A stretch of 64,000 bases of DNA from Posidonia oceanica. Lineage: Eukaryota; Streptophyta; Magnoliopsida; Alismatales; Posidoniaceae. The notes beneath the pieces were generated by a model, which was not told the origin of the DNA, did not search any database, and saw only the letters and a list, made by a program, of their open reading frames with translations. The stretch lies in the NCBI GenBank assembly GCA_037176725.1, contig JAZBRS010000049.1, forward strand, positions 39,486,001 to 39,550,000, in the 5' to 3' direction. Position numbers and translations under genes: made by a program. Below are positions 1 to 64,000 of the stretch, in pieces (positions within the stretch are counted from its first letter, which is position 1; each line of letters begins with the position of its first letter).

Positions 1-530
1 ACCACAGGGCACGCCTAATATACGGCGACCTCAACTCAGTGCTCCGAACCACTAGACGCTCCAACCCCTAGGCTCAGCCAGCACCAGTGCCCCGAACCAC
101 TAGTGGCTCCAACCCCTAGGCTCAGCCGGCACCCAAAATAAGGCGGGTCCTGGTGCCCGTAACAACTAGGGTATCACGCCCAGCTACGCAGGAGTATCAT
201 ACTTTCCGAGTCCGCTGCCACGATACCGCTAGGTACGGCCGACACCCCGACCCGCAAACCTCAACCCAGGCGAAGTGTGAGACACACCAGGAACGCCGTC
301 GCATCCCCGGGTCCAGCCAACACAACTCCCAAGTTTCGGCCACGGAAAACCTCGGCAAAACCACTTACAAACCATTCATATTTTTCCTCAAAATCCTTTT
401 GAAAACATTTATCAAACATCATGGGCTAAAGCACAATAAGCCCCAAAATCAACCGAGGAAACCACATTGGAAAACAAGCCCGAGAGAGCATCCCAGACCA
501 AAATCGGCAGACCGGTACTCCCACTGGTAT

Positions 531-700
531 ACCGAAAATCCCTGTTTCCGTGGAACCAAATCCACCGGTCGACCGGTCCGCACAGTGATCGGCAGACCGA
601 TATCACATCAGTCGTACTGAAAATCCCTGCTTTAGTGGAACCAAATCCACCGGCCGACCGATCGAACCCAGAAAACGATAGACCGATCAATATCGATCGA
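531..700. repeat. 85-bp tandem duplication within the Tekay LTR
   Basis: Two adjacent imperfect units start at 531 and 616. Both carry GAAAATCCCTG, then GGAACCAAATCCACCGG, then a CGACCGATCG/CGACCGGTCC-like tract. The same doublet is present in the other LTR (about 50695-50860), so the duplication predates insertion of this element. Short GACCG(A/G)T words recur around it, giving many small inverted repeats. Confidence 0.7.
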
Positions 701-1424
701 CCGAAATTAGGTCTTGGCCTAAATCTGACGGCAAAACGGGACACCGATATCACACTGGTGTACCGATTTCCCCAGAAATCAGCAGACCGACCAAAAAGGT
801 CGTGCCGAACCAGGATAGGGTAGCCAACTTGAAAACCCGACTTAAAATCCCAAATGCCCGAAACTAACTCGAAAACTAGCGTGCCATATACCGGAATCTC
901 TGGAATAAAACAAGGAATGCAATCATACCCTCGGTATAGCATTCCGAGGCACGCAACACGAGAAAACATCAGAAATTCAATACTCAAGTCGATTTCTATA
1001 AAAACCCTGAAACAATATCAAATCCGTGCCAAACTGGGCGCGCAACACATGCAAACGAGCGTCTCAGCTCGAGCAACACAAATATATCAAAATTGCCTCA
1101 ATCCGAGGCCCAAAACACTGGAATTCACGGGAAACCACATATCAAGCATTTAAACCTACTGAAGTCAATTAAATTCGCCTAAATGCATATAAATCCCTAA
1201 AAATTACCAAACTTAAATATAACATACAAATCATGGCAAGGGAAGCATGCAAGGCAAATTCTACAATATTAAGGCTCCTAGGGTGAGGCGTGTACTTTGG
1301 GACAAAGGGACAACTTTCGTCCACCGGTGGTCCACACGCACACCGAGCACGCCGCTCCACCGGGAAGCTAACCTGAGCTCGCTCGCCGCACCACCGGCTG
1401 CCACCACAGCCGCCAACCACCAGC

Positions 1425-1790
1425 GGAAAGGAAGAGGAGGAATGAGGAGGGGATGGAAGGGGAAGAAGGAGAGGAGGAGGAGGGAGGGAGAGGAAGGAGG
1501 GGGAGAGGTCGGTGGGGAGAGGGGGAGGAGGAAGGAGCTACCCGCCGGTTAGGGCTAGGACACGGGGGAGGAGGAGGAACGGGCACGAGCCGGGGGAGAG
1601 GGGGAGTGGGCACGAGTCGGCTGGGAGGGGGAGAGAGCCGCGCGTGAGGGGAAGGGGAAGGGAAGAGAGAGAGGGCACGTGAGGGAGGGGTGGGGGAGGA
1701 AAGAGAGAGAGGAAAGGAGGGAGAGAGATAGAGAGAGAGAGGAAGGGAGAGAAAGAGAGAGGGAGAAAGAGAGAGAGAGAAACACAGGGA
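1425..1790. repeat. GA-rich low-complexity tract in the 3' LTR
   Basis: This is an almost pure purine run of GAGG, GGGAGA and GAGAGA words, i.e. a CT-rich tract on the element's coding strand. It has a homologous and slightly longer counterpart at 51590-51955. Its long frames in several registers are compositional artefacts. Confidence 0.85.
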
Positions 1791-1983
1791 CTAGGCCACA
1801 ACCTGTCCCATCAATCACCACAAGTGGGAGTCCACCACAACAATGCAGGTGGAGACCTACACAAACCACAGATGGAGCCCACAACAACTCAAGTAGGGTC
1901 CGCAAGGCCACTAACACCCGACCAAAGCCAAGGAATTCATTAAACAAGCATAATTACAAGGAAATGAATTCCCAGGTGTTACA

Positions 1984-2020
1984 TCATAAACACCTAAAAA
2001 AGGATTTCGCCCCCGAAATC
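1984..2020 (-). promoter_or_regulatory. Degenerate polypurine-tract region next to the Tekay 3' LTR
   Basis: Read on the minus strand, an 18-bp near-perfect palindrome (GATTTCG-CCCC-CGAAATC, 2003-2020) is followed by a T-rich tract and then the LTR start. Tekay-type elements usually have a TTTCGGGG-CGAAAT block, then a purine run, then the LTR. Here the block is intact but the expected A/G run is eroded. The assignment as the plus-strand priming region rests on position and this family resemblance. Confidence 0.55.
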
Positions 2021-2885
2021 AATGGTAGGCGAAAAGATGTGGGTATCGAGCAAGGATACCATCCTTGCGCTCCTAAGTGGCCTCTTCTGCTCCATGATGC
2101 TGCCATCTCACAAGAACCAGTGGAATCACCTTATTCCGCAACACCTGTTCTCTGCGATCAACAATCTGGATAGCCTTCTCAACAAAGGAGAGATCTTCCT
2201 GGAGCACCTCCGGCTGAACAGGGATCACCTGTGAAACATCAGCCAGACACTTCCTTAGCATGGAGACGTGGAACATACTGTGCACTACCGACAGCTCTGG
2301 TGGTAGGGCCAACCTATAGGCAACTTCAGCAACCCTCTGCGTGATCTGATACGGGCCAATATAGCGGGGACTCAGCTTCCCACGCTTGCCAAACCTCTTC
2401 ACGCCCTTGGTCGGTGAAACCTTCAAGAACACAAAGTCTCCCACCAGAAACTCCAACGGTCTCCGCCTCCGGTCAACATAACTCTTCTGCCGACTCTGTG
2501 TAGCCAGAAGCCTTCTGCGGATCAAGTCCACCTTGTCCGCATACTACTGCACAAACTCCGGACCAAGAAGCTACCGCTCACCTACCTTGCTCCAGCAAAC
2601 TGGGGATCTGCAGGGCCTACCATACAGAGCCTCCTATGGTGCCATCCCGATGCTAGAGTGGTAGCTATTGTTGTAAGCAAACTCAACCAACGGCAGGTGG
2701 TCCTCCCAACTTCCTTGCAAATCTAGGGCACAAGCTCTCAACATATCTTCCAGAGTCTGGATAGTCCTCTCTGTTTGACCATCCGACTGAGGGTGGAAAG
2801 CTGTACTAAAATTGAGTACCGTGCCAAAAGCCTCCTGCAGAGTCCTCCAGAACCTTGAGGTAAACTACGTGTCCCTATCAAACGA
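2019..2885 (-). pseudogene. Tekay-like integrase C-terminal half plus chromodomain, decayed
   Basis: The minus strand encodes the distal integrase core, with the [12 protein letters not shown] motif around the third catalytic residue (about 2790-2810) and the [13 protein letters not shown] motif. The SH3-like region (GDFVFLKVSPTKG) and SMFHVSMLRK follow, then a chromodomain ending near 2025. Breaks include a 2-bp loss in the second-Asp motif near 2870, several in-frame stops near 2550-2630, and a stop at the conserved Trp of the chromodomain EEATW motif near 2075. The first ~95 residues of the core, with the first catalytic Asp, are absent at the junction with X-A. The chromodomain places the element among chromoviruses. 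Confidence 0.88.
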
Positions 2886-2997
2886 TGGATATAGGTAATG
2901 AGGTTCCTCCATCATCGCCGGCTTTAATCTGTATACCGGGTTGGCTCAGGAATTTTTCTCGCCACCCAAGGCAGACTGACACATGCATGAATGCAAT

Positions 2998-3387
2998 TTG
3001 TCATGATCAGGTGCCCTTTCCTCGAGTGTAGCCTACACTCTCCTAGGGGACTGTCGTCTCATGATACGTGGGTTGGTGAGTGAGAGGCCCATGATGCTCC
3101 CAGGCAAAAAGGGGAAATGATCTCTTCTCTGCCGACCACGTTGGCTCTATTTGTCACAATTAGGTGTCCTTTCATCGAATGTTGCTTACATTCTCGACAG
3201 AGACCGTCATCTCGTGACCCGGAATCAATGAACGATGAGTTCATTGATACCGTTGGCGTTATTCGTCAGAATCAAGTGTCCTGTCATTGAATGTTGCCTA
3301 CATTCTCGGTGGGGACCATCATCTTTTGACCCGGGAGTTAGTGAACAGGGGGTTCACTAATACCGTTGGCTTTGCTTTGTTGACGCA
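2998..3387. repeat. Three imperfect ~115-160-bp direct repeats at the X-A left end
   Basis: Units beginning near 2998, 3156 and 3268 share the order AGGTG(T/C)CCTTTC, TGTTGC-TACATTCTC, then ACCGTCATCTC and GTGACCCGG. The last two units also share TTCA-(T)AATACCGTTGGC. They are the outermost recognisable X-A sequence and directly abut the Tekay fragment. There is no coding signal. Confidence 0.65.
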
Positions 3388-4290
3388 GTCATGCTCCGGG
3401 GTTCTTTTTGCTGGTTAATTTTGCTTTTTTTGTCCGGTTGTGCTCCAGGGTTGCTTTGTTTGTCCGGTCATGCTCCGGGGTTTGCTTTATTTGTCCGGTT
3501 GTGCTCCGGGGTTTGCTTTATTTGTCCGATTGTGCTCCGGGACTTGCTTTATTTGTCCGGTTGTGCTCCGGGGCTCTTTCCTTGGTAGGTTTGCTTTGTT
3601 ATCCCGGTTGTGCTCCGGGAATCTATGCTTTGGTATCCCGATTATGCTCCGGGGATCTTTGCTTTGGTGTCCCGGTTATGCTCCGGGGTTTGCTTTATTT
3701 GTCCGGTTGTGCTCCGGGGCTCTTTTCTTGGTAGGTTTGCTTTGTTATCCCGGTTGTGCTCCGGAGATCTATGCTTTGGTATCCCGGTTATGCTCCGGGG
3801 ATCTTTGCTTTGGTGTCCCGATTATGCTCCGGGGTTTGCTTTATTTGTCCGGTTGTGCTCCGGGGCTCTTTCCTTGGTAGGTTTGCTTTGTTATCCAGGT
3901 TGTGCTCCGGGGATCTATGCTTTGGTATCCGGGTTATGCTCCGGGGATCTTTGCTTTGGTGTCTCAGTTATACTCCGAGGATAACTGGGGATCTTTGCTT
4001 TGGTGTCCCGGTTATGCCTCGGGGATCTTTGCTTTGGTGTCCTGGTTATGCTCCGGGGATCTTTGCTTTGGTAGGTTTGCTTTGTTATCCCGGTTGTGCT
4101 CTGGGGATCTTTGCTTGATTGATTTGCTTTGTTGTCCTGGTTGTGCTCCGGGGATCTTTTTGATTGATTTGCTTTGTTGTCTCGGTTGTGCTTCGGGGAT
4201 GCTTTGTTTGTCCGGTCATGCTCCGGGGCTCTTTCTGATTGATTTGCTTTGTTGTCCTGGTTGTGCTCCGGGGATCTTTCTGATTTATCG
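3388..4290. repeat. 31/34-bp tandem array in the 3' region of X-A
   Basis: The core is GTGCTCCGGGG (or ATGCTCCGGGG), followed by TTTGCTTTATTTGTCCGGTT in 31-bp units or ATCTTTGCTTTGGTGTCCCGGTT in 34-bp units. The two unit types are interspersed with longer variants that include TTGGTAGG. The units contain no stop in any plus-strand frame, so overlapping SGCAPG-, FVRLCSG- and ICPVVLRG-type frames result; these are repeat artefacts. A homologous array lies at 52153-53010. Confidence 0.9.
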
Positions 4291-4315
4291 AGGGGATTAC
4301 CAAAGGGAGGCGGAA

Positions 4316-4935
4316 ATAAAAACCTGACATGCCTAGGGGAAGACCAAGGGAGTCGAAACAATAACATGACATGCCTAGGGGAAGACCAGAGGGAGTCGAA
4401 AATAAAAACTTGACGTGCCTAAGGGTAGACCCGAGGGAGTCGAAAATAAAAACTTAACGTGCCTAGGGGAAGACCCAAGGGAGTCGAAAATAACAACTTG
4501 ACGTGCCTAGGGGAAGACCCAAGGGAGTCGAAAATAAAAACTTGACATGCCTAAGGGAACTCCTGAGGGAGTCGAGAATAAAAACTTGACGTGCCTGGGG
4601 GAAGACCCGAGGGAGTCGAAAATAAAAACTTGACGTGCCTAGAGGAAGACCTGAGGGAGTCGAAAATAACAGCATGACGTGCCTAGGGGAAGACCCGAGG
4701 GAGTCGAAAATAAAAACATGACGTGCCTAGGGGAAGACCCGAGGGAGTCGAAAATAAAAACATGACGTGCCTAGGGGAAGACCCGAGAGAGTCGAAAATA
4801 AAAACTTGACGTGCCTAGGGGAAGACCCGAGGGAGTCGAAAATAAAAACTTGATATACCTAGGGGAAGACTCGAGGGAGTCGAAAATAAGAGCTTGACGT
4901 GCCTAGGGGAAGACCCAAGGGAGTCGAAAAGGATA
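4316..4935. repeat. 44-bp tandem array, about 14 units, in X-A
   Basis: The unit reads CTTGACGTGCCTAGGGGAAG, then ACCCGAGGGAGTCG, then AAAATAAAAA. It repeats head to tail with few mismatches. X-B carries the same unit at 53026-53995 in about 22 copies. Plant Tat/Ogre elements are known to have hypervariable tandem repeats in the region between pol and the 3' LTR, and this fits that pattern. Confidence 0.92.
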
Positions 4936-5010
4936 CTTTTTGGCTTAGCTTGCTTTGTTGACCCGGTGTGCTCTGGGGTTCTTCTTTTCTGCTCTCAATT
5001 CTACTTTGAC

Positions 5011-5100
5011 TCGTTGGACGCTTGATTGTTGGCGTTCAATGTTGGATGCTTCAAACATCGTGGCTAACGTTGGACGGCATTACGGCCGCGTATAACGTTG
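5011..5100. promoter_or_regulatory. AACGTT palindrome array upstream of PMD1 (X-A)
   Basis: This stretch holds GTTGGACGC, GGCGTTCAATGTTGGATGC, GTGGCTAACGTTGGACGGC and CCGCGTATAACGTTGCG in close succession. They are variants of the half-site GCGNNNAACGTT on either strand. The array sits 100-190 bp upstream of the PMD1 TATA box and is conserved in X-B (54073-54165). A role as a cis-element is inferred from its repeated placement. Confidence 0.6.
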
Positions 5101-5197
5101 CGAGACAGGCTGCTGTCTTTCCTGTTTGGGCACCACCGTTTTGGCTGTAAATTCCCAATTTTCTTTGGGTTTCCATTCTGATGAAAGCTCCACGGCC

Positions 5198-5205
5198 TAT
5201 ATTAG
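5198..5205 (+). promoter_or_regulatory. TATA box of PMD1 (X-A)
   Basis: TATATTAG lies 96 bp upstream of the PMD1 ATG and is identical in X-B (54258-54265). PMD2 and PMD3 have TATA boxes at similar distances, about 100 bp from their ATGs. Sequence pattern only; transcription has not been observed. Confidence 0.55.
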
Positions 5206-5293
5206 ATCTCCTCTTGGCTTGAATATTGTAATTCAAACATTTATCTCCCTTCCCTTATTGATTTTTGGCTAGCTAGGGCTTGTGCTTCTCCTC

Positions 5294-6644
5294 ATGGATT
5301 TGAGTGATATCCTACGTCATGCTTTTCATGTGGCCGTCTTCTCCTCTCCTTCTGACATGGTGCAGCTCCGGCTGGAGGCCATACCCAACCATTTGACGAA
5401 CCTGTTGGTGCATGAGAAGGTACTCCCCATTTTCATCTTGTTTGTATACTCCCATTCTCGTACTTTTGCTGATTTTTCTTTACTTTATAGCCCCTATCTT
5501 CTGCCAACAATGATCGGGACTCGAAAGCCTATCAGTTGGACTAGGTTCAACAATTCCGTTCTTGGGCTTTGAAGAAGTACCGAGAACGCTTGGAGGAGGC
5601 TGGTCTCTGTTAGGCCCTTCGCCAGCTGCGGCAGCCTGTTGACTGGAAGGCGCTCTTTGGCCTCTGCGGGCTGTGGAACCCTTTGACTCATACGTTCTTT
5701 TCTTCTTCTGGGGAATTGACCATCCTCTTGGAGGAGGTGAGCGCCCTCCTAGGTATTCGACATGCCGACCCATCCATTTACTGCAGGGATGCCTACCTTC
5801 TGCCAATCGGGGTGGTAGGTTCGTTCTCTCTCTTAAAGCGCATCTTCGGCTCCGTTGTTGTGCCGGAAGACCTGGTGTTGGATGGCTGCATCAAACTCTC
5901 CTCTTTGTGGAAATTTTTCTGGAAACAGCGCGACAGCATCCGCTCTGAGGCATCTTGTTTGGAATGCGTCTTCATCCTGATCAGGGGACTGTGCTCTTCC
6001 CAAATGAAGCTCTGACTATTAGTGCCTACCATGCCGAGCTCATGTGCATCTGCGTGCGCAACCCGGAGAAGTGTTTGAGTCAGTCTGTTTTGGCTTTTAC
6101 CATCCGGGGCTTATCCAGTGCCTGCCTCGGGGGGCCATTCTTTGGCTCACCGTTCCTAGTTCTGTGCTGGCTGGAGGAGCACTTTCTTCTGCTTGCTTTT
6201 GATGCTAGCCTTCCCTTGGAGGAGCTCATCCGTCGCCTATGCGCCTGCGAGGTCAAATCCCAGATGGATTCCCTCAGTCCCCCCTTGTCTTTCAGGACAG
6301 TATCTGACTTGGAGTATTTCTTGACGCTGATTGGGGCGACCGAGTTTGTGAGGTACAACCCTTGGCGCTGCTTCTCAATGCTGGGTACTCCTTGGGCTAT
6401 ACCTCCCTTGCAGTGCTTCTCTGATATGATTCTCCCGCGCTTGAGGGACACTCCTGGGGACATGATCCAGGTTTTCTATCAGGCTGGTACTTGGGACGGG
6501 AAGGGGCGAAATCGAGTCCTTTCTGCATGGGAGAACTCGAATGCGGACCGTGAAGCCATTTCCCTTGCAACTTATGATGCTTGGTACGAGGGCGTGCGTC
6601 CTAAATTGTTCATTGAATTTCCTTCAAAAAGACAGAAGATGTAG
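5294..6644 (+). pseudogene. PMD1: plant mobile domain gene, X-A copy, broken
   Basis: There are two exons. Exon 1 (5294-5419, 42 codons, MDLSDILRHAF...) is followed by a GT-AG intron with a T-rich acceptor, and exon 2 is 5491-6644. The PMD core (WNPLTHTF, GELTILLEEVSALLGI) lies at residues ~104-131. The C-terminus is basic (FPSKRQKM). PMD proteins are plant proteins found both as host genes (MAIN/MAIL family) and inside transposable elements; their biochemical activity is not established. Breaks: a stop at 5542 (Trp in X-B), a stop at 5611 shared with X-B, and a 1-bp loss near 5990 that shifts the frame. Allowing for that base, exon 2 is 385 codons and the intron is phase 0. The gene is antisense to pol of its element. 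I chose the ATG at 5294 because it lies downstream of the TATA box and matches X-B. Confidence 0.85.
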
Positions 6645-6667
6645 TTAGAAATGTATCACTTATCGTC

Positions 6668-6673
6668 AATAAA
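6668..6673 (+). terminator. Poly(A) signal AATAAA of PMD1 (X-A)
   Basis: AATAAA starts 24 bp after the PMD1 stop and is retained in X-B at 55728-55733, also 24 bp after the stop. Its position fits 3' end formation of a plus-strand transcript that is independent of the retroelement. Confidence 0.5.
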
Positions 6674-6754
6674 ATTTATCTCGTCTCTTTGGTCTTTTTC
6701 GAATGAATCTGTATGAGAATATCAGAATTCAGAATACTTCCATGAACTTAAAGC

Positions 6755-6905
6755 GTTGAACACCCAACATGGAGCATCCAACGTTATACGCTGGAAACCC
6801 AGCGGCTAACGTTTTAACTCGCAAAACGTTGAACGCTAGCATTCACACGTATAACATCTTTTCTTCCCGAGGCGTTGGACGCTAGGATTCACGTGTACAA
6901 CGTTA
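6755..6905. promoter_or_regulatory. AACGTT palindrome array upstream of PMD2 (X-A)
   Basis: Successive variants are GCGTTGAACACC, GCATCCAACGTTATACGC, AGCGGCTAACGTTTT, AAAACGTTGAACGCTAGC, ACGTATAACATC, GGCGTTGGACGCTAGG and ACGTGTACAACGTT. The last copy ends just before the PMD2 TATA box at 6911. X-B has the matching array at 55788-55927, including a full GCGNNNAACGTTNNNCGC at 55796-55813. Confidence 0.6.
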
Positions 6906-6910
6906 AAATG

Positions 6911-6917
6911 TATAAAA
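6911..6917 (+). promoter_or_regulatory. TATA box of PMD2 (X-A)
   Basis: TATAAAA lies 105 bp upstream of the PMD2 ATG, directly after the motif array. The same box occurs in X-B at 55933-55939, also 105 bp from its ATG. Confidence 0.65.
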
Positions 6918-7015
6918 CCCTCGTCCTATGCCATCGGCAGCCATCTGATTTATTCCTCCTTTCTTCTCTGACGACAGTGGCTACTCCGGCGAGCTTCCTC
7001 TTCATTCCGGCGAGC

Positions 7016-10000
7016 ATGGAGCGGTGCATCTCCCAGTTCTACACGAGGGCGGCGAAGCGGGCAAGAATCGGGCCTTCCCCCTTCGGTGAGGCAGCGGTGG
7101 AAGCGGCGGCTGGGGCCGCTGCTGCGTGGGGGACGGCGGCGGGGGAAGCGGGAAGCACCGGCGAAGGCGTAGCAGGCGGCGGCATGGCTATGGCGACGGT
7201 TCCGGCGGCTGCTGGGGTGGTTCCGCCGACTCTAGTGCCTGGGCCGGCGGCTCTGGTGCCTGGGCCGACTGCTGCGGTGGTCGTGGAGGTCGAGGTGGGC
7301 ATGGCAGGTGTGGTGGAGGCCGGTGGTGTCGCGGCGACGCCCGGGGCAACGTCCGGTGGTGATCCCGTGGCTGCGGGGGCGGAGACGGGGGCTGCCGTGG
7401 GTGGTTCTGCGGAGACTGAGGTGGTGGTTGGCGATGACGCCGTGGAGGCGGAGGTGACGGCCAGTGAGGCCACCGTGGGGGAGAGCTCCGGTTCTGGGGA
7501 GGCCGGAGAGATGATGGCGGAGGCGGTCCCCAGTGCGAGCACTTCCTTCAGCTTGGGGGATTCCAAGGAGACGGTCTCATAGGCGAGACCTGAGGTCAGC
7601 CCAGACGAGGTGGGGCCCTCGGAGGTGCCCGAGGTGAGGCCAGTCGACCCCCTCCTTGCGCAGTTCGGCGAGGACGACAGCTGGTGGCGAAACATGGTGG
7701 ACTTCGTCCAATGGGAGGCGGAGGGCGTCGCGAGCGATCCCTTGGACTACTGGTGGGAGCAGATTCCCAGAGACGAGGTGCAGGCGTCAGGACCGCGTAG
7801 GTACGCGTCTCGATCAGAGTACGCCACTGCCACACTAGCTTCCAGGGGCAGGTATACATTTTTCATTCTTTTCTTCTTATTTTGTTCAATTATTTCATTC
7901 GAACTGATAATTTTCCTGCCTGCTTGTAGAGTCGAGCACCGGCTGTGACCCACTGCTACTGGGGTCAGGTCCTCCGGTCCTACGCCTTGTTGGCTTCTTT
8001 CCAGCAGGAGCGTCTGCATCGGATGGGATTTGTGCATTTCTTGTCCATCTCGGACTTTCCCCTCCATCCGATGTTTTTGGAGGCGGTTGCAGAGCAGTGG
8101 AGCTTCCGGACGAGCTCGATCGTTACTCGGGCAGGCGAGTTTGTCCTCTCTCTTGAGGACATGGCACGGTTGACTGGTCTCCGGGTTACGGGCTGACCAG
8201 TGACAGGGAGAGTGTGCCCGAGCTACTCGGTTTTGGCGCAGGAGCTCGTGGGACGCCAGTTAGCCATGAGCGGGGAGCAGCTCGTGGTGATTACTTCCGC
8301 GGTCCACCGGGTGAGTGAGCTGGCGGAGACAGTCGACAGACCAGGTGTGGAGGCTGACTAACAGCTGCGGGCCTTCCTCTTAGTGTTGTTCGGGGAGGTG
8401 CTCTTCTCGCACTCTTCCTCGAAGCTCTCGGCGTGGTTTCTTCCCCTTCTGGTGGACTTGGAGTGTGTGGGAGAGTACGCCTGGGGTGCGGTGAGCTTGG
8501 CGCACCTGTACTCTACCCTTTTCTGCTTCACCGACGGCAGTTCTTGCCAGCTGAGCGGGAACCTGCCATTCCTTCAGTTAAATCTACATATTTAAGCTTG
8601 TATTGAATATTATATTCTTGCTAACAGCTTTCTTGTTTCGCGTGCAGATGTGGGCGTGGGACCACTTTGCCTTTCTGCGCCCTGCCCCTCCTCCGGTTCC
8701 TCCTACAGGTGTCCCCTTTCCCCGAGGACTATTTTGGGCTACTGCTGAGCAGGCCCTCGAGCCTACTGATGACAACCGCTATGTCGGTCGTTTACTTTTT
8801 GAGCTCCTTGTCCCGGCTTAGGTAACTTGCTTCTTTTAATTTCAGCTTCTGTTTATTTGTTTATGCTGCTTGCTGACATGTATTGCTCTTTTCAGGTGGT
8901 TTGGCATCCCTATGTTGAGGGAGAGCATGCAGACGTCCCCGAGATTGCCCGTGATTGGGCCATTTTCGACCAGGACGTATGGATCCACTGCTGGAACCAC
9001 TGCCACTTTCAGCAGATTAGCAGGGCTGTACGACAGCTAGGGTGCCGGCAGGCTCGGCCTTCACCACCTCCTCACCGAGTTTGGCGAGAGACACGTGGCA
9101 GGGGCAGCCGTGCTCGCCACTGGGTGGACGTCTACGGCCCACAGCTCCTGGACTGGGCCCGTCGTGGTTTCCCCGCTCCGACGGATGCTACAGAGGAGGA
9201 CGAGGTGGACTGGGCTGTGTGGATAGACTGGGAGTTTTCCTCTCTGATGATCTTCCATTGGTCCCACTTCCTTGGGCACGGGAACCTTCCTTTGGGGGAC
9301 ACAGACCCTGGGGAGGCGGTGGTTTTCCGTGCAGCCTTATTGGAGGAGGTTCAGTCTTCTCGTGTCCAGCTAGAGATAGCGGTGAGCTTTTGAATTTCAT
9401 TTGGTATATTGTTAATTCAATCTGGCTAACTGGCTTTCTTTCTTTTGCAGCTCAAGGCGGTCGATGAGCGGGCTCAGCAGGAGCACCATTTGACCCAGCA
9501 GCTCTCCACTCTGACCGGGGAGATTGACCGTCTACGGGCCTCTGCCTCTCAGGTATTTTTTCACAGGTAGCTTTTGTAGTTTGGTTATGAATTGTGACTT
9601 GACTTGAATCTTCCTTTTCAGCCTTCGACCAGCAGCGCTCCACCTCTGAACCGCTCAGAGGAGATCTCTCATCTCCAGGAGAAGGTAAATATGCTTTCAT
9701 TTTGTTTCTGCTTTTGAAATCCCCATAGTCTTGACGCCATTGCTTGCAGGTCGCTTATCTAGAGGGCGAGCTGAGGGAGCGGGCTGGTGACTTCATAGCC
9801 GCCAGCTCTGTCGGGAGGTTAGAGGAGCTAGAGGGGACAGTCGCTACCAGGAGTGCTCGGATCCAGGAGCTGGAGCAGCAGGTGGCTAATAGGGACACTG
9901 AGATTGCCCAGTCTCAGGCGGTATGATTTGATTTGATGCTTCTTTATGTCCTCTATGTCCTTGCTTGTATCTGACAATTGGATTGTTTCCCTCCTCAGAG

Positions 10001-10271
10001 CATGGCGGAGATTATCTCCCAGCTTGAGTTTGAGCTGGGGCACTACCGGAGGTTCGCCTTTACGACCGGTGTTAGGCTCGGGGTGTCTGTTCCTCCTGTG
10101 TCGAGCCGCCGGTCGGCTAGCCACCATTCTCGGTCCGTTTCCAGGACCCTATTAGGCGCTTTGGTTCGACAGTCGCCTCGTCCCCCTACTGCCCCTTCTC
10201 CGGCTCCCACTCCAGCTCCTGCTTTAGCTCCTGCTCCGGCTCCTGAGGGTGTGGGAGAGAGTGCTCCCTAG
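7016..10271 (+). pseudogene. PMD2: eight-exon PMD plus coiled-coil gene, X-A copy, broken
   Basis: Exons are 7016-7851, 7930-8577, 8648-8821, 8896-9381, 9451-9552, 9622-9684, 9750-9920 and 9999-10271. Exons 2-8 are all multiples of three (216, 58, 162, 34, 21, 57 and 91 codons). Exon 1 is one base short of 279 codons, from a G lost just before its end. The ~918-codon product has a start MERCISQFYTRAAKRAR, a long Ala/Gly/Val-rich N-terminus, and an acidic linker. A PMD-type core follows at ~336-363 (RAGEFVLSLEDMARLTGL), then a coiled coil from ~716 to ~860 and a Pro/Ala tail. Breaks: stops in exons 1, 2 and 3 (TAG as the last codon of exon 3), and a mutated donor after exon 2 (TT at 8578-8579 where X-B has GT). 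Exons are GC-rich and introns AT/T-rich. The gene is antisense to pol. Confidence 0.85.
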
Positions 10272-12238
10272 CTTTTGTACTTTAGGGGTATGCCCTGGTG
10301 ACTTTGTAGAACAATTGTGTTGACATCCCATTTTGACAGGCTTGATCAATTAGAATCTCCTGGTAGCTTTTGGATTCAAATTTAGGTCCAAACCTACACA
10401 ATCCTCTTCATTCTTCTCTCCCAAAACTAGCCCAAATTTAACCTAGAATTACACCCCTTTTCCAAGTCCAAAAACTACCCAAAAATCATAGGAAAACTCA
10501 CCATTCCCAACTTAGCAAACCTACCCAAGAACCCTCAAAATTTCAACCCAAAACCACTCCCAAAAACCCTAAAAAACCTAGGTAAAACTACCATTTTTCT
10601 ACACCTCAAAACCCTTCCAAAACCTTCCCAAAACTAGACCAAAATCCTAGGTCAAATACTAGAGAGCCTAGGCCACACACTCCTCAAATTTCACCTCTTT
10701 TCAAAACCTCTAACCCCTCCATTTACCCAAATTATCCTTTTCTCTCTCTTAGATTATTCTTTTCTCTCTCCTCTCTCTCTTGATTATCCTCCTTCTTTTC
10801 ACCTCCTTTTCTCCCTTCTTCTTGCCTGGCTGTGGGCCCCCCTTGTGCATCTATCTCTTCTGAATCTTATTTGTATTTTTACCTTATTTTTAGCATTTTC
10901 TTTGGCTTTCTAAAAAATGTTTTCTTTCAACTCTTCCTTTTCCTCTTTACTCCTCTATTTCTCCTTTTTCTTCTTCCTTTTCCTTTTCTTTTCCTTTCTC
11001 TTACTAAATCTCTAAAAAATCCTTAAAAACCTCTAAAACTCTAAAACAAAAGGAAAACAAATCAAAACTCTAAAAGAAATAATTAAAGACATTAAACAAA
11101 CCATTAAAAACCAAAAACCTAACTAAATCAAACTAAAATGGAAAAATAAGAATGCAACTTAAAAATGCAAAACAAACAAAAAGAAAATGCTGTAAAATCA
11201 AGGAAAAAACCAAAATGTAATCAAAACAAGTAAAAGTAAAAATCCTATTAAAAACAATCAAGAAAACAAATCCTAAAAGAAAGAAAACACTTAAGAAATG
11301 CAAGGGCTAGTAATTACGAAAGAAAAACTTAACTTAACAATTCTAAAAGAAACAATTCGAAAACTTAATTAAAAAATAAAAACAAACAATAAAAAATCTA
11401 AAAACACTTAATCAAAACTTAACAAGAAAACTTAACTAAAAAATATTAAAAGAACTTAACAAACAAAAATCAAGAACAAATCAAAGAAGACTCAAGAAAA
11501 AAAAGGGCTAAAATCAAAAATCTAAAACTCACCCTAATTGATCTAAAAACAAACTTTAAAAAATCCTAATTAACATCCCAAGTATTTAACAAGAAAAACA
11601 TAATTAAAAAACAACTTAAAAGACTTAACAAACATTTAAACAAACTCAAAAACAAATCAAAAACAAAGAAAACCCTAAAAACCCTAATCAAAACCAAATC
11701 CCTTTAAACCTAATTAACCAATTAAAAACAATCATTAAAAAACTTAATCAAAGTCCTAACCTTAAGCACAACTATTCTAAAAACCTTTTCTATTTTTATT
11801 TTATTTTTATTTTTATCTTTTTTATTTTCCTTCTTCTTTCCCCTCTTCTTTTCCCTTTCTTCCTTTCTTTCTATTTTTTCTTTTTTTTCCTTGGGCCCAG
11901 TCCGGCCCGTTCCCCTCCTTCCTTCTTCCTTTCTTTTTTTTTCTTTTTTTCCTTTCGCGTGAAGCCCAGCCTGCAACCTTCCTTCTTCCTCTTCTTCCCT
12001 CCTTCTTCTTCTTCTTCCTCTACAGTTCCTCCCGCTAGTCTCCCTTTCCTCTTCAAATTTCAATTCTCCTCTCCCTCCCGATCACCTCAGCCTCCAGCTC
12101 AGCTCTTCCTCTCTCGCGTCTCAGCAGGATCTCCAGGAGCATTCAATGCGCGTCGCCTCCGGCCGTCCTCATTGCTGACAGTTGCTGCTCCCGCCGGTGG
12201 ATTTTGAAATCCAGCGTGCTTCACTCCTCCTCCCCAGT

Positions 12239-12250
12239 TGATAAAACCCC
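12239..12250 (+). promoter_or_regulatory. TATA-like box of the outer Ogre-like LTR
   Basis: TGATAAAACCCC lies about 1.92 kb into the LTR. The nested LTR has TGATAAAGCC at the same offset (16549-16558), and the third LTR has GATATAAG at 24443-24450. A common offset after a pyrimidine-rich upstream tract suggests the LTR promoter; transcription start is not known. Confidence 0.45.
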
Positions 12251-13489
12251 CAGCATCCTCCTCCTTCATCGCCCTTTGGTCGTCCGAGAGAGAGAAAGCA
12301 TCTAGAGCCCAGAAGCTACCCCGATTCTCCCTCTCTTCCCACTGAAATTCTGCAGCTCTTCTTCCTCTTCCTTCCCGTCTGATCTAGAGCCCCAAACAGT
12401 CCTCAAACTTCTCCCAATTCCGTCCCCAAATCCACCCAAACAACCACCATTTCAGGCCTTCCTTCCATGCCCCGAACCACCTCTGAATTCACCCTCCATC
12501 ACCCTGAAAACCCAACAGAACCCAACACCCTCTCCTCTCAAAATTCCGAGCACCACAGACCCACAAATCCCTCCAAACTCCACCTAGCAACTCCCCAGAA
12601 TCTCACCTTCTAAACCCACCTGAGCTTCAGCTCTAACCCTCACCACAGACCGAATCCTTCACTACAAACACCTCTGCCCATTTCTTCCAGAAAATCACCC
12701 AGCGACCAAACTTCTTCTTCAGCCTCTTCCCAGCCCTCCTGAGCATCCAGAAACACTCACGAACCCTCCAGAAGCTCGCCGGCATCCTCCTCTCGATCCG
12801 GAGAGCAGCAAACACTCCTATCCACCTCTGGCTGCTTCTTGAGCACCCACTGAAGCCGAATCTTCCTCCCGGCCGTGAAGCTTCGCTCCGGACGTCTAGG
12901 AAACTCCAGAGTACTCCACTGATCCATTCCCAGCACTCCCGAGCCGACGACGAGCTCTGCAACAGCCGGACGATCTCCACCGGCGATCACTGAAGCACTA
13001 GACGTCGGGGGAACTCCTCAGCTGCGGAATCAGGTACCACTCTTCCCCTGTAGTTTAGTTTTTCTCCTCTCGTGCTTTTCCGCCTTTTAGTTTAGTGTTT
13101 CCTCCCCTCTTCCGCCGAGTCGTCGCCGCCGTTGTCTCGTCTTCTCTAGCGAGCTCCGCGACTGGAATCGTCGCTCCGACAGCAGAACTCGCATCCAGGG
13201 ATCGCCCGAGCTCCGCACCGACTCCAGGATTGCTCCGGTGGCTTCAGAATGCCACGACGACGCTCCGATCATCTTCCCTGCCTCCAAGCAGGTCTGCAGA
13301 GCTCCGTTCAGCTCTCCGGCTTGCTCCGGGCAGCTCCAAGCCGCGCCGACGCCTCCCAGATCTCCGTCAACCTCCGGCGAACGTCGCCGACCTCCCCGCG
13401 CATCCCCAGCAGCCCTTCTCCGGCGTCCATGGCCACTGGAAGCTTCTGCTACAGTGACCATGGCCGCTAGCTTTTCACTGTAGCATTAT

Positions 13490-14460
13490 TTTCTGTTAGC
13501 TAAGCTATTTTGTTACTAAATTGCATTTTCAGTCCCTGTTTTTACTTTATTGCGTTCTGGTCCTGCCTCTGTTTAAGATTCATTTAATTCCGAATTTAAA
13601 TCATATGAAATTGTATGAAAAACTTAAAAAACTGTCTAATTACATGTTGGTCCTTCTGCTGTGTTTTCTTTTAATGTTTATTTTAGTTCAAGCCCTCTGG
13701 TTTTCCATTTTTGCATGTTAGTCATTTAATCAATAATTTGATTTAATGCTTATATTTTACTTTAGTAAATTGTATTTTTAAACCCTGTTGTTTTCCTCAT
13801 TTGCACTTTAGTCCTCTGTCCTGTTAACTCATGCATTTATTTTTCAATTTTTCTTACTGCATTGCATTATTTCCCCCATACTTTCTGATTTTTGCATATA
13901 AGTCCTTCATTAATGCACAGCATACATTTAAATGCATATTTTGCTTATAAAATTGCACTTTAGACCTTGCATGTTTTAAAATTGCATATAGGTCCTCTGC
14001 ATGCCTATAAAAGTCATTTAAATGCATATTTTTGCTTATAAAATTGCATTTTAGACCCTGAATATTTAAAAATTGCATATAGGTCCTTTGTTTGCATTCT
14101 CAGACCATTTAAGACTACTGTTTTGCTTACAAAATTGCATTCCAACCCCTGCATGTTTCAAAATTGCATGTTAATCCCCCATATGGTTTCAAAACTTATC
14201 CTAATGCATGTTTACCTTGTAAAATTGCATTTTGAACCCTGTATTTTGCAAAATTGCACTTAAACCCTCCAGTTTTCAAAAACCTTGCACAAAAGTTCCC
14301 TAACTTTTCATAATCTTAGAATTTAGACACCCACTTTTTGAAAAATTGCACATAAGTTCCCAAGTTTTCTGAAAAATCATCCTTAGGTCTTTTCTTGCAT
14401 TTCTGCATGCATTGCACTCATGCATCTTTGCATTTAGCATTCCTGCACACACTTAAGCAT
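13490..14460. repeat. GCATTTTAGACCC-type imperfect repeats in the outer Ogre-like LTR
   Basis: This stretch is built from recurring phrases: AAAATTGCATTTTAGACCCTGCATGTTT, alternating with AAAATTGCATATAGGTCCT and ATTTAAATGCATATTTTGCTT (shown here split; each phrase varies). Corresponding stretches are 17870-18800 in the nested LTR and 25900-26870 in the third. The spacing is irregular, at roughly 35-80 bp. No coding capacity. Confidence 0.7.
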
Positions 14461-17400
14461 TCCTAGCTCCCATTTGCATGGAAGGACCTATTGTGTACAT
14501 CCCTAGGACCTCCTGTACACCTAGATCCATTCTTCTCCTTTGTTCTGGCCCCTCTGCCTTGAAGTTGAGATATCTTCTGATCTGGCCGTTGGATCTTCTC
14601 AACCAAGCTACCTGGACGACCCCGGTTGTTGACACCCCATCTTGACAGGCTTGGACCATTTGGGACCTTCTGGTGATTGCTGGATCTAAACCTAGGTCAA
14701 AACAACCCCCAACCCTCCTCATCTCACCCTTCAAAACAAGCCTAACTTGACCTAAGCCTACACCCTCTTCCCAAGCCCAAAACCTGCCCAAAAACCATAG
14801 GAAAACCCATCAACCCCTACTTAGCAAACCTACCCAATCACTTAAAAACTTTCAGCCCAAAACCATTCCCAAAAACTCTAGAAAACTTAGGTGAAACCAC
14901 CCTTTTTCTACACCTCAAAACCCCTCCAAAACTTGCTCAAAACCAGACCAAAGCCCTAGAACCAACACTAGAAACCCTAGGTTACACACTCCCCAATTTT
15001 CACCCCATTTCAAAACCTTTAAGCCTTCCTTTTACCTAAATTATCCTTTTCACTCTCTTGGATTATTCTTTTCTCTCTCCTCTCTCTCTCCTGATTATCC
15101 TCCCTCTTTTCATCCCCTTCTCTCTCTTTTTCTTGCCTGGCTATGGGCCCCCTTTGTGCTTCTATCTCTTCTCTATCTTATTTCTATTTTTACCTTATTT
15201 TTAGCATTTTCCCTGACTTTTAAAAAATTGTTTTCCCCCAACTCATCTCTTTCCCCTTTATTCCTCCTTTTTCCCTTTTCTTCTTCCTTCTCTTTTCCTT
15301 TTTCCTTCTTTTGCTAAAATCCATAAAAAACCCTTAAAAATCTCTAAAACTCTAAAACAAAAGGGAAACAAACCAGAACCCTAAGAAAAATAATTAAAAA
15401 TACTAAACAAACAATTAAGAACCTAAACCCAACTAAATCTAGTTAAAATGGAAAACCAAGGATGCAAGCTAAAAAATGCAAAACAAACCAAAAGAAAATG
15501 CTGTAAAATCAAGGAAAAAACTAAAATATAATCAAAACCGACCAAAAGTGAAAACCCTATCAATATAATCTAAAAACAAACCCTAAGAAGAAGGAAAACA
15601 ATTAAAAAACACTAAGACAAATAATTAATGAAAAAAAACTTAACTTAACAAACCTAAGAAGAACAACTTAAGAACTTAATTAAAAAGAAAATGAGAAACA
15701 AAGTAAAAAGATTTAAAAACACTTAATCCATCAAGAAGAAACTTAACCAAAAAACATCAAGAAAACTTAACAAATAAAAATCAAAAGTGTAATCCAAAAG
15801 AGGACTTAAGAAGAATCCTAAAAGACTAAAATCAAAACCCAAAACTCACTCTAATTAATCTAAAAATAAATCTTAAAAAATCCTAATTAACATCCCAAGT
15901 ACTTAACAAGAAAAGCATAATTAAAAAATAACTTAAAAGGCTTAACAAACACTTAATCAAAATGGAAAACAAATTAAAAACAAAGAAAACCCTTAAAACC
16001 CTAATCAAACCCAAAACCCCTCTAAAATCATAATTAATCAACTAAAAACAGTCATTAAAAATTTAATCAAGATCCTGACTCACAACATGATCATTCTAAT
16101 ATTTTTACTTATTTTTATTTTATTTTTACTTAATTTATTTCTCCTCTTTTTCTCCTCTCTTTCTCTCTTTCTTCCTATTCTTTTTTTTTCTTCTTCTTTT
16201 CTGCTGGGCCCAATCCAGCCCGTCCACCCCTTCCTTCTTTCTTTTTTTTTCTTTTTTATTTTATGGTTCGCGGCCCGCCCCGCTTCCCTCCTTCCTCTTC
16301 CTTCTTCTTCCTCAGCTTCTTCCTTCTCCTCCCGCGAAGCTACACAGGACTCCCACTTCTTTTTCAAATTCAAGCTTTCCCCCTCCATCCAATCCAGCAA
16401 CAGCTCGCCGCTCCTCTCTCTTCTCTCAGCACCTTTTCCGGGAGGCAGTTACTGCCTGTCGTCTCGCCGGCATCCTCTCATCTCAGCTGCAGTACTCGCG
16501 CCAGAGGGATTCAAAAATCTTCAGCGTGCCCGGCAGCTTCGTGCTCCCTGATAAAGCCTCAGCATTCCATCTCCTCCAATGCCTTTTGGCCATCCGAGAG
16601 AGAGAGCTGAAATCCAGAGAGAATTCCCAAGCAAACTCCTCCTTCTTCTCCCTCTGAATTCAGCAGCCTTCCCCCTTCTTTTTCCTCAGAAACCAAGCCC
16701 CTTCCAAGCCTCCAATTCTCTTCCATTTCATCCCCCAAATCCACCCAGAGTCCCAGCATTCCTCCTCCACCATTTCCCGGCTTTTCCACTCCTGAAAACA
16801 CCCCCAGTCCACCGAATTCCCATCACAGAAGCTAACTGCAACCCAACACCACCTCTCCTGAAATTGCCTTCACCACAGACCTCCACTCCGTCCCAAACCT
16901 TCCCCAGTCACTCGCCTGAACTCCACCTCTCCAAGCCACCCAGCCTTCAGCCTTCAGCCTTCTCCCCCCTTACAGGCCGAACCTTCCACCACAAACAGTT
17001 ACCTCCCTCTCTGACCAGAAAATCAACCAATCTGCAAATCCACTCTACGGCCTCCCGAAACCCAATTCAACTGCCCAGAATCCTTCACCAGACCTCCAGC
17101 AATCTTCCAGAGGGTCCTATCCGGCCTGAGGAGCAGCGGACACTCCCCCCAGTCTCCGGCTGCCCCAGCAAACCCAAAATCTGCAAAACCACCTGCTGGT
17201 CTTCGAAGCTCGCGTCCAACCATCCAGGAAGCTCCGGAAGGTCGCTCTGAGGCGATTCCAATCTCCCCGAGCCGCCGACGCCCCCTCCTCTCACCGGACG
17301 AGCTCCACCGGCGACCTCTGAAACCACCTGCGTCGGGAGGACTTCCCAGCCACGGAAACAGGTAAAATCTTATCCCTTTAGCTTAATCTTCCTTCCTTCT

Positions 17401-19539
17401 TGCTTTTCCGCCCCTTAGACTAGGGTTCCCTTCGCTCCTGTGCCGGGTCAACGCCGGTCAGAGTCGTCTTCTCCGGCGAGCCTCACCGTGCGTCCCTCCG
17501 CTCCGGTCAGCAGAATGCCGTTCCAGCAGCACCCTCCGGTCCGCACGAGTCTCAGGAACACGCTCCGGCCTTCAGATCGCCGCGTCGTTGCGCCGATCGC
17601 CCGGGGTGCACTTCTGAAGCTCTGCAGACCTCCGGTGGCTTCTCCGGCTTGCTCTAGCCCGCGTCGAGCTCCGCCGAGCGTCGTCCGACCTCCGTCAGGA
17701 CCTGGAGACGCCTCCCCGCCGGTCTGCGCAGCCCCAGCATCCCTGTGCCGGCGTTCATGGACGCTGGCAGCTTGCTGCTACAGTGTCCATGGTCGTCGGC
17801 CATGCACTGTTCATTTATTTTTCTTTTATCTAAGTTTTTCGTTAAATATTGCATTTCTGGTCTGAGTTCTTGTTATTTTGCATTCCAGTCCTTTATTTGA
17901 TTTAATCTGCTGATTTCTAAACTAAAACTATATTAAATTGCATGAAATGTCTGTAGTTCTCCTTATTTGCTTTATGGTCCTTTTACTGTGCTTTCCCTCA
18001 GTAATAAGTTAGACTTTGGCCCTCCAGCTTTTGATTTTTGCACTTAGGTCCTGCAGTAGCTTAATTTAATTTAATGCATGAATTTTGCCATATAAAATTG
18101 CATTCCAGGTCCCTTTTGTTTTCTGCTTTTGCATTCTAGTCCTATGTCCTGTAGAACTTAGGTTTTATTTTTCATTTTTGCTTGTTGCATTGCATTTTTC
18201 CCCCTCTGTTTTCTGATTTTTGCATATAGGTCCTTTCTAATGCACAGTAATCATTTTAATGCATATTTAGCTTATTAAATTGCATTTTTGACCTTGCATA
18301 TTTTAAAATTTGCATGTCAGTCCTCTGTCTGCCCACTTAATGCATATTTTGCTTCAAAAATTGCATTTTTGACCCTGCATGTTTGAAAAATTGCACATAG
18401 GTCCTCGGCATGCTTATAAAAATCATTTAAATGCATATTTTGCTTCAAAAATTGCATTTTAGCCCCACATGTTTGAAAAATTGCATGTAGGTCCCCATTT
18501 GCATTCCCAGACTACTTAGGACCCTGTTTTTCTGGAAAAATTGCATTTTAGACCCTAATGATTTCAAAATTGCATTTCAACTCGCCACATGATTTCAAAA
18601 CTTGTCCTGATGCATACCCCTTTTGGAAAATTGCATTTTAAACCCTGCGCTTTGCAAAATTGCATTCAGGCCCTTCTTTTTTTCAAAATCCTTGCATGAA
18701 GGTCCCAAACTTTTCAAAACTTTTGCATTTAGACCACCATCTTTTCAAAATTGCATTTGAACCCCCAATTTTTTGAAAAATCCCTCCTGAGTCTTTTCTT
18801 GCTTTCTGCATGCATTTGCATTCATGCATTCTAGCTTTTTGCATCCTCTGCACACACTTAAAGCTTCTTTAGCTCCCATTTACATGGGAGGACCTGTTTG
18901 CACACCCTAGGACCTCCTGAACACTTAGATCTATTCTTCTCCCCTGTTCTGGCCTCTCTGCCTTGAAGCTGTGATATCTTCCAATCCGGCCGTTGGATCT
19001 TCTCAAACAAGCTACCCAGACGACCTCGGCGGAGCGCTCTTCAGCATGGACCAAGCAGATTTCAGATCAGGCTCCAGATTTTCCAGGTATGTCCTCCTGA
19101 ACCCCTGCACAGCATTCATTTGCACATCATTTGCATGCATGCATCGTTTTCGCTTTTTGCTTCTTCGAGCATGTAGAATAGGACCCCCTCTTCTTATCTG
19201 TCAACTCCGTTCCTCGCTTCGCGTATCCCCAAGTGTTTTGTGTTGTGTTTCCCTTGGATTCACCACTTACTGCGGCTTTCTTCCCCCTTTTCCACGATCC
19301 GATCGCACCGCGAGCTTTGGGCAGCGTGCGAGACACATCGTGGAGCGGTTTAGTGGGAAACAATTGCAAAACGGTGGTAATTCCTCCACTTGCTTGTTCT
19401 CCTCAGTGTAGGTCTTCACACCTACTCTGCGTGGTCCTTGAACAGTGCCTGTTCTCACACACGTACTGTTGGCCTCCCCTTTCACTTTTCTCATCCTCTC
19501 TCTTTGCATTTGCATCTGCATGGTTTTGCCGAGGTTTTA

Positions 19540-19810
19540 TTCCGTCTTTTGGCACCGTTTCGCGTGCCCGCTTTGCTTTTGGCACTGTTTTGCGTGCCCG
19601 TTTCGCTTTTGGCACCGTTTTGCGTGCCTGCTCTGTCTTTGGCACCGTTTTGCATGCCCGCTCTGTTTTTTGGCACCGTTTTGCGTGCCCGCTCCGCTTT
19701 TGGCACCGTTTCGCGTGCCTGCTCTGCTTTTGGCACCGTTTTGCGTGCCCGCTTTGTCTTTGGCGCCGTTTTGCGTGCCGCTCTCGTTTCTTGCATTGTT
19801 TCGCGTGTTT
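19540..19810. repeat. 30-bp tandem repeats in the nested Ogre-like LTR
   Basis: The unit is TTGCGTGCCCGCTTTG followed by CTTTTGGCACCGTT, repeated about nine times. Homologous arrays are 20990-21400 (outer LTR, about 13 units) and 27600-27870 (third LTR, more diverged). Because 30 is a multiple of three, the arrays show long frames rich in FGTVLRAR or its equivalents; these are not genes. Confidence 0.85.
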
Positions 19811-20078
19811 TACGCTGTTTTCTCTTGCATGTCGCTTGCATTGCTTGGTTTTACCGTTGTTTTGCTTTTTCGCTTGCATTTGCATATAGGGCAGTGATGC
19901 TTACTGCCTGGAGTTCTCACGAGCCCGGTTTCGCCTGGTTCGGAACACAGACAGCGCTGCTGAGCACTTAGACTGCACGTTTACTTTCCTTGCACTGCAT
20001 TCCACCACTTAGAGCACACCTATGAGCATTCATTCAGGCATTCATTGGTATTTAGGCATTCAGATCTGCATTTCCCTG

Positions 20079-20161
20079 CGTATGCGAGCGTAAGCCTAGA
20101 AAGACCGATTCTCGGGCGTGTCGGGGGTGCCTAACACCTTCCCCGCGCGTAACAGGAGTCC
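20079..20161 (+). promoter_or_regulatory. Strongly conserved ~80-bp block near the 3' end of the Ogre-like LTR
   Basis: The block runs from GCGTATGCGAGCGTAAGCC through GATTCTCGGGCGTGTCGGGG to GCCTAACACCTTCCCCGCGC and GTAACAGGAGTCC. It is nearly identical at 21672-21752 and 28129-28213, while flanking LTR sequence diverges more. A GTGCCTAACACCTTCC(C)-type block is familiar from Ogre-like LTRs. Its function is unknown; an R/U5 RNA structure or a transcript-end signal is possible. Confidence 0.6.
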
Positions 20162-20989
20162 TTGCCCAGTCTTTTGGCCCGCAATGACCATATCGCCCTT
20201 ATCCTAGGCATGAGTCATCTCGTTTGCATGTATTTGCATTTGTTTTCCTTTGCATTGCTTTGCTTTGCATTTCTTGCTTGGTTTTGCGTGTTAATTCACG
20301 CATTTTCCCCGATTTTCCTTGTCTCCCGATAATAGACATGGTGGCGACTCTGATTTGTCTTATCTTTTTCTTTTCTTCCTTTTTAAGTGTTTTCGAGTTG
20401 AGCCCTCCTCCTCGGACCATCGCCGTTAATAGTAAGCCTGATTTCTGATTGGGATTACTACACCGGCAGAGCGCTCTTCAGCATAGACCAAGCAGTTCTC
20501 AGATCAAGCTTCAGATTTCCAAGGTAAGTCCTCTTGTATCCTTACACAGCATTCATCTGCACATCATTTGCATTGCATGCATTGTTCTCGCTTTCTGATT
20601 TCTCGAGCATGTAGATTAGGACTTCCTCTTCTTATCTATCAACTCTGTCTCTTCTTTTCGCGTACTCCCAGTGTTTTGTGTTGCGTTTCCCCTGGATTCA
20701 CCACTAATTGCGACTTTCTTCCCCCCTTTTCCACGATCCGATCGCATCACGAGCTTTTGGCAGCGTGCGAGACACATCGTGGGACACTTTGGTGGGAAAC
20801 AGTCACAAAACAGTGGTAATCCCTCCATTTGCTTCTCTTCCCCTTTGTAGGTCTTCACACCTACTTTGCGCGGTCCTTAAACAGTGCCTGTTCTCACACA
20901 CGCAATGTTTGTCTCCCCTTTCGCTTCTCCTGTCCTTTCTCTTTGCATTTGCATTTGCATGGCTTTGTCGATGTTTTATTTCGCCTGCT

Positions 20990-21400
20990 TTGGCACCGTT
21001 TTGCGTGCCCGCTTTCTTTTTGGCACCGTTTTGCGTGCCCACTTCGTCTTTGGCACCGTTTCGCGTGCCTGCTTTGCTTTTGGCACCACTTTGCATGCCC
21101 GCTTTGCTTTTGGCACCGTTTTGTGTGCCCGCTTCGTCTTTGGCACCGTTTTACGTGCCCGCTTCGCTTTCAGCACTGTTTTGCGTGTTGGCTTTGTTTT
21201 CTTGCACCGTTTCTCGTGTCGCTTTGTTTTCCTGCATCGTTTCGCGTGCCGGCTTTGTTTTCTTGCACCGTTTTGCGTGTCGCTTTGTTTTCTTACACCA
21301 TTTTGCGTGTTGCTCTATCTTTTGCGCCGTTTCGCGTGCCGGCTTTGTTTTCTTGCACCGTTTCACGTGCTGCTTCCATCTCTCGCATCATTTTGCGTGT
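20990..21400. repeat. 30-bp tandem repeats in the outer Ogre-like LTR
   Basis: About thirteen units of the same 30-bp repeat as at 19540-19810. The distal units degrade to TTGCGTGTCGCTTTG and TTTTCTTGCACCGT forms. The copy number differs among the three LTRs. Confidence 0.85.
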
Positions 21401-22113
21401 CTTACACCGTTTTCTCTTGCATGTCGCCTGCATTGCCTGGTTTTACTGCCGTTTTGCTTTTCCGTTTGCATTTGCATATAGGGCAGTGATGCTTACTGCC
21501 TGGAGTTCCCACGAGGCAGGTTTCGACCGGTTCGGAACACAGACATCGTTGCTGAGCACTTAGACAGCACGTTTATTTTCCTGCATTGCATCCCACCACT
21601 TAGAGCACACCTTTGAGCATTCATTCAGGCATTCATTGGCATTTAGGCATTCAAACCTGCATTTTCCTGCATATGCGAGCGTAAGCCTAGAAAGACTGAT
21701 TCTCGGGCGTGTCGGGGGTGCCTAACACCTTCCCCGCACATAACAGGAGTCCCTGCCCAGTCTTTTGGCCCGCAATGACCATATTGCCCTTATCCTAGGC
21801 ATGAGTCATTTCATTAGCATTCATTTGCATTTGTTTTCTTTTGCATTGCTTTGCATTGCATCCTTTGCTCGGTTTTGCGTGTTAACTCGCGCATTTCCCT
21901 CGGTTCTCCTTGTCTCCCGATAATAGACACGGTGGTGACTCTGAATTGTCGTATCTTCTTCTTTTCTTATCTTTTCTCCTCTATTTTAAGTGTTTTCGAG
22001 TTGAGCCCTCCTCCTCAGACATAGCCGCTTATAGTGAGCCTTATTCCGATCGGTGCACGCGAGCTTCTGGCAGTGTGCATGGACGATCTGAACACCGGGA
22101 TTACTACAAATTG

Positions 22114-22559
22114 TATATTTTGAAATGATATATATTTCTGCACACTCAGTAAACTTGTCAAATACCTCTTTTAAATTACCTTTCTCAAAGCTAAAGTGAG
22201 CTTAAGTGACCAATATGGTAAAATAATGGCCCTTAATTGAAATTAACTTGAAACCAGCATATTCAAGTGAAATAGTATGTAAATGACATAGTTATAAGGA
22301 AAGATTTCACCCGGAAGCTTAAGAATTGAATTTTGAAGTTGTCGTCGCCTTAACGAGCCATTAACTTGATGAAACAATCAACCAGAGATTCCGACTGGCC
22401 CGGATGTCTAAAAAATATGAAACCAACGCTCGTACGTGTATTTCAACTTAGTTAAACCTCTGGAATGGGCAAAACGGGCGCATGCAACTCAATCACGGAT
22501 CAGGGGGCAATCCAGCCAAGTTCAGTGACTTAAGTCACTGATAAAACATTATACGCCTC
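22114..22559. other. X-A spacer between PMD2 and PMD3, resumed after the solo LTRs
   Basis: It is collinear with X-B 59336-59781. It is AT-rich, with no open frame and no AATAAA near the end of PMD2. Its right end contains the first motif of the PMD3 promoter array (AACATTATACGCC), and the next Ogre-like LTR starts inside that array. Confidence 0.8.
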
Positions 22560-25500
22560 TGTTGACACCCCATCTTGGCAGACCCGGACCCTTGGAGCCC
22601 TCTTGGTGATTGCTGGATCAAACCCCAACCAAACCCTAACCCTAATCCTCCTCTCTACCCTTCAAAACCAGCCTGTTTTGACCTAAACCTTTACCCCCTT
22701 CCCAACCTCAAAACCTAACCAAAATCCATAGGGAAACCCACCACTATCCACCCAACAAGCCTACCCAAAAACCTAGAAATTTCCAAACCTAACCCATTCC
22801 CAAAAACCACAGAAAACCTAGGTGAAACTACCCTTTTTCTACACCTTGAAACCCCTCCAAAACCTCCTTAGAATCAAACCAAAACCTCAGAACCAAGACT
22901 TCAAACCCTAGACTACCCACTCACCAATTTTCACCCCATTCCAAGACCATTAAGACCCTCTTTCACCCAAATTATCCTTTTCTCTCTCCGGGATTAACAT
23001 TTTCTCTCTCCTCTCTCTCTCCTGATTATCATCTCTCTTTTCATCCCTTTCTTATCCTTTTTCTGGTCTGGCTGTGGGCCCCCCTCTGTGCTTCTATCCT
23101 TCCTCTATCTTATCCTTATTTTTACTTTATTTTTAACACTTTTTCTGAATTTTAAGAAATCGTTTTCCTCCAACCTATCTCTTTTCCTCTTATCTCCCTC
23201 TTTTCTCCATTTCTTTCCTCCTTCTCCTTTCCTTTTCTCCCTTTTGCAAAAATCCACAAAAACCCATAAAAATCTGTAAAATCTCAAAACACAAAAGAAG
23301 CAAATCAGAATCCTAAGAAAAACAATTAAAAATATATTAAACAAGCTATTAACAACTTAAACTTAACTAAATCAAGTTAAAAGAAAAACCAAACATGCAA
23401 GCTAAAAAATGCAAAACAAATCAAAAGAAAACACTGAAAAATCAAGGAAAAAACTAAAATGAGATCTAAACCTAGCAAAAGTAAAAACCCCACTAAAAGA
23501 ATTAAAAAAAAAACCCTAAAAAAGAAGAATTAAAAATCAAACACTAAAACAAATAATTAAAGAAGGCAAGAGACTTAACCTAATAAACATAAGAAAAACA
23601 AGTTAAAAACTTAATTAAAAAAAAAGAGAAAAACACATCTGAAAGACTTGAAAACACTCTATCAAACCAGAAAAAAACCAACTAAAAAAACTTCAAGGAA
23701 AATCAACAAATAAAAATCAAAACATAACTTAAAAGACTTAAAAAGGAAGAAACCCTAAGAAGACTAAAACTTAAAAATCTAAAAAACATCCTGATTAATG
23801 GGAAAATAAATCCTAAAAAATCCTAATCAATATTCTAAGTGTCCAACAAGGGAAACACAATTTTTAAAAACAATTTAAAAAGGGTTTAACAAACATTTAA
23901 TCAAGTGAAAACCAATTAAAAGCAAAACCAAAACCCTAAAACCCTAATCAAGCCCAAAACACATTAATCAACTCAAAATGACCATTAAAAATTTTAATTA
24001 AAATCCTAATCTACAGCACAACCCTTCTGATATTTTTATTTATTTTTAGTTTATTTTTACCTAATTTTATTTCCCCATTCTACCCTCTCTTTCTTTCTTA
24101 CTTTTCTTTTTCATTCTTTCTTTTCTTTACTGGGCTCAATCCAGCCCGTTTCCTTTTTTCTTTTATTTCTTTGTTTTTTCCTTCAGCCCGCACGGTCCGG
24201 CCCACGCCCCTCCGTCTTCCTCCTTCTCCTTCTGTAGATTTTTTCTGCAGTTCTTCCCGCGAGCGGCCGGCTACAGCTTTCCCTCCGTGGTTTTGAATTT
24301 GAGCTTCCATCATTTCAATCCACAGAGCTCGCCGCCTCTCCTTCCTCTCTGCGGCTTTTCCGGAGCCGGTCGTCCCGTCCTCTCTGCTGCAGTGGCCGCC
24401 GCTAATTTCAAATTCAGCCCGCGCCCAGCAGCGCCTCCTCCGGATATAAGCCGTCCGTTCCTTCAATCCAGGGAGAAGGTAGAACGAGTGTGAGCAAGCA
24501 AGTGCGAGTGACAATCCAGAACCAGAGAGAGCAGACCTGAGAGCGAACCAGAGGCCAAATTTCCAACTTCTTCCCCACCTGTGCATTCCTTCCTTCTCCT
24601 CTGCATTTCTTCCAATTCCAGAGAGAAGAGAGAGCAGAAGAGAGTGTTTGAGGGAGTCTCCAGCATCCCGGAGAGGAGCCTCAGTCTCAGTCCAATTCCC
24701 ACGCCCAATCCTCCTCCAATTCCCTCTGAGATCTTCAGAAAACTTCCTTCTTTCGTTTCCAGAAAACCAAATCCCTTTCCGGCCTTCATCCACCTCCCAA
24801 TTACTCCCCCAACTTCACCCGACACACAGCCATTTCCCTTCATCATTTCCCAGCCTTTCCACCCACAAAACTGCCCTCGGACCACCTAACTTTCCATCTG
24901 CAACCCAACTGAACCCATTCCATAATTCCCTCCTCCACAATCCACAGCATCCTCCTAAACTACACCCAGCTACTCACCTATCCTCCACCTTTCCAAAGCC
25001 CCAGCCATCAGACCTTCTCATCCACCACAGGTCTTAAGCCACACCACAAACACTTGAACCACCTTCTGTCCAGAAATCAACCATCTCTCCAATTTCTCTC
25101 CACAGTCTCCCAAAAGCCAATCCGACCACCCAGAACCCTTCGCCGGACCTCCAGCAACCTCCCGGAGGGTCCCATCCAGCCTGAGGAGCAGCGGACACTC
25201 CCCCCGGCCTCCGGCTGCCACCCTGAACCCACAACCTACCGGATCTCCCTCCAGTCTTCGCAGCTCACGTCTGACCACCTGGGAAGTTCCGGAGGATCGT
25301 TCTGAAGCGACTCCAGCCCTCGCGAGCAGTGGACGACGCCCGCAGCGACCGGACGGCCTCCACCGGCGACTGCTGAAGCCACCGACGTCGGGAGGACATC
25401 TCAGACGCGGACAACGGTAAATCTTCCTTCCCTTAGCCTCCTCTTCCTCTTCTCTTGCTTCCCCAGCCTTTAGAATAGGTTTTCTGGCCCCCCTGTTCCG

Positions 25501-28500
25501 TTTCGACTCGCCGGTCCAGTCGTCTTCCCCGGCGACGTTCTCCGGTCTTCGCGACGATTCGGCCAGCGGAACGCGACCCCCGTGATCCCCGGAGCTCCGC
25601 ACAGACGGCAGGAGACTCCTCCGGTCTTCAGAACGCAGCTCCGCTGCGTCGAGCGGCCGGACCGAGTTCCAGAAGTGCTGCAGACCTCCGGCAAGCATTC
25701 TGGCGCGTTCCAGGCATCGTCGTCCCTCGCCGATCGTCGCCCTGCCTCCGTCAGCCCTAGGAGCAGCACCTCCGCCCTCCTGCGCGTCTCCAAGCCCCCT
25801 GTGCCGGCATTCATGGGCGCTGGCAGCTTGCTGCTACAGTGCCCATGGCTGCCGGCTTTTACTGTGCATTTATTTTGTCCTAGCTAAAGTTTTTAGGTAA
25901 ATATTGCATATTTGGTTTAAGTTTCTGTCATTTTACATTCTAGTCCTTATTTCATTTAATCTGCTGTATTTTTGAATCAAAATCATATTAAATTGCATGA
26001 TCTGTTTATGGTTTTCAGTATTTGCAATTTGGTCCATTTACTGTGCTGTGCTGTTATTTAATTTTGCATTTTAGTCCCTCTACTTTCGATTTTTGCATGC
26101 AAGTCCTGCTCATAATCAGTTCATTTATTTGCATTAAGTTTACCATACTGCATTGCATTCTAGGTCCCTGCATGTTTCTGCTTTTGCATTTAGGTCCATG
26201 CACTGTAGGAACTTAGCTTTTATTTTCTTATTTTGCATACTGCATTGCATTTCTTTTCCTCTGTTTTTGCATATTTGTATTTAGGTCCATTTTAAATGGA
26301 CAGTAGCTTTTATGCATGTATTTTGGCTTATTGTATTGCATTTTCAACCCTGTTTTTTCCAAAAATTGCACTGCAGTCCTGTTATCTGATTTTCAGAGCA
26401 TGTTTTCCATATAAAATTGCATTTTTGACCCTGCATGATTTAAAAATCACACATAGGTCCTTGCATCTTTCAAAAACCCTGTAAAAAGACTATTTTGCCC
26501 CTAGGTTGCATCCTAGCTCCTATGCTTACCAAATTGCATGCAGACCCTCCACCAGTATTCTCAGACTCCCCAGAACCTTGTTTTCTGGAAAATTTGCATT
26601 TTAGACTCCAGTTTTCTTAAAATTGCTTTCTGATCCCTTTCTGCTTTCAAAACCTCTTTCAAAGCATACCCTCTTTTCAAAACAGCTTTCTGAGCCTAGT
26701 TTTTGCAAAATGGACCCCTGTCCTCTCCTGTTTTCGAAATCCTTTCCTGTGGACCCCTGTTTTCTGGAAAATTTGCATTTTTAGCCCCTTTCTTTTTCAA
26801 AATGCTTTCTGAACTCCTGGCTTTTCCCAGTGTCTTCTCTTTGCTTTTTCTTGCTTTTGCATGCATTCTGCATCCATCTAGTCTTGCATTCTAGCATCTT
26901 CTTGCACACACCAAGCACTTTTAGCTCCCCTTCACCTGGGAGGACCTTTTTGCACACCCCTAGGACCTCCTGAACACCTAGATCTGTTCTTCTCCCCTGT
27001 TCTGGCCCTCCTGCCTTGAAGCTGCGATATCTTCCAATCCGGCCGTTGGATCTTCTCAAGTAAGCTGCCCAGGCGACCGCAGCGAAGCGCCCTTCAGCAT
27101 GGACCAGACAGATTTCAGATCAGGCTCCTGGATTTCCAGGTATGTCCTCCTGAACCCCTTCATTGCATTCATTTGCATGCCATTTGCACAGTTTTCCTTG
27201 TTTTCGCTTTCTGTCTCTTTGAGCATGTAGAATAGGGCTTCCCCTTTCTGCTTGTATCTTCCAATCCCCGTTTCGCGTATTCCTGAGTGTTTTGTGTTGT
27301 GTTTTCCCTGGATTTACCACGAAATGTGACTTTCTTCCCCCTTTTCCACGATCCGATCGCATCGCGAGCTTTGGGCAGCGTGCGAGACACACCGTGGAAC
27401 GGTTTAGCGGGAAACAGTCGCAAAGAGGTGGTAATCCCTCCGTTTGCACACTCTCCCCTCCGTAGGTCTTCACACCTACTCTGAGCGGTCCTAAACGACG
27501 TCTGTTCATACACATGCGTTGTTTTGCCTCCCCTTTTGCCTCTTCTGATCTTTTCTCTGCATTCTTGCATTCGCATGGCTTTTCCGGGGTTTTGCTTCGC
27601 TGTTTTGGCGCCGTTTCGCGTGCCCGCTCTCGCTTTGGCACCGTTTTGCGTGCCTGCTTTGCTTTTGCGCCGTTCTGCGCACTCGCTTTCCTTTTGGCAC
27701 GGTTTTGCGTGTCCGCTATCGTCTTTTGCATCGTTTTGCGTGCCTTTCGGTTTTCTTGTCTCGTTTCGTGTGTTGCCTTGTTTTCCGTTCGTTTTGCGTG
27801 TCGGTTTCGCTCTTTTGCATCGTTTTGCGTGCGTTGCTCATCTCTCGCCTCGTTTTGCGTGTTTTACGCCGTTTCCCTTGCATGTCGATTGCATTGCATG
27901 GTTTTCTCGCTGATTCGCTTTTTCGCCTGCATTTGCATATAGGGCTGTGATGCTTACTGTCTGGAGTTCTCACGAGCTAGGTTTCGCCTAGTTCGGAACA
28001 CGGACAGCGTAGCTGAGCACTTAGAGAGCACGTTTACTTCCTTGCTTTGTTTCTTCCCACTTAGAGCACACCTTGAGCATTCATTTAGGCATTTATAGGC
28101 ACATAGGCATTCAATCCTGCATTTTCCTGCGTATGCGAGCGTAAGCCTAGAAAGACCGATTCTCGGGCGTGTCGGGGGTGCCTAACACCTTCCCCGCGCG
28201 TAACAGGAGTCCTTGCCCTGTCTTCTGGCCCGCAATGACCGTACTGCCCTTATCCTAGGCTAGAGTCATCTCATTTGCATTTGTTTGCATTTGTTTTCCT
28301 TTGCATTGCTTTGCTTTGCATTTCTTGCTCGGTTTTGCGCATTAATTCACGCATTTCCCCGGTTTTCCTTGTCTCCCGTTAATAGACATGGTGGCGACTC
28401 TGATTTGTCTTATCTTTCCTTTTTCTCCTCGATTTTAAGCGTTTTCGAGTTGAGCCTCTTCCTCGGATCCAATCGCCGCTAAATCAGCGAGCCTGATTCC

Positions 28501-28516
28501 GATCGGGATCGCTACA
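22560..28516 (+). mobile_element. 5' LTR of an Ogre-like element, plus strand
   Basis: It starts TGTTGACACCCC and ends GGGATCGCTACA, 5957 bp, and is immediately followed by a PBS. It is homologous along its length to both solo LTRs: TATA-like GATATAAG at 24443-24450, GCATTTT-type repeats at 25900-26870, 30-bp repeats at 27600-27870, and the conserved block at 28129-28213. Very long LTRs and this PBS type are features of Ogre-like members of the Tat lineage. The 3' LTR is missing; the element ends in gag at 31234. Confidence 0.9.
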
Positions 28517-28517
28517 G

Positions 28518-28535
28518 TGGCGACTCTGCTGGGGA
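28518..28535 (+). promoter_or_regulatory. Primer binding site of the Ogre-like element
   Basis: TGGCGACTCTGCTGGGGA begins one base after the LTR end. Ogre-type elements are reported to have a tRNA-Arg PBS of this TGGCGACTC form. It fixes the orientation and the LTR boundary. Confidence 0.85.
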
Positions 28536-29809
28536 GTAGACTAGACTCCGGCTTTCGTTCCCGGCTTCTCGCTCGCTTGTTTTGCAGCTTTGACTGCCTT
28601 GTGTGCCTTCTTCGCCTGTTTTGCTCGCTTTTCTGTGCAAACTCCTAGCGAGTCGCTTCGTAGCTACTTTGCTTAGGTTTTGCACCTCTTTTGTCTCGGT
28701 TTGCGCTTTCCTTTGCCTGGCTTTGCCCCTTTGCCTGTTTATTTACTTACTGTCTTGCTTGTGCCCTTAACTCCTTTACAGTCTGCTTACTTTTACCTTA
28801 CTTTATCTTACTTGCTCATTATTGCTTCAATTCTCGCACATTACATGTCTACATACTTTGTTTGGCTAAAATACATGCTTTTTGAACGTTGAATGCTTCT
28901 TTTACACTCTTGCTATGTCACTACACACGCACATACTATGCTTACATGCTTTTTGACTGGATGAATGTTTCTTTTTCACCATCATATTCACAAACACTCG
29001 CACATGCCATGAACATGCCTTTTGTTGTGTTGTATGATTGTCTGCCTGCCATGCTTGACTGATTTTCTTCCCTTTCGCACATGCCATGCTTAGGACAGTA
29101 GAAACATGTTTGCTCTCCCTTTTGCTTAACTTAAAAGCTACAATAAAGCTAAACAATAACTTCTAAGCACAACTAGAGCCAATAACTTGCAATTTTCCCC
29201 CTTTCTGGTTAATAAAACGCAAGTAAAAAACTCTAAAGCATTTTGCATGATTGATTCATTTTAGAAAGCATGCATCCTCTCCTCTGAGTCCACCCACAGT
29301 CTGCGAAGGACAGTCCCGGCCCCTTGTTCCACCGCTTTGAGCGTGGCACGAGTCAGTCGGTCTGTCCCCCCTTGTCCGAGGGTCGTGTCGGTGTTAGTAG
29401 AGGGTACCACCCACGCTTTGGCGGGGTAGAGGCCACCAACGCACCACCCTATTATTACCTGAGCTTTGGGCCAGGAGTTTGACAGGGAACCTGCTTTTTC
29501 TGACCTGGAGTCTGTCTAAACCCACTACCCTTGAGTGTGTCCTAGTAGGTCATCTACTCAGGACTTGCATGGTGAGAGAGCGCATCTTAGGACATTCACT
29601 TGCATGTATGCCATTCATGCCACCCCTAATAACTCTTTATTGCATACAACCTCTAACATCTTTACTCTTTTGCAGGTACGTGCGGGATCCGCTGCCCGGA
29701 CTCTGAGCGTCCTTCCTCTGAGCTACTTGTCACTTCTGGCGGTAGCTTCCTTTAGGCTTTACTTCTTTCTCTCTCGTCGCAGTTTCTGCTCACTTAGACT
29801 CAGTCAGCA
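28536..29809 (+). other. Leader between PBS and gag of the Ogre-like element
   Basis: About 1.27 kb without a convincing open frame; the longest frames are 60-125 codons and show no recognisable domain. Legume Ogre elements carry an extra ORF1 here. None is visible, so the element is Ogre-like in its LTR and PBS but not a full Ogre match. Confidence 0.6.
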
Positions 29810-31234
29810 ATGGCCCAATCTATCGGTGGGCTCCACTTTACCGTTGATTCGGAGGGGTTTACCACTTGGGTCTCTCCGGATTTCACTTCTGTTCGCTCTG
29901 TGCCCTCTATGACACCAGGATTCGATCCTCAGGCATCTAGGGTACTCCCTTCTGCTGCGGGTCTTTGGCAAACTTGCGCCACTCTGGATCCGATCGTCGA
30001 ATCTGTCTCGATGATCGCCCCTTGCATTCTAGAGGCGCCTCTGACTCCTTCGTCCTTGGGATATGTCGTTCACGACATCCCTTCCACTGCGGCGACCTTT
30101 GCTTTAGGTTCTCAATCTCTTGAGTCTGCCTCCCGGCCTGTTCTGCAATTCAGTGTTCCCACTCACGGGTCCCTTGAAGCGCGGTATCGGCACCTGATGG
30201 ACCTTGCCCACACACTGCAGGGTATGGCTCTATCAGTTCGACCCTCTTGTATTCCTGCTGCCCCTGAGGTTCCTCTGCGGTCTGCTGTTGCACACACTGC
30301 ACCCCCGCCCAGGCCATCGCCCCAGCTACACACTGCTCCGGTGATGAGGGCGCGGCATTTGTCTCCTGCTTCTGCACAACACCGTGCACTGCATACAACT
30401 CCCTTTTCTGGTGATCAGTCTCTCGGACTGGTTGGAGCACGGTATCCCACTGGTTCACTGCCCGGCATCGCGCCTGAGCAGCAACTGTTGCTCCAACAAT
30501 CTGCATCTCGCACCACACAGCATATTGCCCATCCATCCCCCTTGCATCAGGTTCAGAACCCAGCATACTTTCCTGCCTACACTGCACGCACGCACGGATA
30601 CGCCGGCCATCCCGTTGCTCCACCAGGTGACGTGGTGGTGGATTCGGAGGAGCACTTAGGTGCGACCCACTCGACGTATGTGGTCCCTGCCCCTGTTGCC
30701 TCATTTCCTATGGCAGCCAATCCAGACCCCATCAATGACAGGATGGATGTTCTGGAGAAAGCACTACGTCTAGTGCAAAGCAAGGACCACCAGTCTTACC
30801 AGTTTCGCGACCTTTGTCTCTTTCCCGAGGCCGCACTCCCTTCGAAGTTCCGCATCCCGGTCTTCGACAAATACAATGGTAAAGGCTGTCCTATTTCGCA
30901 TATGAAGGCATACTGCGGGGACCTTGCTCAGCTTCAGGCTGATGAAAGGCTCCTTATCCGCCTGTTTCAGAAGAGTTTGACCGGCCCCGCGCTCAAGTGG
31001 TTCACTTCCCTTGACATGGCCACGGTTCGAACTTGGACGGATCTTTCTCAGGCCTTCCTTGAGCAGTATGCTTTCAACCTCGACCTGATCCCCAAGAGGG
31101 AGGATCTTGTCGCCATCCAGCAGAGACCCCAAGAGCCATTCGGGGAGTATGTCGGTCGCTGGCGTTCCTTAGCCGCCCAAGTCAAAGATAAACCCTCCGA
31201 GGAGGATTCTATCGAGATGATTGTTAAAGGGGCG
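29810..31234 (+). pseudogene. Ogre-like gag, truncated at its 3' end
   Basis: It is open from ATG 29810 for about 475 codons. The N-terminal ~300 residues are Pro/Ser/His-rich with no known fold. The Tat gag core follows at residues ~335-470: DLCLFPEAALPSKFRIP, FDKYNGKG, SHMKAYCGDL, LIRLFQKSLTGPALKWFTSL, and DLSQAFLEQYAFNLDLIPKR. No zinc knuckle, protease or pol follows. The frame reads on into PMD3 sequence and ends at 31309, giving a short chimeric tail. The gag portion is undisrupted, which suggests recent insertion relative to the rest of X-A. Confidence 0.85.
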
Positions 31235-32350
31235 CTACTCCACTTGGCTGAAGGATTTTGTGCTCTAGGCTTAAGAGAGGAAATCTGTTTTGGCCCGTAC
31301 GTGCTATGATGGACTTCTGAATTTATTGGGCACAAACTTGGATTGGCCCCTGCTTCATGCCTCATGTGCCTTCTGGAGTCCTGAGACTCATACTTTCTTC
31401 TTCGGGGGTTGTGAGGCGACAATCCTAGTAGAGGATGTTCACGGCCTGCTTAGTGTAACTCAGATTGGAGCGGCCCAGCCAGATATTGACTTCCCATTGC
31501 CGTATGGAACAGTGGATATGCAAACATATATAGACCGTATCTTCACCCTTCCGCCTACCTTCCCAGTGATCAGAGGTCGCAGACTCAACTTGGTGCATTT
31601 GTACTTCAGCTTTCGATGGATTGAGGAATCCGCCTCTCAGGATCAGCTGTTGGTGTGTCTGCATTTACTAATTGGAGGCCTCACTTTATTTGTCACCAAG
31701 GATTTCTCCTTGGATGTCTATCATACTGAGTTCTTGATAGGCCTTACTGAGCATTTCTAGTGCTCTCCTTCAGTGGCCATTCTTGCTGCCACATATCTTG
31801 GCCTGACCAGCGTTTCCACCGGAGGGGATTTTATAGGCTCTCATTTCCTCCTTTCCAAGTGGCTGTAGGTCTATTTCCCGAGACTTGGGCCCGTGAAGAT
31901 AGATTTGATTGAGGAAAGGATTTGCTCTTTGTCTGCTGCCCCTATTGATATTTCTGCGCCTTCCACGTCCTTTCTCATAAGCACCAGGCATGAGGCTCTT
32001 CAATTGAGTTGGAGCTGATAGGGCCCACCCACTTTGTAGTTTACAACTCCCATCGTTGCTTTGAGATGGTGGGGCAGATGAAAGGGGTGCCGCCCCAGCT
32101 GAGCTTTATTCCTCGTATTCGGGTTCGGGAGCGCAGTCTTCCATCTGATGCAGTAATAGTATACTACATTCGGGCTCTCTGGTCATCTCTGGACCGCCAT
32201 GATGATTCAGAGGGGCCTTCAACTACTCCTTGCTGCCTACCACAGGGGGATGCGCATTGGAAGTGGTATTCAAAGCTACTGCCCAAGCCCCAAGAGTGGG
32301 TTGAAGCGTCGGGCGTGCTGCGCTGAAAAAGGAAGAAGATGATTAGATAA
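31235..32350 (+). pseudogene. PMD3, X-A copy: promoter, exon 1 and intron lost, body decayed
   Basis: It is collinear with X-B 60341-61457. The PMD core is present (WSPETHTFFFGGCEATILVEDVHGLL). Breaks: a stop shared with X-B just before the core (near 31263), TAG for Trp at 31758 (TGG in X-B), TAG for Gln near 31866, frameshifts near 31975, and an early TGA at 32324. The 559 bp corresponding to X-B 59782-60340, holding the promoter, exon 1 and intron, have been replaced by the Ogre-like element. Confidence 0.8.
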
Positions 32351-32519
32351 GCAATCATTGTAATTTTTATTTTTGGGGACCATGTATCTTCTTCAGGGAA
32401 TATATATATTTCATCCTTGTTCATGTGTTTTGAATTGTTCTGAGTTTAGAAATACTCCTTGATGGCTTTGATATTTGATCGAGGGCCTCTTTTCCACATT
32501 CTGCAGTTTAAGTCACAGT

Positions 32520-32625
32520 TAAAACGTAAGATGTAGAAGATCAGGTATCCAACATCCTTCCGTTGATCGTTATACGCTTCAGATGGCGTGTCTAACGTTG
32601 GACGCTGATATTTGCTCGTTTAACA
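32520..32625. promoter_or_regulatory. AACGTT motif array downstream of PMD3 (X-A)
   Basis: It contains AAAACGTAAGATG, TATCCAACATCC, GATCGTTATACGCTTC, and GCGTGTCTAACGTTGGACGC at 32586-32605, plus a weaker TTTAACACCCG. X-B has the equivalent at 61648-61784 with additional copies. It lies at the convergent side of PMD3 and pol. Confidence 0.5.
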
Positions 32626-33089
32626 CCCGTGGACTGTTTTCCTGCACTCCCTTAGCAAATTTGTTAGTCCATCTAAGGGTATGATTGCCCCTAGTCCAAA
32701 GTGCCTTCTGGAAACTCAGAAACATCTTTAACATTGTGAAATCAGCATGGTCACAAAACACTTGGTAACAACCTACATACAATGAATAACTTTAAGTAGA
32801 CCTAATGCTATGAATGGGAAAGAAGTCTTAATGCAATGGAGAAACTTAGATTTTGAATAACAAGTATTGGCCTCAGCTTTGTTGTCTAAAGATGATATGC
32901 CAAACGAGGGACTGTCTCTTCTTGAGATCCCAGTCTTAGCTCGTAGGCGAATACCAAGCGACCGTCCTGAATAGGAGGGGTCGAGTACAACGTGGAGTCG
33001 TAAAATGTCCTAGATTTCGCATCACTGGCCTTTACTTGTTATCAGTTTCATGAGATGATGTTGGTTGGGTAAAATTTACCCTATTCACT

Positions 33090-33235
33090 ATTTTTGGATT
33101 TTTGATTTTATCATTTTTTTTTGGAATTTTGACTTTATCATTTTTTTGGAATTTTGACTTTATCATGTTTTTGGATTTTTAATTTTTGGATTTTTTTTTT
33201 TGATTTTTGATTTTTTTTGGATTTTTGATTTTTAT
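33090..33235. repeat. TTTTTGGATTTTTGA minisatellite, X-A
   Basis: Irregular units of ATTTTTGGATTTTTGATTTT and TTTATCATTTTTTTGGA-like runs. X-B has a shorter version at 62228-62320. On the element strand it is an A-rich tract beyond the integrase stop. Confidence 0.7.
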
Positions 33236-34002
33236 GGGAGATGAAGAATCCTTTGGGAAGTTGGGAAACTGGAGACCTCATGGTTGGAAAACCTTGACAG
33301 TTTCGTCCCTTGTGCATCCTAGAGTCAGGAAATACCATGGGTTTATTTTGGCACCTAACTGCCCCTAGACCTAGGCCTCTGCCCCTTGCCTCTTAGTGTT
33401 CAGTGTAGGATGTGGGTAAAAGGAAAGTCAATGTCCTATCCAAAGATTTTGGCTAGAGATTTGAAGCCTATACCCCTCCCAATTCAAGGTTGATTCCTAC
33501 TGCGCCTAGTATTTACCCAGCTTTTCTGTTTTTGACTCTTGGACAGCTTCTTTGCTGCCGTCTTTTCCACTCTCTTTCTTTTTCCTTGCACATGGACAGC
33601 TTCTTTGGTGCCTTCTTTTCTGACCCTTTTTTTGCTTTCTTTCCTGGGTACTTTGGCAAGTAGTCTCACCCCTTCTGAGTGCTTGGCCAATAGATACTTG
33701 TTCTTTGACGAACCGAGACACTCTTTCATTTGATACACTCCCCTCTTTTCTGCGCTTCTAGGTTTTGGCCTTAGATGCCTACCCAATTTGTACTAGGGTA
33801 ACACGCCTGACTCGAGGGATGTGTGTGGACTTGTTATTCATGAATTGGGAGGGGGCTCCTTATGATTTGCCTCTATCCAGTGTGGGACCATTTCCTTTCC
33901 TTCACCCACAAGGTGTTTGTGGGGTGAGGCTAAGGCAAGATTCCTAGGCTTCAACAGCAGAGGGCCCTTGAGCACGGCTAGTCTAATGGCTCAGTGTGCA
34001 TA

Positions 34003-35145
34003 TCAAGGGTAGTACCTTTTGAGATGTAGTGCATTCCAAGGGTATTCAAGCCTAGTGCCATTCTCTTTAGCCAAACAATAGGCATTGCCCGGATATGCCT
34101 CAACCACCAAGTATGGTCCTTCCCAATTTGGTCTCAGTTTTCCATGCTTGCGAGGAAGGATTTCTTTAAGCACCCATTCACCAATATTGAATTTACATTC
34201 AATTACTTTCTTCTTATATGCTCTTGCAAGTCGTTCTTGGTAGAGGTGTGCATGCTCAGCTGCTTGCAACCGCTTCTCATCTAGCAAATCCAACTATAGA
34301 CTTAATAATTGCCTCTTATCCTCGGCAGTTATCTCATTGTCGAGTTGTATCCTGGATGAGGGGACCATGACCTCAAATGGGACTACCGTCTCCATACCAT
34401 AAGTAAGCGCAAACGGGGTTTGACCTGTAGGCGTTCTTATGGAGGTTCGATAGGCCCACAAGGTATTAATTAGCTTATCTGTCCAGTCATGTCCCTTGGC
34501 TCCTACCATTTTCTTAAGGATTCAGATTAATGTTTTATTAGTAGCATCAGCTTGCCCATTACCTTGGGGGTAATATGGCGATGAATGATGCAAATCGATC
34601 TTAAACTTCTTATAGAACTTTTTGAAGTCTTGGGATACGAAGATTGCGCCATTGTCTGCTACCAATTTCTTTGGGATCCCGAACCTTGAGATGATATTCT
34701 TCCGCACGAACTTGTAAAGATTTGAAGCTTTGATTTCAGTGAACGCTTCCGCTTCAGCCCATTTGGTGAAGTATTCAGTGGTTGTGAGGATGAACCTATT
34801 ATGCTTTTCCGTGTCGAATGGTCCGACGACATCAAATGCCCACATAGAGAAGGGCCACACTGCTTGAGTCAGATTCAACTCTGATGCTGGTGCATGTATT
34901 CTCTCTGCATGGATCTAGCACTGCTTGCACCTTCTCACTTTTTTTGCGCAATCTGCCTCCATTGTGGGCCAGTAGTATCCTCTACGCAATATCATTTTTG
35001 CCATGAATTGAGTACTGATGTGTCCTCCACATATGCCTTCATGCATTTCTCCGATGATAACTTCAACCTCCTCTTAAGTGACACAGCGCAGTTTTATTCC
35101 GTTGAAAGACCTTTTGAAAAGGACCCCGGCACTCATGAAGTATCA
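34003..35145 (-). pseudogene. X-A integrase, decayed
   Basis: The minus strand encodes a degraded HHCC zinc-binding segment (about 34900-35100, broken by stops). The catalytic core follows: AFDVVGPF (first Asp, near 34825), VADNGAIF (second Asp, near 34655), and YYPQGNGQADATNK. The third catalytic residue is encoded at 34546-34548 as Asp, whereas X-B has Glu (63683-63685). The C-terminal part has LPRKHGKLRPNWEGPYLV and ends RYYP at 34003. In-frame stops at about 34520 and 34294 split the core. Integrase would insert the cDNA in the nucleus. Confidence 0.88.
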
Positions 35146-35800
35146 TGTAGCCATCCTCCGGACTGCCACCTTGTCTTGTGAAGTTGCGTAGTCGGGGAAG
35201 ATCTCGTCTTGAATGTAGTTTTGGATGTCAAAGAACCATGGGTTCCCGTCATCCTCTATGTTGTAGCAAACTTCAAACATGCCTACTCTTGGTTCCCCAA
35301 CTTTTTGTCTAAGCTCCATGGCCCATGGCTCAGTTGAGTCAATGGTAGGTGTCCCGTGTTGTTGAACCATTATTGTTTGCTCTTGGATATTGATGGGGAA
35401 CTCGATTGAGGAAGCCAGCGAAGCGAGAGCATCCGCTAGTAGGTTATGACTCCGGAGGGTGTGGACGTACACCACTTGTTGAAACCGTGCCAATAGGAGG
35501 CGTGCAATGCCCTTGTATTCTTCTAGCCTTGGATTGAGGGTTTTATATTTGTTCAGAATTTGTCCTAGAACCAATTGGGAGTCTCCGATGAGTTTCAACT
35601 GCTTTGCCCCTAGCTCTAGTGCTAGGTGTAGTCCGAGGATCAAGGCATCGTATTCTGCGACATTATTGGTATTTACGGTGAAGTTCACTGTACAGCTCGG
35701 GGAATGAGAACTCCTTCTGGAGTGAGAAGTGCTACTCCGACGCTTGCTCCTTGTCTGTTGAGTGCTCCATCAAAGTAGCGAGTCCATTGTTAAGTGGGAG
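35146..35800 (-). pseudogene. X-A archaeal-type RNase H (aRH), decayed
   Basis: It lies between the RT-linked RNase H and integrase. The motifs visible in order are YFDGA (first acidic residue), TNNVAEYDALILGLHLAL (Glu), LIGDSQLVLGQI (Asp), and the tail HNLLADALASLAS (Asp). A second RNase H of this type is diagnostic for the Tat lineage of plant Ty3/gypsy elements. Stops separate YFDGA from the rest (near 35690-35705), and there is one near 35800. Confidence 0.88.
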
Positions 35801-36046
35801 ACTCGGTGGCCTATATTTCCAGTATCTCCTCATCAGGGAAGTCTGTTCGGACTGGTTGATAATCTTCAATTGGGAGTTCTGCCAGGTGATCTACAATGGC
35901 CTACCCCTTGACTGCCTTCTGGGACACATATTGCAAGTCGAATTCAGTGAGGAGGAGTTGCCACCTTGCCAAACTTCCAGAGAGGGCTGGCTTCTCGAAC
36001 ATATATTTGATTGGGTCCATTTTGGCAATGTAACAGACTTTATGGG

Positions 36047-37175
36047 CTAGAAGTAGTGTCTCAACTTTTGAGATGCCCATACCAAGGCCAAGCAGTGCTT
36101 TTCTATGGCCGTATACTTCTCTTCATAACCCAGGAAAGTTCTACTCAGATAGTAGATAGCTTTTTCCTTCTTTCCATCCTCATCATATTGAGCCAACACT
36201 ACCCCTATTGATGATGCAGTGGCTGCCACATAGAGTAGCAAAGGCTTCCTTGGCACAGGTGCTGACAAGACTGGGGGAGTCATGACATATGCTTTTAGTT
36301 CATCAAAAGCTTTCTGGCATTTCTCATCCTAGGTGAATTCCCTTCCTCCCTTCAGTAACTCATAAAATGGCTTACACCGATCTGCATGCTGTGAGATGAA
36401 TCTCCTAATGAATTGTAAGCGGCCAATAAGTCCTCTGAGTTCCTTGATGTTTCGGGGCAGAGGCATTTGTGCTATTGCTCTGGCCTTCTGTGGGTCCACC
36501 TCGATCCCTCTTTTGTTGATGATGAAGCCTAGTAGCTTCCCGGTAGTTATCCCAAACATGCATTTCTTTGGGTTCATTTTCAGCTGATATTGCCTTGCTC
36601 TGCTCAGTACCCTTCTTAGCGCCTCAAAGTGTGCCTCCCTTGTTCTTGATTTGACCAAGATGTCGTCAACATACACTGCCATGCAATCGTGCATCATGTC
36701 GTGGAAGATGGCCACCATCGCTCTCTAATATGTTGCGCCGGCGTTCTTGAGACCGAATGGCATGACTACGTAGCAGTACGTTCCCCATGGTGTGATGAAC
36801 GACGTCTTCTCTTGGTCCTCCTCTGCTAGCTTGATCTGGTCGTAACTGGAGAAACCATCCATGAAAGACAGCATCTCAAATCCTGCTGTATTGTCCACTA
36901 GCAAGTCAATATTTGGCAAAGGGAAATCATCCTTGGGACAAGCGGCGTTGAGATTGCGATAGTCAATGCAAACCCGAACTTTCTCGTCCTTTTTGGCCAC
37001 TGGTACAATATTTGAGACTCAGCTGGGGTATACAACCACTCTGATGAATTTCGCTTTGTGGAGCTTGTCAATTTCTTCTTTGACTTTGAGGGCGAGTTCC
37101 GGCTTTAGTCGCCTCCGCTTCTGCTTGATGGGCTTGGCTCCAGAGTTTAGTGGAAGCAGGTGTTCCACTAGGGCT
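36047..37175 (-). pseudogene. X-A reverse transcriptase and RNase H, decayed
   Basis: The RT motifs are in order: KQKRRRLKPEL, VPVAKKDEKVRVCIDYRNLN, DDFPLPNIDLLVDNTAG, FMDGFSSYDQIK, TPWGTYCYVVMPFGLKNAGATY, and AVYVDDILVKS (catalytic YVDD, near 36670). The LGFIINKRGIEVDP motif follows, then RNase H (LLLYVAATASSIGVVLAQ, EKYTAIEKHCLALVWA). In the first RNase H position the usual DAS/VAAT motif reads VAAT without Asp. Stops: TGA for Trp near 37019, TAG for Gln at about 36727, and stops near 36328 and 36046. The rest of the frame is open and well preserved. Confidence 0.9.
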
Positions 37176-38591
37176 AAGTGCAGTCCAGGCATATCCTTGT
37201 ATTTGAAAGCTAGCACATCCACAAATTCTTGCAAGATTTGGACCATTTCCTCCTGCTCTTCTGGGCTCAGGCTTGCACTTATGAGTACTGGTTTTGGCTC
37301 TTCGGTGGTTCCCAGGTTGACCTCCACGGGTTCCTCCTCAGCTGCCTTGGTTTGCTCGTCATATTTATCCATGAGGTGCTTAAGGAGGTCTGAGTTGGCC
37401 TCTTGATCTTCTTCCTCATCACAGCAGCTAACCCGTTCATATGCTTCTATTCCTGCATGCTTCCCAAACCGATCAAACTCTTCTACCAGGAAGACCATGT
37501 TAGCAATAGCTAGCTTCTGAGGCAATGCCTCCGTGTATTGACACACGCGCACAGTTTTGGAAGCGGTGGTCGAAGTTGACCGCGAGCTGCTAGAACTAAC
37601 ATGGTGATCCTCTCCCTTATTGAAAGTAGAAAGTAAATTACTTTTATTCCTAGGAAATGAAAACAATGCAGAATTAAATAAAATTTTATTTACAGCATCT
37701 AGGGGGATGCCCCTAGAGTTACCTCCATCAGTAGAGGTAGGCGCCTCTCTAGGTGGGCTCGTCAGGATTGACGTTCCCATCATCTTCGAGAAGCTCATAG
37801 TCGGCCCCTGGATCGGGGTCAACTTCAGGTCTCTAAGGTTGCAGCCCTTCAGAGAGATCAGCCGTAAGGCGGTGAACCTTGTGTATGAGTCGTTGTGACT
37901 TGCGTAGAATTTGCCCCGGCCTTTGCTCCAAGGAGGAAGAGATATCCGGAGCTGGACGAGGCAGAGGCCTGGAAGCGGTAGTGCTGGAAGAAGAGGGAGA
38001 AGCAGAAAGAGGCGGCCGATCTGGAGGTTCAGGGGCCGCGGCACCGGAAGAAGAGGGCGAAGAAGAAAGAGGCGGCCGATCCAGAGGTTCGGGGGCTGCG
38101 GCGCCGGAAGAAGAGGGCGAAGAAGAAAGAGGTGGTCGTTCCGGAGGTTCAGGGGCCGGTGCACCTAACAATGGTGGCGGTGATGTTGCAGTCTGACCAT
38201 CGTGAGCTTTCGCTGGCAACTCTTTTGCAGTCTGACCTTCATGAGGTTTTGCTACGACAGTCCGGCCTTCATGTGGCTTTGCTGTCAACTCCCTTGCAGT
38301 CTGACCTTCGTGAGGTTTTGCTGGTAATTCACGTGTTTGGAATAAGCCAGAATTGTTTACGTCGGCTGTGTCCTCTGCACTTTGGAGAGTGTGTTTGGTT
38401 GATTGCGCCAAAATAATATTTGCTAGGGGGGATGAATTCGGATCGAATATCCCTACACTGGTAAAATGTCCTTGTAGATTCCACTGTAATGGTCGTCCAT
38501 CGGGGAACTGGTCGAAATCGAGTCCTCCCCTTCCTTCTCTGTCGCAAGCCTTCACTGGCTCCTTCATTCCCTTTCCTTCTGGGCCTAAGCC
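37176..38591 (-). pseudogene. X-A linker between protease and RT: G-patch tail, Pro-rich repeats, frame change
   Basis: After the protease frame, a G-patch motif spans about 38640-38508 (GWEIMRRIGYKK..GLGPEGKGMKEP..RGGLDF), interrupted by TAG at 38592-38594. Next come KPHEGQTA repeats, then three ~60-bp repeats encoding PEPPDRPPLSSSPSSSGAA (37980-38165), then acidic sequence ending about 37752. RT resumes in another frame (EEFDRFGKHAG..., 37490 leftwards). Between them is a GT-AG candidate intron, with donor at 37722 and acceptor at 37650 or 37587; either choice restores frame. G-patch and Pro-rich linkers are seen in other Tat elements. Confidence 0.65.
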
Positions 38592-41003
38592 CTAGCTTTT
38601 CTTGTAGCCAATTCTTCTCATGATTTCCCACCCTACATTCATGGATGGTCCTTTGTTTTTGGAGGGTTCCCTCTTTTTGTGAAATAGGCTGGGCCTGGCC
38701 CACTTGTCCCTCAGCTTGACCATAGATACTACATTCTTGCCTTTTTCGGCCCGGGTCAGCTTTTCTCGCACTCTGAACTGGTGGGGTAGGTATATCACAT
38801 TTGCCTCTGCTTCTTGGCCTAGTATGTCTCCTGCTATCTTGATGATTTTCCCATCGTGTGGGAATTTCAGGCATTGGTGCCGAGGAGATGATACTCCTTT
38901 TAGACTGTCCAGCCACTGTCTCCCCAGGATGATCTGATATGGGACATTGACGTCTATGACGATTAGTTGGGTTAGAACCTGAGCTGGTCCTATCCCTATC
39001 TTTGTGGTCCACTTGCCGTGCGCTTTTCTTTTGCTGTCATCATACCTGGCAATCGTCATGTCAATGTGGGTTAAGGAGGCCTCATTCACGCCCAAGGCTC
39101 GTATTGTATTCAGCGAGCATATGTTCATTGATGCACCAGTATCTATGAGCACTTCAGAAATTAAGTGATTGTTTATAGAAATGGTTACGTTCAATGGAGC
39201 TTTTCTCCTTTCTATTGGTGCCAACTCGCTATCAGCAAACGTAATGATTGGTTCTACAAAGGCTGCTGCAGCTATGATATGGAGTTCCTCCACTAGCATG
39301 TCCGGGGCAACTTGGGCCTTCTCTAGCGCTTCTAGCAGAGCTTTCCGGTGTTCATTGGAGTTGTTTATGTGGTCATAGATCGAGATCCTGGCCTGCGTCT
39401 TCTTTAATTGCTCTAGGATGTCATATTCTGCTGACACGGGTCCTACTTCAGATCTAACCGGCTCTACTTGCTCTGCTGGTGGCATGATTCGATTTGACAG
39501 CGTCCCTCCTCTGGTGATGGGTGCAGCAGCCTCATTTCCTTTAGATGCTCCCTTCTTGAGCGGCCAGGTGAAGATGGACTTCTTCCGAATAGAACCGCCA
39601 AGCTCTAGTGGCTTTGTGGTCCTAGCTCGCTGCTCTGTTGGTACTCGAAAGATTAGGGATGATGAAGTAGTAGTGCTCCGAAGTACTGAAGTGCTGAGGG
39701 CCGGCAATTGACTTGATGGTGGTCTTGCAGCTCTAAAGATTGGGGAGATTGGTGGGGACAGCAACTTGGGCTCCCATAGTGGTGATTTTCGCCATGGCAG
39801 ACGTTGTAACTCCTCCTCCTCCCGAAGGGTTGCAATTTGTGGCTCTGGCATCTTGAATGTGCATAGAATCCCGGGTCGGTTGGCTGGAATGCTGACAACT
39901 GCTCCTTTGTATTTGAATTTTAGCAATTGATGAACTGAAGATGCTACAGCCCCGACCTCTGCTAGCCAAGACCTCCCTAGGATGAGTGGTTCCAGGACTT
40001 CCTCTTTCATAATGATGACCGAAGTGATACTAGTCAAAGGACCGACTGTGATTTCCATGGGTATTGTCCCTAGTGCCAACTTTTCTTTCTGATCAAACCC
40101 AGTGCACATAAAGGGAGTCCTATCCAGCTCGCCCTCATTTAGCCCCAAGCTCCGAAGTGTGGAGAGAGAACTGAGGCTTCGGCTTGCTCCAGTGTTGACC
40201 AATACTCCTTGCAGCACATTATCATTAATTCCCATTGTGATGACCAGTGGCAGCGCTTGCTTATGTGGGGGTGGAAGTTCTGAATCCTTGAAGACTATGT
40301 TTTCCCGTTCAAATTGCTGATTGGCTTTTTGAACTTGGCTTTCTTCCTCTATGTCTTCTTGTGGCTCCTCCACTACTGCGGTGAGGTTGAACTGGCTAAG
40401 GAGCTCCTTTACTGTTAATCCTTCATCCGCCTCACTGTCGCAACCATCATCTGAGATTATTCCCCATTGTTCAGCTCGATTATCCCAGTCCTCTTCTAGT
40501 TCAACATGGTTGTCCCAGTCTTCTGATGGATTAGGAAACTGCTCGTCCTGGAACGCCATGACTTGATGCTTGGGGAGAGGGTCGCTGTAGACTTGTTGAG
40601 ATGTCCCTGTCTGCTTTCTTTGTTTGGCTCTTTTGACCAGGACATCCCATTCAAGCACATCTGCCTCCACCATGTCATAGACTATGTCCCTGAAGGTCCA
40701 GCAGTCATTGATGTTGTGACCATGCATTCTATGGAACGGGCAGTATTTGTTCCAGTCACAATTTGGCAAATCAGGCCTAATTGGTGGGAATTCGAGCGCT
40801 TTTACTTCTTCTAGTTCTATGAACATGTCGGCCAGTGTGACTGGTAGAGGAGGGTAATGGTCTCTTTTTCCCTTTTTGCATGGCACTGGAGGGGGAACAT
40901 TATGATAATCGCTCCCATTCCCAATGTTATTGGGGGGATTTTTGTTGTTGGCTTGGCCATTTTGATTACCCCTGGTCCATTGCGGCCGGGGAGCATTCCA
41001 CAT
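38592..41003 (-). pseudogene. X-A gag C-terminus and two retropepsin-like domains
   Basis: One open frame of ~800 codons. It begins with the gag zinc-binding motif CPFHRMHGHNINDC (near 40720), continues through an acidic region, and then has two aspartic-protease-like domains. The first has LVITMGINDNVLQGVLVNTG (active-site Asp replaced by Asn, near 40195) and ILGRSWLAEVGAV. The second has VTISINNHLISEVLIDTGAS (intact DTG, near 39140) and IILGRQWLDSLKG. Spacing between them is about 350 residues. A single retropepsin is usual in Ty3/gypsy; the second domain occupies the position expected before the G-patch. This is the best preserved frame of X-A. Protease would process the polyprotein in the particle. 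Confidence 0.85.
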
Positions 41004-42461
41004 TGGGCGGATCTGTTGCTGAGGAGGTGGATTATTCCATGCCTGTTGCTATTGAGGAGGGTGGCTCTAGGCTTGCTGTTGCTGAGGAGGAGGATGGCTC
41101 CATGTTGGTTGCAGAGGAGGAGGGTGGCTCCTGGCTTGCTGCTGAGGAGGAGGGTGGCTCCAAGTTGGCTGCTGTGAAGCCAGTATAGCCCTTTCATCGA
41201 ATGGCCTAAGTGCGGGGCTCATCTTGTTGACGACTCCAGTCACTCTCTCTATCACCTGTGCTTTCCGGCTTTTCTTTGGCTCCTCCATGAATTCATGCAA
41301 GTTTTCTTTAACAGAGGCCGCTACTTCATACAAAGCCGTAACATTGGGGCAATAGGCATTCACTAGCCCCTTCTTCATTGGTCCAGTTGTGTTTGCAATG
41401 AGGGTCTGGACCACCTGTCTCTCTAGAATGGTCAGTCCTGATCTGGCTGCCATTTCGCGCCATTTGTTGGCGAATGTAACCCAGCTTTCGCCTTACTTCA
41501 TGAGCTCCTTGCTTAGGTTGTGGAAGGTTGGCTTTGGATCTATCTTGTGCTGGTACTTTGTAAGGAAGCTCTCTCTGATTTTATCAAAGCTGCTGAGGTC
41601 TTCCTTGGAGAGAGTGAGAAACCAATCCATTGGCTCTCCTTCCAGTGAGTAGAAGAACAGGTGTACCACAAGCCCCAAATCATGGAAATAGGAGACCGAC
41701 TCCATTTGGAACCGCACCAAGTGACTGAGTGGGTTGGTGGTTCCATTGAACTTGGGAGTCTTTGAGTACTTGAAACCTGGAGGTAATCTAAATGGGGGGA
41801 ACCAGCTCATGTCAAAGTTTGCCGGAGCCTAGGTATGCACTGAGCATTTTCCTCATCTCATCCAAATTTGTTATCCCGGTTGATGGGGTCGGGACGTGTG
41901 AATTGAAGGACGGATGGTTCTGCTGCTGATGGAGGTAGCTGTTGCAGAAATGTTGAGGCGTGACTTGCTCGTATTGTGGGGGAGATGCCTGGTGATAATG
42001 ATGATCCGGCCGAGGCTGATTGCCTGTCGGGGGTGGTCGGGGATGTCTCAGATAGACTCCTTCTTTTATTCGCCATGTGGCATGTAGTTATGTTCCTGAA
42101 TTAAGGGGTTGGCCCTTGAGTTATATGCTCCATTGAGCACTGTGCCCTGTCCTGGGTGTTTTGTGTCCGGTGGTGGGTTGCCATCTAGTCCCTGGTATAG
42201 ATCTTTAGGGGGATGGTCCGCAACTGGCCTTCGTTGTCCTTCACCGAGGTGGGGTGGCTGTTGGAGGTTGTTTAGACATGGCCTCGTTTGGGCTGATGTC
42301 TCTTCGTTTAAGAACTGGTACATGGCTCTGTACTGGATTGAATCCGGATCTAAGACTTCTCCGGTGATTGGGTGGTAGATGGTAGGCTCCTTTCCCGAGG
42401 TACTTGCTGAGTCTGACCTCTCTCTTTCTGGCTGATCAGCTTCGTGGATTTGATTCATCAT
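41004..42461 (-). pseudogene. X-A gag, decayed
   Basis: The likely start is MMNQIHEADQPERERS at 42461. The Tat-type capsid region is at about 41810-41170: PPGFKYSKTPKFNGTTNPLSHL, LVVHLFFYSLEGEPMDWFLTL, SFDKIRESFLTKYQHK, and KRWREMAARSGLTILERQ-like sequence. A Gln/Pro-rich stretch follows (41170-41010), built of ~30-bp repeats encoding WSHPPPQQQA. Stops or shifts occur near 42066, 41858, 41493, 41067 and 41050. It continues into the frame at 41003. Gag would form the cytoplasmic particle. Confidence 0.82.
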
Positions 42462-42506
42462 TACTGCAGCTTTTGATAATGAGAATTGGCTTCAGGGCGT
42501 AATACG

Positions 42507-42552
42507 CCTCAGTATACAGTGTATAACGTTGGACGCAAGATGTCAGGCGTTC
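42507..42552. promoter_or_regulatory. AACGTT motif pair just upstream of X-A gag
   Basis: AATACGCCTCAG, then GTATAACGTTGGACGC (42521-42536), then GGCGTTCAACGTTCCC. It is ~60-80 bp before the gag start on the minus strand. Confidence 0.5.
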
Positions 42553-42946
42553 AACGTTCCCAGTTGTATTTCCTCGAATTCTTTTCCTTTCTTTCTTTCT
42601 CAGCCTTTCACTCTCTCTTTTTTTTTTTTTTTTTGGAATTTTGCTTTTCCCTTTTTTTTGATGATTTTTCTTTTCCTCTTTTTCTTTTGCTGCTTTTTCT
42701 TTTTTTGCTTTTCTTCTTTTCCTTTTTTTTGTTTGTTTTTTTTTGAAGGATTACAAGTGCGAAGAAAGGGAAATTACAAGAATTTTAATACAGGTTCCTA
42801 AAAAAAGAATAAAAATAAACAAAGTTTCCCCTAATTGATATTGTCACTGTTTTAGGTTTTTCAAAGTCTTCCCCTGCCAAACAAATCACACAAAGGAGCT
42901 AAAGATATACAGCCACACAGAGAATGCGTGAGACGCTTAATCTACT

Positions 42947-42964
42947 GCGTACAACGTTATACGC
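42947..42964. promoter_or_regulatory. Full palindromic motif in the X-A leader
   Basis: GCGTACAACGTTATACGC, a complete GCGNNNAACGTTNNNCGC. It is followed 12 bp later by the half-site GCGGCCAACGCC. This is the clearest single copy of the dispersed motif in X-A. Confidence 0.55.
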
Positions 42965-43727
42965 AGGGATTTCAGCGGCCAACGCCCTGTTTCAAAGAAC
43001 TGCACAGCAACACTTTTAAACAGCGATTTATGATTTTAATTTTGGTTTTCGCTTTGAGATTAGTGTTTTAAACCTGCTGTAGCTCTCTGGGTTCCTTTAG
43101 GCTTAGGTATGGCTTTTCTTTTCTTTTTTTTTTGGATTTTCTAAGGCTCCTCACAAGATGGGTGAATATGATTGGTATTACCCCCTACCTCAACTCCTAA
43201 GGATGCTAGGGGGAGCCTGAATACACTTAGGTCCCCACCCTGTAGAGGTAGAGCCCAGTGTACTCGAGATTGATTGGGTCACTCACGTATGTATACACAA
43301 AAGAAATAAACAAACCACCGAAGGGGGAGGGAGGAATACAAGTTAAGGCTTGAGGTTCTAATTATCTTTCACAAAAGGCCAAGGAAGAAGGAGGGCCCCT
43401 AGTAAAAGATAATGACAATACAAGTACCTTTTCTTAGCCCCTTGCAACAGAGGTGCTTGGGACCTAGATGGTTACTTATATAACCCAAGAAATGACACAA
43501 GCAATTTAGTTCCCAATGAGGGCCATGCAAGTCATATAAGAAAGATGTGATTTTTTTTTTTTTTGTTATTTTTTTGCAAAGCACCCAAAGGAACTGAAGT
43601 TCCGGTCCCTACGGCAGAGCCGATCACCTCACACCTCAGTTCTTTGGGCTAGTTATAACAAAGAAAACTAAAAGAAATTTTAAAACAGAAGGGTATCTAT
43701 TCAGTAGTTGTTAGATGCGGATATTGC

Positions 43728-43770
43728 AGCGTCCAATGTTAGACGCGCCAGATCACGTGTATAACGTACT
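43728..43770. promoter_or_regulatory. AACGTT-type motif pair in the X-A leader
   Basis: GCGTCCAATGTTAGACGC followed by ACGTGTATAACGTACTG. Diverged copies of the same dispersed motif. Confidence 0.4.
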
Positions 43771-43987
43771 GACAGTATTTTTTCAGAAAAACAACAATTT
43801 TTACAGATCACCCCCACGCCCGAGAATCCACAGAGAAGGGGGAGGTGATTTCAGTTATTGACATGAAGAAAACAAACGAAAAGAAAGTTACGACGCCTCA
43901 AAACACTATGAGGAATTTCGTTGCTTCTTTAAATCATACGAGAAAATAAGAAATTAAACTAAACTAAAAATGTCAATAATGAAGGAG

Positions 43988-44037
43988 GAAGAAGAAAGAA
44001 GAAAGAAGAAAGAAGAAAGAAGAAAGAAGAAAGAAAG
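43988..44037. repeat. GAAGAAA microsatellite in the X-A leader
   Basis: Seven-base units AGAAGAA are repeated six to seven times, ending just before the PBS region. Confidence 0.85.
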
Positions 44038-44070
44038 GGTTACTTACCTTGCACGGGAGCACTTTTAGCT

Positions 44071-44088
44071 GTCCCACCGTGATCGCCA
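44071..44088 (-). promoter_or_regulatory. Putative primer binding site of X-A
   Basis: On the minus strand TGGCGATCACGGTGGGAC lies five bases inside the proposed LTR end. It starts TGGCGA like Arg-type Tat PBSs but differs after that; I cannot assign the tRNA from memory. Confidence 0.55.
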
Positions 44089-44901
44089 GACTATGGATAT
44101 GGGGTTTTTGTGAGCGAGGTGATGAAGATGATGACGAGATGGATGGCTTGGGGAAGAAGAAGGCTTCTTTTTGGCTCCCTTTTTTGCTCGCTCTATCTTC
44201 TCTTCCTTGAGGTCCCCCTTCTTTGTATCCGACTCTGTCACTCCACGTGTGATGGAATCGGTGTGATCGCCACTCTCGGTTCGCTTTCGTCGGCCCTCGA
44301 GACGCTTTTGGGGAGATGTAGTGTGGTTGTGGGTTCAGCTACCTTGGGACAACGCCAGCATTGCCCAAGGGTGCCCGTGTTCGGTAAGCTCTTTCTTCCT
44401 TCTTCCTCCTTGTATGACAAACGTTAGCAAAACAAAACAAACAAGACAATATAGAAATGGATCAATATGTGTAGTAAGCTATCCAGAGTTAGTAGAAATG
44501 AAAGTAAAGAAAACGTAGTGAGATACGTACCTGAGGGGTTTGATCCCTCTGGTTGCAAATGAAAGAGATGTATGCCTAGTTATAAGTATATGAACTTGAA
44601 ATAAAAATGCTTGATTATGCAACGGAATTAAACATGCAATATCAGAAATAAAAAGGAAATGAATGAAATAGAGTCTCCTTTGTCTATGCACAAGGTGCAA
44701 ACCGTGTTGGCATGAAGCTAACAACGACAAAAGGATCCTCAAGCTTCTTCTAAGACTCTCCTTCTTTCAAAAACTCTCTTCTCTTTTCAATTCTTGAGGA
44801 CCTCACTTCTCTAAGATTTTAATCTCAAGAGCATGTGAGTTCCAAAAGTTTCTTAGCTTCTTTTCTCTCTCAAAATTCCGGCCTCGAACTCAGTGGGGGT
44901 A

Positions 44902-44925
44902 CCCTTGCTTTTATAGAAGCAAGGG
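44902..44925 (-). promoter_or_regulatory. TATA box in the loop of an inverted repeat, X-A LTR promoter
   Basis: CCCTTGCTT (44902-44910) and AAGCAAGGG (44917-44925) are perfect 9-bp arms around TTATAG. On the minus strand this gives TATAAAA at 44915-44909 overlapping the loop and one arm. Position in the LTR fits the retroelement promoter. Confidence 0.65.
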
Positions 44926-44984
44926 AGGAACAAAAAAGGACACAAATGCCAAGTTAGCAGAGTATCCTGTTTCAGAAGTGTTAT

Positions 44985-45268
44985 ACGTTGGAAAACCAGC
45001 GTATAACGTTATAAGCGAGAGAACTCCCGTATAACGACCTCCGAGGCATAACTGCCAGGATCAGAGAAGATTCTCCAATTAAGGAGTCATTAAGTGTGAT
45101 TAAACTCGACTTTGATGGCTTTGACCAGTCAATAGGTTCCAAAGAAGGCAAAAACATGATTTCTGAATTGGGCCAAATAAGGAAAGCTTTGGCTGACTGG
45201 GTTGCCACGTTGGACGCTGGAAAGCCAGTGGCCAATGTTAGCCGCTGGAAAACCAGCGGACAACACCC
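44985..45268. promoter_or_regulatory. AACGTT motif arrays in U3 of the X-A LTR
   Basis: Two clusters. The first has TTATACGTTGGAAAACC, AGCGTATAACGTTATAAGCG and CCGTATAACGACC (44985-45040). The second has GCCACGTTGGACGCTGG, AGTGGCCAATGTTAGCCGCTGG and AGCGGACAACACCC (45205-45268). On the minus strand they lie ~70-350 bp upstream of the TATA box, the same arrangement as at the three PMD promoters. Confidence 0.6.
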
Positions 45269-45473
45269 TTAATCAGTTTGACTTCCAAATTTGGTCAGGA
45301 CGTGAAGAACACTCAGGTTGCCAACATTTGGGGCTTAGAAAGGTATAGCATTTTGGACTTGAGAGGAACATTTGGCTCAAGTGAGATTCAGAAATGGGTG
45401 GAGGGCCTCTAAAAGCGACCTAATGCAAGAGACTATCCTAACATGAAGGGAGTGCCAAAACGGGGTATCTACA

Positions 45474-47737
45474 ATAGTCAGCAACTTCTCTCTTCATGCC
45501 AGGCCACCAAAAATTCTGCTTTAGATCCTGATACATCTTCGTGTATCCTGGGTGGACGGTGTGCTTGGATCGATGAGCTTCATCCAGTAACCTCCGCCTG
45601 GCCTCCTCGTACTGGGGCACAAACAAGCGCTGATGAAACCTCAGCTCCCCAAGTACGCCAAGAGAAAAGTCCGCGCTTCCCCAGCGTGCAACTTCTCAAC
45701 AGTCGCCTGAAAGAAAGGGTCTGTCTGCTGACAAGCAACAATGAACTCCACTAGCTTGGAATGAATAGACAAACTCGCCATATAGGCACCGCCTGCTTCC
45801 CGATGTAGTCTCTTGAGTCCACAGTCAGCCAGATTCTCCAACATGGTCCACTCCTTGACAATCAGGCTAGCCATAACGTGCGTACGCCGACTCAGGGCAT
45901 CGGCGACCACGTTGGCCTTCCCAAGGTGGTAGGACAAACTAAAATCATAGTCCTTGAGATACTCCACCCACCTCCGCTGCCGCATGTTGAGGTCTTTCTG
46001 AGTAAATATATACTTCAGACTCTTGTGATCCGTGTAGACCTCAAACTGCTCCCCATACAGGTAGTGTCACCAAAGCTTCAGCGCGAACACCACGGCAGCC
46101 ATCTCAAGATCATGGGTAGGGTAGTTCTTCTCGTGGTCTTTCAACTGACGGGAGGCATAAGCCACAACATTGCCATGCTGCATCAGAACACTACCCAACC
46201 CAACACCACTAGCATCACTATACACAGTGAAGCCACCACTTCCAGAAGGCAAGGTCAGAATAGGAGCAGAAGTCAGACGAGCTTTCAACTCATTCAAACT
46301 CGCCTCACAACCTTGGTCCCAAATGAACGGAACCCCTTCCTTGGTGAGAGCTGTCAGGGATGAAGCAATGGAAGAGAAATCCCTGATAAACCTCCTGTAA
46401 TAACCTGCCAACCGTAGGAAACTTCTAATCTCAGACACACTCCTGGGTCTCTGCCAATTGCTGACTGCCTCAACCTTGGCAGGATCAACTCTGACGCCGT
46501 CTCCAGAGATAAGGTGGCCAAGGAACATAACCTCCCTCAACCAGAACTCACACGTGGAGAACTTGGCGTACAGCTGGTGCTGCCTCAGAACATCCAGTAC
46601 CGCCCTCAGATGTTGGGCATGAGCTGCCTCATCTGAGGAGTAGACCAAGATGTCGTCTACAAAGACCACCATAAACTGGTCTAAGAAAGGCCTGAAGATT
46701 CGGTTCATCAATTCCATGAAGGCAGCAGGGGCGTTGGTCAAGCCGAAGGGCATAACCACGAACTCAAAGTGATCGTACCACGTCCGGATGGCAGTCTTCT
46801 GAATGTCTGAATCATGGATCCTCAACTGATGATATCCTGATCTCAGATCAATCTTCGAGAAGACGGAGGCAGACTGCAACTGATCAAACAGGTCTTCCAC
46901 ACGGGGCAAGGGATACTTGTTTTTCACTGTAAGTTGATTCAACATCCGATAGTCTATACACAACCGGAGTGAACCATCCTTCTTACGAACGAACAAGACA
47001 GGCCCTCCCCACAGAGACACACTTGGCCTGATGAATCCCTTGTCCAACAACTCCTGCAGCTGGGCCTTAAGCTCCCCCAACTCAGCTGGCGCCATCCGAT
47101 AAGGATTCTTCGCAACAGCACCACTGCCCGGAGTCAGCTCAATAAAGAACTCCACTTCCCTGTGAGGGGGCATGCTAGGCAAATCATCTAGGAAAACGTC
47201 AGGATATTCACACACAACAGATATGTTGTGAACACCTGACTCCGGAGAAGGGGAGGTAACCACACTAGTAAGGTACCCCACACAACCCTGAGCCAAAGAC
47301 TTGTAAGCCTTCACAGCAGAAATCACAAGCTTAGGCTCATCCTGGCGCACACCCTGCACAAAGAAGGAATCGGTCCCAGCAACACCAAAGAAAATCCTCC
47401 TGCGAGGACAGTCGATTAAAGCAGAACATTGGCCCAGCCAGTCCATGCCCAAGATAACATCATACTCATTCATGCTCATGAGGATGAGAGTGGCATCGAA
47501 CTCCCGGCCATTCAGCTCCAGATCGACAGAAGGTAGATATCTCCACGCCAAACTGTGCTCACCCAGCGGCGTTACCACTTCCAAGTGGAAAGCTAACTTG
47601 GCTGGTACATCATCCAGCTTCGCCGCAAAAGACTCGGAGACAAAAGAGAAAGTGCTCCCTGAGTCAAATAGAACTTCGGCCATTTGGCTCGCCACAAGAT
47701 AAGAACAAGGCCAAAGCACAACCAACAACATCCCCAT
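45474..47737 (-). pseudogene. Tekay-like pol: protease, RT, RNase H, start of integrase
   Basis: The main frame (47737-46067) has the protease ([24 protein letters not shown]), then [65 protein letters not shown] (FVDD near 46655), and [14 protein letters not shown]. RNase H follows ([16 protein letters not shown]). It is cut at 46066 by TGA where chromoviruses have the Arg of RHYLYG (CGA to TGA). The next frame (45985-45641) carries the rest of RNase H ([16 protein letters not shown]). After a 1-bp shift near 45650 comes the integrase HHCC region (HRSKHTVHPGYTKMYQDL, FWWPGMKREVADYC), which stops abruptly at 45474 against the X-A LTR. The integrase tail is at 2019-2885. Confidence 0.92.
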
Positions 47738-47770
47738 TAATCAACAAGGTTCATATTACAGGGGGAAAGA

Positions 47771-47797
47771 AACAACAACAACAACAACAACAACAAT
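47771..47797. repeat. CAA microsatellite between Tekay gag and pol
   Basis: AAC is repeated about nine times. It lies where gag should run into protease and probably marks local slippage that disrupted the gag-pol frame. Confidence 0.85.
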
Positions 47798-47819
47798 GGG
47801 TCACACCACCCAAAGGAAA

Positions 47820-49007
47820 CTACAGGGACTTACCCTCTACAACATTACCAGAGGGTCCACAGTCGGGAGCTGAAATAGTAAACACATGCCCCCAGGTCGG
47901 CTGCTGTGGCACATTCCCCGCTCGCTTGGGAGGATCCAGGCACATCCTTTGTACATGTCTCGATCTCCCGCAGTTGTAGCACACCACTCCGCTCCGATTC
48001 GTCACCTACTGTGCACGAGGACAGTGCGCTGCAAAGTGACCCGTTTGGCCACACTGGAAACATTGGGTGCTACCCTATCCACTCGAAGCAGCTTGACTCG
48101 GACCGATGCTACCAACTCCTGCAAGGCTGTGCCGGACACTGGAGGCAGGGCCAACACCACCACCTCGAGCAAAACTACGCCGGGCACCAGAACCACTGCC
48201 AGATCTGTCCTTCTTTCTCTTCCCTGGGCTACTCATGCCATTGGAACTCGGTGGACTAGAGACAGAAAACCGGGAAGTGAAGGGCAACTTGGCCTTCCCC
48301 TTGGAGTGACCACTCACATACTGGTTATACTCCTCTTCAAAGTGGGAAGCCATCTGAACAACCTCAGCTACCGTCACACAGCGGCAGCTCATCACCTTCA
48401 CCCTCAAGTTGGGTTGAAGGCCTTCCAGAAATCTCTCCGCCCGCCTTTCCTCAGAATTAAAGGCCTAGGCAAACCTCTCCAACCGGGCAAAATAGGCTTC
48501 ATACTTAGCCACAGACATCCTGCCCTGCTGCAGACTCCCGAACTCTCGGTCGAATCGGCTCCTCACATGGCTCGAGAAGTACTTCTCATGGAATGCAGCT
48601 TCGAAGTCCTTCCACTTGATCTCGACCGTGATAGAATCTGGAAACTTCAGCCGCCTGGTGGCTCTCCACCACTCATCGGCATCGTTGTCGAGCTGAAAGG
48701 CAGCCAACCGCACCTAGTGCTCCTCTGGGCACGCCAAACTATCCAACAACTTCTCAATCCTTTGCAGCCATGCCTCGCTCTCCTTAGGAGTACCAGTACC
48801 CTTGAACGTCGACGGGTGGAGCTTGCTCAACTGGTGCAGCCACGGATCTCCCTAAGACGCTCTACTAGGGCCACTCTTGCCAAAAGCCTGAGAGATCCCG
48901 CGCATCCAACCTCGCAACTCCGTCCACACACCCTACCAACCACTCTCCTCTCGAGGGCTAGGTTCCTCAGCAGGGGCCTTATCCTTTCGACGACCGTGGC
49001 GAGACAT
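47820..49007 (-). pseudogene. Tekay-like gag with two zinc knuckles, decayed
   Basis: The start ATG at 49007 (MSRHGRRKDK) is followed by LHQLSKLHPSTFKGTG, VRLAAFQLDNDADEWWRATRR, FEAAFHEKYFSSHVRSRFDREF, and LEGLQPNLRVKVMSCR. Two CCHC knuckles follow, CFQCGQTGHFAAHC (near 48045) and CYNCGRSRHVQRMC (near 47950). In-frame stops occur near 48855, 48715, 48465, 48075 and 48008. The retrotransposon-gag core is clear. Its only neighbours are the PBS upstream and pol downstream. Confidence 0.88.
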
Positions 49008-49160
49008 GTTGAATCAGGAGACAAGCAACAAAACCTGCACCACAGCCAATAAGACAAGCAACAATATGTGCCGAACAACAGGTGCAAATTCAATCATGAT
49101 ATGCAATTTCCAATGGAGTCACTAGACTGACCACCCCTAGGCTAGTGCAACCTAGTGAAC

Positions 49161-49176
49161 CTGGGCTCTAATACCA
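49161..49176 (-). promoter_or_regulatory. Primer binding site (initiator Met tRNA) of the Tekay-like element
   Basis: On the minus strand TGGTATTAGAGCCCAG follows the LTR end after 4 bp. It matches the usual TGGTATCAGAGC Met-type PBS with one C-to-T change. Confidence 0.88.
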
Positions 49177-49180
49177 AACC

Positions 49181-51879
49181 TGTAACGACCCAAGTCGCTA
49201 CCAACAAAACCTACAGCCCAACAAATTTAAAATTTAATTAAATACAACATTTCACAACAAACCATTGGGCTAAAACAATATCAATGCCAGGAACCTGTAG
49301 TGGACAGCTACGTGACTCCTTATATATGCACTACACCCCAAACCAGCTAATCATCTGCACCTGAAAACCAAACAAGCACACGTGAGTGACCTAGAAATCG
49401 TCACCCAGCACACACCTCGCAAAAACCACGCGAGAAACCGGCGTAAAGCCTCAAATATGGTACAACCGGCAAAACCCCCAAAATCTGGGTCCACAACAAG
49501 CAATATAAATAATAAAACACCCTTCCCAAAGCCCACAAACTAAAACCAGGGAAGACAGGCATTTCCAGAAATATAAATCACAAAGCCACGGTCCACCGGC
49601 CCAAAACCTCAAAACCACACAAAACCCTCCAACCCCTCAGGCTGGGAAAACACTCGGCCCACTGGCCAAGACAAGGCGGAAATACCTTGCAGAACTAAAG
49701 CTCAATCAAATATAATGGCCCACCGGTCCAAAGCTCAAACCAAAACCACACGCCACAACTAGGCGGGAAAACATCTGGCCTAATACGGTCCAAAACACAG
49801 AACACAAACTCACGTCATACACAGGCGGAAAGCAACTAGCCCAATATAGCCCCAAACAACAGCAAAACTCACAAAGTCCGAAACTCAGGCAAAGCTCAAG
49901 GCCTAATATGGTCAGCAACAACAAAACACAGCCCCATGGGCACAAAAATCACAACTGACCGTATTGCTTGGCGCCAAGCAACCGATCTGGCCTCATGCAG
50001 TAGCCAGGGACTCACCCGTGCAGCTCACTGCACTGCCACGGACACCTGCCCTGTGGAGGAGCGTGTCCGTCCCGGCATCTCGTCACTAGAGACGCCTCAA
50101 AAGCAATCCCTCACCAGGGAAGCTACTCACCCCAACTGGGAAAGCTGTCCTCACTCAGGACAAACCACAGGGCACGCCTAATATACGGCGATCTCAACTC
50201 AGTGCTCCGAACCACAAGAGGCTCCAACCCTAGGCTCAGCCAGTACCAATGCCCCGAACCACTAGAGGCTCCAACCCCTAGGCTCAGCCGGCACCCAAAA
50301 CAAGGTAGGTCCCGGTGCCCGTAACAACTAGGGTATCACGCTCAGCTACGCAGGAGTATCATACCTCCCGAGTCCGCTGCCACGATACCGCTAGGTACGG
50401 CCGGCACCTCGACCAGCAAACCTCAACCCAAGCGAAGTGTGCGACACACCAGGAACACCGTCGCATCCCCAGGTCTAGCCAACACAACTCCTAGGTTTTC
50501 GGTCACGGAAAACCTCGGCAAAATCATTTACAAACCATTCATATTTTTCCTCAAAATCCTTTTGAAAACATTTATCGAACATCATGGGCTAAAGCACAAT
50601 AAGCCCCAAAACCAACCGAGGAAACCACATTGGAAAACAAGCCCGGGAGAGCATCCTAGACCAAAATCGGCAGACCGGTACTCCCACCGGTATACTGAAA
50701 ATCCCTGTTTTGGTGGAATCAAATCCACCGGTCGACCGGTCCGCACAGTGATCGGCAGACCGATATCACATCAGTCGTACCGAAAATTCTTGCTTCGATG
50801 GAACTAAATCCACCGGCCGACCGATCGAACCCTGAAAATGGCAGACCGATCAATATCGATCGACCAAAATCAGGTCCTGGCCTAAATCTGACGGCAAAAC
50901 GGGACACCGATATCACACCAGTGTACCGATTTCCCCAGAAATCGACAGACCGACCAAAAAGGTCGTGCCGAACCAGGACAGGGCAGCCAACTTGAAAACC
51001 CGACTTAAAATCCCAAACGCCCGAAACTAACTCAAAAACTAGCGTGCCATATTCTGGAATCTCCAGAATAAAACAAGGAATGCAATCATACCCTCGGTAT
51101 GGCATTCTGAGGCACGCAACACGAGAAAACACCGAAAATCCAATACTCAAGTTGATTTCTATAAAAATCCCGAAACAATATCAAATCCGCGCTAAACTGG
51201 GCGCGCAACACATGCAAACGAGCGTCTCCGCTCGAGCAACACAAATATATCACAATCGCCTCAATCCGAGGCCCAAAACACCGGAATTCACCGGAAAACC
51301 ACATATCAAGCATTTAAACCTACTGAAGCCAATTAAATTCGCTTAAATGGATATAAATCCCTAAAAATTGCCAAAGTTAAATATAACATACAAATCATGG
51401 CAAGGGAAGCATGCAAGGCAAATTCTACAATATTAAGGCTCCTAAGGCGAGACGTGTACCTTGGAAAAAGGGATAACCTCCGTCCAACGGCGGTCTACAC
51501 GCACACCGAGCACGCCACTCCACTGGGAAGCCGACCGGAACTCGCTCGCCGCACCATCGGCTGCCACCGTAGCCGCCAACCACCAGCGGAGAGGAAGAGG
51601 AGGAAGAAGGAGGGGACGGAAGGGGAAGAGGAAGGGGAGGAGGAGGGAGGGAGAGGAAGGTGGGGGAGAGGTCGGTGGGGAGAGGGGGAGGAGGAAGGAG
51701 CTGCCCGCCAGCTAGGGCTAGGGCACGGGGGAGGAGGAGGAACGGGCACGAGCTGGGGGAGAGGGGGAGAGGGCACGAGTCGGTTGGGAGGGGGAGAGAG
51801 CCGCGCGTGAGGGGAGGGGGAAGGGAAGAGAGAGAGGGCACGTGAGGGAGGGGTGGGGGAGGAAAGAGAGAGAGGAAAG

Positions 51880-51910
<31 letters not shown>

Positions 51911-52152
51911 GAAGGGAGAGAAAGAGAGAGGGAGAAAGAGAGAGGGAGAAACATAGGGACCAGGCCACAACCTGTCCCACCAACCACCACAAGTGGGAGT
52001 CCACCACAACAATACAGGTGGAGACCCACACAAATCACAGATGGAGCCCACAACAACTCAAGTAGGGCCCGCAAGGCCACTAACACCCGACTAAAGCCAT
52101 GGAATTCATTAAACAAGCATAATTATAAGGAAATAAATTCCTGGGTGTTACA
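49181..52152 (-). mobile_element. 5' LTR of the Tekay-like element
   Basis: A complete 2972-bp LTR, TGTAACACCC (minus, from 52152) to GGTCGTTACA (49181). It is flanked inside by the Met PBS. The outside base 52153 starts the X-B tandem array, so the element inserted into X-B. The expected 5-bp target duplication would be GTTAT (52153-52157), but its partner is beyond the window. It contains the 85-bp doublet (~50695-50860) and the GA-rich tract (51590-51955). Confidence 0.93.
51590..51955. repeat. GA-rich low-complexity tract in the 5' LTR
   Basis: Homologous to 1425-1790 but with a longer GAGAGA run near 51880-51912. It encodes nothing recognisable in any frame. Confidence 0.85.
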
Positions 52153-53010
52153 GTTATGCTCCGGGGCTTGCTTTATTTGTCCGGTTGTGCTCCGGGGCTT
52201 GCTTTGTTTGTCCGGTTGTGCTCCAGGGCTTGCTTTATTTGTCCGGTTGTGCTCCAGGGCTTGCTTTATTTGTCCGGTTGTGCTCCAGGGCTTGCTTTAT
52301 TTGTCCAGTTGTGCTTTGGGGCTTGCTTTGTTTGTCTGGTCATGCTCCAGGGTTTGCTTTATTTGTCCAGTTGTGCTCCGGGGCTTGCTTTATTTGTCCG
52401 GTTGTGCTCCGAGGCTTGCTTTGTTTGTCCGGTCATGCTCCGGGGTTTGCTTTATTTGTCCGGTTGTGTTCCGGGGCTTGCTTTATTTGTCCGGTTGTGC
52501 TCTGGGGTACCTGCTTTTGATTGGTTTGCTTTGTTATCCCGGTTATGCTCCGGGGATCTTTGCTTTGGTATCCCGGTTATGCTTCGGGGATCTTTGCTTT
52601 GGTGTCCCGGTTATGCTCCGGGGATCTTTGCTTTGGTGTCCCGGTTATGCTCCGGGGATCTTTCCTTGGTAGGTTTGCTTTGTTATCCCGGTTATGCTCC
52701 GGGGATCTTTGCTTTGGAATCCTGGTTATGCTCCGGGGATCTTTCCTTGGTAGGTTTGCTTTGTTATCCCGGTTGTGCTCCGAGGATCTTTGCTTTGGTA
52801 TCCCGGTTATGCTCCGGGGTTCTTTCCTTGATTGGTTTGCTTTGTTATCCCGGTTGTGCTCTGGGGATCTTTGCTTTGGTATCCCGGTTATGCTCTGGGG
52901 ATCTTTGCTTTGGTATCCCGGTTATGCTCCGGGGTATTTTCTTTGATTGGTTTGCCTTGTTATCCCGATTGTGCTCCGAGGATCTTTCTGATTTGCCGAG
53001 GGGATTACCC
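52153..53010. repeat. 31/34-bp tandem array of X-B
   Basis: The same units as 3388-4290: a block of 31-bp GTGCTCCGGGG...TTTATTTGTCCGGTT units, then 34-bp ATCTTTGCTTTGG units. The first bases abut the Tekay LTR directly. A >330-codon open frame across it is an artefact of stop-free repeats. Confidence 0.9.
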
Positions 53011-53025
53011 AAGGGAAGCAGAAAT

Positions 53026-53995
53026 AAAAACCTGACATGCCTAGGGGAAGACCCAAGGGAGTCGAAAACAAACATGCCTAGGGGAAGACCCGAGGGAGTC
53101 GAAAGTAAAAACTTGACGTGCCTGGGGGAAGACCCGAGGGAGTCGAAAGTAAAAACTTGACGTGCCTAGGGGAAGACCCAAGGGAGTCGAAAATAAAAAC
53201 TTGACGTGCCTAGGGGAAGACCCAAGAGAGTCGAGAATAAAAACTTGACGTGCCAAGGGGAAGACCCGAGGGAGTCGAAAATAAAAACATGACGTGCCTA
53301 GGGGATGACCCAAGGGAGTAAAAATAAAAATAGGACGTGCCTAGGGGAAGACCCGAGGGAGTCGAAAATAAAAACTTGACGTGCCTAGGGGAAGACCCGA
53401 GGGAGTCGAAAATAAAAACTTGACGTGCATAGGGGAAGACCCAAGGGAGTCGAAAATAAAAACATGACGTGCCTAGGGGAAGACCCAAGAGAGTCGAAAA
53501 TAAAAACTTGACGTGCCTAGGGGAAGACCCAAGGGAGTCGAAAATAAAAGCATGACGTGCCTAGGGGAAGACCCAAGGGAGTCGAAAATAAAAGCATGAC
53601 GTGTCTAGGGGAAGACCCAAGGGAGTCGAAAATAAAAACATGACGTGCCTAGGGGAAGACCCAAGGGAGTCGAAAATAAAAACATGACGTGCCTAAGGGA
53701 AGACCCAAGGGAGTCGAAAATAAAAACTTGACGTGCCTAGAGGAAGAACCGAGGGAGTCGAAAATAACAGCATGACATGGCTAGGGGAAGACCTGAGGGA
53801 GTCAAAAATAAAAACATGACGTGCCTAGGGGATAGGGGAAGACCCGATGGAGTCGAAAATAAAAACTTGACGTGCCTAGGGGAAGACCCGAGGGAGTCGA
53901 AAATAAAAACTTGACGTGCCTAGGGGAAGACCCGAGGGAGTCGAAAATAAAAACTTGACATGCCTAGGGGAAGACCCAAGGGAGTCAAAAAGGAT
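53026..53995. repeat. 44-bp tandem array, about 22 units, in X-B
   Basis: Same unit as 4316-4935 with ~8 more copies. One unit near 53830 carries a 9-bp internal duplication (GGGGATAGGGGA). The homogeneity suggests recent unequal exchange or replication slippage. Confidence 0.92.
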
Positions 53996-54072
53996 ACTTT
54001 TGGCTTAGCTTGCTTTGTTGACCCGGTTGTGCTCCGGGGTCTTCTTTTCTGCTCTCAGTTCTGCTTTGACTC

Positions 54073-54165
54073 GTTGGACGCGTGATTGTTAGCGTTCAAC
54101 ATTGGACGCTTGAAGCACCGCAGCTAACGTTGGACGGCATTATGGCCGCGTATAACGTCGCGAGA
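54073..54165. promoter_or_regulatory. AACGTT palindrome array upstream of PMD1 (X-B)
   Basis: GTTGGACGCGTGA, AGCGTTCAACATTGGACGC, GCAGCTAACGTTGGACGGC and CCGCGTATAACGTCGCG. The order is conserved with 5011-5100. The TATA box TATATTAG follows at 54258-54265. Confidence 0.6.
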
Positions 54166-54352
54166 GAGGCTGCTGTCTTTCCTGTTCGGGCACCGCCGTT
54201 TTGGCAGTAAATTCCCAAATTTCTTTAGGTTTCCATTCCGATGAAGGCTCCACGGCCTATATTAGACCTCCTCTTGGCTTGAATCTTGTAGTTCAAACAT
54301 TTATCTTCCTTCCCTTGTTGATTTTTGCTTGCTAGGGCTTGTGCTTCTACTC

Positions 54353-55704
54353 ATGGATTTGAGTGATATCCCACGTCATACTTTCCAGGTGGCCGTCTTC
54401 TCCTCTCCTTCTGACATGGTGCAGCTCCGACTGGAGGCCATACCCAACCATTTGACGAATCTGTTGGTGCATGAAAAGGTACTCCCCGTTTTCATCTTGT
54501 CTGCATACTCCCATTCTCGTACTTTTGCTGATTTTTCTTTACTTTATAGCCCCTATCTTCTGCCAACAATGATCGAGACTCGAAAGCCTATCAGTTGGAC
54601 TGGGTTCAACAATTCCGTTCTTGGGCTTTGAAGAAGTACCGGGAACGCTTGGAGGAGGCTGGTCTCTGTTAGGCGCTTCGCCAGCTGCGGTAGCCTGTTG
54701 ACTGGAAGGCGCTCTTCGGCCTTTACGGGCTGTGGAACCCTTTGATTCATACGTTCTTTTCTTCTTCTGGGGAATTGACCATCCTCTTGGAGGAGGTGAG
54801 CGCCCTCCTAGGTATTCGACATGCCGACCCATCCATTTACTACAGGGATGCCTACCTTCTGTCAATCGAGGTGGTACGTTCGTTCTCTCTCTTAAAGCGC
54901 ATCTTCGGCTCCGTTGTTGTGCCGGAAGACCTGGTGCTGGATGGCTGCATCAAACTCTCCTCTTTGTGGAAATTTTTCTGGAAACAGCGCGACAGCATCC
55001 GCTCTGAGGCATCTTGTTTGGAATGCGTCTTCATCCCGATCAGGGGACTGATGCTCTTCCCAAATGAAGCTCTGACTATTAGTGCCTACCATGCCGAGCT
55101 CATGTGCATCTACGTGCGCAACTTGGAGAAGTGTTTGAGTCAGTCTGTTTTGGCTTTTACCATCCGAGGCTTATCCAGTGCCTGCATCGGGGGGCCATTC
55201 TTTGGCTCACCGTTCCTAGTTCTGCGCTGGCTGGAGGAGCACTTTCTTCTGCCTGCTTTTGATGCTAGCCTTCCCTTGGAGGAGCTCATCCGCCGCCTAT
55301 GTGTCTGCGAGGTCAAATCCCAGATGGATTCGCTCAGTCCCCCCTCGTCTTTCAGGACAATGTCTGACCCAGAGTATTTCCTGACGCTGATTGGGGCGAC
55401 CGAGTTTGTGGGGTACAACCCTCAGCGCTGCTTCTCAATGTTGGGTACTCCTTGGGCTATACCTCCCTTGCCGCGCTTCTCTGATATGATTCTCCCATGC
55501 TTGAGGGACACTCTTGGGGACATCATCTAGGTCTTCTATCAGGCTGGTACTTGGGATGGGAAGGGGCGAAACCGAGTCCTTTCTGCATGGGAGAACTCGA
55601 GTGCGGACCGTGAAGCCATTTCTCTTGCAACTTATGACGCTTGGTACGAGGGCGTGCGTCCTAAATTGTTCATTGAATTTCCTTCAAAAAGACAGAAGAT
55701 GTAG
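54353..55704 (+). pseudogene. PMD1, X-B copy: full-length frame with two stops
   Basis: Exon 1 is 54353-54478 (42 codons, MDLSDIPRHTFQVAVF) and exon 2 is 54550-55704 (385 codons). The GT-AG intron is phase 0. There is no frameshift. Premature stops are TAG at 54670-54672 (shared with X-A) and TAG near 55528 (Gln CAG in X-A). The core is WNPLIHTFFSSSGEL / ILLEEVSALLGI, and the C-terminus is FPSKRQKM. AATAAA is at 55728. It is the better preserved PMD1 copy. Function is unknown beyond PMD family membership; host PMD proteins are nuclear and linked to TE silencing, but whether this copy antagonises or uses that pathway is speculation. Confidence 0.87.
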
Positions 55705-55787
55705 TTAGAAATGTATCACTTATCATTAATAAAATTTATCTCGTCTCTTTGGTCCATATTGAATGAATTTGTATGAGTTGTACGCTC

Positions 55788-55927
55788 AACAAGGCGCGTC
55801 CAACGTTATACGCTGGAAACTCACCGGCTAACATTTTAACTCGCAAAATGTTGAACGCTAGTATTCACGCGTATAACATCCTTTCTTCCCGAGACGTTGG
55901 ACACTAGGATTCACACGTACAACGTTA
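55788..55927. promoter_or_regulatory. AACGTT palindrome array upstream of PMD2 (X-B)
   Basis: It includes the full palindrome GCGTCCAACGTTATACGC (55796-55813), then CCGGCTAACATTTT, AAAATGTTGAACGCTAG, GCGTATAACATCC, GACGTTGGACACTAGG and ACGTACAACGTT. The TATA box TATAAAA follows at 55933-55939. Confidence 0.62.
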
Positions 55928-56037
55928 AAAGGTATAAAACCCTTGTCCTACGCCACGGGTGGCCATCTGGTTTCTTCCTCTCTTCTTCTCCGGCGACAGC
56001 AATCTTTCCGGCGAGCTTCTCCTTCACTCCGGCGATC

Positions 56038-59000
56038 ATGGAAAGGCAGATTTCCCAGTTTTACACGAGGGCGGCGAAGCAGGCAAGGACCAGCCCCTCC
56101 CCTTTCGGCAAAACGGCAGTGGAGGCGGTGGCTGGGGCTGCTGCGGTGCGGGACGCAGCGGCGAGGGTGGCGGGAGGTGCCAGCGAGGGCGTGACAGGCG
56201 GCGGCGTGGCTGTGGCGGCGAGCTCGGCGATTGCAGGGGCGGGTTCGGCGGCTGCTGCGCCTGGGTCGGTGGCTGCTATGCCTGGGCTGGCTGCGGTGGT
56301 GGCCGTGGAGGCCGAGGTGGGTGTGGCAGGTGCAGTGGAGGCCGGTGGTGCCGTGGCGACGCCTGGGGCGACGTCCGGTGGCGATGCCGAGGCTGGGGGA
56401 GCGGAGACGGGGGCTGCCGTGGGTGGATCCGCGGAGACCGAGGTGGTGGTTGGCGGCGATGCCGAGGAGGCGGAGGCGACGACCAGTGAGGCCACCGTAG
56501 GGGAGGGCTCTGGTTTCGGGGCGGTTGGAGAGACGATGGCGGAGGCGGTCTCTGGTTCCAGCACCTCATTCAGTTTGGAGGATTCCGAGGAGACAGTCTC
56601 AGAGGTGAGGCCTGAGGTCAGCCCAGATGAGGCGAGGCCCTCGGAGGTGCCCGAGGTGAGGCCAGTTGACCACCTCCTTGCGCAGTTCGGTGAGGACGAC
56701 AGCTAGTGGCGAAACATGGTGGACTTCGTCCGATGGGAGGCGGAGGGCGTCGTGAGGGATCCCCCGGACTACTGGCGGGAGCAGATCCCCAGAGACGAGG
56801 TGCAGACGTCGGGACCGCGTAGGGACGCGTCCCGATCAGAGTACGCCACTGCCACACTAGCTTCTAGGGGGCAGGTATACATTTTTCATTCTTTTCTCCT
56901 TATTTTGTTCAATTATTTCATTATGACTGATAGTTTTCTTGCTTGCTTGTAGAGTCGAGCACCGGCCGTGACCCGCTGCTACTGGGGTCAGGTCCGCCGG
57001 TTCTAGGCTTTGTTGGCTTCTTTCCAGCAGGAGCGTTTGGATCGGATGGGATTTGGGCATTTCTTGTCCATACCGGACTTTCCCCTCCGTCCGATGTTTC
57101 TGGAGGCGATTGTAGAGCGGTGGAGCGTTCGGATGAGCTCGATCGTTACTCGGGCGGGTGAGTTTGTCCTCTCTCTTGAGGACATGCGCGATTGACTGGT
57201 CTCCGGGTTATCGGTAGACCAGTGACAAGGAGGGTGCACCTGAGCTACTCGGTTTTGGCGCAGGAGCTCGTTGGACGCCAGTTAGCCATGAGCAGGGAGC
57301 AGCTCGTGGTGATCACTTCCGCGGTTCGCCGGGTGAGTGAGTTGGTGGAGACAGTTGACGGACCTGGTGTGGAGATTGATCAGCAGCTGCAGGCCTTCCT
57401 CTTGGTGCTGTTCGGGGAGGTGCTCTTCTCGCACTCCTCCTCGAAGCTCTTGGCGTAGTTCCTTCCCCTTCTGGCAGACCTGGAACGTGTAGGAGAGTAC
57501 ACCTGGGGTGCGGCAAGCTTGGCGCACCTGTACTCCACCCTATTTTGCTTCACCAACGGCAGTTCTCGCCAGCTGGGCGAGAACCTACCTTTTCTTCAGG
57601 TAAATCTGCATATTTAAGCTTATATTGAATATTATATTCTTGCTAACAGCTTTCTTGTTTCACGTGCAGATGTGGGCGTGGGACTACTTTGCCTTTCTGT
57701 GCCCTGCCCCTCTTCTGGTTCCTCCTGTCGGTGTCCCCTTTCCCTGGGGACTATTTTGGACTGCTGTTGAGCAGGCCCTCGAGCCTGCCGATGACAACCG
57801 CTATGTCGGTCGTCTACTTTTTGAGCTCCTTGTCCCGGCTCAGGTAACTTGCTTCTTTTAATTTCAGCTTCTGTTTATTTATTTATGCTGCTTGCTGACA
57901 TGTATTGCTCTTTTCAGGTGGTTTGGCGTCCCTATGCTGAGGGAGAGCATGCAGACGTCCCCGAGATTGCCCGTGATCGGGCCATTTTCGACCGGATCGT
58001 ATGGATCCACTACTGGAACCACTGCCACTTCCAGCAGATCAGCAGGGCTGTACGACAGCTAGGGCGCTGGCAGGCTAGGGCGCTGGTAGGCTCGGCCTTT
58101 ACCTCCTCCTCACCGAGTATGGCGAGAGACACGCGGTGGGGGCAGCCGTGCTCGCCACTGGGTGGACGTCTACGGCCCACAGCTCCTGGACTGGGCCCGT
58201 CGTGGTTCCCCCACTCCGACGGATGCTACAGAGGAGGACGAGGTGGACTGGGCTGTGTGGATAGACTGGGAGTTTTCCTCTCTGATGATCTTCCACCGGT
58301 CCCACTTCCTTGGGCGCGGGAACCTTCCTTTGGGGGACACAGATCTCGGGGAGGCAGTGGTTTCCCGTGCAGCCCTGTTGGAGGAGGTTTAGTCTTCTCG
58401 CGCCCAGCTAGAGATAGTGGTGAGCTTTTGAATTTCATTTTGAATATTGTTAATTCAATTTGGATAACTGGCTTTCTTTCTTTTGCAGCTCAAGGCGGTC
58501 GATGAGCGGGCTCAGCAGGAGCGCCATTTGACCTAGCAGCTCTCCGCTTTGATCAGGGAGATTGACCGTCTACGGGCCTTTGCCTCTCAGGTATTTTTTC
58601 ACAAGTAGCTTTTGTAGTCTGGCTATGAATTGCAACTGACTTGAATCCTCCTTTTCAACCTTCGACTAGCAGCGCTCCACCTCCGGACCGTTTAGAGGAG
58701 ATCTCCCATCTCCAGGAGAAGGTAAATATGCTTTTATTTTATTTCTGTTTTTGAAATCCCCTTGGTTCTGACGCCATTGCTTGCAGGTCGCTTATCTAGA
58801 GGGCGAGCTGAGGGAGCGGGTTGGTCACTTCATAGCCGCCAGCTCTGTTGGGAGGTTAGAGGAGCTAGAGGGGACAGTCGCTGCTAGGAGTGCCCAGATC
58901 CAGGAGCTGGAGCAGCAGGTGGTTGATAGGGACACTGAGATTGCCCAGTCTCAGGCGGTATGATTTGATTCGGTGCTTCTTTATGTCCTCTATGTCCTTG

Positions 59001-59289
59001 CTTGTATCTGACATTTGGATTGTTTCCCTTCTCAGAGCATGGCGGGGGTTATCTCCCAGCTTGAGTTTGAGCTGGGGCACTACCAGAGGTTTGCCTTTAC
59101 GACCGGTGGTAGGCTCGGGGTGCCTGTTCCTCCTGTACCGAGCCGTCGGTCGGGTAGCTACCATTCTCGGTCTGTTTCCAGGGCCCCATTAGGCATTTCG
59201 GTTCGACAGTCACCTCGTCCCCTACTGCCCCTTCTCCGGCTCCTGCTCCTGCTTCGGCTCTTGAGGGTGAGGGAGAGAGTGCTCCCTAG
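56038..59289 (+). pseudogene. PMD2, X-B copy: eight exons, broken
   Basis: Exons are 56038-56874 (837 bp, 279 codons, phase 0), 56953-57599, 57670-57843, 57918-58419, 58489-58590, 58659-58721, 58787-58957 and 59036-59289. Donors and acceptors match X-A except the acceptor before exon 6, which is AA (58657-58658) where X-A has AG. Other breaks: TAG near 56705 (Trp in X-A), TAG near 57004, a 1-bp loss near 57186, TAG near 57457, a 16-bp tandem duplication in exon 4 near 58065-58095, TAG near 58389, TAG near 58533 and a 19-bp net loss in the Pro/Ala tail. The N-terminus MERQISQFYTRAAKQAR and the coiled coil (EGELRER, EELEGTV, IQELEQQV) are conserved. Confidence 0.85.
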
Positions 59290-59766
59290 CTTTTGTACTT
59301 CAGGGGTATGCCCCGGTGACTTTGTAGAACAATTGTATATTTTGAAATGATATAGATTTCTGCACACTCAGTAAACTTGTCAAATACTTCTTTTAAATTA
59401 CCTTTCTCAAAGCTAAAGTGAGCTTAAGTGACCAATATGGTAAAAAAATGGCCCTTAATTCAAATTAACTTGAAACCAGCATATTCAAGTGAAATAGTAT
59501 GTAAATGACATAGTTATAAAGAAAGATTTCACCTGTAAGCTTAAGAATTGAATTTTGAAGTCGTCGTCGCCTTAACGAGCCATTTACTTGATGAAACAAG
59601 CAACCAGAGATTCCGACTGGCCCGAATGTCCAAAAAATATGAAACCAACGCTTGCACATGTATTTCAACTTAGTTAAACCTCTAGAATGGGCAAAACGGG
59701 CACATGCAACTCAATCACGGATCAGGGGGCAATCCAACCAAGTTCAGTGACTTAAGTCACTGATAA
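59290..59766. other. X-B spacer between PMD2 and the PMD3 promoter
   Basis: Continuous, with a single AATTG at 59331-59335, the empty site of the X-A solo LTR. It is AT-rich and has no gene. Confidence 0.8.
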
Positions 59767-59899
59767 AACGTTATACACCTCATCTGCTGCAGCCAACGTT
59801 ATCCGTTTCAACTTCTGCGTCCAATGCCGGTAGCTGCTCTAAACGTTATACGCCTCAAATGGCGCGGCTAACGTTGGACGCGCACCGTCTCGCGTACAA
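59767..59899. promoter_or_regulatory. AACGTT palindrome array upstream of PMD3 (X-B)
   Basis: AAACGTTATACACC, AGCCAACGTTATCCG, GCGTCCAATGCCGG, AAACGTTATACGCC, and the full GCGGCTAACGTTGGACGC (59864-59881), then CTCGCGTACAATG. It lies 115-250 bp upstream of the PMD3 TATA box. In X-A the array is truncated by the Ogre-like LTR at 22560. Confidence 0.62.
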
Positions 59900-60012
59900 T
59901 GAAGCAAGCTCAGAAACTTTTCTTTCCTTTCCTGTTCTTGGCTAATCTTTCGGAATGCTTGCGAAATTTTCTTAATGTCCGCGTGAAAGATTTCCGACAA
60001 TCCTCCTGTGCT

Positions 60013-60019
60013 TATAAAA
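60013..60019 (+). promoter_or_regulatory. TATA box of PMD3 (X-B)
   Basis: TATAAAA lies 105 bp upstream of the PMD3 ATG, the same spacing as for PMD2. Confidence 0.65.
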
Positions 60020-60117
60020 GCTTGGCCACCCCTTTGATTTTCATGCATACTTGCTCCTTTTTCTCTCTACTGATTTCTTCCTTATTTTTGCTTCTTTCTT
60101 CCCTCTCTTTTGCTTTC

Positions 60118-61457
60118 ATGGCTTCTAGCTCAGTCCCCAATGTCTTCATGCACAACAAGAAGGGGGTCGTAAAACCTTTGGAAGAGATTAAAGGACATAT
60201 GATGTCCCTTATCAAGACGGGGAAGGTATGATCTTCTTCATTGGTCCCTTCACACTCTTTTGTTCCTCATGCTTTTGAATTTCTTTGCAAGAAATCCTCA
60301 ATTTCACCAAGACACCTTCCTTGGACAATGATTTCCCCTACTACTCCACTTGGGTAAAGGATTTTGTGCTCTAGGCTCAAGAGAGGAAATCTGTTTTGGC
60401 CCGTACGTGCTTTGATGGACTTCTGGATTTATTGGGCACAAACTTGGACTGGCCCCTGCTTCACGCCTCATGCGCCTTTTGGAGTCCTGAGACTCATACT
60501 TTCTTCTTTGGGGGTTGTGAGGCGACAATCCTAGTAGAAGATGTTCACAGCCTACTTGGTGTAACTCAGATTGGAGCGGTCCGGCCAGATATTGATTTCC
60601 CATTGCCGTATGGAACAGCAGATATGCAAACATATATAGACCGTATATTCACCCTTCCGCCTACCTTTCCAGTAATCAGAAGTCGCAGACTCAACTTGGT
60701 GCATTTGTACTTCAGCTTCCGACGGATTGAGGAATCTGCCTCTCAGGATCAGCTGTTGGTGTGTCTGCATTTACTGATTGGAGGCCTTACTTTATTTGTC
60801 ACCAAGGATTTCTCCTTGGATGTCTATCATACTGAGTTCCTAATAGGCCTTACTGAGCATTTTTGGCGCTCTCCTTCAGTGGCCATTCTTGCTGCCACAT
60901 ATCTTGGTCTGACCAGTGTTTCCACTGGAGGGGATTTTGTAGGCTCTCCTTTCCTTCTTTCCAAGTGGCTGCAGGTCCATTTCCCGAGACTTGGGCCCGT
61001 GAAGACAGATTTGATTGAGGAAAGGGTTTGCTCTTTGTCTGCTGCCCCTATTGACATTTCCGTGCCTTCCACGTCCCTTTCTCATAAGCAATAGGCACGA
61101 GGTTCTTCAGTTGAGTTGGAGCTGATAGGGCCCACCCACTTTGCAGTTTACAACTCCCATCGTTGCTTCGAGATGGTGGGTCAGAAGAAAGGGGTGCCGT
61201 CTCGGCTGAGCTTTATTCCTCATATTCGGGTTCGGGAGCGTAGTCTTCCATCTGATGCAGTAATGGTGTACTATATTCGGGCTCTCTGGTCGTCTTTGGA
61301 CCGCCATGATAATTCAGAGGGGCCATCAACTGCTTCTTGCTGCCTACCACGGGAGGATGTGCATTGGAAGTGGTATTCAAAGCTACTGCCCAAGCCCAAG
61401 GAGTGGGTTGAAGCGATGGGCGTGCTACGCAGAAAAAGGAAGAAGATGGTTAGATAG
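60118..61457 (+). pseudogene. PMD3, X-B copy: nearly intact, two stops and a lost acceptor
   Basis: Exon 1 is 60118-60225 (36 codons, MASSSVPNVFMHNKKG). Exon 2 is 60291-61457 (389 codons) if the acceptor was originally AG directly before GAAATCC; it now reads AA (60289-60290). With that, the intron is phase 0. The product is ~424 residues, close to PMD1 (426). The PMD core is at ~100-127 (WSPETHTFFFGGCEA, ILVEDVHSLLGV). The C-terminus is basic (RRKRKKMVR), like PMD1. Stops: TAG near 60371 (shared with X-A) and TAG at 61092 (CAG in X-A). No frameshift was found in exon 2. It lies tail to tail with pol. Confidence 0.85.
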
Positions 61458-61647
61458 GCAGTCATTGTAATTTTTAATTTCAGGGACCATGTATCTTTTC
61501 AAGGGAATTAATATATATATATTTCATTTTTCATCCTTATTCATGTGTTTTGGACTGTTCTGAGTTTAGAAATACTCCCTGGTGGCTTTGATATTTGATC
61601 AAGGGCCTTCTGTCCAAAATCTGCAATTTAAGTCACAGTTAAAATGT

Positions 61648-61784
61648 AAGACGCTCAATATGGCTCTTATAACGTAAGACGTGGAAGATGAGGCGTCCAA
61701 CATACCTCTGTTGATCGTTATACGCTTCAGATGGCGTGTCCAATGTTGGACGTTGATATTTGCTCGTTTAACGCCCCTGAACTG
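61648..61784. promoter_or_regulatory. AACGTT motif array downstream of PMD3 (X-B)
   Basis: GACGCTCAATATGG, CTTATAACGTAAGACG, GGCGTCCAACATACC, GATCGTTATACGC and GGCGTGTCCAATGTTGGACG. It is more complete than the X-A counterpart (32520-32625). Confidence 0.5.
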
Positions 61785-62227
61785 CCTTCCTATATTACCT
61801 CAGCAAACATGTTAGTTCATCTAGGGGTATGATTGCCCCTAGTCCAAAGTACCTTCTGGAAACTCTGAGACATCTTTAACATTGTGAAATCAAAAGGCTA
61901 CGGAAACACTTGGTAACAACCTATATACAATGCACACTTTAAGCAAACCTAATGCTATGAATGGGAAAGAAATTAAGGGAAACTTAGGTTTTGAATAACA
62001 AGTATTGGCCTCAGCTTTGTTGTCTAAAGATGATATGCCAAACGAGGGGCTGTCTCTTCTTGATCCCAGTCTTAGCTTGTAGGCGAATACCAAGCGACCG
62101 TCCTGAATAAGAAGGGTCGAGTACGACGTGGAGTCGTAAAATGTCCTAGATTTCGCATCACTGGCCTTTACTTGTTATCAGTTTCATGAGATGATGTTGG
62201 TTGGGTAGATTTTACCCTACTCACTAT

Positions 62228-62320
62228 TTTTGGATTTTTGATTTTATTATTTTTTTGGATTTTTGATTTTTGATTTTTTTGGATTTTTGATTTTATCATT
62301 TTTTTGGATTTTTGATTTCA
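62228..62320. repeat. TTTTTGGATTTTTGA minisatellite, X-B
   Basis: The same T-rich units as 33090-33235, fewer and more regular. Confidence 0.7.
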
Positions 62321-62625
62321 TGGGAGATGAAGAATCCTCCAGGAAGTTGGGAAACTGGGGACCTCATGGTTGGAAAACCTTGACAGTTTGGTCCCTTGTG
62401 CATCCTAGAGTCAGAAAATACATCGGGCTCGCTTTAGCACCTAACTGCTCCTAGCCTTAGGCCTCTGCCTCATGCCTCTTAGTGTACAGTGTAGGATGTG
62501 GTAGAAGGAAAGTCCATGCCCTATCCTAAGATGTTGGTTGAAGATTTGAAGCCTAAACCCCTCCTAGTTCAAGGTTGATTCCTACTGCGCTTAGTATTCC
62601 CCAGCTTTTCTGTTTTTAACTCTTA

Positions 62626-62745
62626 GACAGCTTCTTTGCTGCCGTCTTTTCCACTCTCTTTCTTTACCTTGCACAGGGACAGCTTCTTTGCTGCCGTCTT
62701 TTCCACTCTCTTTCTTTACCTTGCACAGGGACAGCTTCTTTGCTG
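62626..62745. repeat. ~58-bp tandem repeat in the X-B spacer
   Basis: Units of GACAGCTTCTTTGCTGCCGT, CTTTTCCACTCTCTTTC and TTTACCTTGCACAGG. Two are nearly identical and a third is partial. X-A has two diverged units at 33541-33640. Confidence 0.8.
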
Positions 62746-63136
62746 TCTTCTTTTCAGACCTTTTTTGCTTTCTTTTCTAGGTACTTTGGCAAGTAGTCTC
62801 ACCCCTTCTAAGTGCTCTGTCAAAGGATACTCGTTCCTTGACGAACCGAGATACTCTTTCATTTGGTACACTCCCCTCTTTTCTGCGCTTCTAGGTTTTG
62901 GCCTTAGATGCCTACCCAATTTGTACTAGGGTAACGCGCCTGACTCGAGGGTTGTGTGTGGACTTGTTATTCATGAACTGGGAGGGGGCTCCTTATGATT
63001 TGCCTCTATCTCAGTGTGGGACAATTTCCTTTCCTTCTCCCACAAGGTGTTTGTGGGATGAGGCTAAGGCAAGATTCCTAGGCTTCAACAGCAGAGGGCC
63101 CTTGAGCACGGGTAGTCTAATGGCTCAGTGTGCATA

Positions 63137-64000
63137 TCAAGGGTAGTACCTTTTGAGGTGCAGTGCATTACAGGGATATTGAAGCCTAGTGCCATCCTCT
63201 CTGGCCAAACAGTAGGCATTGCCTGGATATGCCTCAACCACCAAGTATGGTCCATCTCAATTTGGTCTCAGTTTCCCATGCTTGCGAGGAAGGATTTCTT
63301 TAAGCACCCATTCACCAATATTGAATTTACGTTCAATTACTTTCTTCTTATATGCTCTTGCAAGTCGTTCTTGGTAGAGGCGTGCATGCTCAGCTGCTTG
63401 CAACCGCTTCTCATTTAGCAAATCCAACCGTAGACTTAATAATTGCCTCTTATCCTCGGCAGTTATCTCATTGTCGAGTTGTATCCTGGATGGGGGGACC
63501 ATGACCTCAAATGGGACTACCGTCTCCATACCATAAGTAAGCGCAAATGGGGTTTGTCCCGTAGGCATTCTTATGGAGGTTCGATAGGCCCACAAGGTAT
63601 CAATTAGCTTATCTGACCAGTCATGTCCCTTGGTTCCTCTTACCGTTTTCTTAAGGATTCGGATTAACGTTTTATTAGTAGCTTCAGCTTGCCCATTACC
63701 TTAGGGGTAATTTGGCGATGAATGATGCAACTCAATCTTAAACTTCTTACAGAGCTTTCTGAAGTCTTGGGATACAAAGATTGCGCCATTGTCTGCTACC
63801 AATTTCTTTGGGATCCCGAACCTTGAGATGATATTCTTTCACACGAACTTGTAAAGATTTGAAGCTTTGATTTCAGTGAATGCTTCCGCTTCAGCTCATT
63901 TGGTGAAGTACTCAATGGCTGTGAGGATGAACCAATTCTGCTTTTCAGTGTTGAATGGCCCGACGACATCAAATGCCCACATAGAGAAGGGCCACACTGC
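63137..64000 (-). pseudogene. X-B integrase, cut by the window end
   Basis: The minus strand ends RYYP at 63137. The C-terminal region KLRPN..GPYLVVEAYPGNAYC has TGA for Trp near 63258. The core has LWAYRTSIRMPTGQTPFALTYGMETVVPFEV, GNGQAEATNK with the catalytic Glu at 63683-63685, VADNGAIF (near 63790), and AFDVVGPF at the window edge. A stop near 63700 (Tyr-Pro-Gln-Gly region) and small shifts near 63640 are present. It keeps the canonical Glu that X-A has lost. Confidence 0.85.

Follow-up and report, generated by a model that had tools for sequence, protein, structure and literature searches.

Why does a plant retrotransposon carry several PMD genes on the strand opposite to its pol, each with its own promoter and introns, and do these genes belong to the element at all? 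The question is raised by a stretch of 64,000 nucleotides from Posidonia oceanica (contig JAZBRS010000049.1, positions 39,486,001 to 39,550,000; hereafter the window), in which an element X is present as X-A and X-B. PMD (plant mobile domain) proteins, still poorly understood, are widespread in angiosperms, both in retrotransposons and as host silencing factors. As the initial annotation of this locus had proposed, PMD1, PMD2 and PMD3 of element X each have several exons and a TATA box; they lie on the + strand between pol and the 3' LTR, in antisense orientation to pol. That annotation placed the whole trio within 5011-10271. This interval holds PMD1 and PMD2 of X-A, and the only whole PMD3 in the window is that of X-B (60118-61457, +; exons 60118-60225 and 60312-61457).

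PMD1 of X-A occupies 5294-6644 on the + strand, with exons at 5294-5419 and 5491-6644 and an intron of 71 bp, and is followed by PMD2 at 7016-10271 (+), an eight-exon gene encoding a PMD domain, an Ala/Gly-rich N terminus and coiled-coil-like C-terminal exons. The X-B counterparts lie at 54353-55704 (PMD1, +) and 56038-59289 (PMD2, +; eight exons, introns of 65-78 bp). PMD3 of X-A is a remnant at 31235-32330 (+), homologous to X-B from position 60341 onwards; it lacks the promoter, exon 1 and the first part of exon 2, with other sequence at 22560-31234 in their place. The order of the genes is identical in X-A and X-B as claimed, with a third gene that is partial in X-A. The TATA box lies 95-96 bp before the ATG in PMD1 and 105 bp before it in both PMD2 and PMD3, in agreement with the distance of about 100 bp first given, and the AATAAA reported for PMD1 is present downstream of that gene. 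Every PMD copy inside the window carries stops and/or frameshifts; in PMD1 of X-A these are a frameshift and two in-frame stops, in PMD1 of X-B three in-frame stops. The donor of the second intron of X-A PMD2 is not GT.

The Pfam profile PF10536 matches PMD2 with an E value of 1.1e-41 and PMD3 with 1.6e-8 (34.6 bits, just under the gathering threshold of 34.9), and its match to PMD1 is weak (E 0.0027, 17.4 bits). PMD1 is placed in the family mainly through its paralogy to PMD3, which extends over the full length (27% identity, E 3e-32), with an intron at the same place and in the same phase. Protein searches with PMD1 and PMD2 gave no match at E 1e-3, a PDB sequence search with PMD2 gave no useful match, and the predicted structure of PMD1 was unusable (pLDDT 35). 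The pieces tried had no relatives in protein, viral and prokaryote collections, from which plant reference sequences are absent.

As originally suggested, X belongs to the Tat lineage of Ty3/gypsy retrotransposons: domain-profile matches on the minus strand place an additional RNase H, the Tat hallmark, between RH and INT. These matches comprise a protease ORF in which two stretches score as protease (38595-41048, -), a reverse transcriptase in two open pieces (RVT_1; 36332-37018, -), an RNase H in open pieces (RT_RNaseH; 35904-36328, -), the additional RNase H (RVT_3, E 8e-15; 35146-35769, -) and an integrase in open pieces (34006-34914, -; rve match at 34525-34914). The 5' LTR of X-A is at 44092-45473 (-) and reads TGTAGATACC...CCATA, the end being ...CCACA in copy 4 of the genomic sample described below. 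Directly internal to it, at 44072-44088, is the primer-binding site TGGCGATCACGGTGGGA, which lies 3 bp inside the LTR. This site differs from the tRNA-Arg end by two mismatches in about 16 and may be of the tRNA-Arg type, the type of Ogre elements. Within Tat, X is most likely of the Ogre type. Its LTRs are about 1.4 kb long, and its large non-coding parts contain tandem arrays; those with 31-, 34- and 44-bp units lie at 3420-4930, in the interval from PMD1 to the X-A 3' end, and their X-B equivalents at 52153-53990 are cut by the LTR of an element Y at 52152. Neither copy is complete in the window: X-A has no 3' LTR there, and X-B is interrupted by element Y at 52152 and extends past the window edge.

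Copies of X are numerous in the same genome, where at least 40 places, counting the window, scored 95-100% identity among 5427 first-look candidates. The sample consists of 14 PMD1-anchored copies, namely the ten best PMD1 matches after the window and four from the subsequent ones. PMD2 was found in 13 of these, and 11 have PMD3 at 80% or more of its length. All three genes occur in order in 10/14 copies, a figure that is not a frequency across all X copies since the sample was chosen by PMD1 match; in copy 8, one of these ten, the match is to the 3' part of PMD1 only. Where the integrase was reached (12/14), order and strand were identical in every copy (12/12). PMD2 is missing from copy 5 and PMD3 from copy 1, so within this sample the trio is usual but not invariable. 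Both ends were fetched for just two of the 14 copies. Copy 4 is a complete element: it has both LTRs and measures 24,139 bp between the two copies of its 5-bp target site duplication (GCGTG). The second also has both LTRs, with the duplication CTTGT. The PMD trio is inside both. The trio belongs to X, as had been claimed, and the LTR-bounded unit has transposed whole.

Between pairs of copies, dN/dS is 0.32 for PMD1, 0.33 for the PMD2 core, 0.43 for PMD2 exon 1 and 0.35 for PMD3, with 0.38 for the integrase, and off-frame readings of the PMD and integrase regions give 0.64-1.06. The comparison of X-A with X-B gives 0.35 for PMD1, 0.46 for PMD2 exon 1, 0.27 for PMD3 and 0.36 for the integrase; exons 2-7 of PMD2 give 0.44 there, against 0.56 and 0.74 off-frame, with one coiled-coil exon misframed in that comparison. 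In the correct frame, no frame-specific constraint is seen in the PMD2 coiled-coil exons (0.58, against 0.55 and 0.71 off-frame). Splice sites are intact at both ends in 11/11 copies of PMD1 and 9/9 of PMD3, and PMD2 has kept 75 of 77 donors and 71 of 77 acceptors. The TATA boxes are kept in 10/11, 11/11 and 9/9 copies of PMD1, PMD2 and PMD3, respectively. A check for stops, made on the copies that preceded the four later-fetched ones, found all of them broken (PMD1 11/11, PMD3 9/9). The frame-specific dN/dS of 0.32-0.43, together with the conserved splice sites, shows selection on the PMD proteins, and the reading as chance ORFs is rejected on these grounds.

An 18-bp palindrome, GCGTMYAACGTTRKACGC, with an ACGT core and often a 28-bp pitch, recurs in X: it precedes the TATA box of the LTR and that of each of the three PMD genes, and it also occurs in the leader. 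In X-A, arrays precede PMD1 (5032-5105, TATA at 5198) and PMD2 (6774-6910, TATA at 6911), three palindromes lie in the leader between LTR and gag (42519-43746; at 42519, 42947 and 43729), and others are in U3 of the 5' LTR (44999-45245), upstream of the minus-strand LTR TATA at 44910-44915. In X-B, arrays precede PMD1 (54092-54165, TATA at 54258), PMD2 (55796-55932, TATA at 55933) and PMD3 (59761-59909, mostly in 28-bp steps, TATA at 60013). The interval between PMD3 and INT holds a further array in X-A (32560-32605) and in X-B (61643-61753); the latter is followed by TATATT near 61791 and by no recognised gene, and so counts against a promoter-operator model of the palindromes. The initial annotation had missed these shared arrays.

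The window contains 22 palindrome sites (up to 4 mismatches), all of them in X, against 0.88 in shuffled sequence and at most 2 in any of 25 shuffles, and the palindrome ranks first among 14,376 complex 12-mers when second copies and simple repeats are masked. With X-A and X-B counted together, 12/18 within-cluster steps are of exactly 28 bp. In the complete copy, all 20 sites are non-coding (LTRs, three PMD promoters, PMD3-INT spacer and leader), with none in its coding intervals or flanks; 13,463 bp of non-element flanks from five copies likewise contain none. LTR arrays are present in 9/9 LTRs. In a test framed after the map had been seen, 10/15 sites (p 2e-9) and 5/10 clusters (p 2e-4) fell within 350-bp promoter intervals. 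The sites are not ordinary tandem-repeat remains, a reading rejected on the often exact pitch and the nearly random spacers: eight 28-bp-spaced spacers have a mean identity of 3.4/10, against 2.5 for random 10-mers, and the palindromes one of 11.0/18. The sites may have begun as a repeat that later came under selection.

Comparison of the copies shows the palindromes of the PMD promoters to be constrained, as far as a footprint test can tell that counts related copies as data, treats columns as exchangeable and, except in the four-copy test, takes the palindrome positions from X-B, itself one of the rows. Non-CpG diversity is 0.037 in the palindromes and 0.100 in the spacers (p 1e-4), and the difference is found with A/T-only columns (p 0.003), C/G-only columns (p 0.0004) and transversions (p 1e-4). 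The four later-fetched copies give p 0.021 for the non-CpG footprint and a non-significant p 0.33 over all columns. The LTR arrays vary about as much as the sequence around them (0.049 vs 0.047), and in the X-A/X-B pair taken by itself the palindromes do not exceed the flanks in conservation (176/197 vs 974/1081). CpG retention in that pair is 17/28 in palindromes and 23/48 outside them, and CpG columns of palindromes and spacers show no clear difference (p 0.14).

The occurrence of a common palindrome at the promoters, that of the LTR included, suggests that X runs its own control circuit. We consider it somewhat probable that X is a giant Ogre-type Tat element with two transcription programmes under common palindrome control. 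The LTR would drive gag-pol, and on the opposite strand three small promoters would express the three PMD proteins as an accessory module, whose antisense orientation would leave the PMD introns in the genomic RNA and so let them survive every round of transposition. Since four promoters and the leader have the palindrome in common, joint control by one dimeric DNA-binding factor is possible, and X itself would most likely supply this factor, or aid its recruitment, via its PMD proteins, so that its promoters would be held open or tuned against host silencing. The palindrome is probably a shared operator recognised by an element-encoded factor, and we infer both promoter use and a binding-site role for the palindromes. 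Action of the PMD proteins through the palindromes, with an anti-silencing outcome, is put forward tentatively. A fuller form is offered with slightly more reserve: the palindromes in the LTR, in the leader and in front of the PMD genes would be recognised by the PMDs themselves, singly or as a heteromer of PMD2 and the PMD1/PMD3 pair, and X would in this way be kept expressible against silencing. Against such a role, the PMD domain is not known to bind DNA. Counter-silencing by PMD proteins made by transposable elements has been proposed earlier (PMC8616336). Two cases, counted as analogy, favour the proposed explanation: of the 26 genes whose expression is lowered in every main, mail1 and pp7l mutant studied, 25 carry the DOWN promoter motif (PMC7156037, PMC9899485), and VANC anti-silencers bind short motifs that form tandem repeats within their own elements (PMC5735166).

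The palindromes could instead be host transcription factor sites which X exploits for all its promoters, with the PMDs acting elsewhere, on chromatin or in the pre-integration complex. The position upstream of TATA boxes, the ACGT core and the constraint in the PMD promoters all fit this reading, and no protein was linked to the sites in this analysis; the 13,463 bp of site-free flanks weigh little against it, as they say nothing about host promoters. We hold it to be a plausible alternative, at less than even likelihood. Hairpins in RNA or single-strand DNA, serving packaging, dimerisation or replication, are an unlikely explanation. The palindromes are inverted repeats, most of them within the presumed genomic RNA, and four of seven folded arrays reach z <= -2.0 against shuffles, but the other three are weaker (z -0.45, -0.23 and -1.54), and sites in U3 and upstream of antisense TATA boxes would not be expected.

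For the genes themselves, it has to be considered that the antisense transcripts are the product, pairing with genomic RNA to feed or blunt siRNA silencing, with coding incidental. The antisense arrangement, the 175 phased-siRNA loci at tea PMD genes (PMC10673657) and the dsRNA idea of Vicient and Casacuberta (PMC7264820) speak for such a role; the frame-specific dN/dS and conserved splice sites point to selection on protein and make it very unlikely. That a MULE or other PMD-bearing transposon was inserted long ago into X, with the trio as passenger, is extremely improbable. MULEs do carry PMD genes (PMC5418596), but three genes with integrase-like coding constraint are not what a passenger would show, and around the PMD block there are no terminal inverted repeats of at least 29 bp except the dispersed palindromes themselves. 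A nested MULE is rejected for want of such repeats, and the separate nested element that would have told against the initial annotation was not seen.

If a PMD-palindrome circuit of the proposed kind is real, the PMD would be a DNA-directed regulator, which would account both for the PMD genes of Gypsy elements and for the motif dependence of host MAIN/MAIL1. As X pairs three PMD genes with a candidate target at its own promoters, PMD function could be tested directly by a binding or reporter assay. X would also give a concrete reason why introns and promoters are kept in antisense Tat genes, and would be a case in which the sense and antisense programmes of one element are under a shared control tag.

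Extra ORFs of Tat elements are reportedly treated chiefly by Steinbauerova et al. 2011. Earlier work has already described PMD genes in Ogre and antisense genes in Tat, so that the novelty first claimed for the locus was overstated; what is new here is the shared promoter palindrome. For a three-PMD antisense set with such a palindrome we found no description. VANC is not known to be a PMD protein. VANDAL elements and VANC resemble X in combining an element-encoded protein family with short motifs clustered in its own non-coding regions, and differ in being DNA transposons for which binding and demethylation have been shown (PMC5735166). Ogre, in which PMD is found in 57% of elements (PMC6317226), shares with X the additional RNase H between RH and INT, the very large size (up to about 24 kb), PMD-bearing extra ORFs and tandem repeats in a long non-coding part, and a further Ogre trait is an intron between the GAG-PROT and RT ORFs; X differs in having three PMD genes, all antisense and intron-bearing, with promoters that share a palindrome. 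Gypsy retrotransposons encode PMD across angiosperms, and two PMD clades are exclusively Gypsy-encoded (PMC5418596); the PMD-A clades are reported as a domain phylogeny, and the part considered here does not mention several PMD genes per element, of which X has three. Retand, RIRE2 and Grande resemble X in having antisense genes and a long stretch from pol to the 3' LTR in which tandem arrays are frequent (PMC11963269, PMC7264820), the antisense gene23 of Grande having a nuclear product and its own promoter (PMC7264820). The antisense ORFs of Retand mostly encode Transposase_28 (PMC11963269), whereas the antisense products of X are PMD proteins, and the three of them gave no Transposase_28 match at E up to 1. 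Retand internal regions measure 7.4-12.9 kb and its LTRs 315-1194 bp (PMC11963269), compared with 24.1 kb and about 1.4 kb in X.

The genes PMD1, PMD2 and PMD3 of X, a Tat-lineage Ty3/gypsy retrotransposon most likely of the Ogre type, lie in the order PMD3, PMD2, PMD1 from the integrase to the 3' LTR, all on the strand opposite pol and all reading towards it. The 2.96-Gb genome (80 contigs) was searched with PMD1, and the 10 best matches after the window (20 kb each) and four more (10 kb each) were retrieved (n = 14). The initial annotation had assigned the trio to the element itself, and this is confirmed by copy 4, a complete X of 24,139 bp bounded by a 5-bp duplication (GCGTG), which reads LTR, leader, gag, protease, RT-RNase H, integrase, PMD3, PMD2, PMD1, tandem arrays, LTR. 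Copy 2 likewise has two LTRs, a duplication (CTTGT) and all three PMD genes, with gag unmatched. The LTR pairs diverge by 0.028 (copy 4) and 0.040 (copy 2; K2P), corresponding to ages of ~1.1 and ~1.6 My at an assumed substitution rate of 1.3e-8. The trio is usual rather than constant: 10 of the 14 PMD1-anchored copies carry all three genes, including copy 8, in which the 5' part of PMD1 is unmatched. PMD2 is found in 13/14, being missing from copy 5, and PMD3, counted at 80% coverage or more, in 11/14, being absent from copy 1, while the X match stops before PMD3 in copy 3 and inside it in copy 13. A separate nested element with its own termini, the alternative home for the PMD block, is not what the terminal-repeat test revealed, since all inverted-repeat pairs of at least 29 bp sit in intergenic gaps and their common unit is an 18-bp palindrome, GCGTMYAACGTTRKACGC.

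PMD1 and PMD3 each have two exons with an identically placed phase 0 intron, and they align over their full length (27% identity, E 3e-32); from their sequences, the pair is an old duplication. PMD2 is a distinct, longer gene of eight exons with introns of 65-78 bp. Membership in the PMD family is clear for PMD2 (Pfam, E 1.1e-41), while PMD3 scores slightly below the Pfam gathering score and PMD1 matches weakly (E 0.0027). The range 5011..10271, earlier given for the trio, holds PMD1 and PMD2 of X-A and does not include PMD3.

Comparison of copies points to former protein function. The dN/dS values are 0.32 for PMD1 (55 pairs), 0.35 for PMD3 (36 pairs), and 0.33 and 0.43 for the core and first exon of PMD2 (55 pairs each), close to the 0.38 of the integrase (45 pairs), compared with 0.64-1.06 when the same regions are read in either of their other frames. 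For the coiled-coil exons of PMD2 the value is 0.58 versus 0.55 and 0.71 off-frame, with no frame-specific constraint, and therefore no selection is claimed for them. Donor and acceptor sites are intact in 11/11 copies of PMD1 and 9/9 of PMD3, and in PMD2 75/77 donors and 71/77 acceptors are kept, as are the TATA boxes of PMD1 (10/11), PMD2 (11/11) and PMD3 (9/9). At least one stop interrupts all 11 PMD1 and all nine PMD3 copies checked; the stops vary in position from copy to copy, some being common to a few, and therefore the ancestral frames were open and decayed later. On this sequence evidence, the PMD genes, those coiled-coil exons excepted, were selected as proteins and have since decayed. 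X-A and X-B, the two copies in the window (5011-10330 versus 54001-59400), differ by 476 substitutions (393 transitions, 83 transversions), and C-to-T-type differences affect 10.9% of CG, 9.0% of CHG and 4.6% of CHH sites, as expected of methylated, silenced DNA.

The palindrome is strongly over-represented. Its half, AACGTTRKACGC, has 57 matches at up to two mismatches (7.0 in 100 shuffles, largest 13), and the full palindrome has 22 sites at up to four mismatches (0.88 on average and at most 2 in 25 shuffles) and 33 at up to five (6.9 on average, at most 11), all 33 within X, which makes up 53% of the window. Among 14,376 complex 12-mers ranked over 31,981 bases, with second copies and simple repeats masked, AACGTTGGACGC comes first (19 places; mean 3.7, sd 1.9). 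Within clusters, 12 of 18 steps are exactly 28 bp, with a near-random 10-bp spacer between palindromes. Arrays precede the TATA boxes of PMD1, PMD2, PMD3 and the LTR, and others occupy the leader and the PMD3-integrase gap. The 20 sites of copy 4 (up to four mismatches) fall three in each LTR, two before PMD1, four before PMD2, three before PMD3, two in the PMD3-integrase gap and three in the leader. PMD1-3, the pol-gag interval, the tandem arrays and the flanks of this copy are free of sites, as are 13,463 bp of flanking non-element DNA taken from five copies. At 61643-61800 an array followed by a TATATT box resembles the PMD1 promoter, with no recognisable gene behind it, and may be what is left of a fourth antisense gene.

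In a footprint test with label permutation (three PMD promoters, 13-15 copies including X-A and X-B), diversity in non-CpG columns was 0.037 in palindromes versus 0.100 in the spacers between them (p 1e-4), and 0.089 versus 0.119 over all columns (p 0.016). Four copies fetched once the positions were fixed gave p 0.021 for non-CpG columns and 0.33 for all columns. Base composition is rejected as the cause of the low diversity (A/T columns, p 0.003; C/G columns, p 0.0004; transversions, p 1e-4). Other results speak against constraint on the palindromes: CpG columns showed no clear palindrome/spacer difference, palindromes showed no excess conservation between X-A and X-B alone, and the LTR arrays, present in 9/9 LTRs, are conserved no better than their surroundings.

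The antisense position would let the intron-bearing genes pass the RNA stage unspliced, as splicing polarity implies. The recurrence of one palindrome at all four promoters and in the leader suggests that a single regulator may serve both sense and antisense programmes through these putative sites. VANC proteins set a precedent, being encoded by an element and targeting short motifs that are repeated within its non-coding DNA (PMC5735166), and for the DOWN promoter motif of the main/mail1/pp7l work direct binding is left open by its authors (PMC7156037, PMC9899485). Counter-silencing by TE-made PMDs has already been proposed (PMC8616336), and in tea phased siRNAs are made from PMD genes (PMC10673657); X contributes a candidate target sequence. 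The arrangement is novel only in part: PMD ORFs are known in Ogre elements (PMC6317226), as are Gypsy-only PMD clades (PMC5418596) and antisense genes in the Tat elements Retand, RIRE2 and Grande (PMC11963269, PMC7264820). Among the matches listed in a search of mainly open-access literature, neither a trio of PMD genes within a single element nor a palindrome common to its promoters was described.

Throughout the window, LTR retrotransposons are nested within one another. X-B occupies 64000 to 52153 in minus orientation and is cut at 52152 by the 5' LTR (50164-52152) of Y, a Ty3/gypsy element (RVT_1, RVP_2, Integrase_H2C2), this LTR matching 1-1983 at 93% identity. The Y integrase is broken at 45473, the start of the X-A 5' LTR, and a later portion of Y with an SH3-type integrase tail lies left of ~2880; X-A, in minus orientation, occupies the interval, having inserted within the Y integrase gene. 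X-A lacks its 3' LTR and its tandem arrays pass into Y at ~2880, where part of the Y integrase is gone as well.

The pol of X, on the minus strand, encodes in this order protease, RT, two RNase H domains, of which the second matches RVT_3 (E 8e-15), and integrase. Its protease ORF (38595-41048, minus) has two separate aspartyl protease matches in one 818-aa frame, the first of which seems to deviate from the canonical active-site motif; such a duplication of the protease would be unusual. Just past the X-A primer-binding site, at 44040-44050 (minus), lies a strong splice-donor-like sequence, AAGGTAAGTAA, which suggests that the leader is spliced. Long repeats and a foreign gag ORF interrupt X-A in two places, 10318-22108 and 22560-31234; the repeats are related, several kb long and contain 30-bp arrays, and the gag ORF (29801-31306), after the second repeat, ends where PMD3 of X-A resumes.
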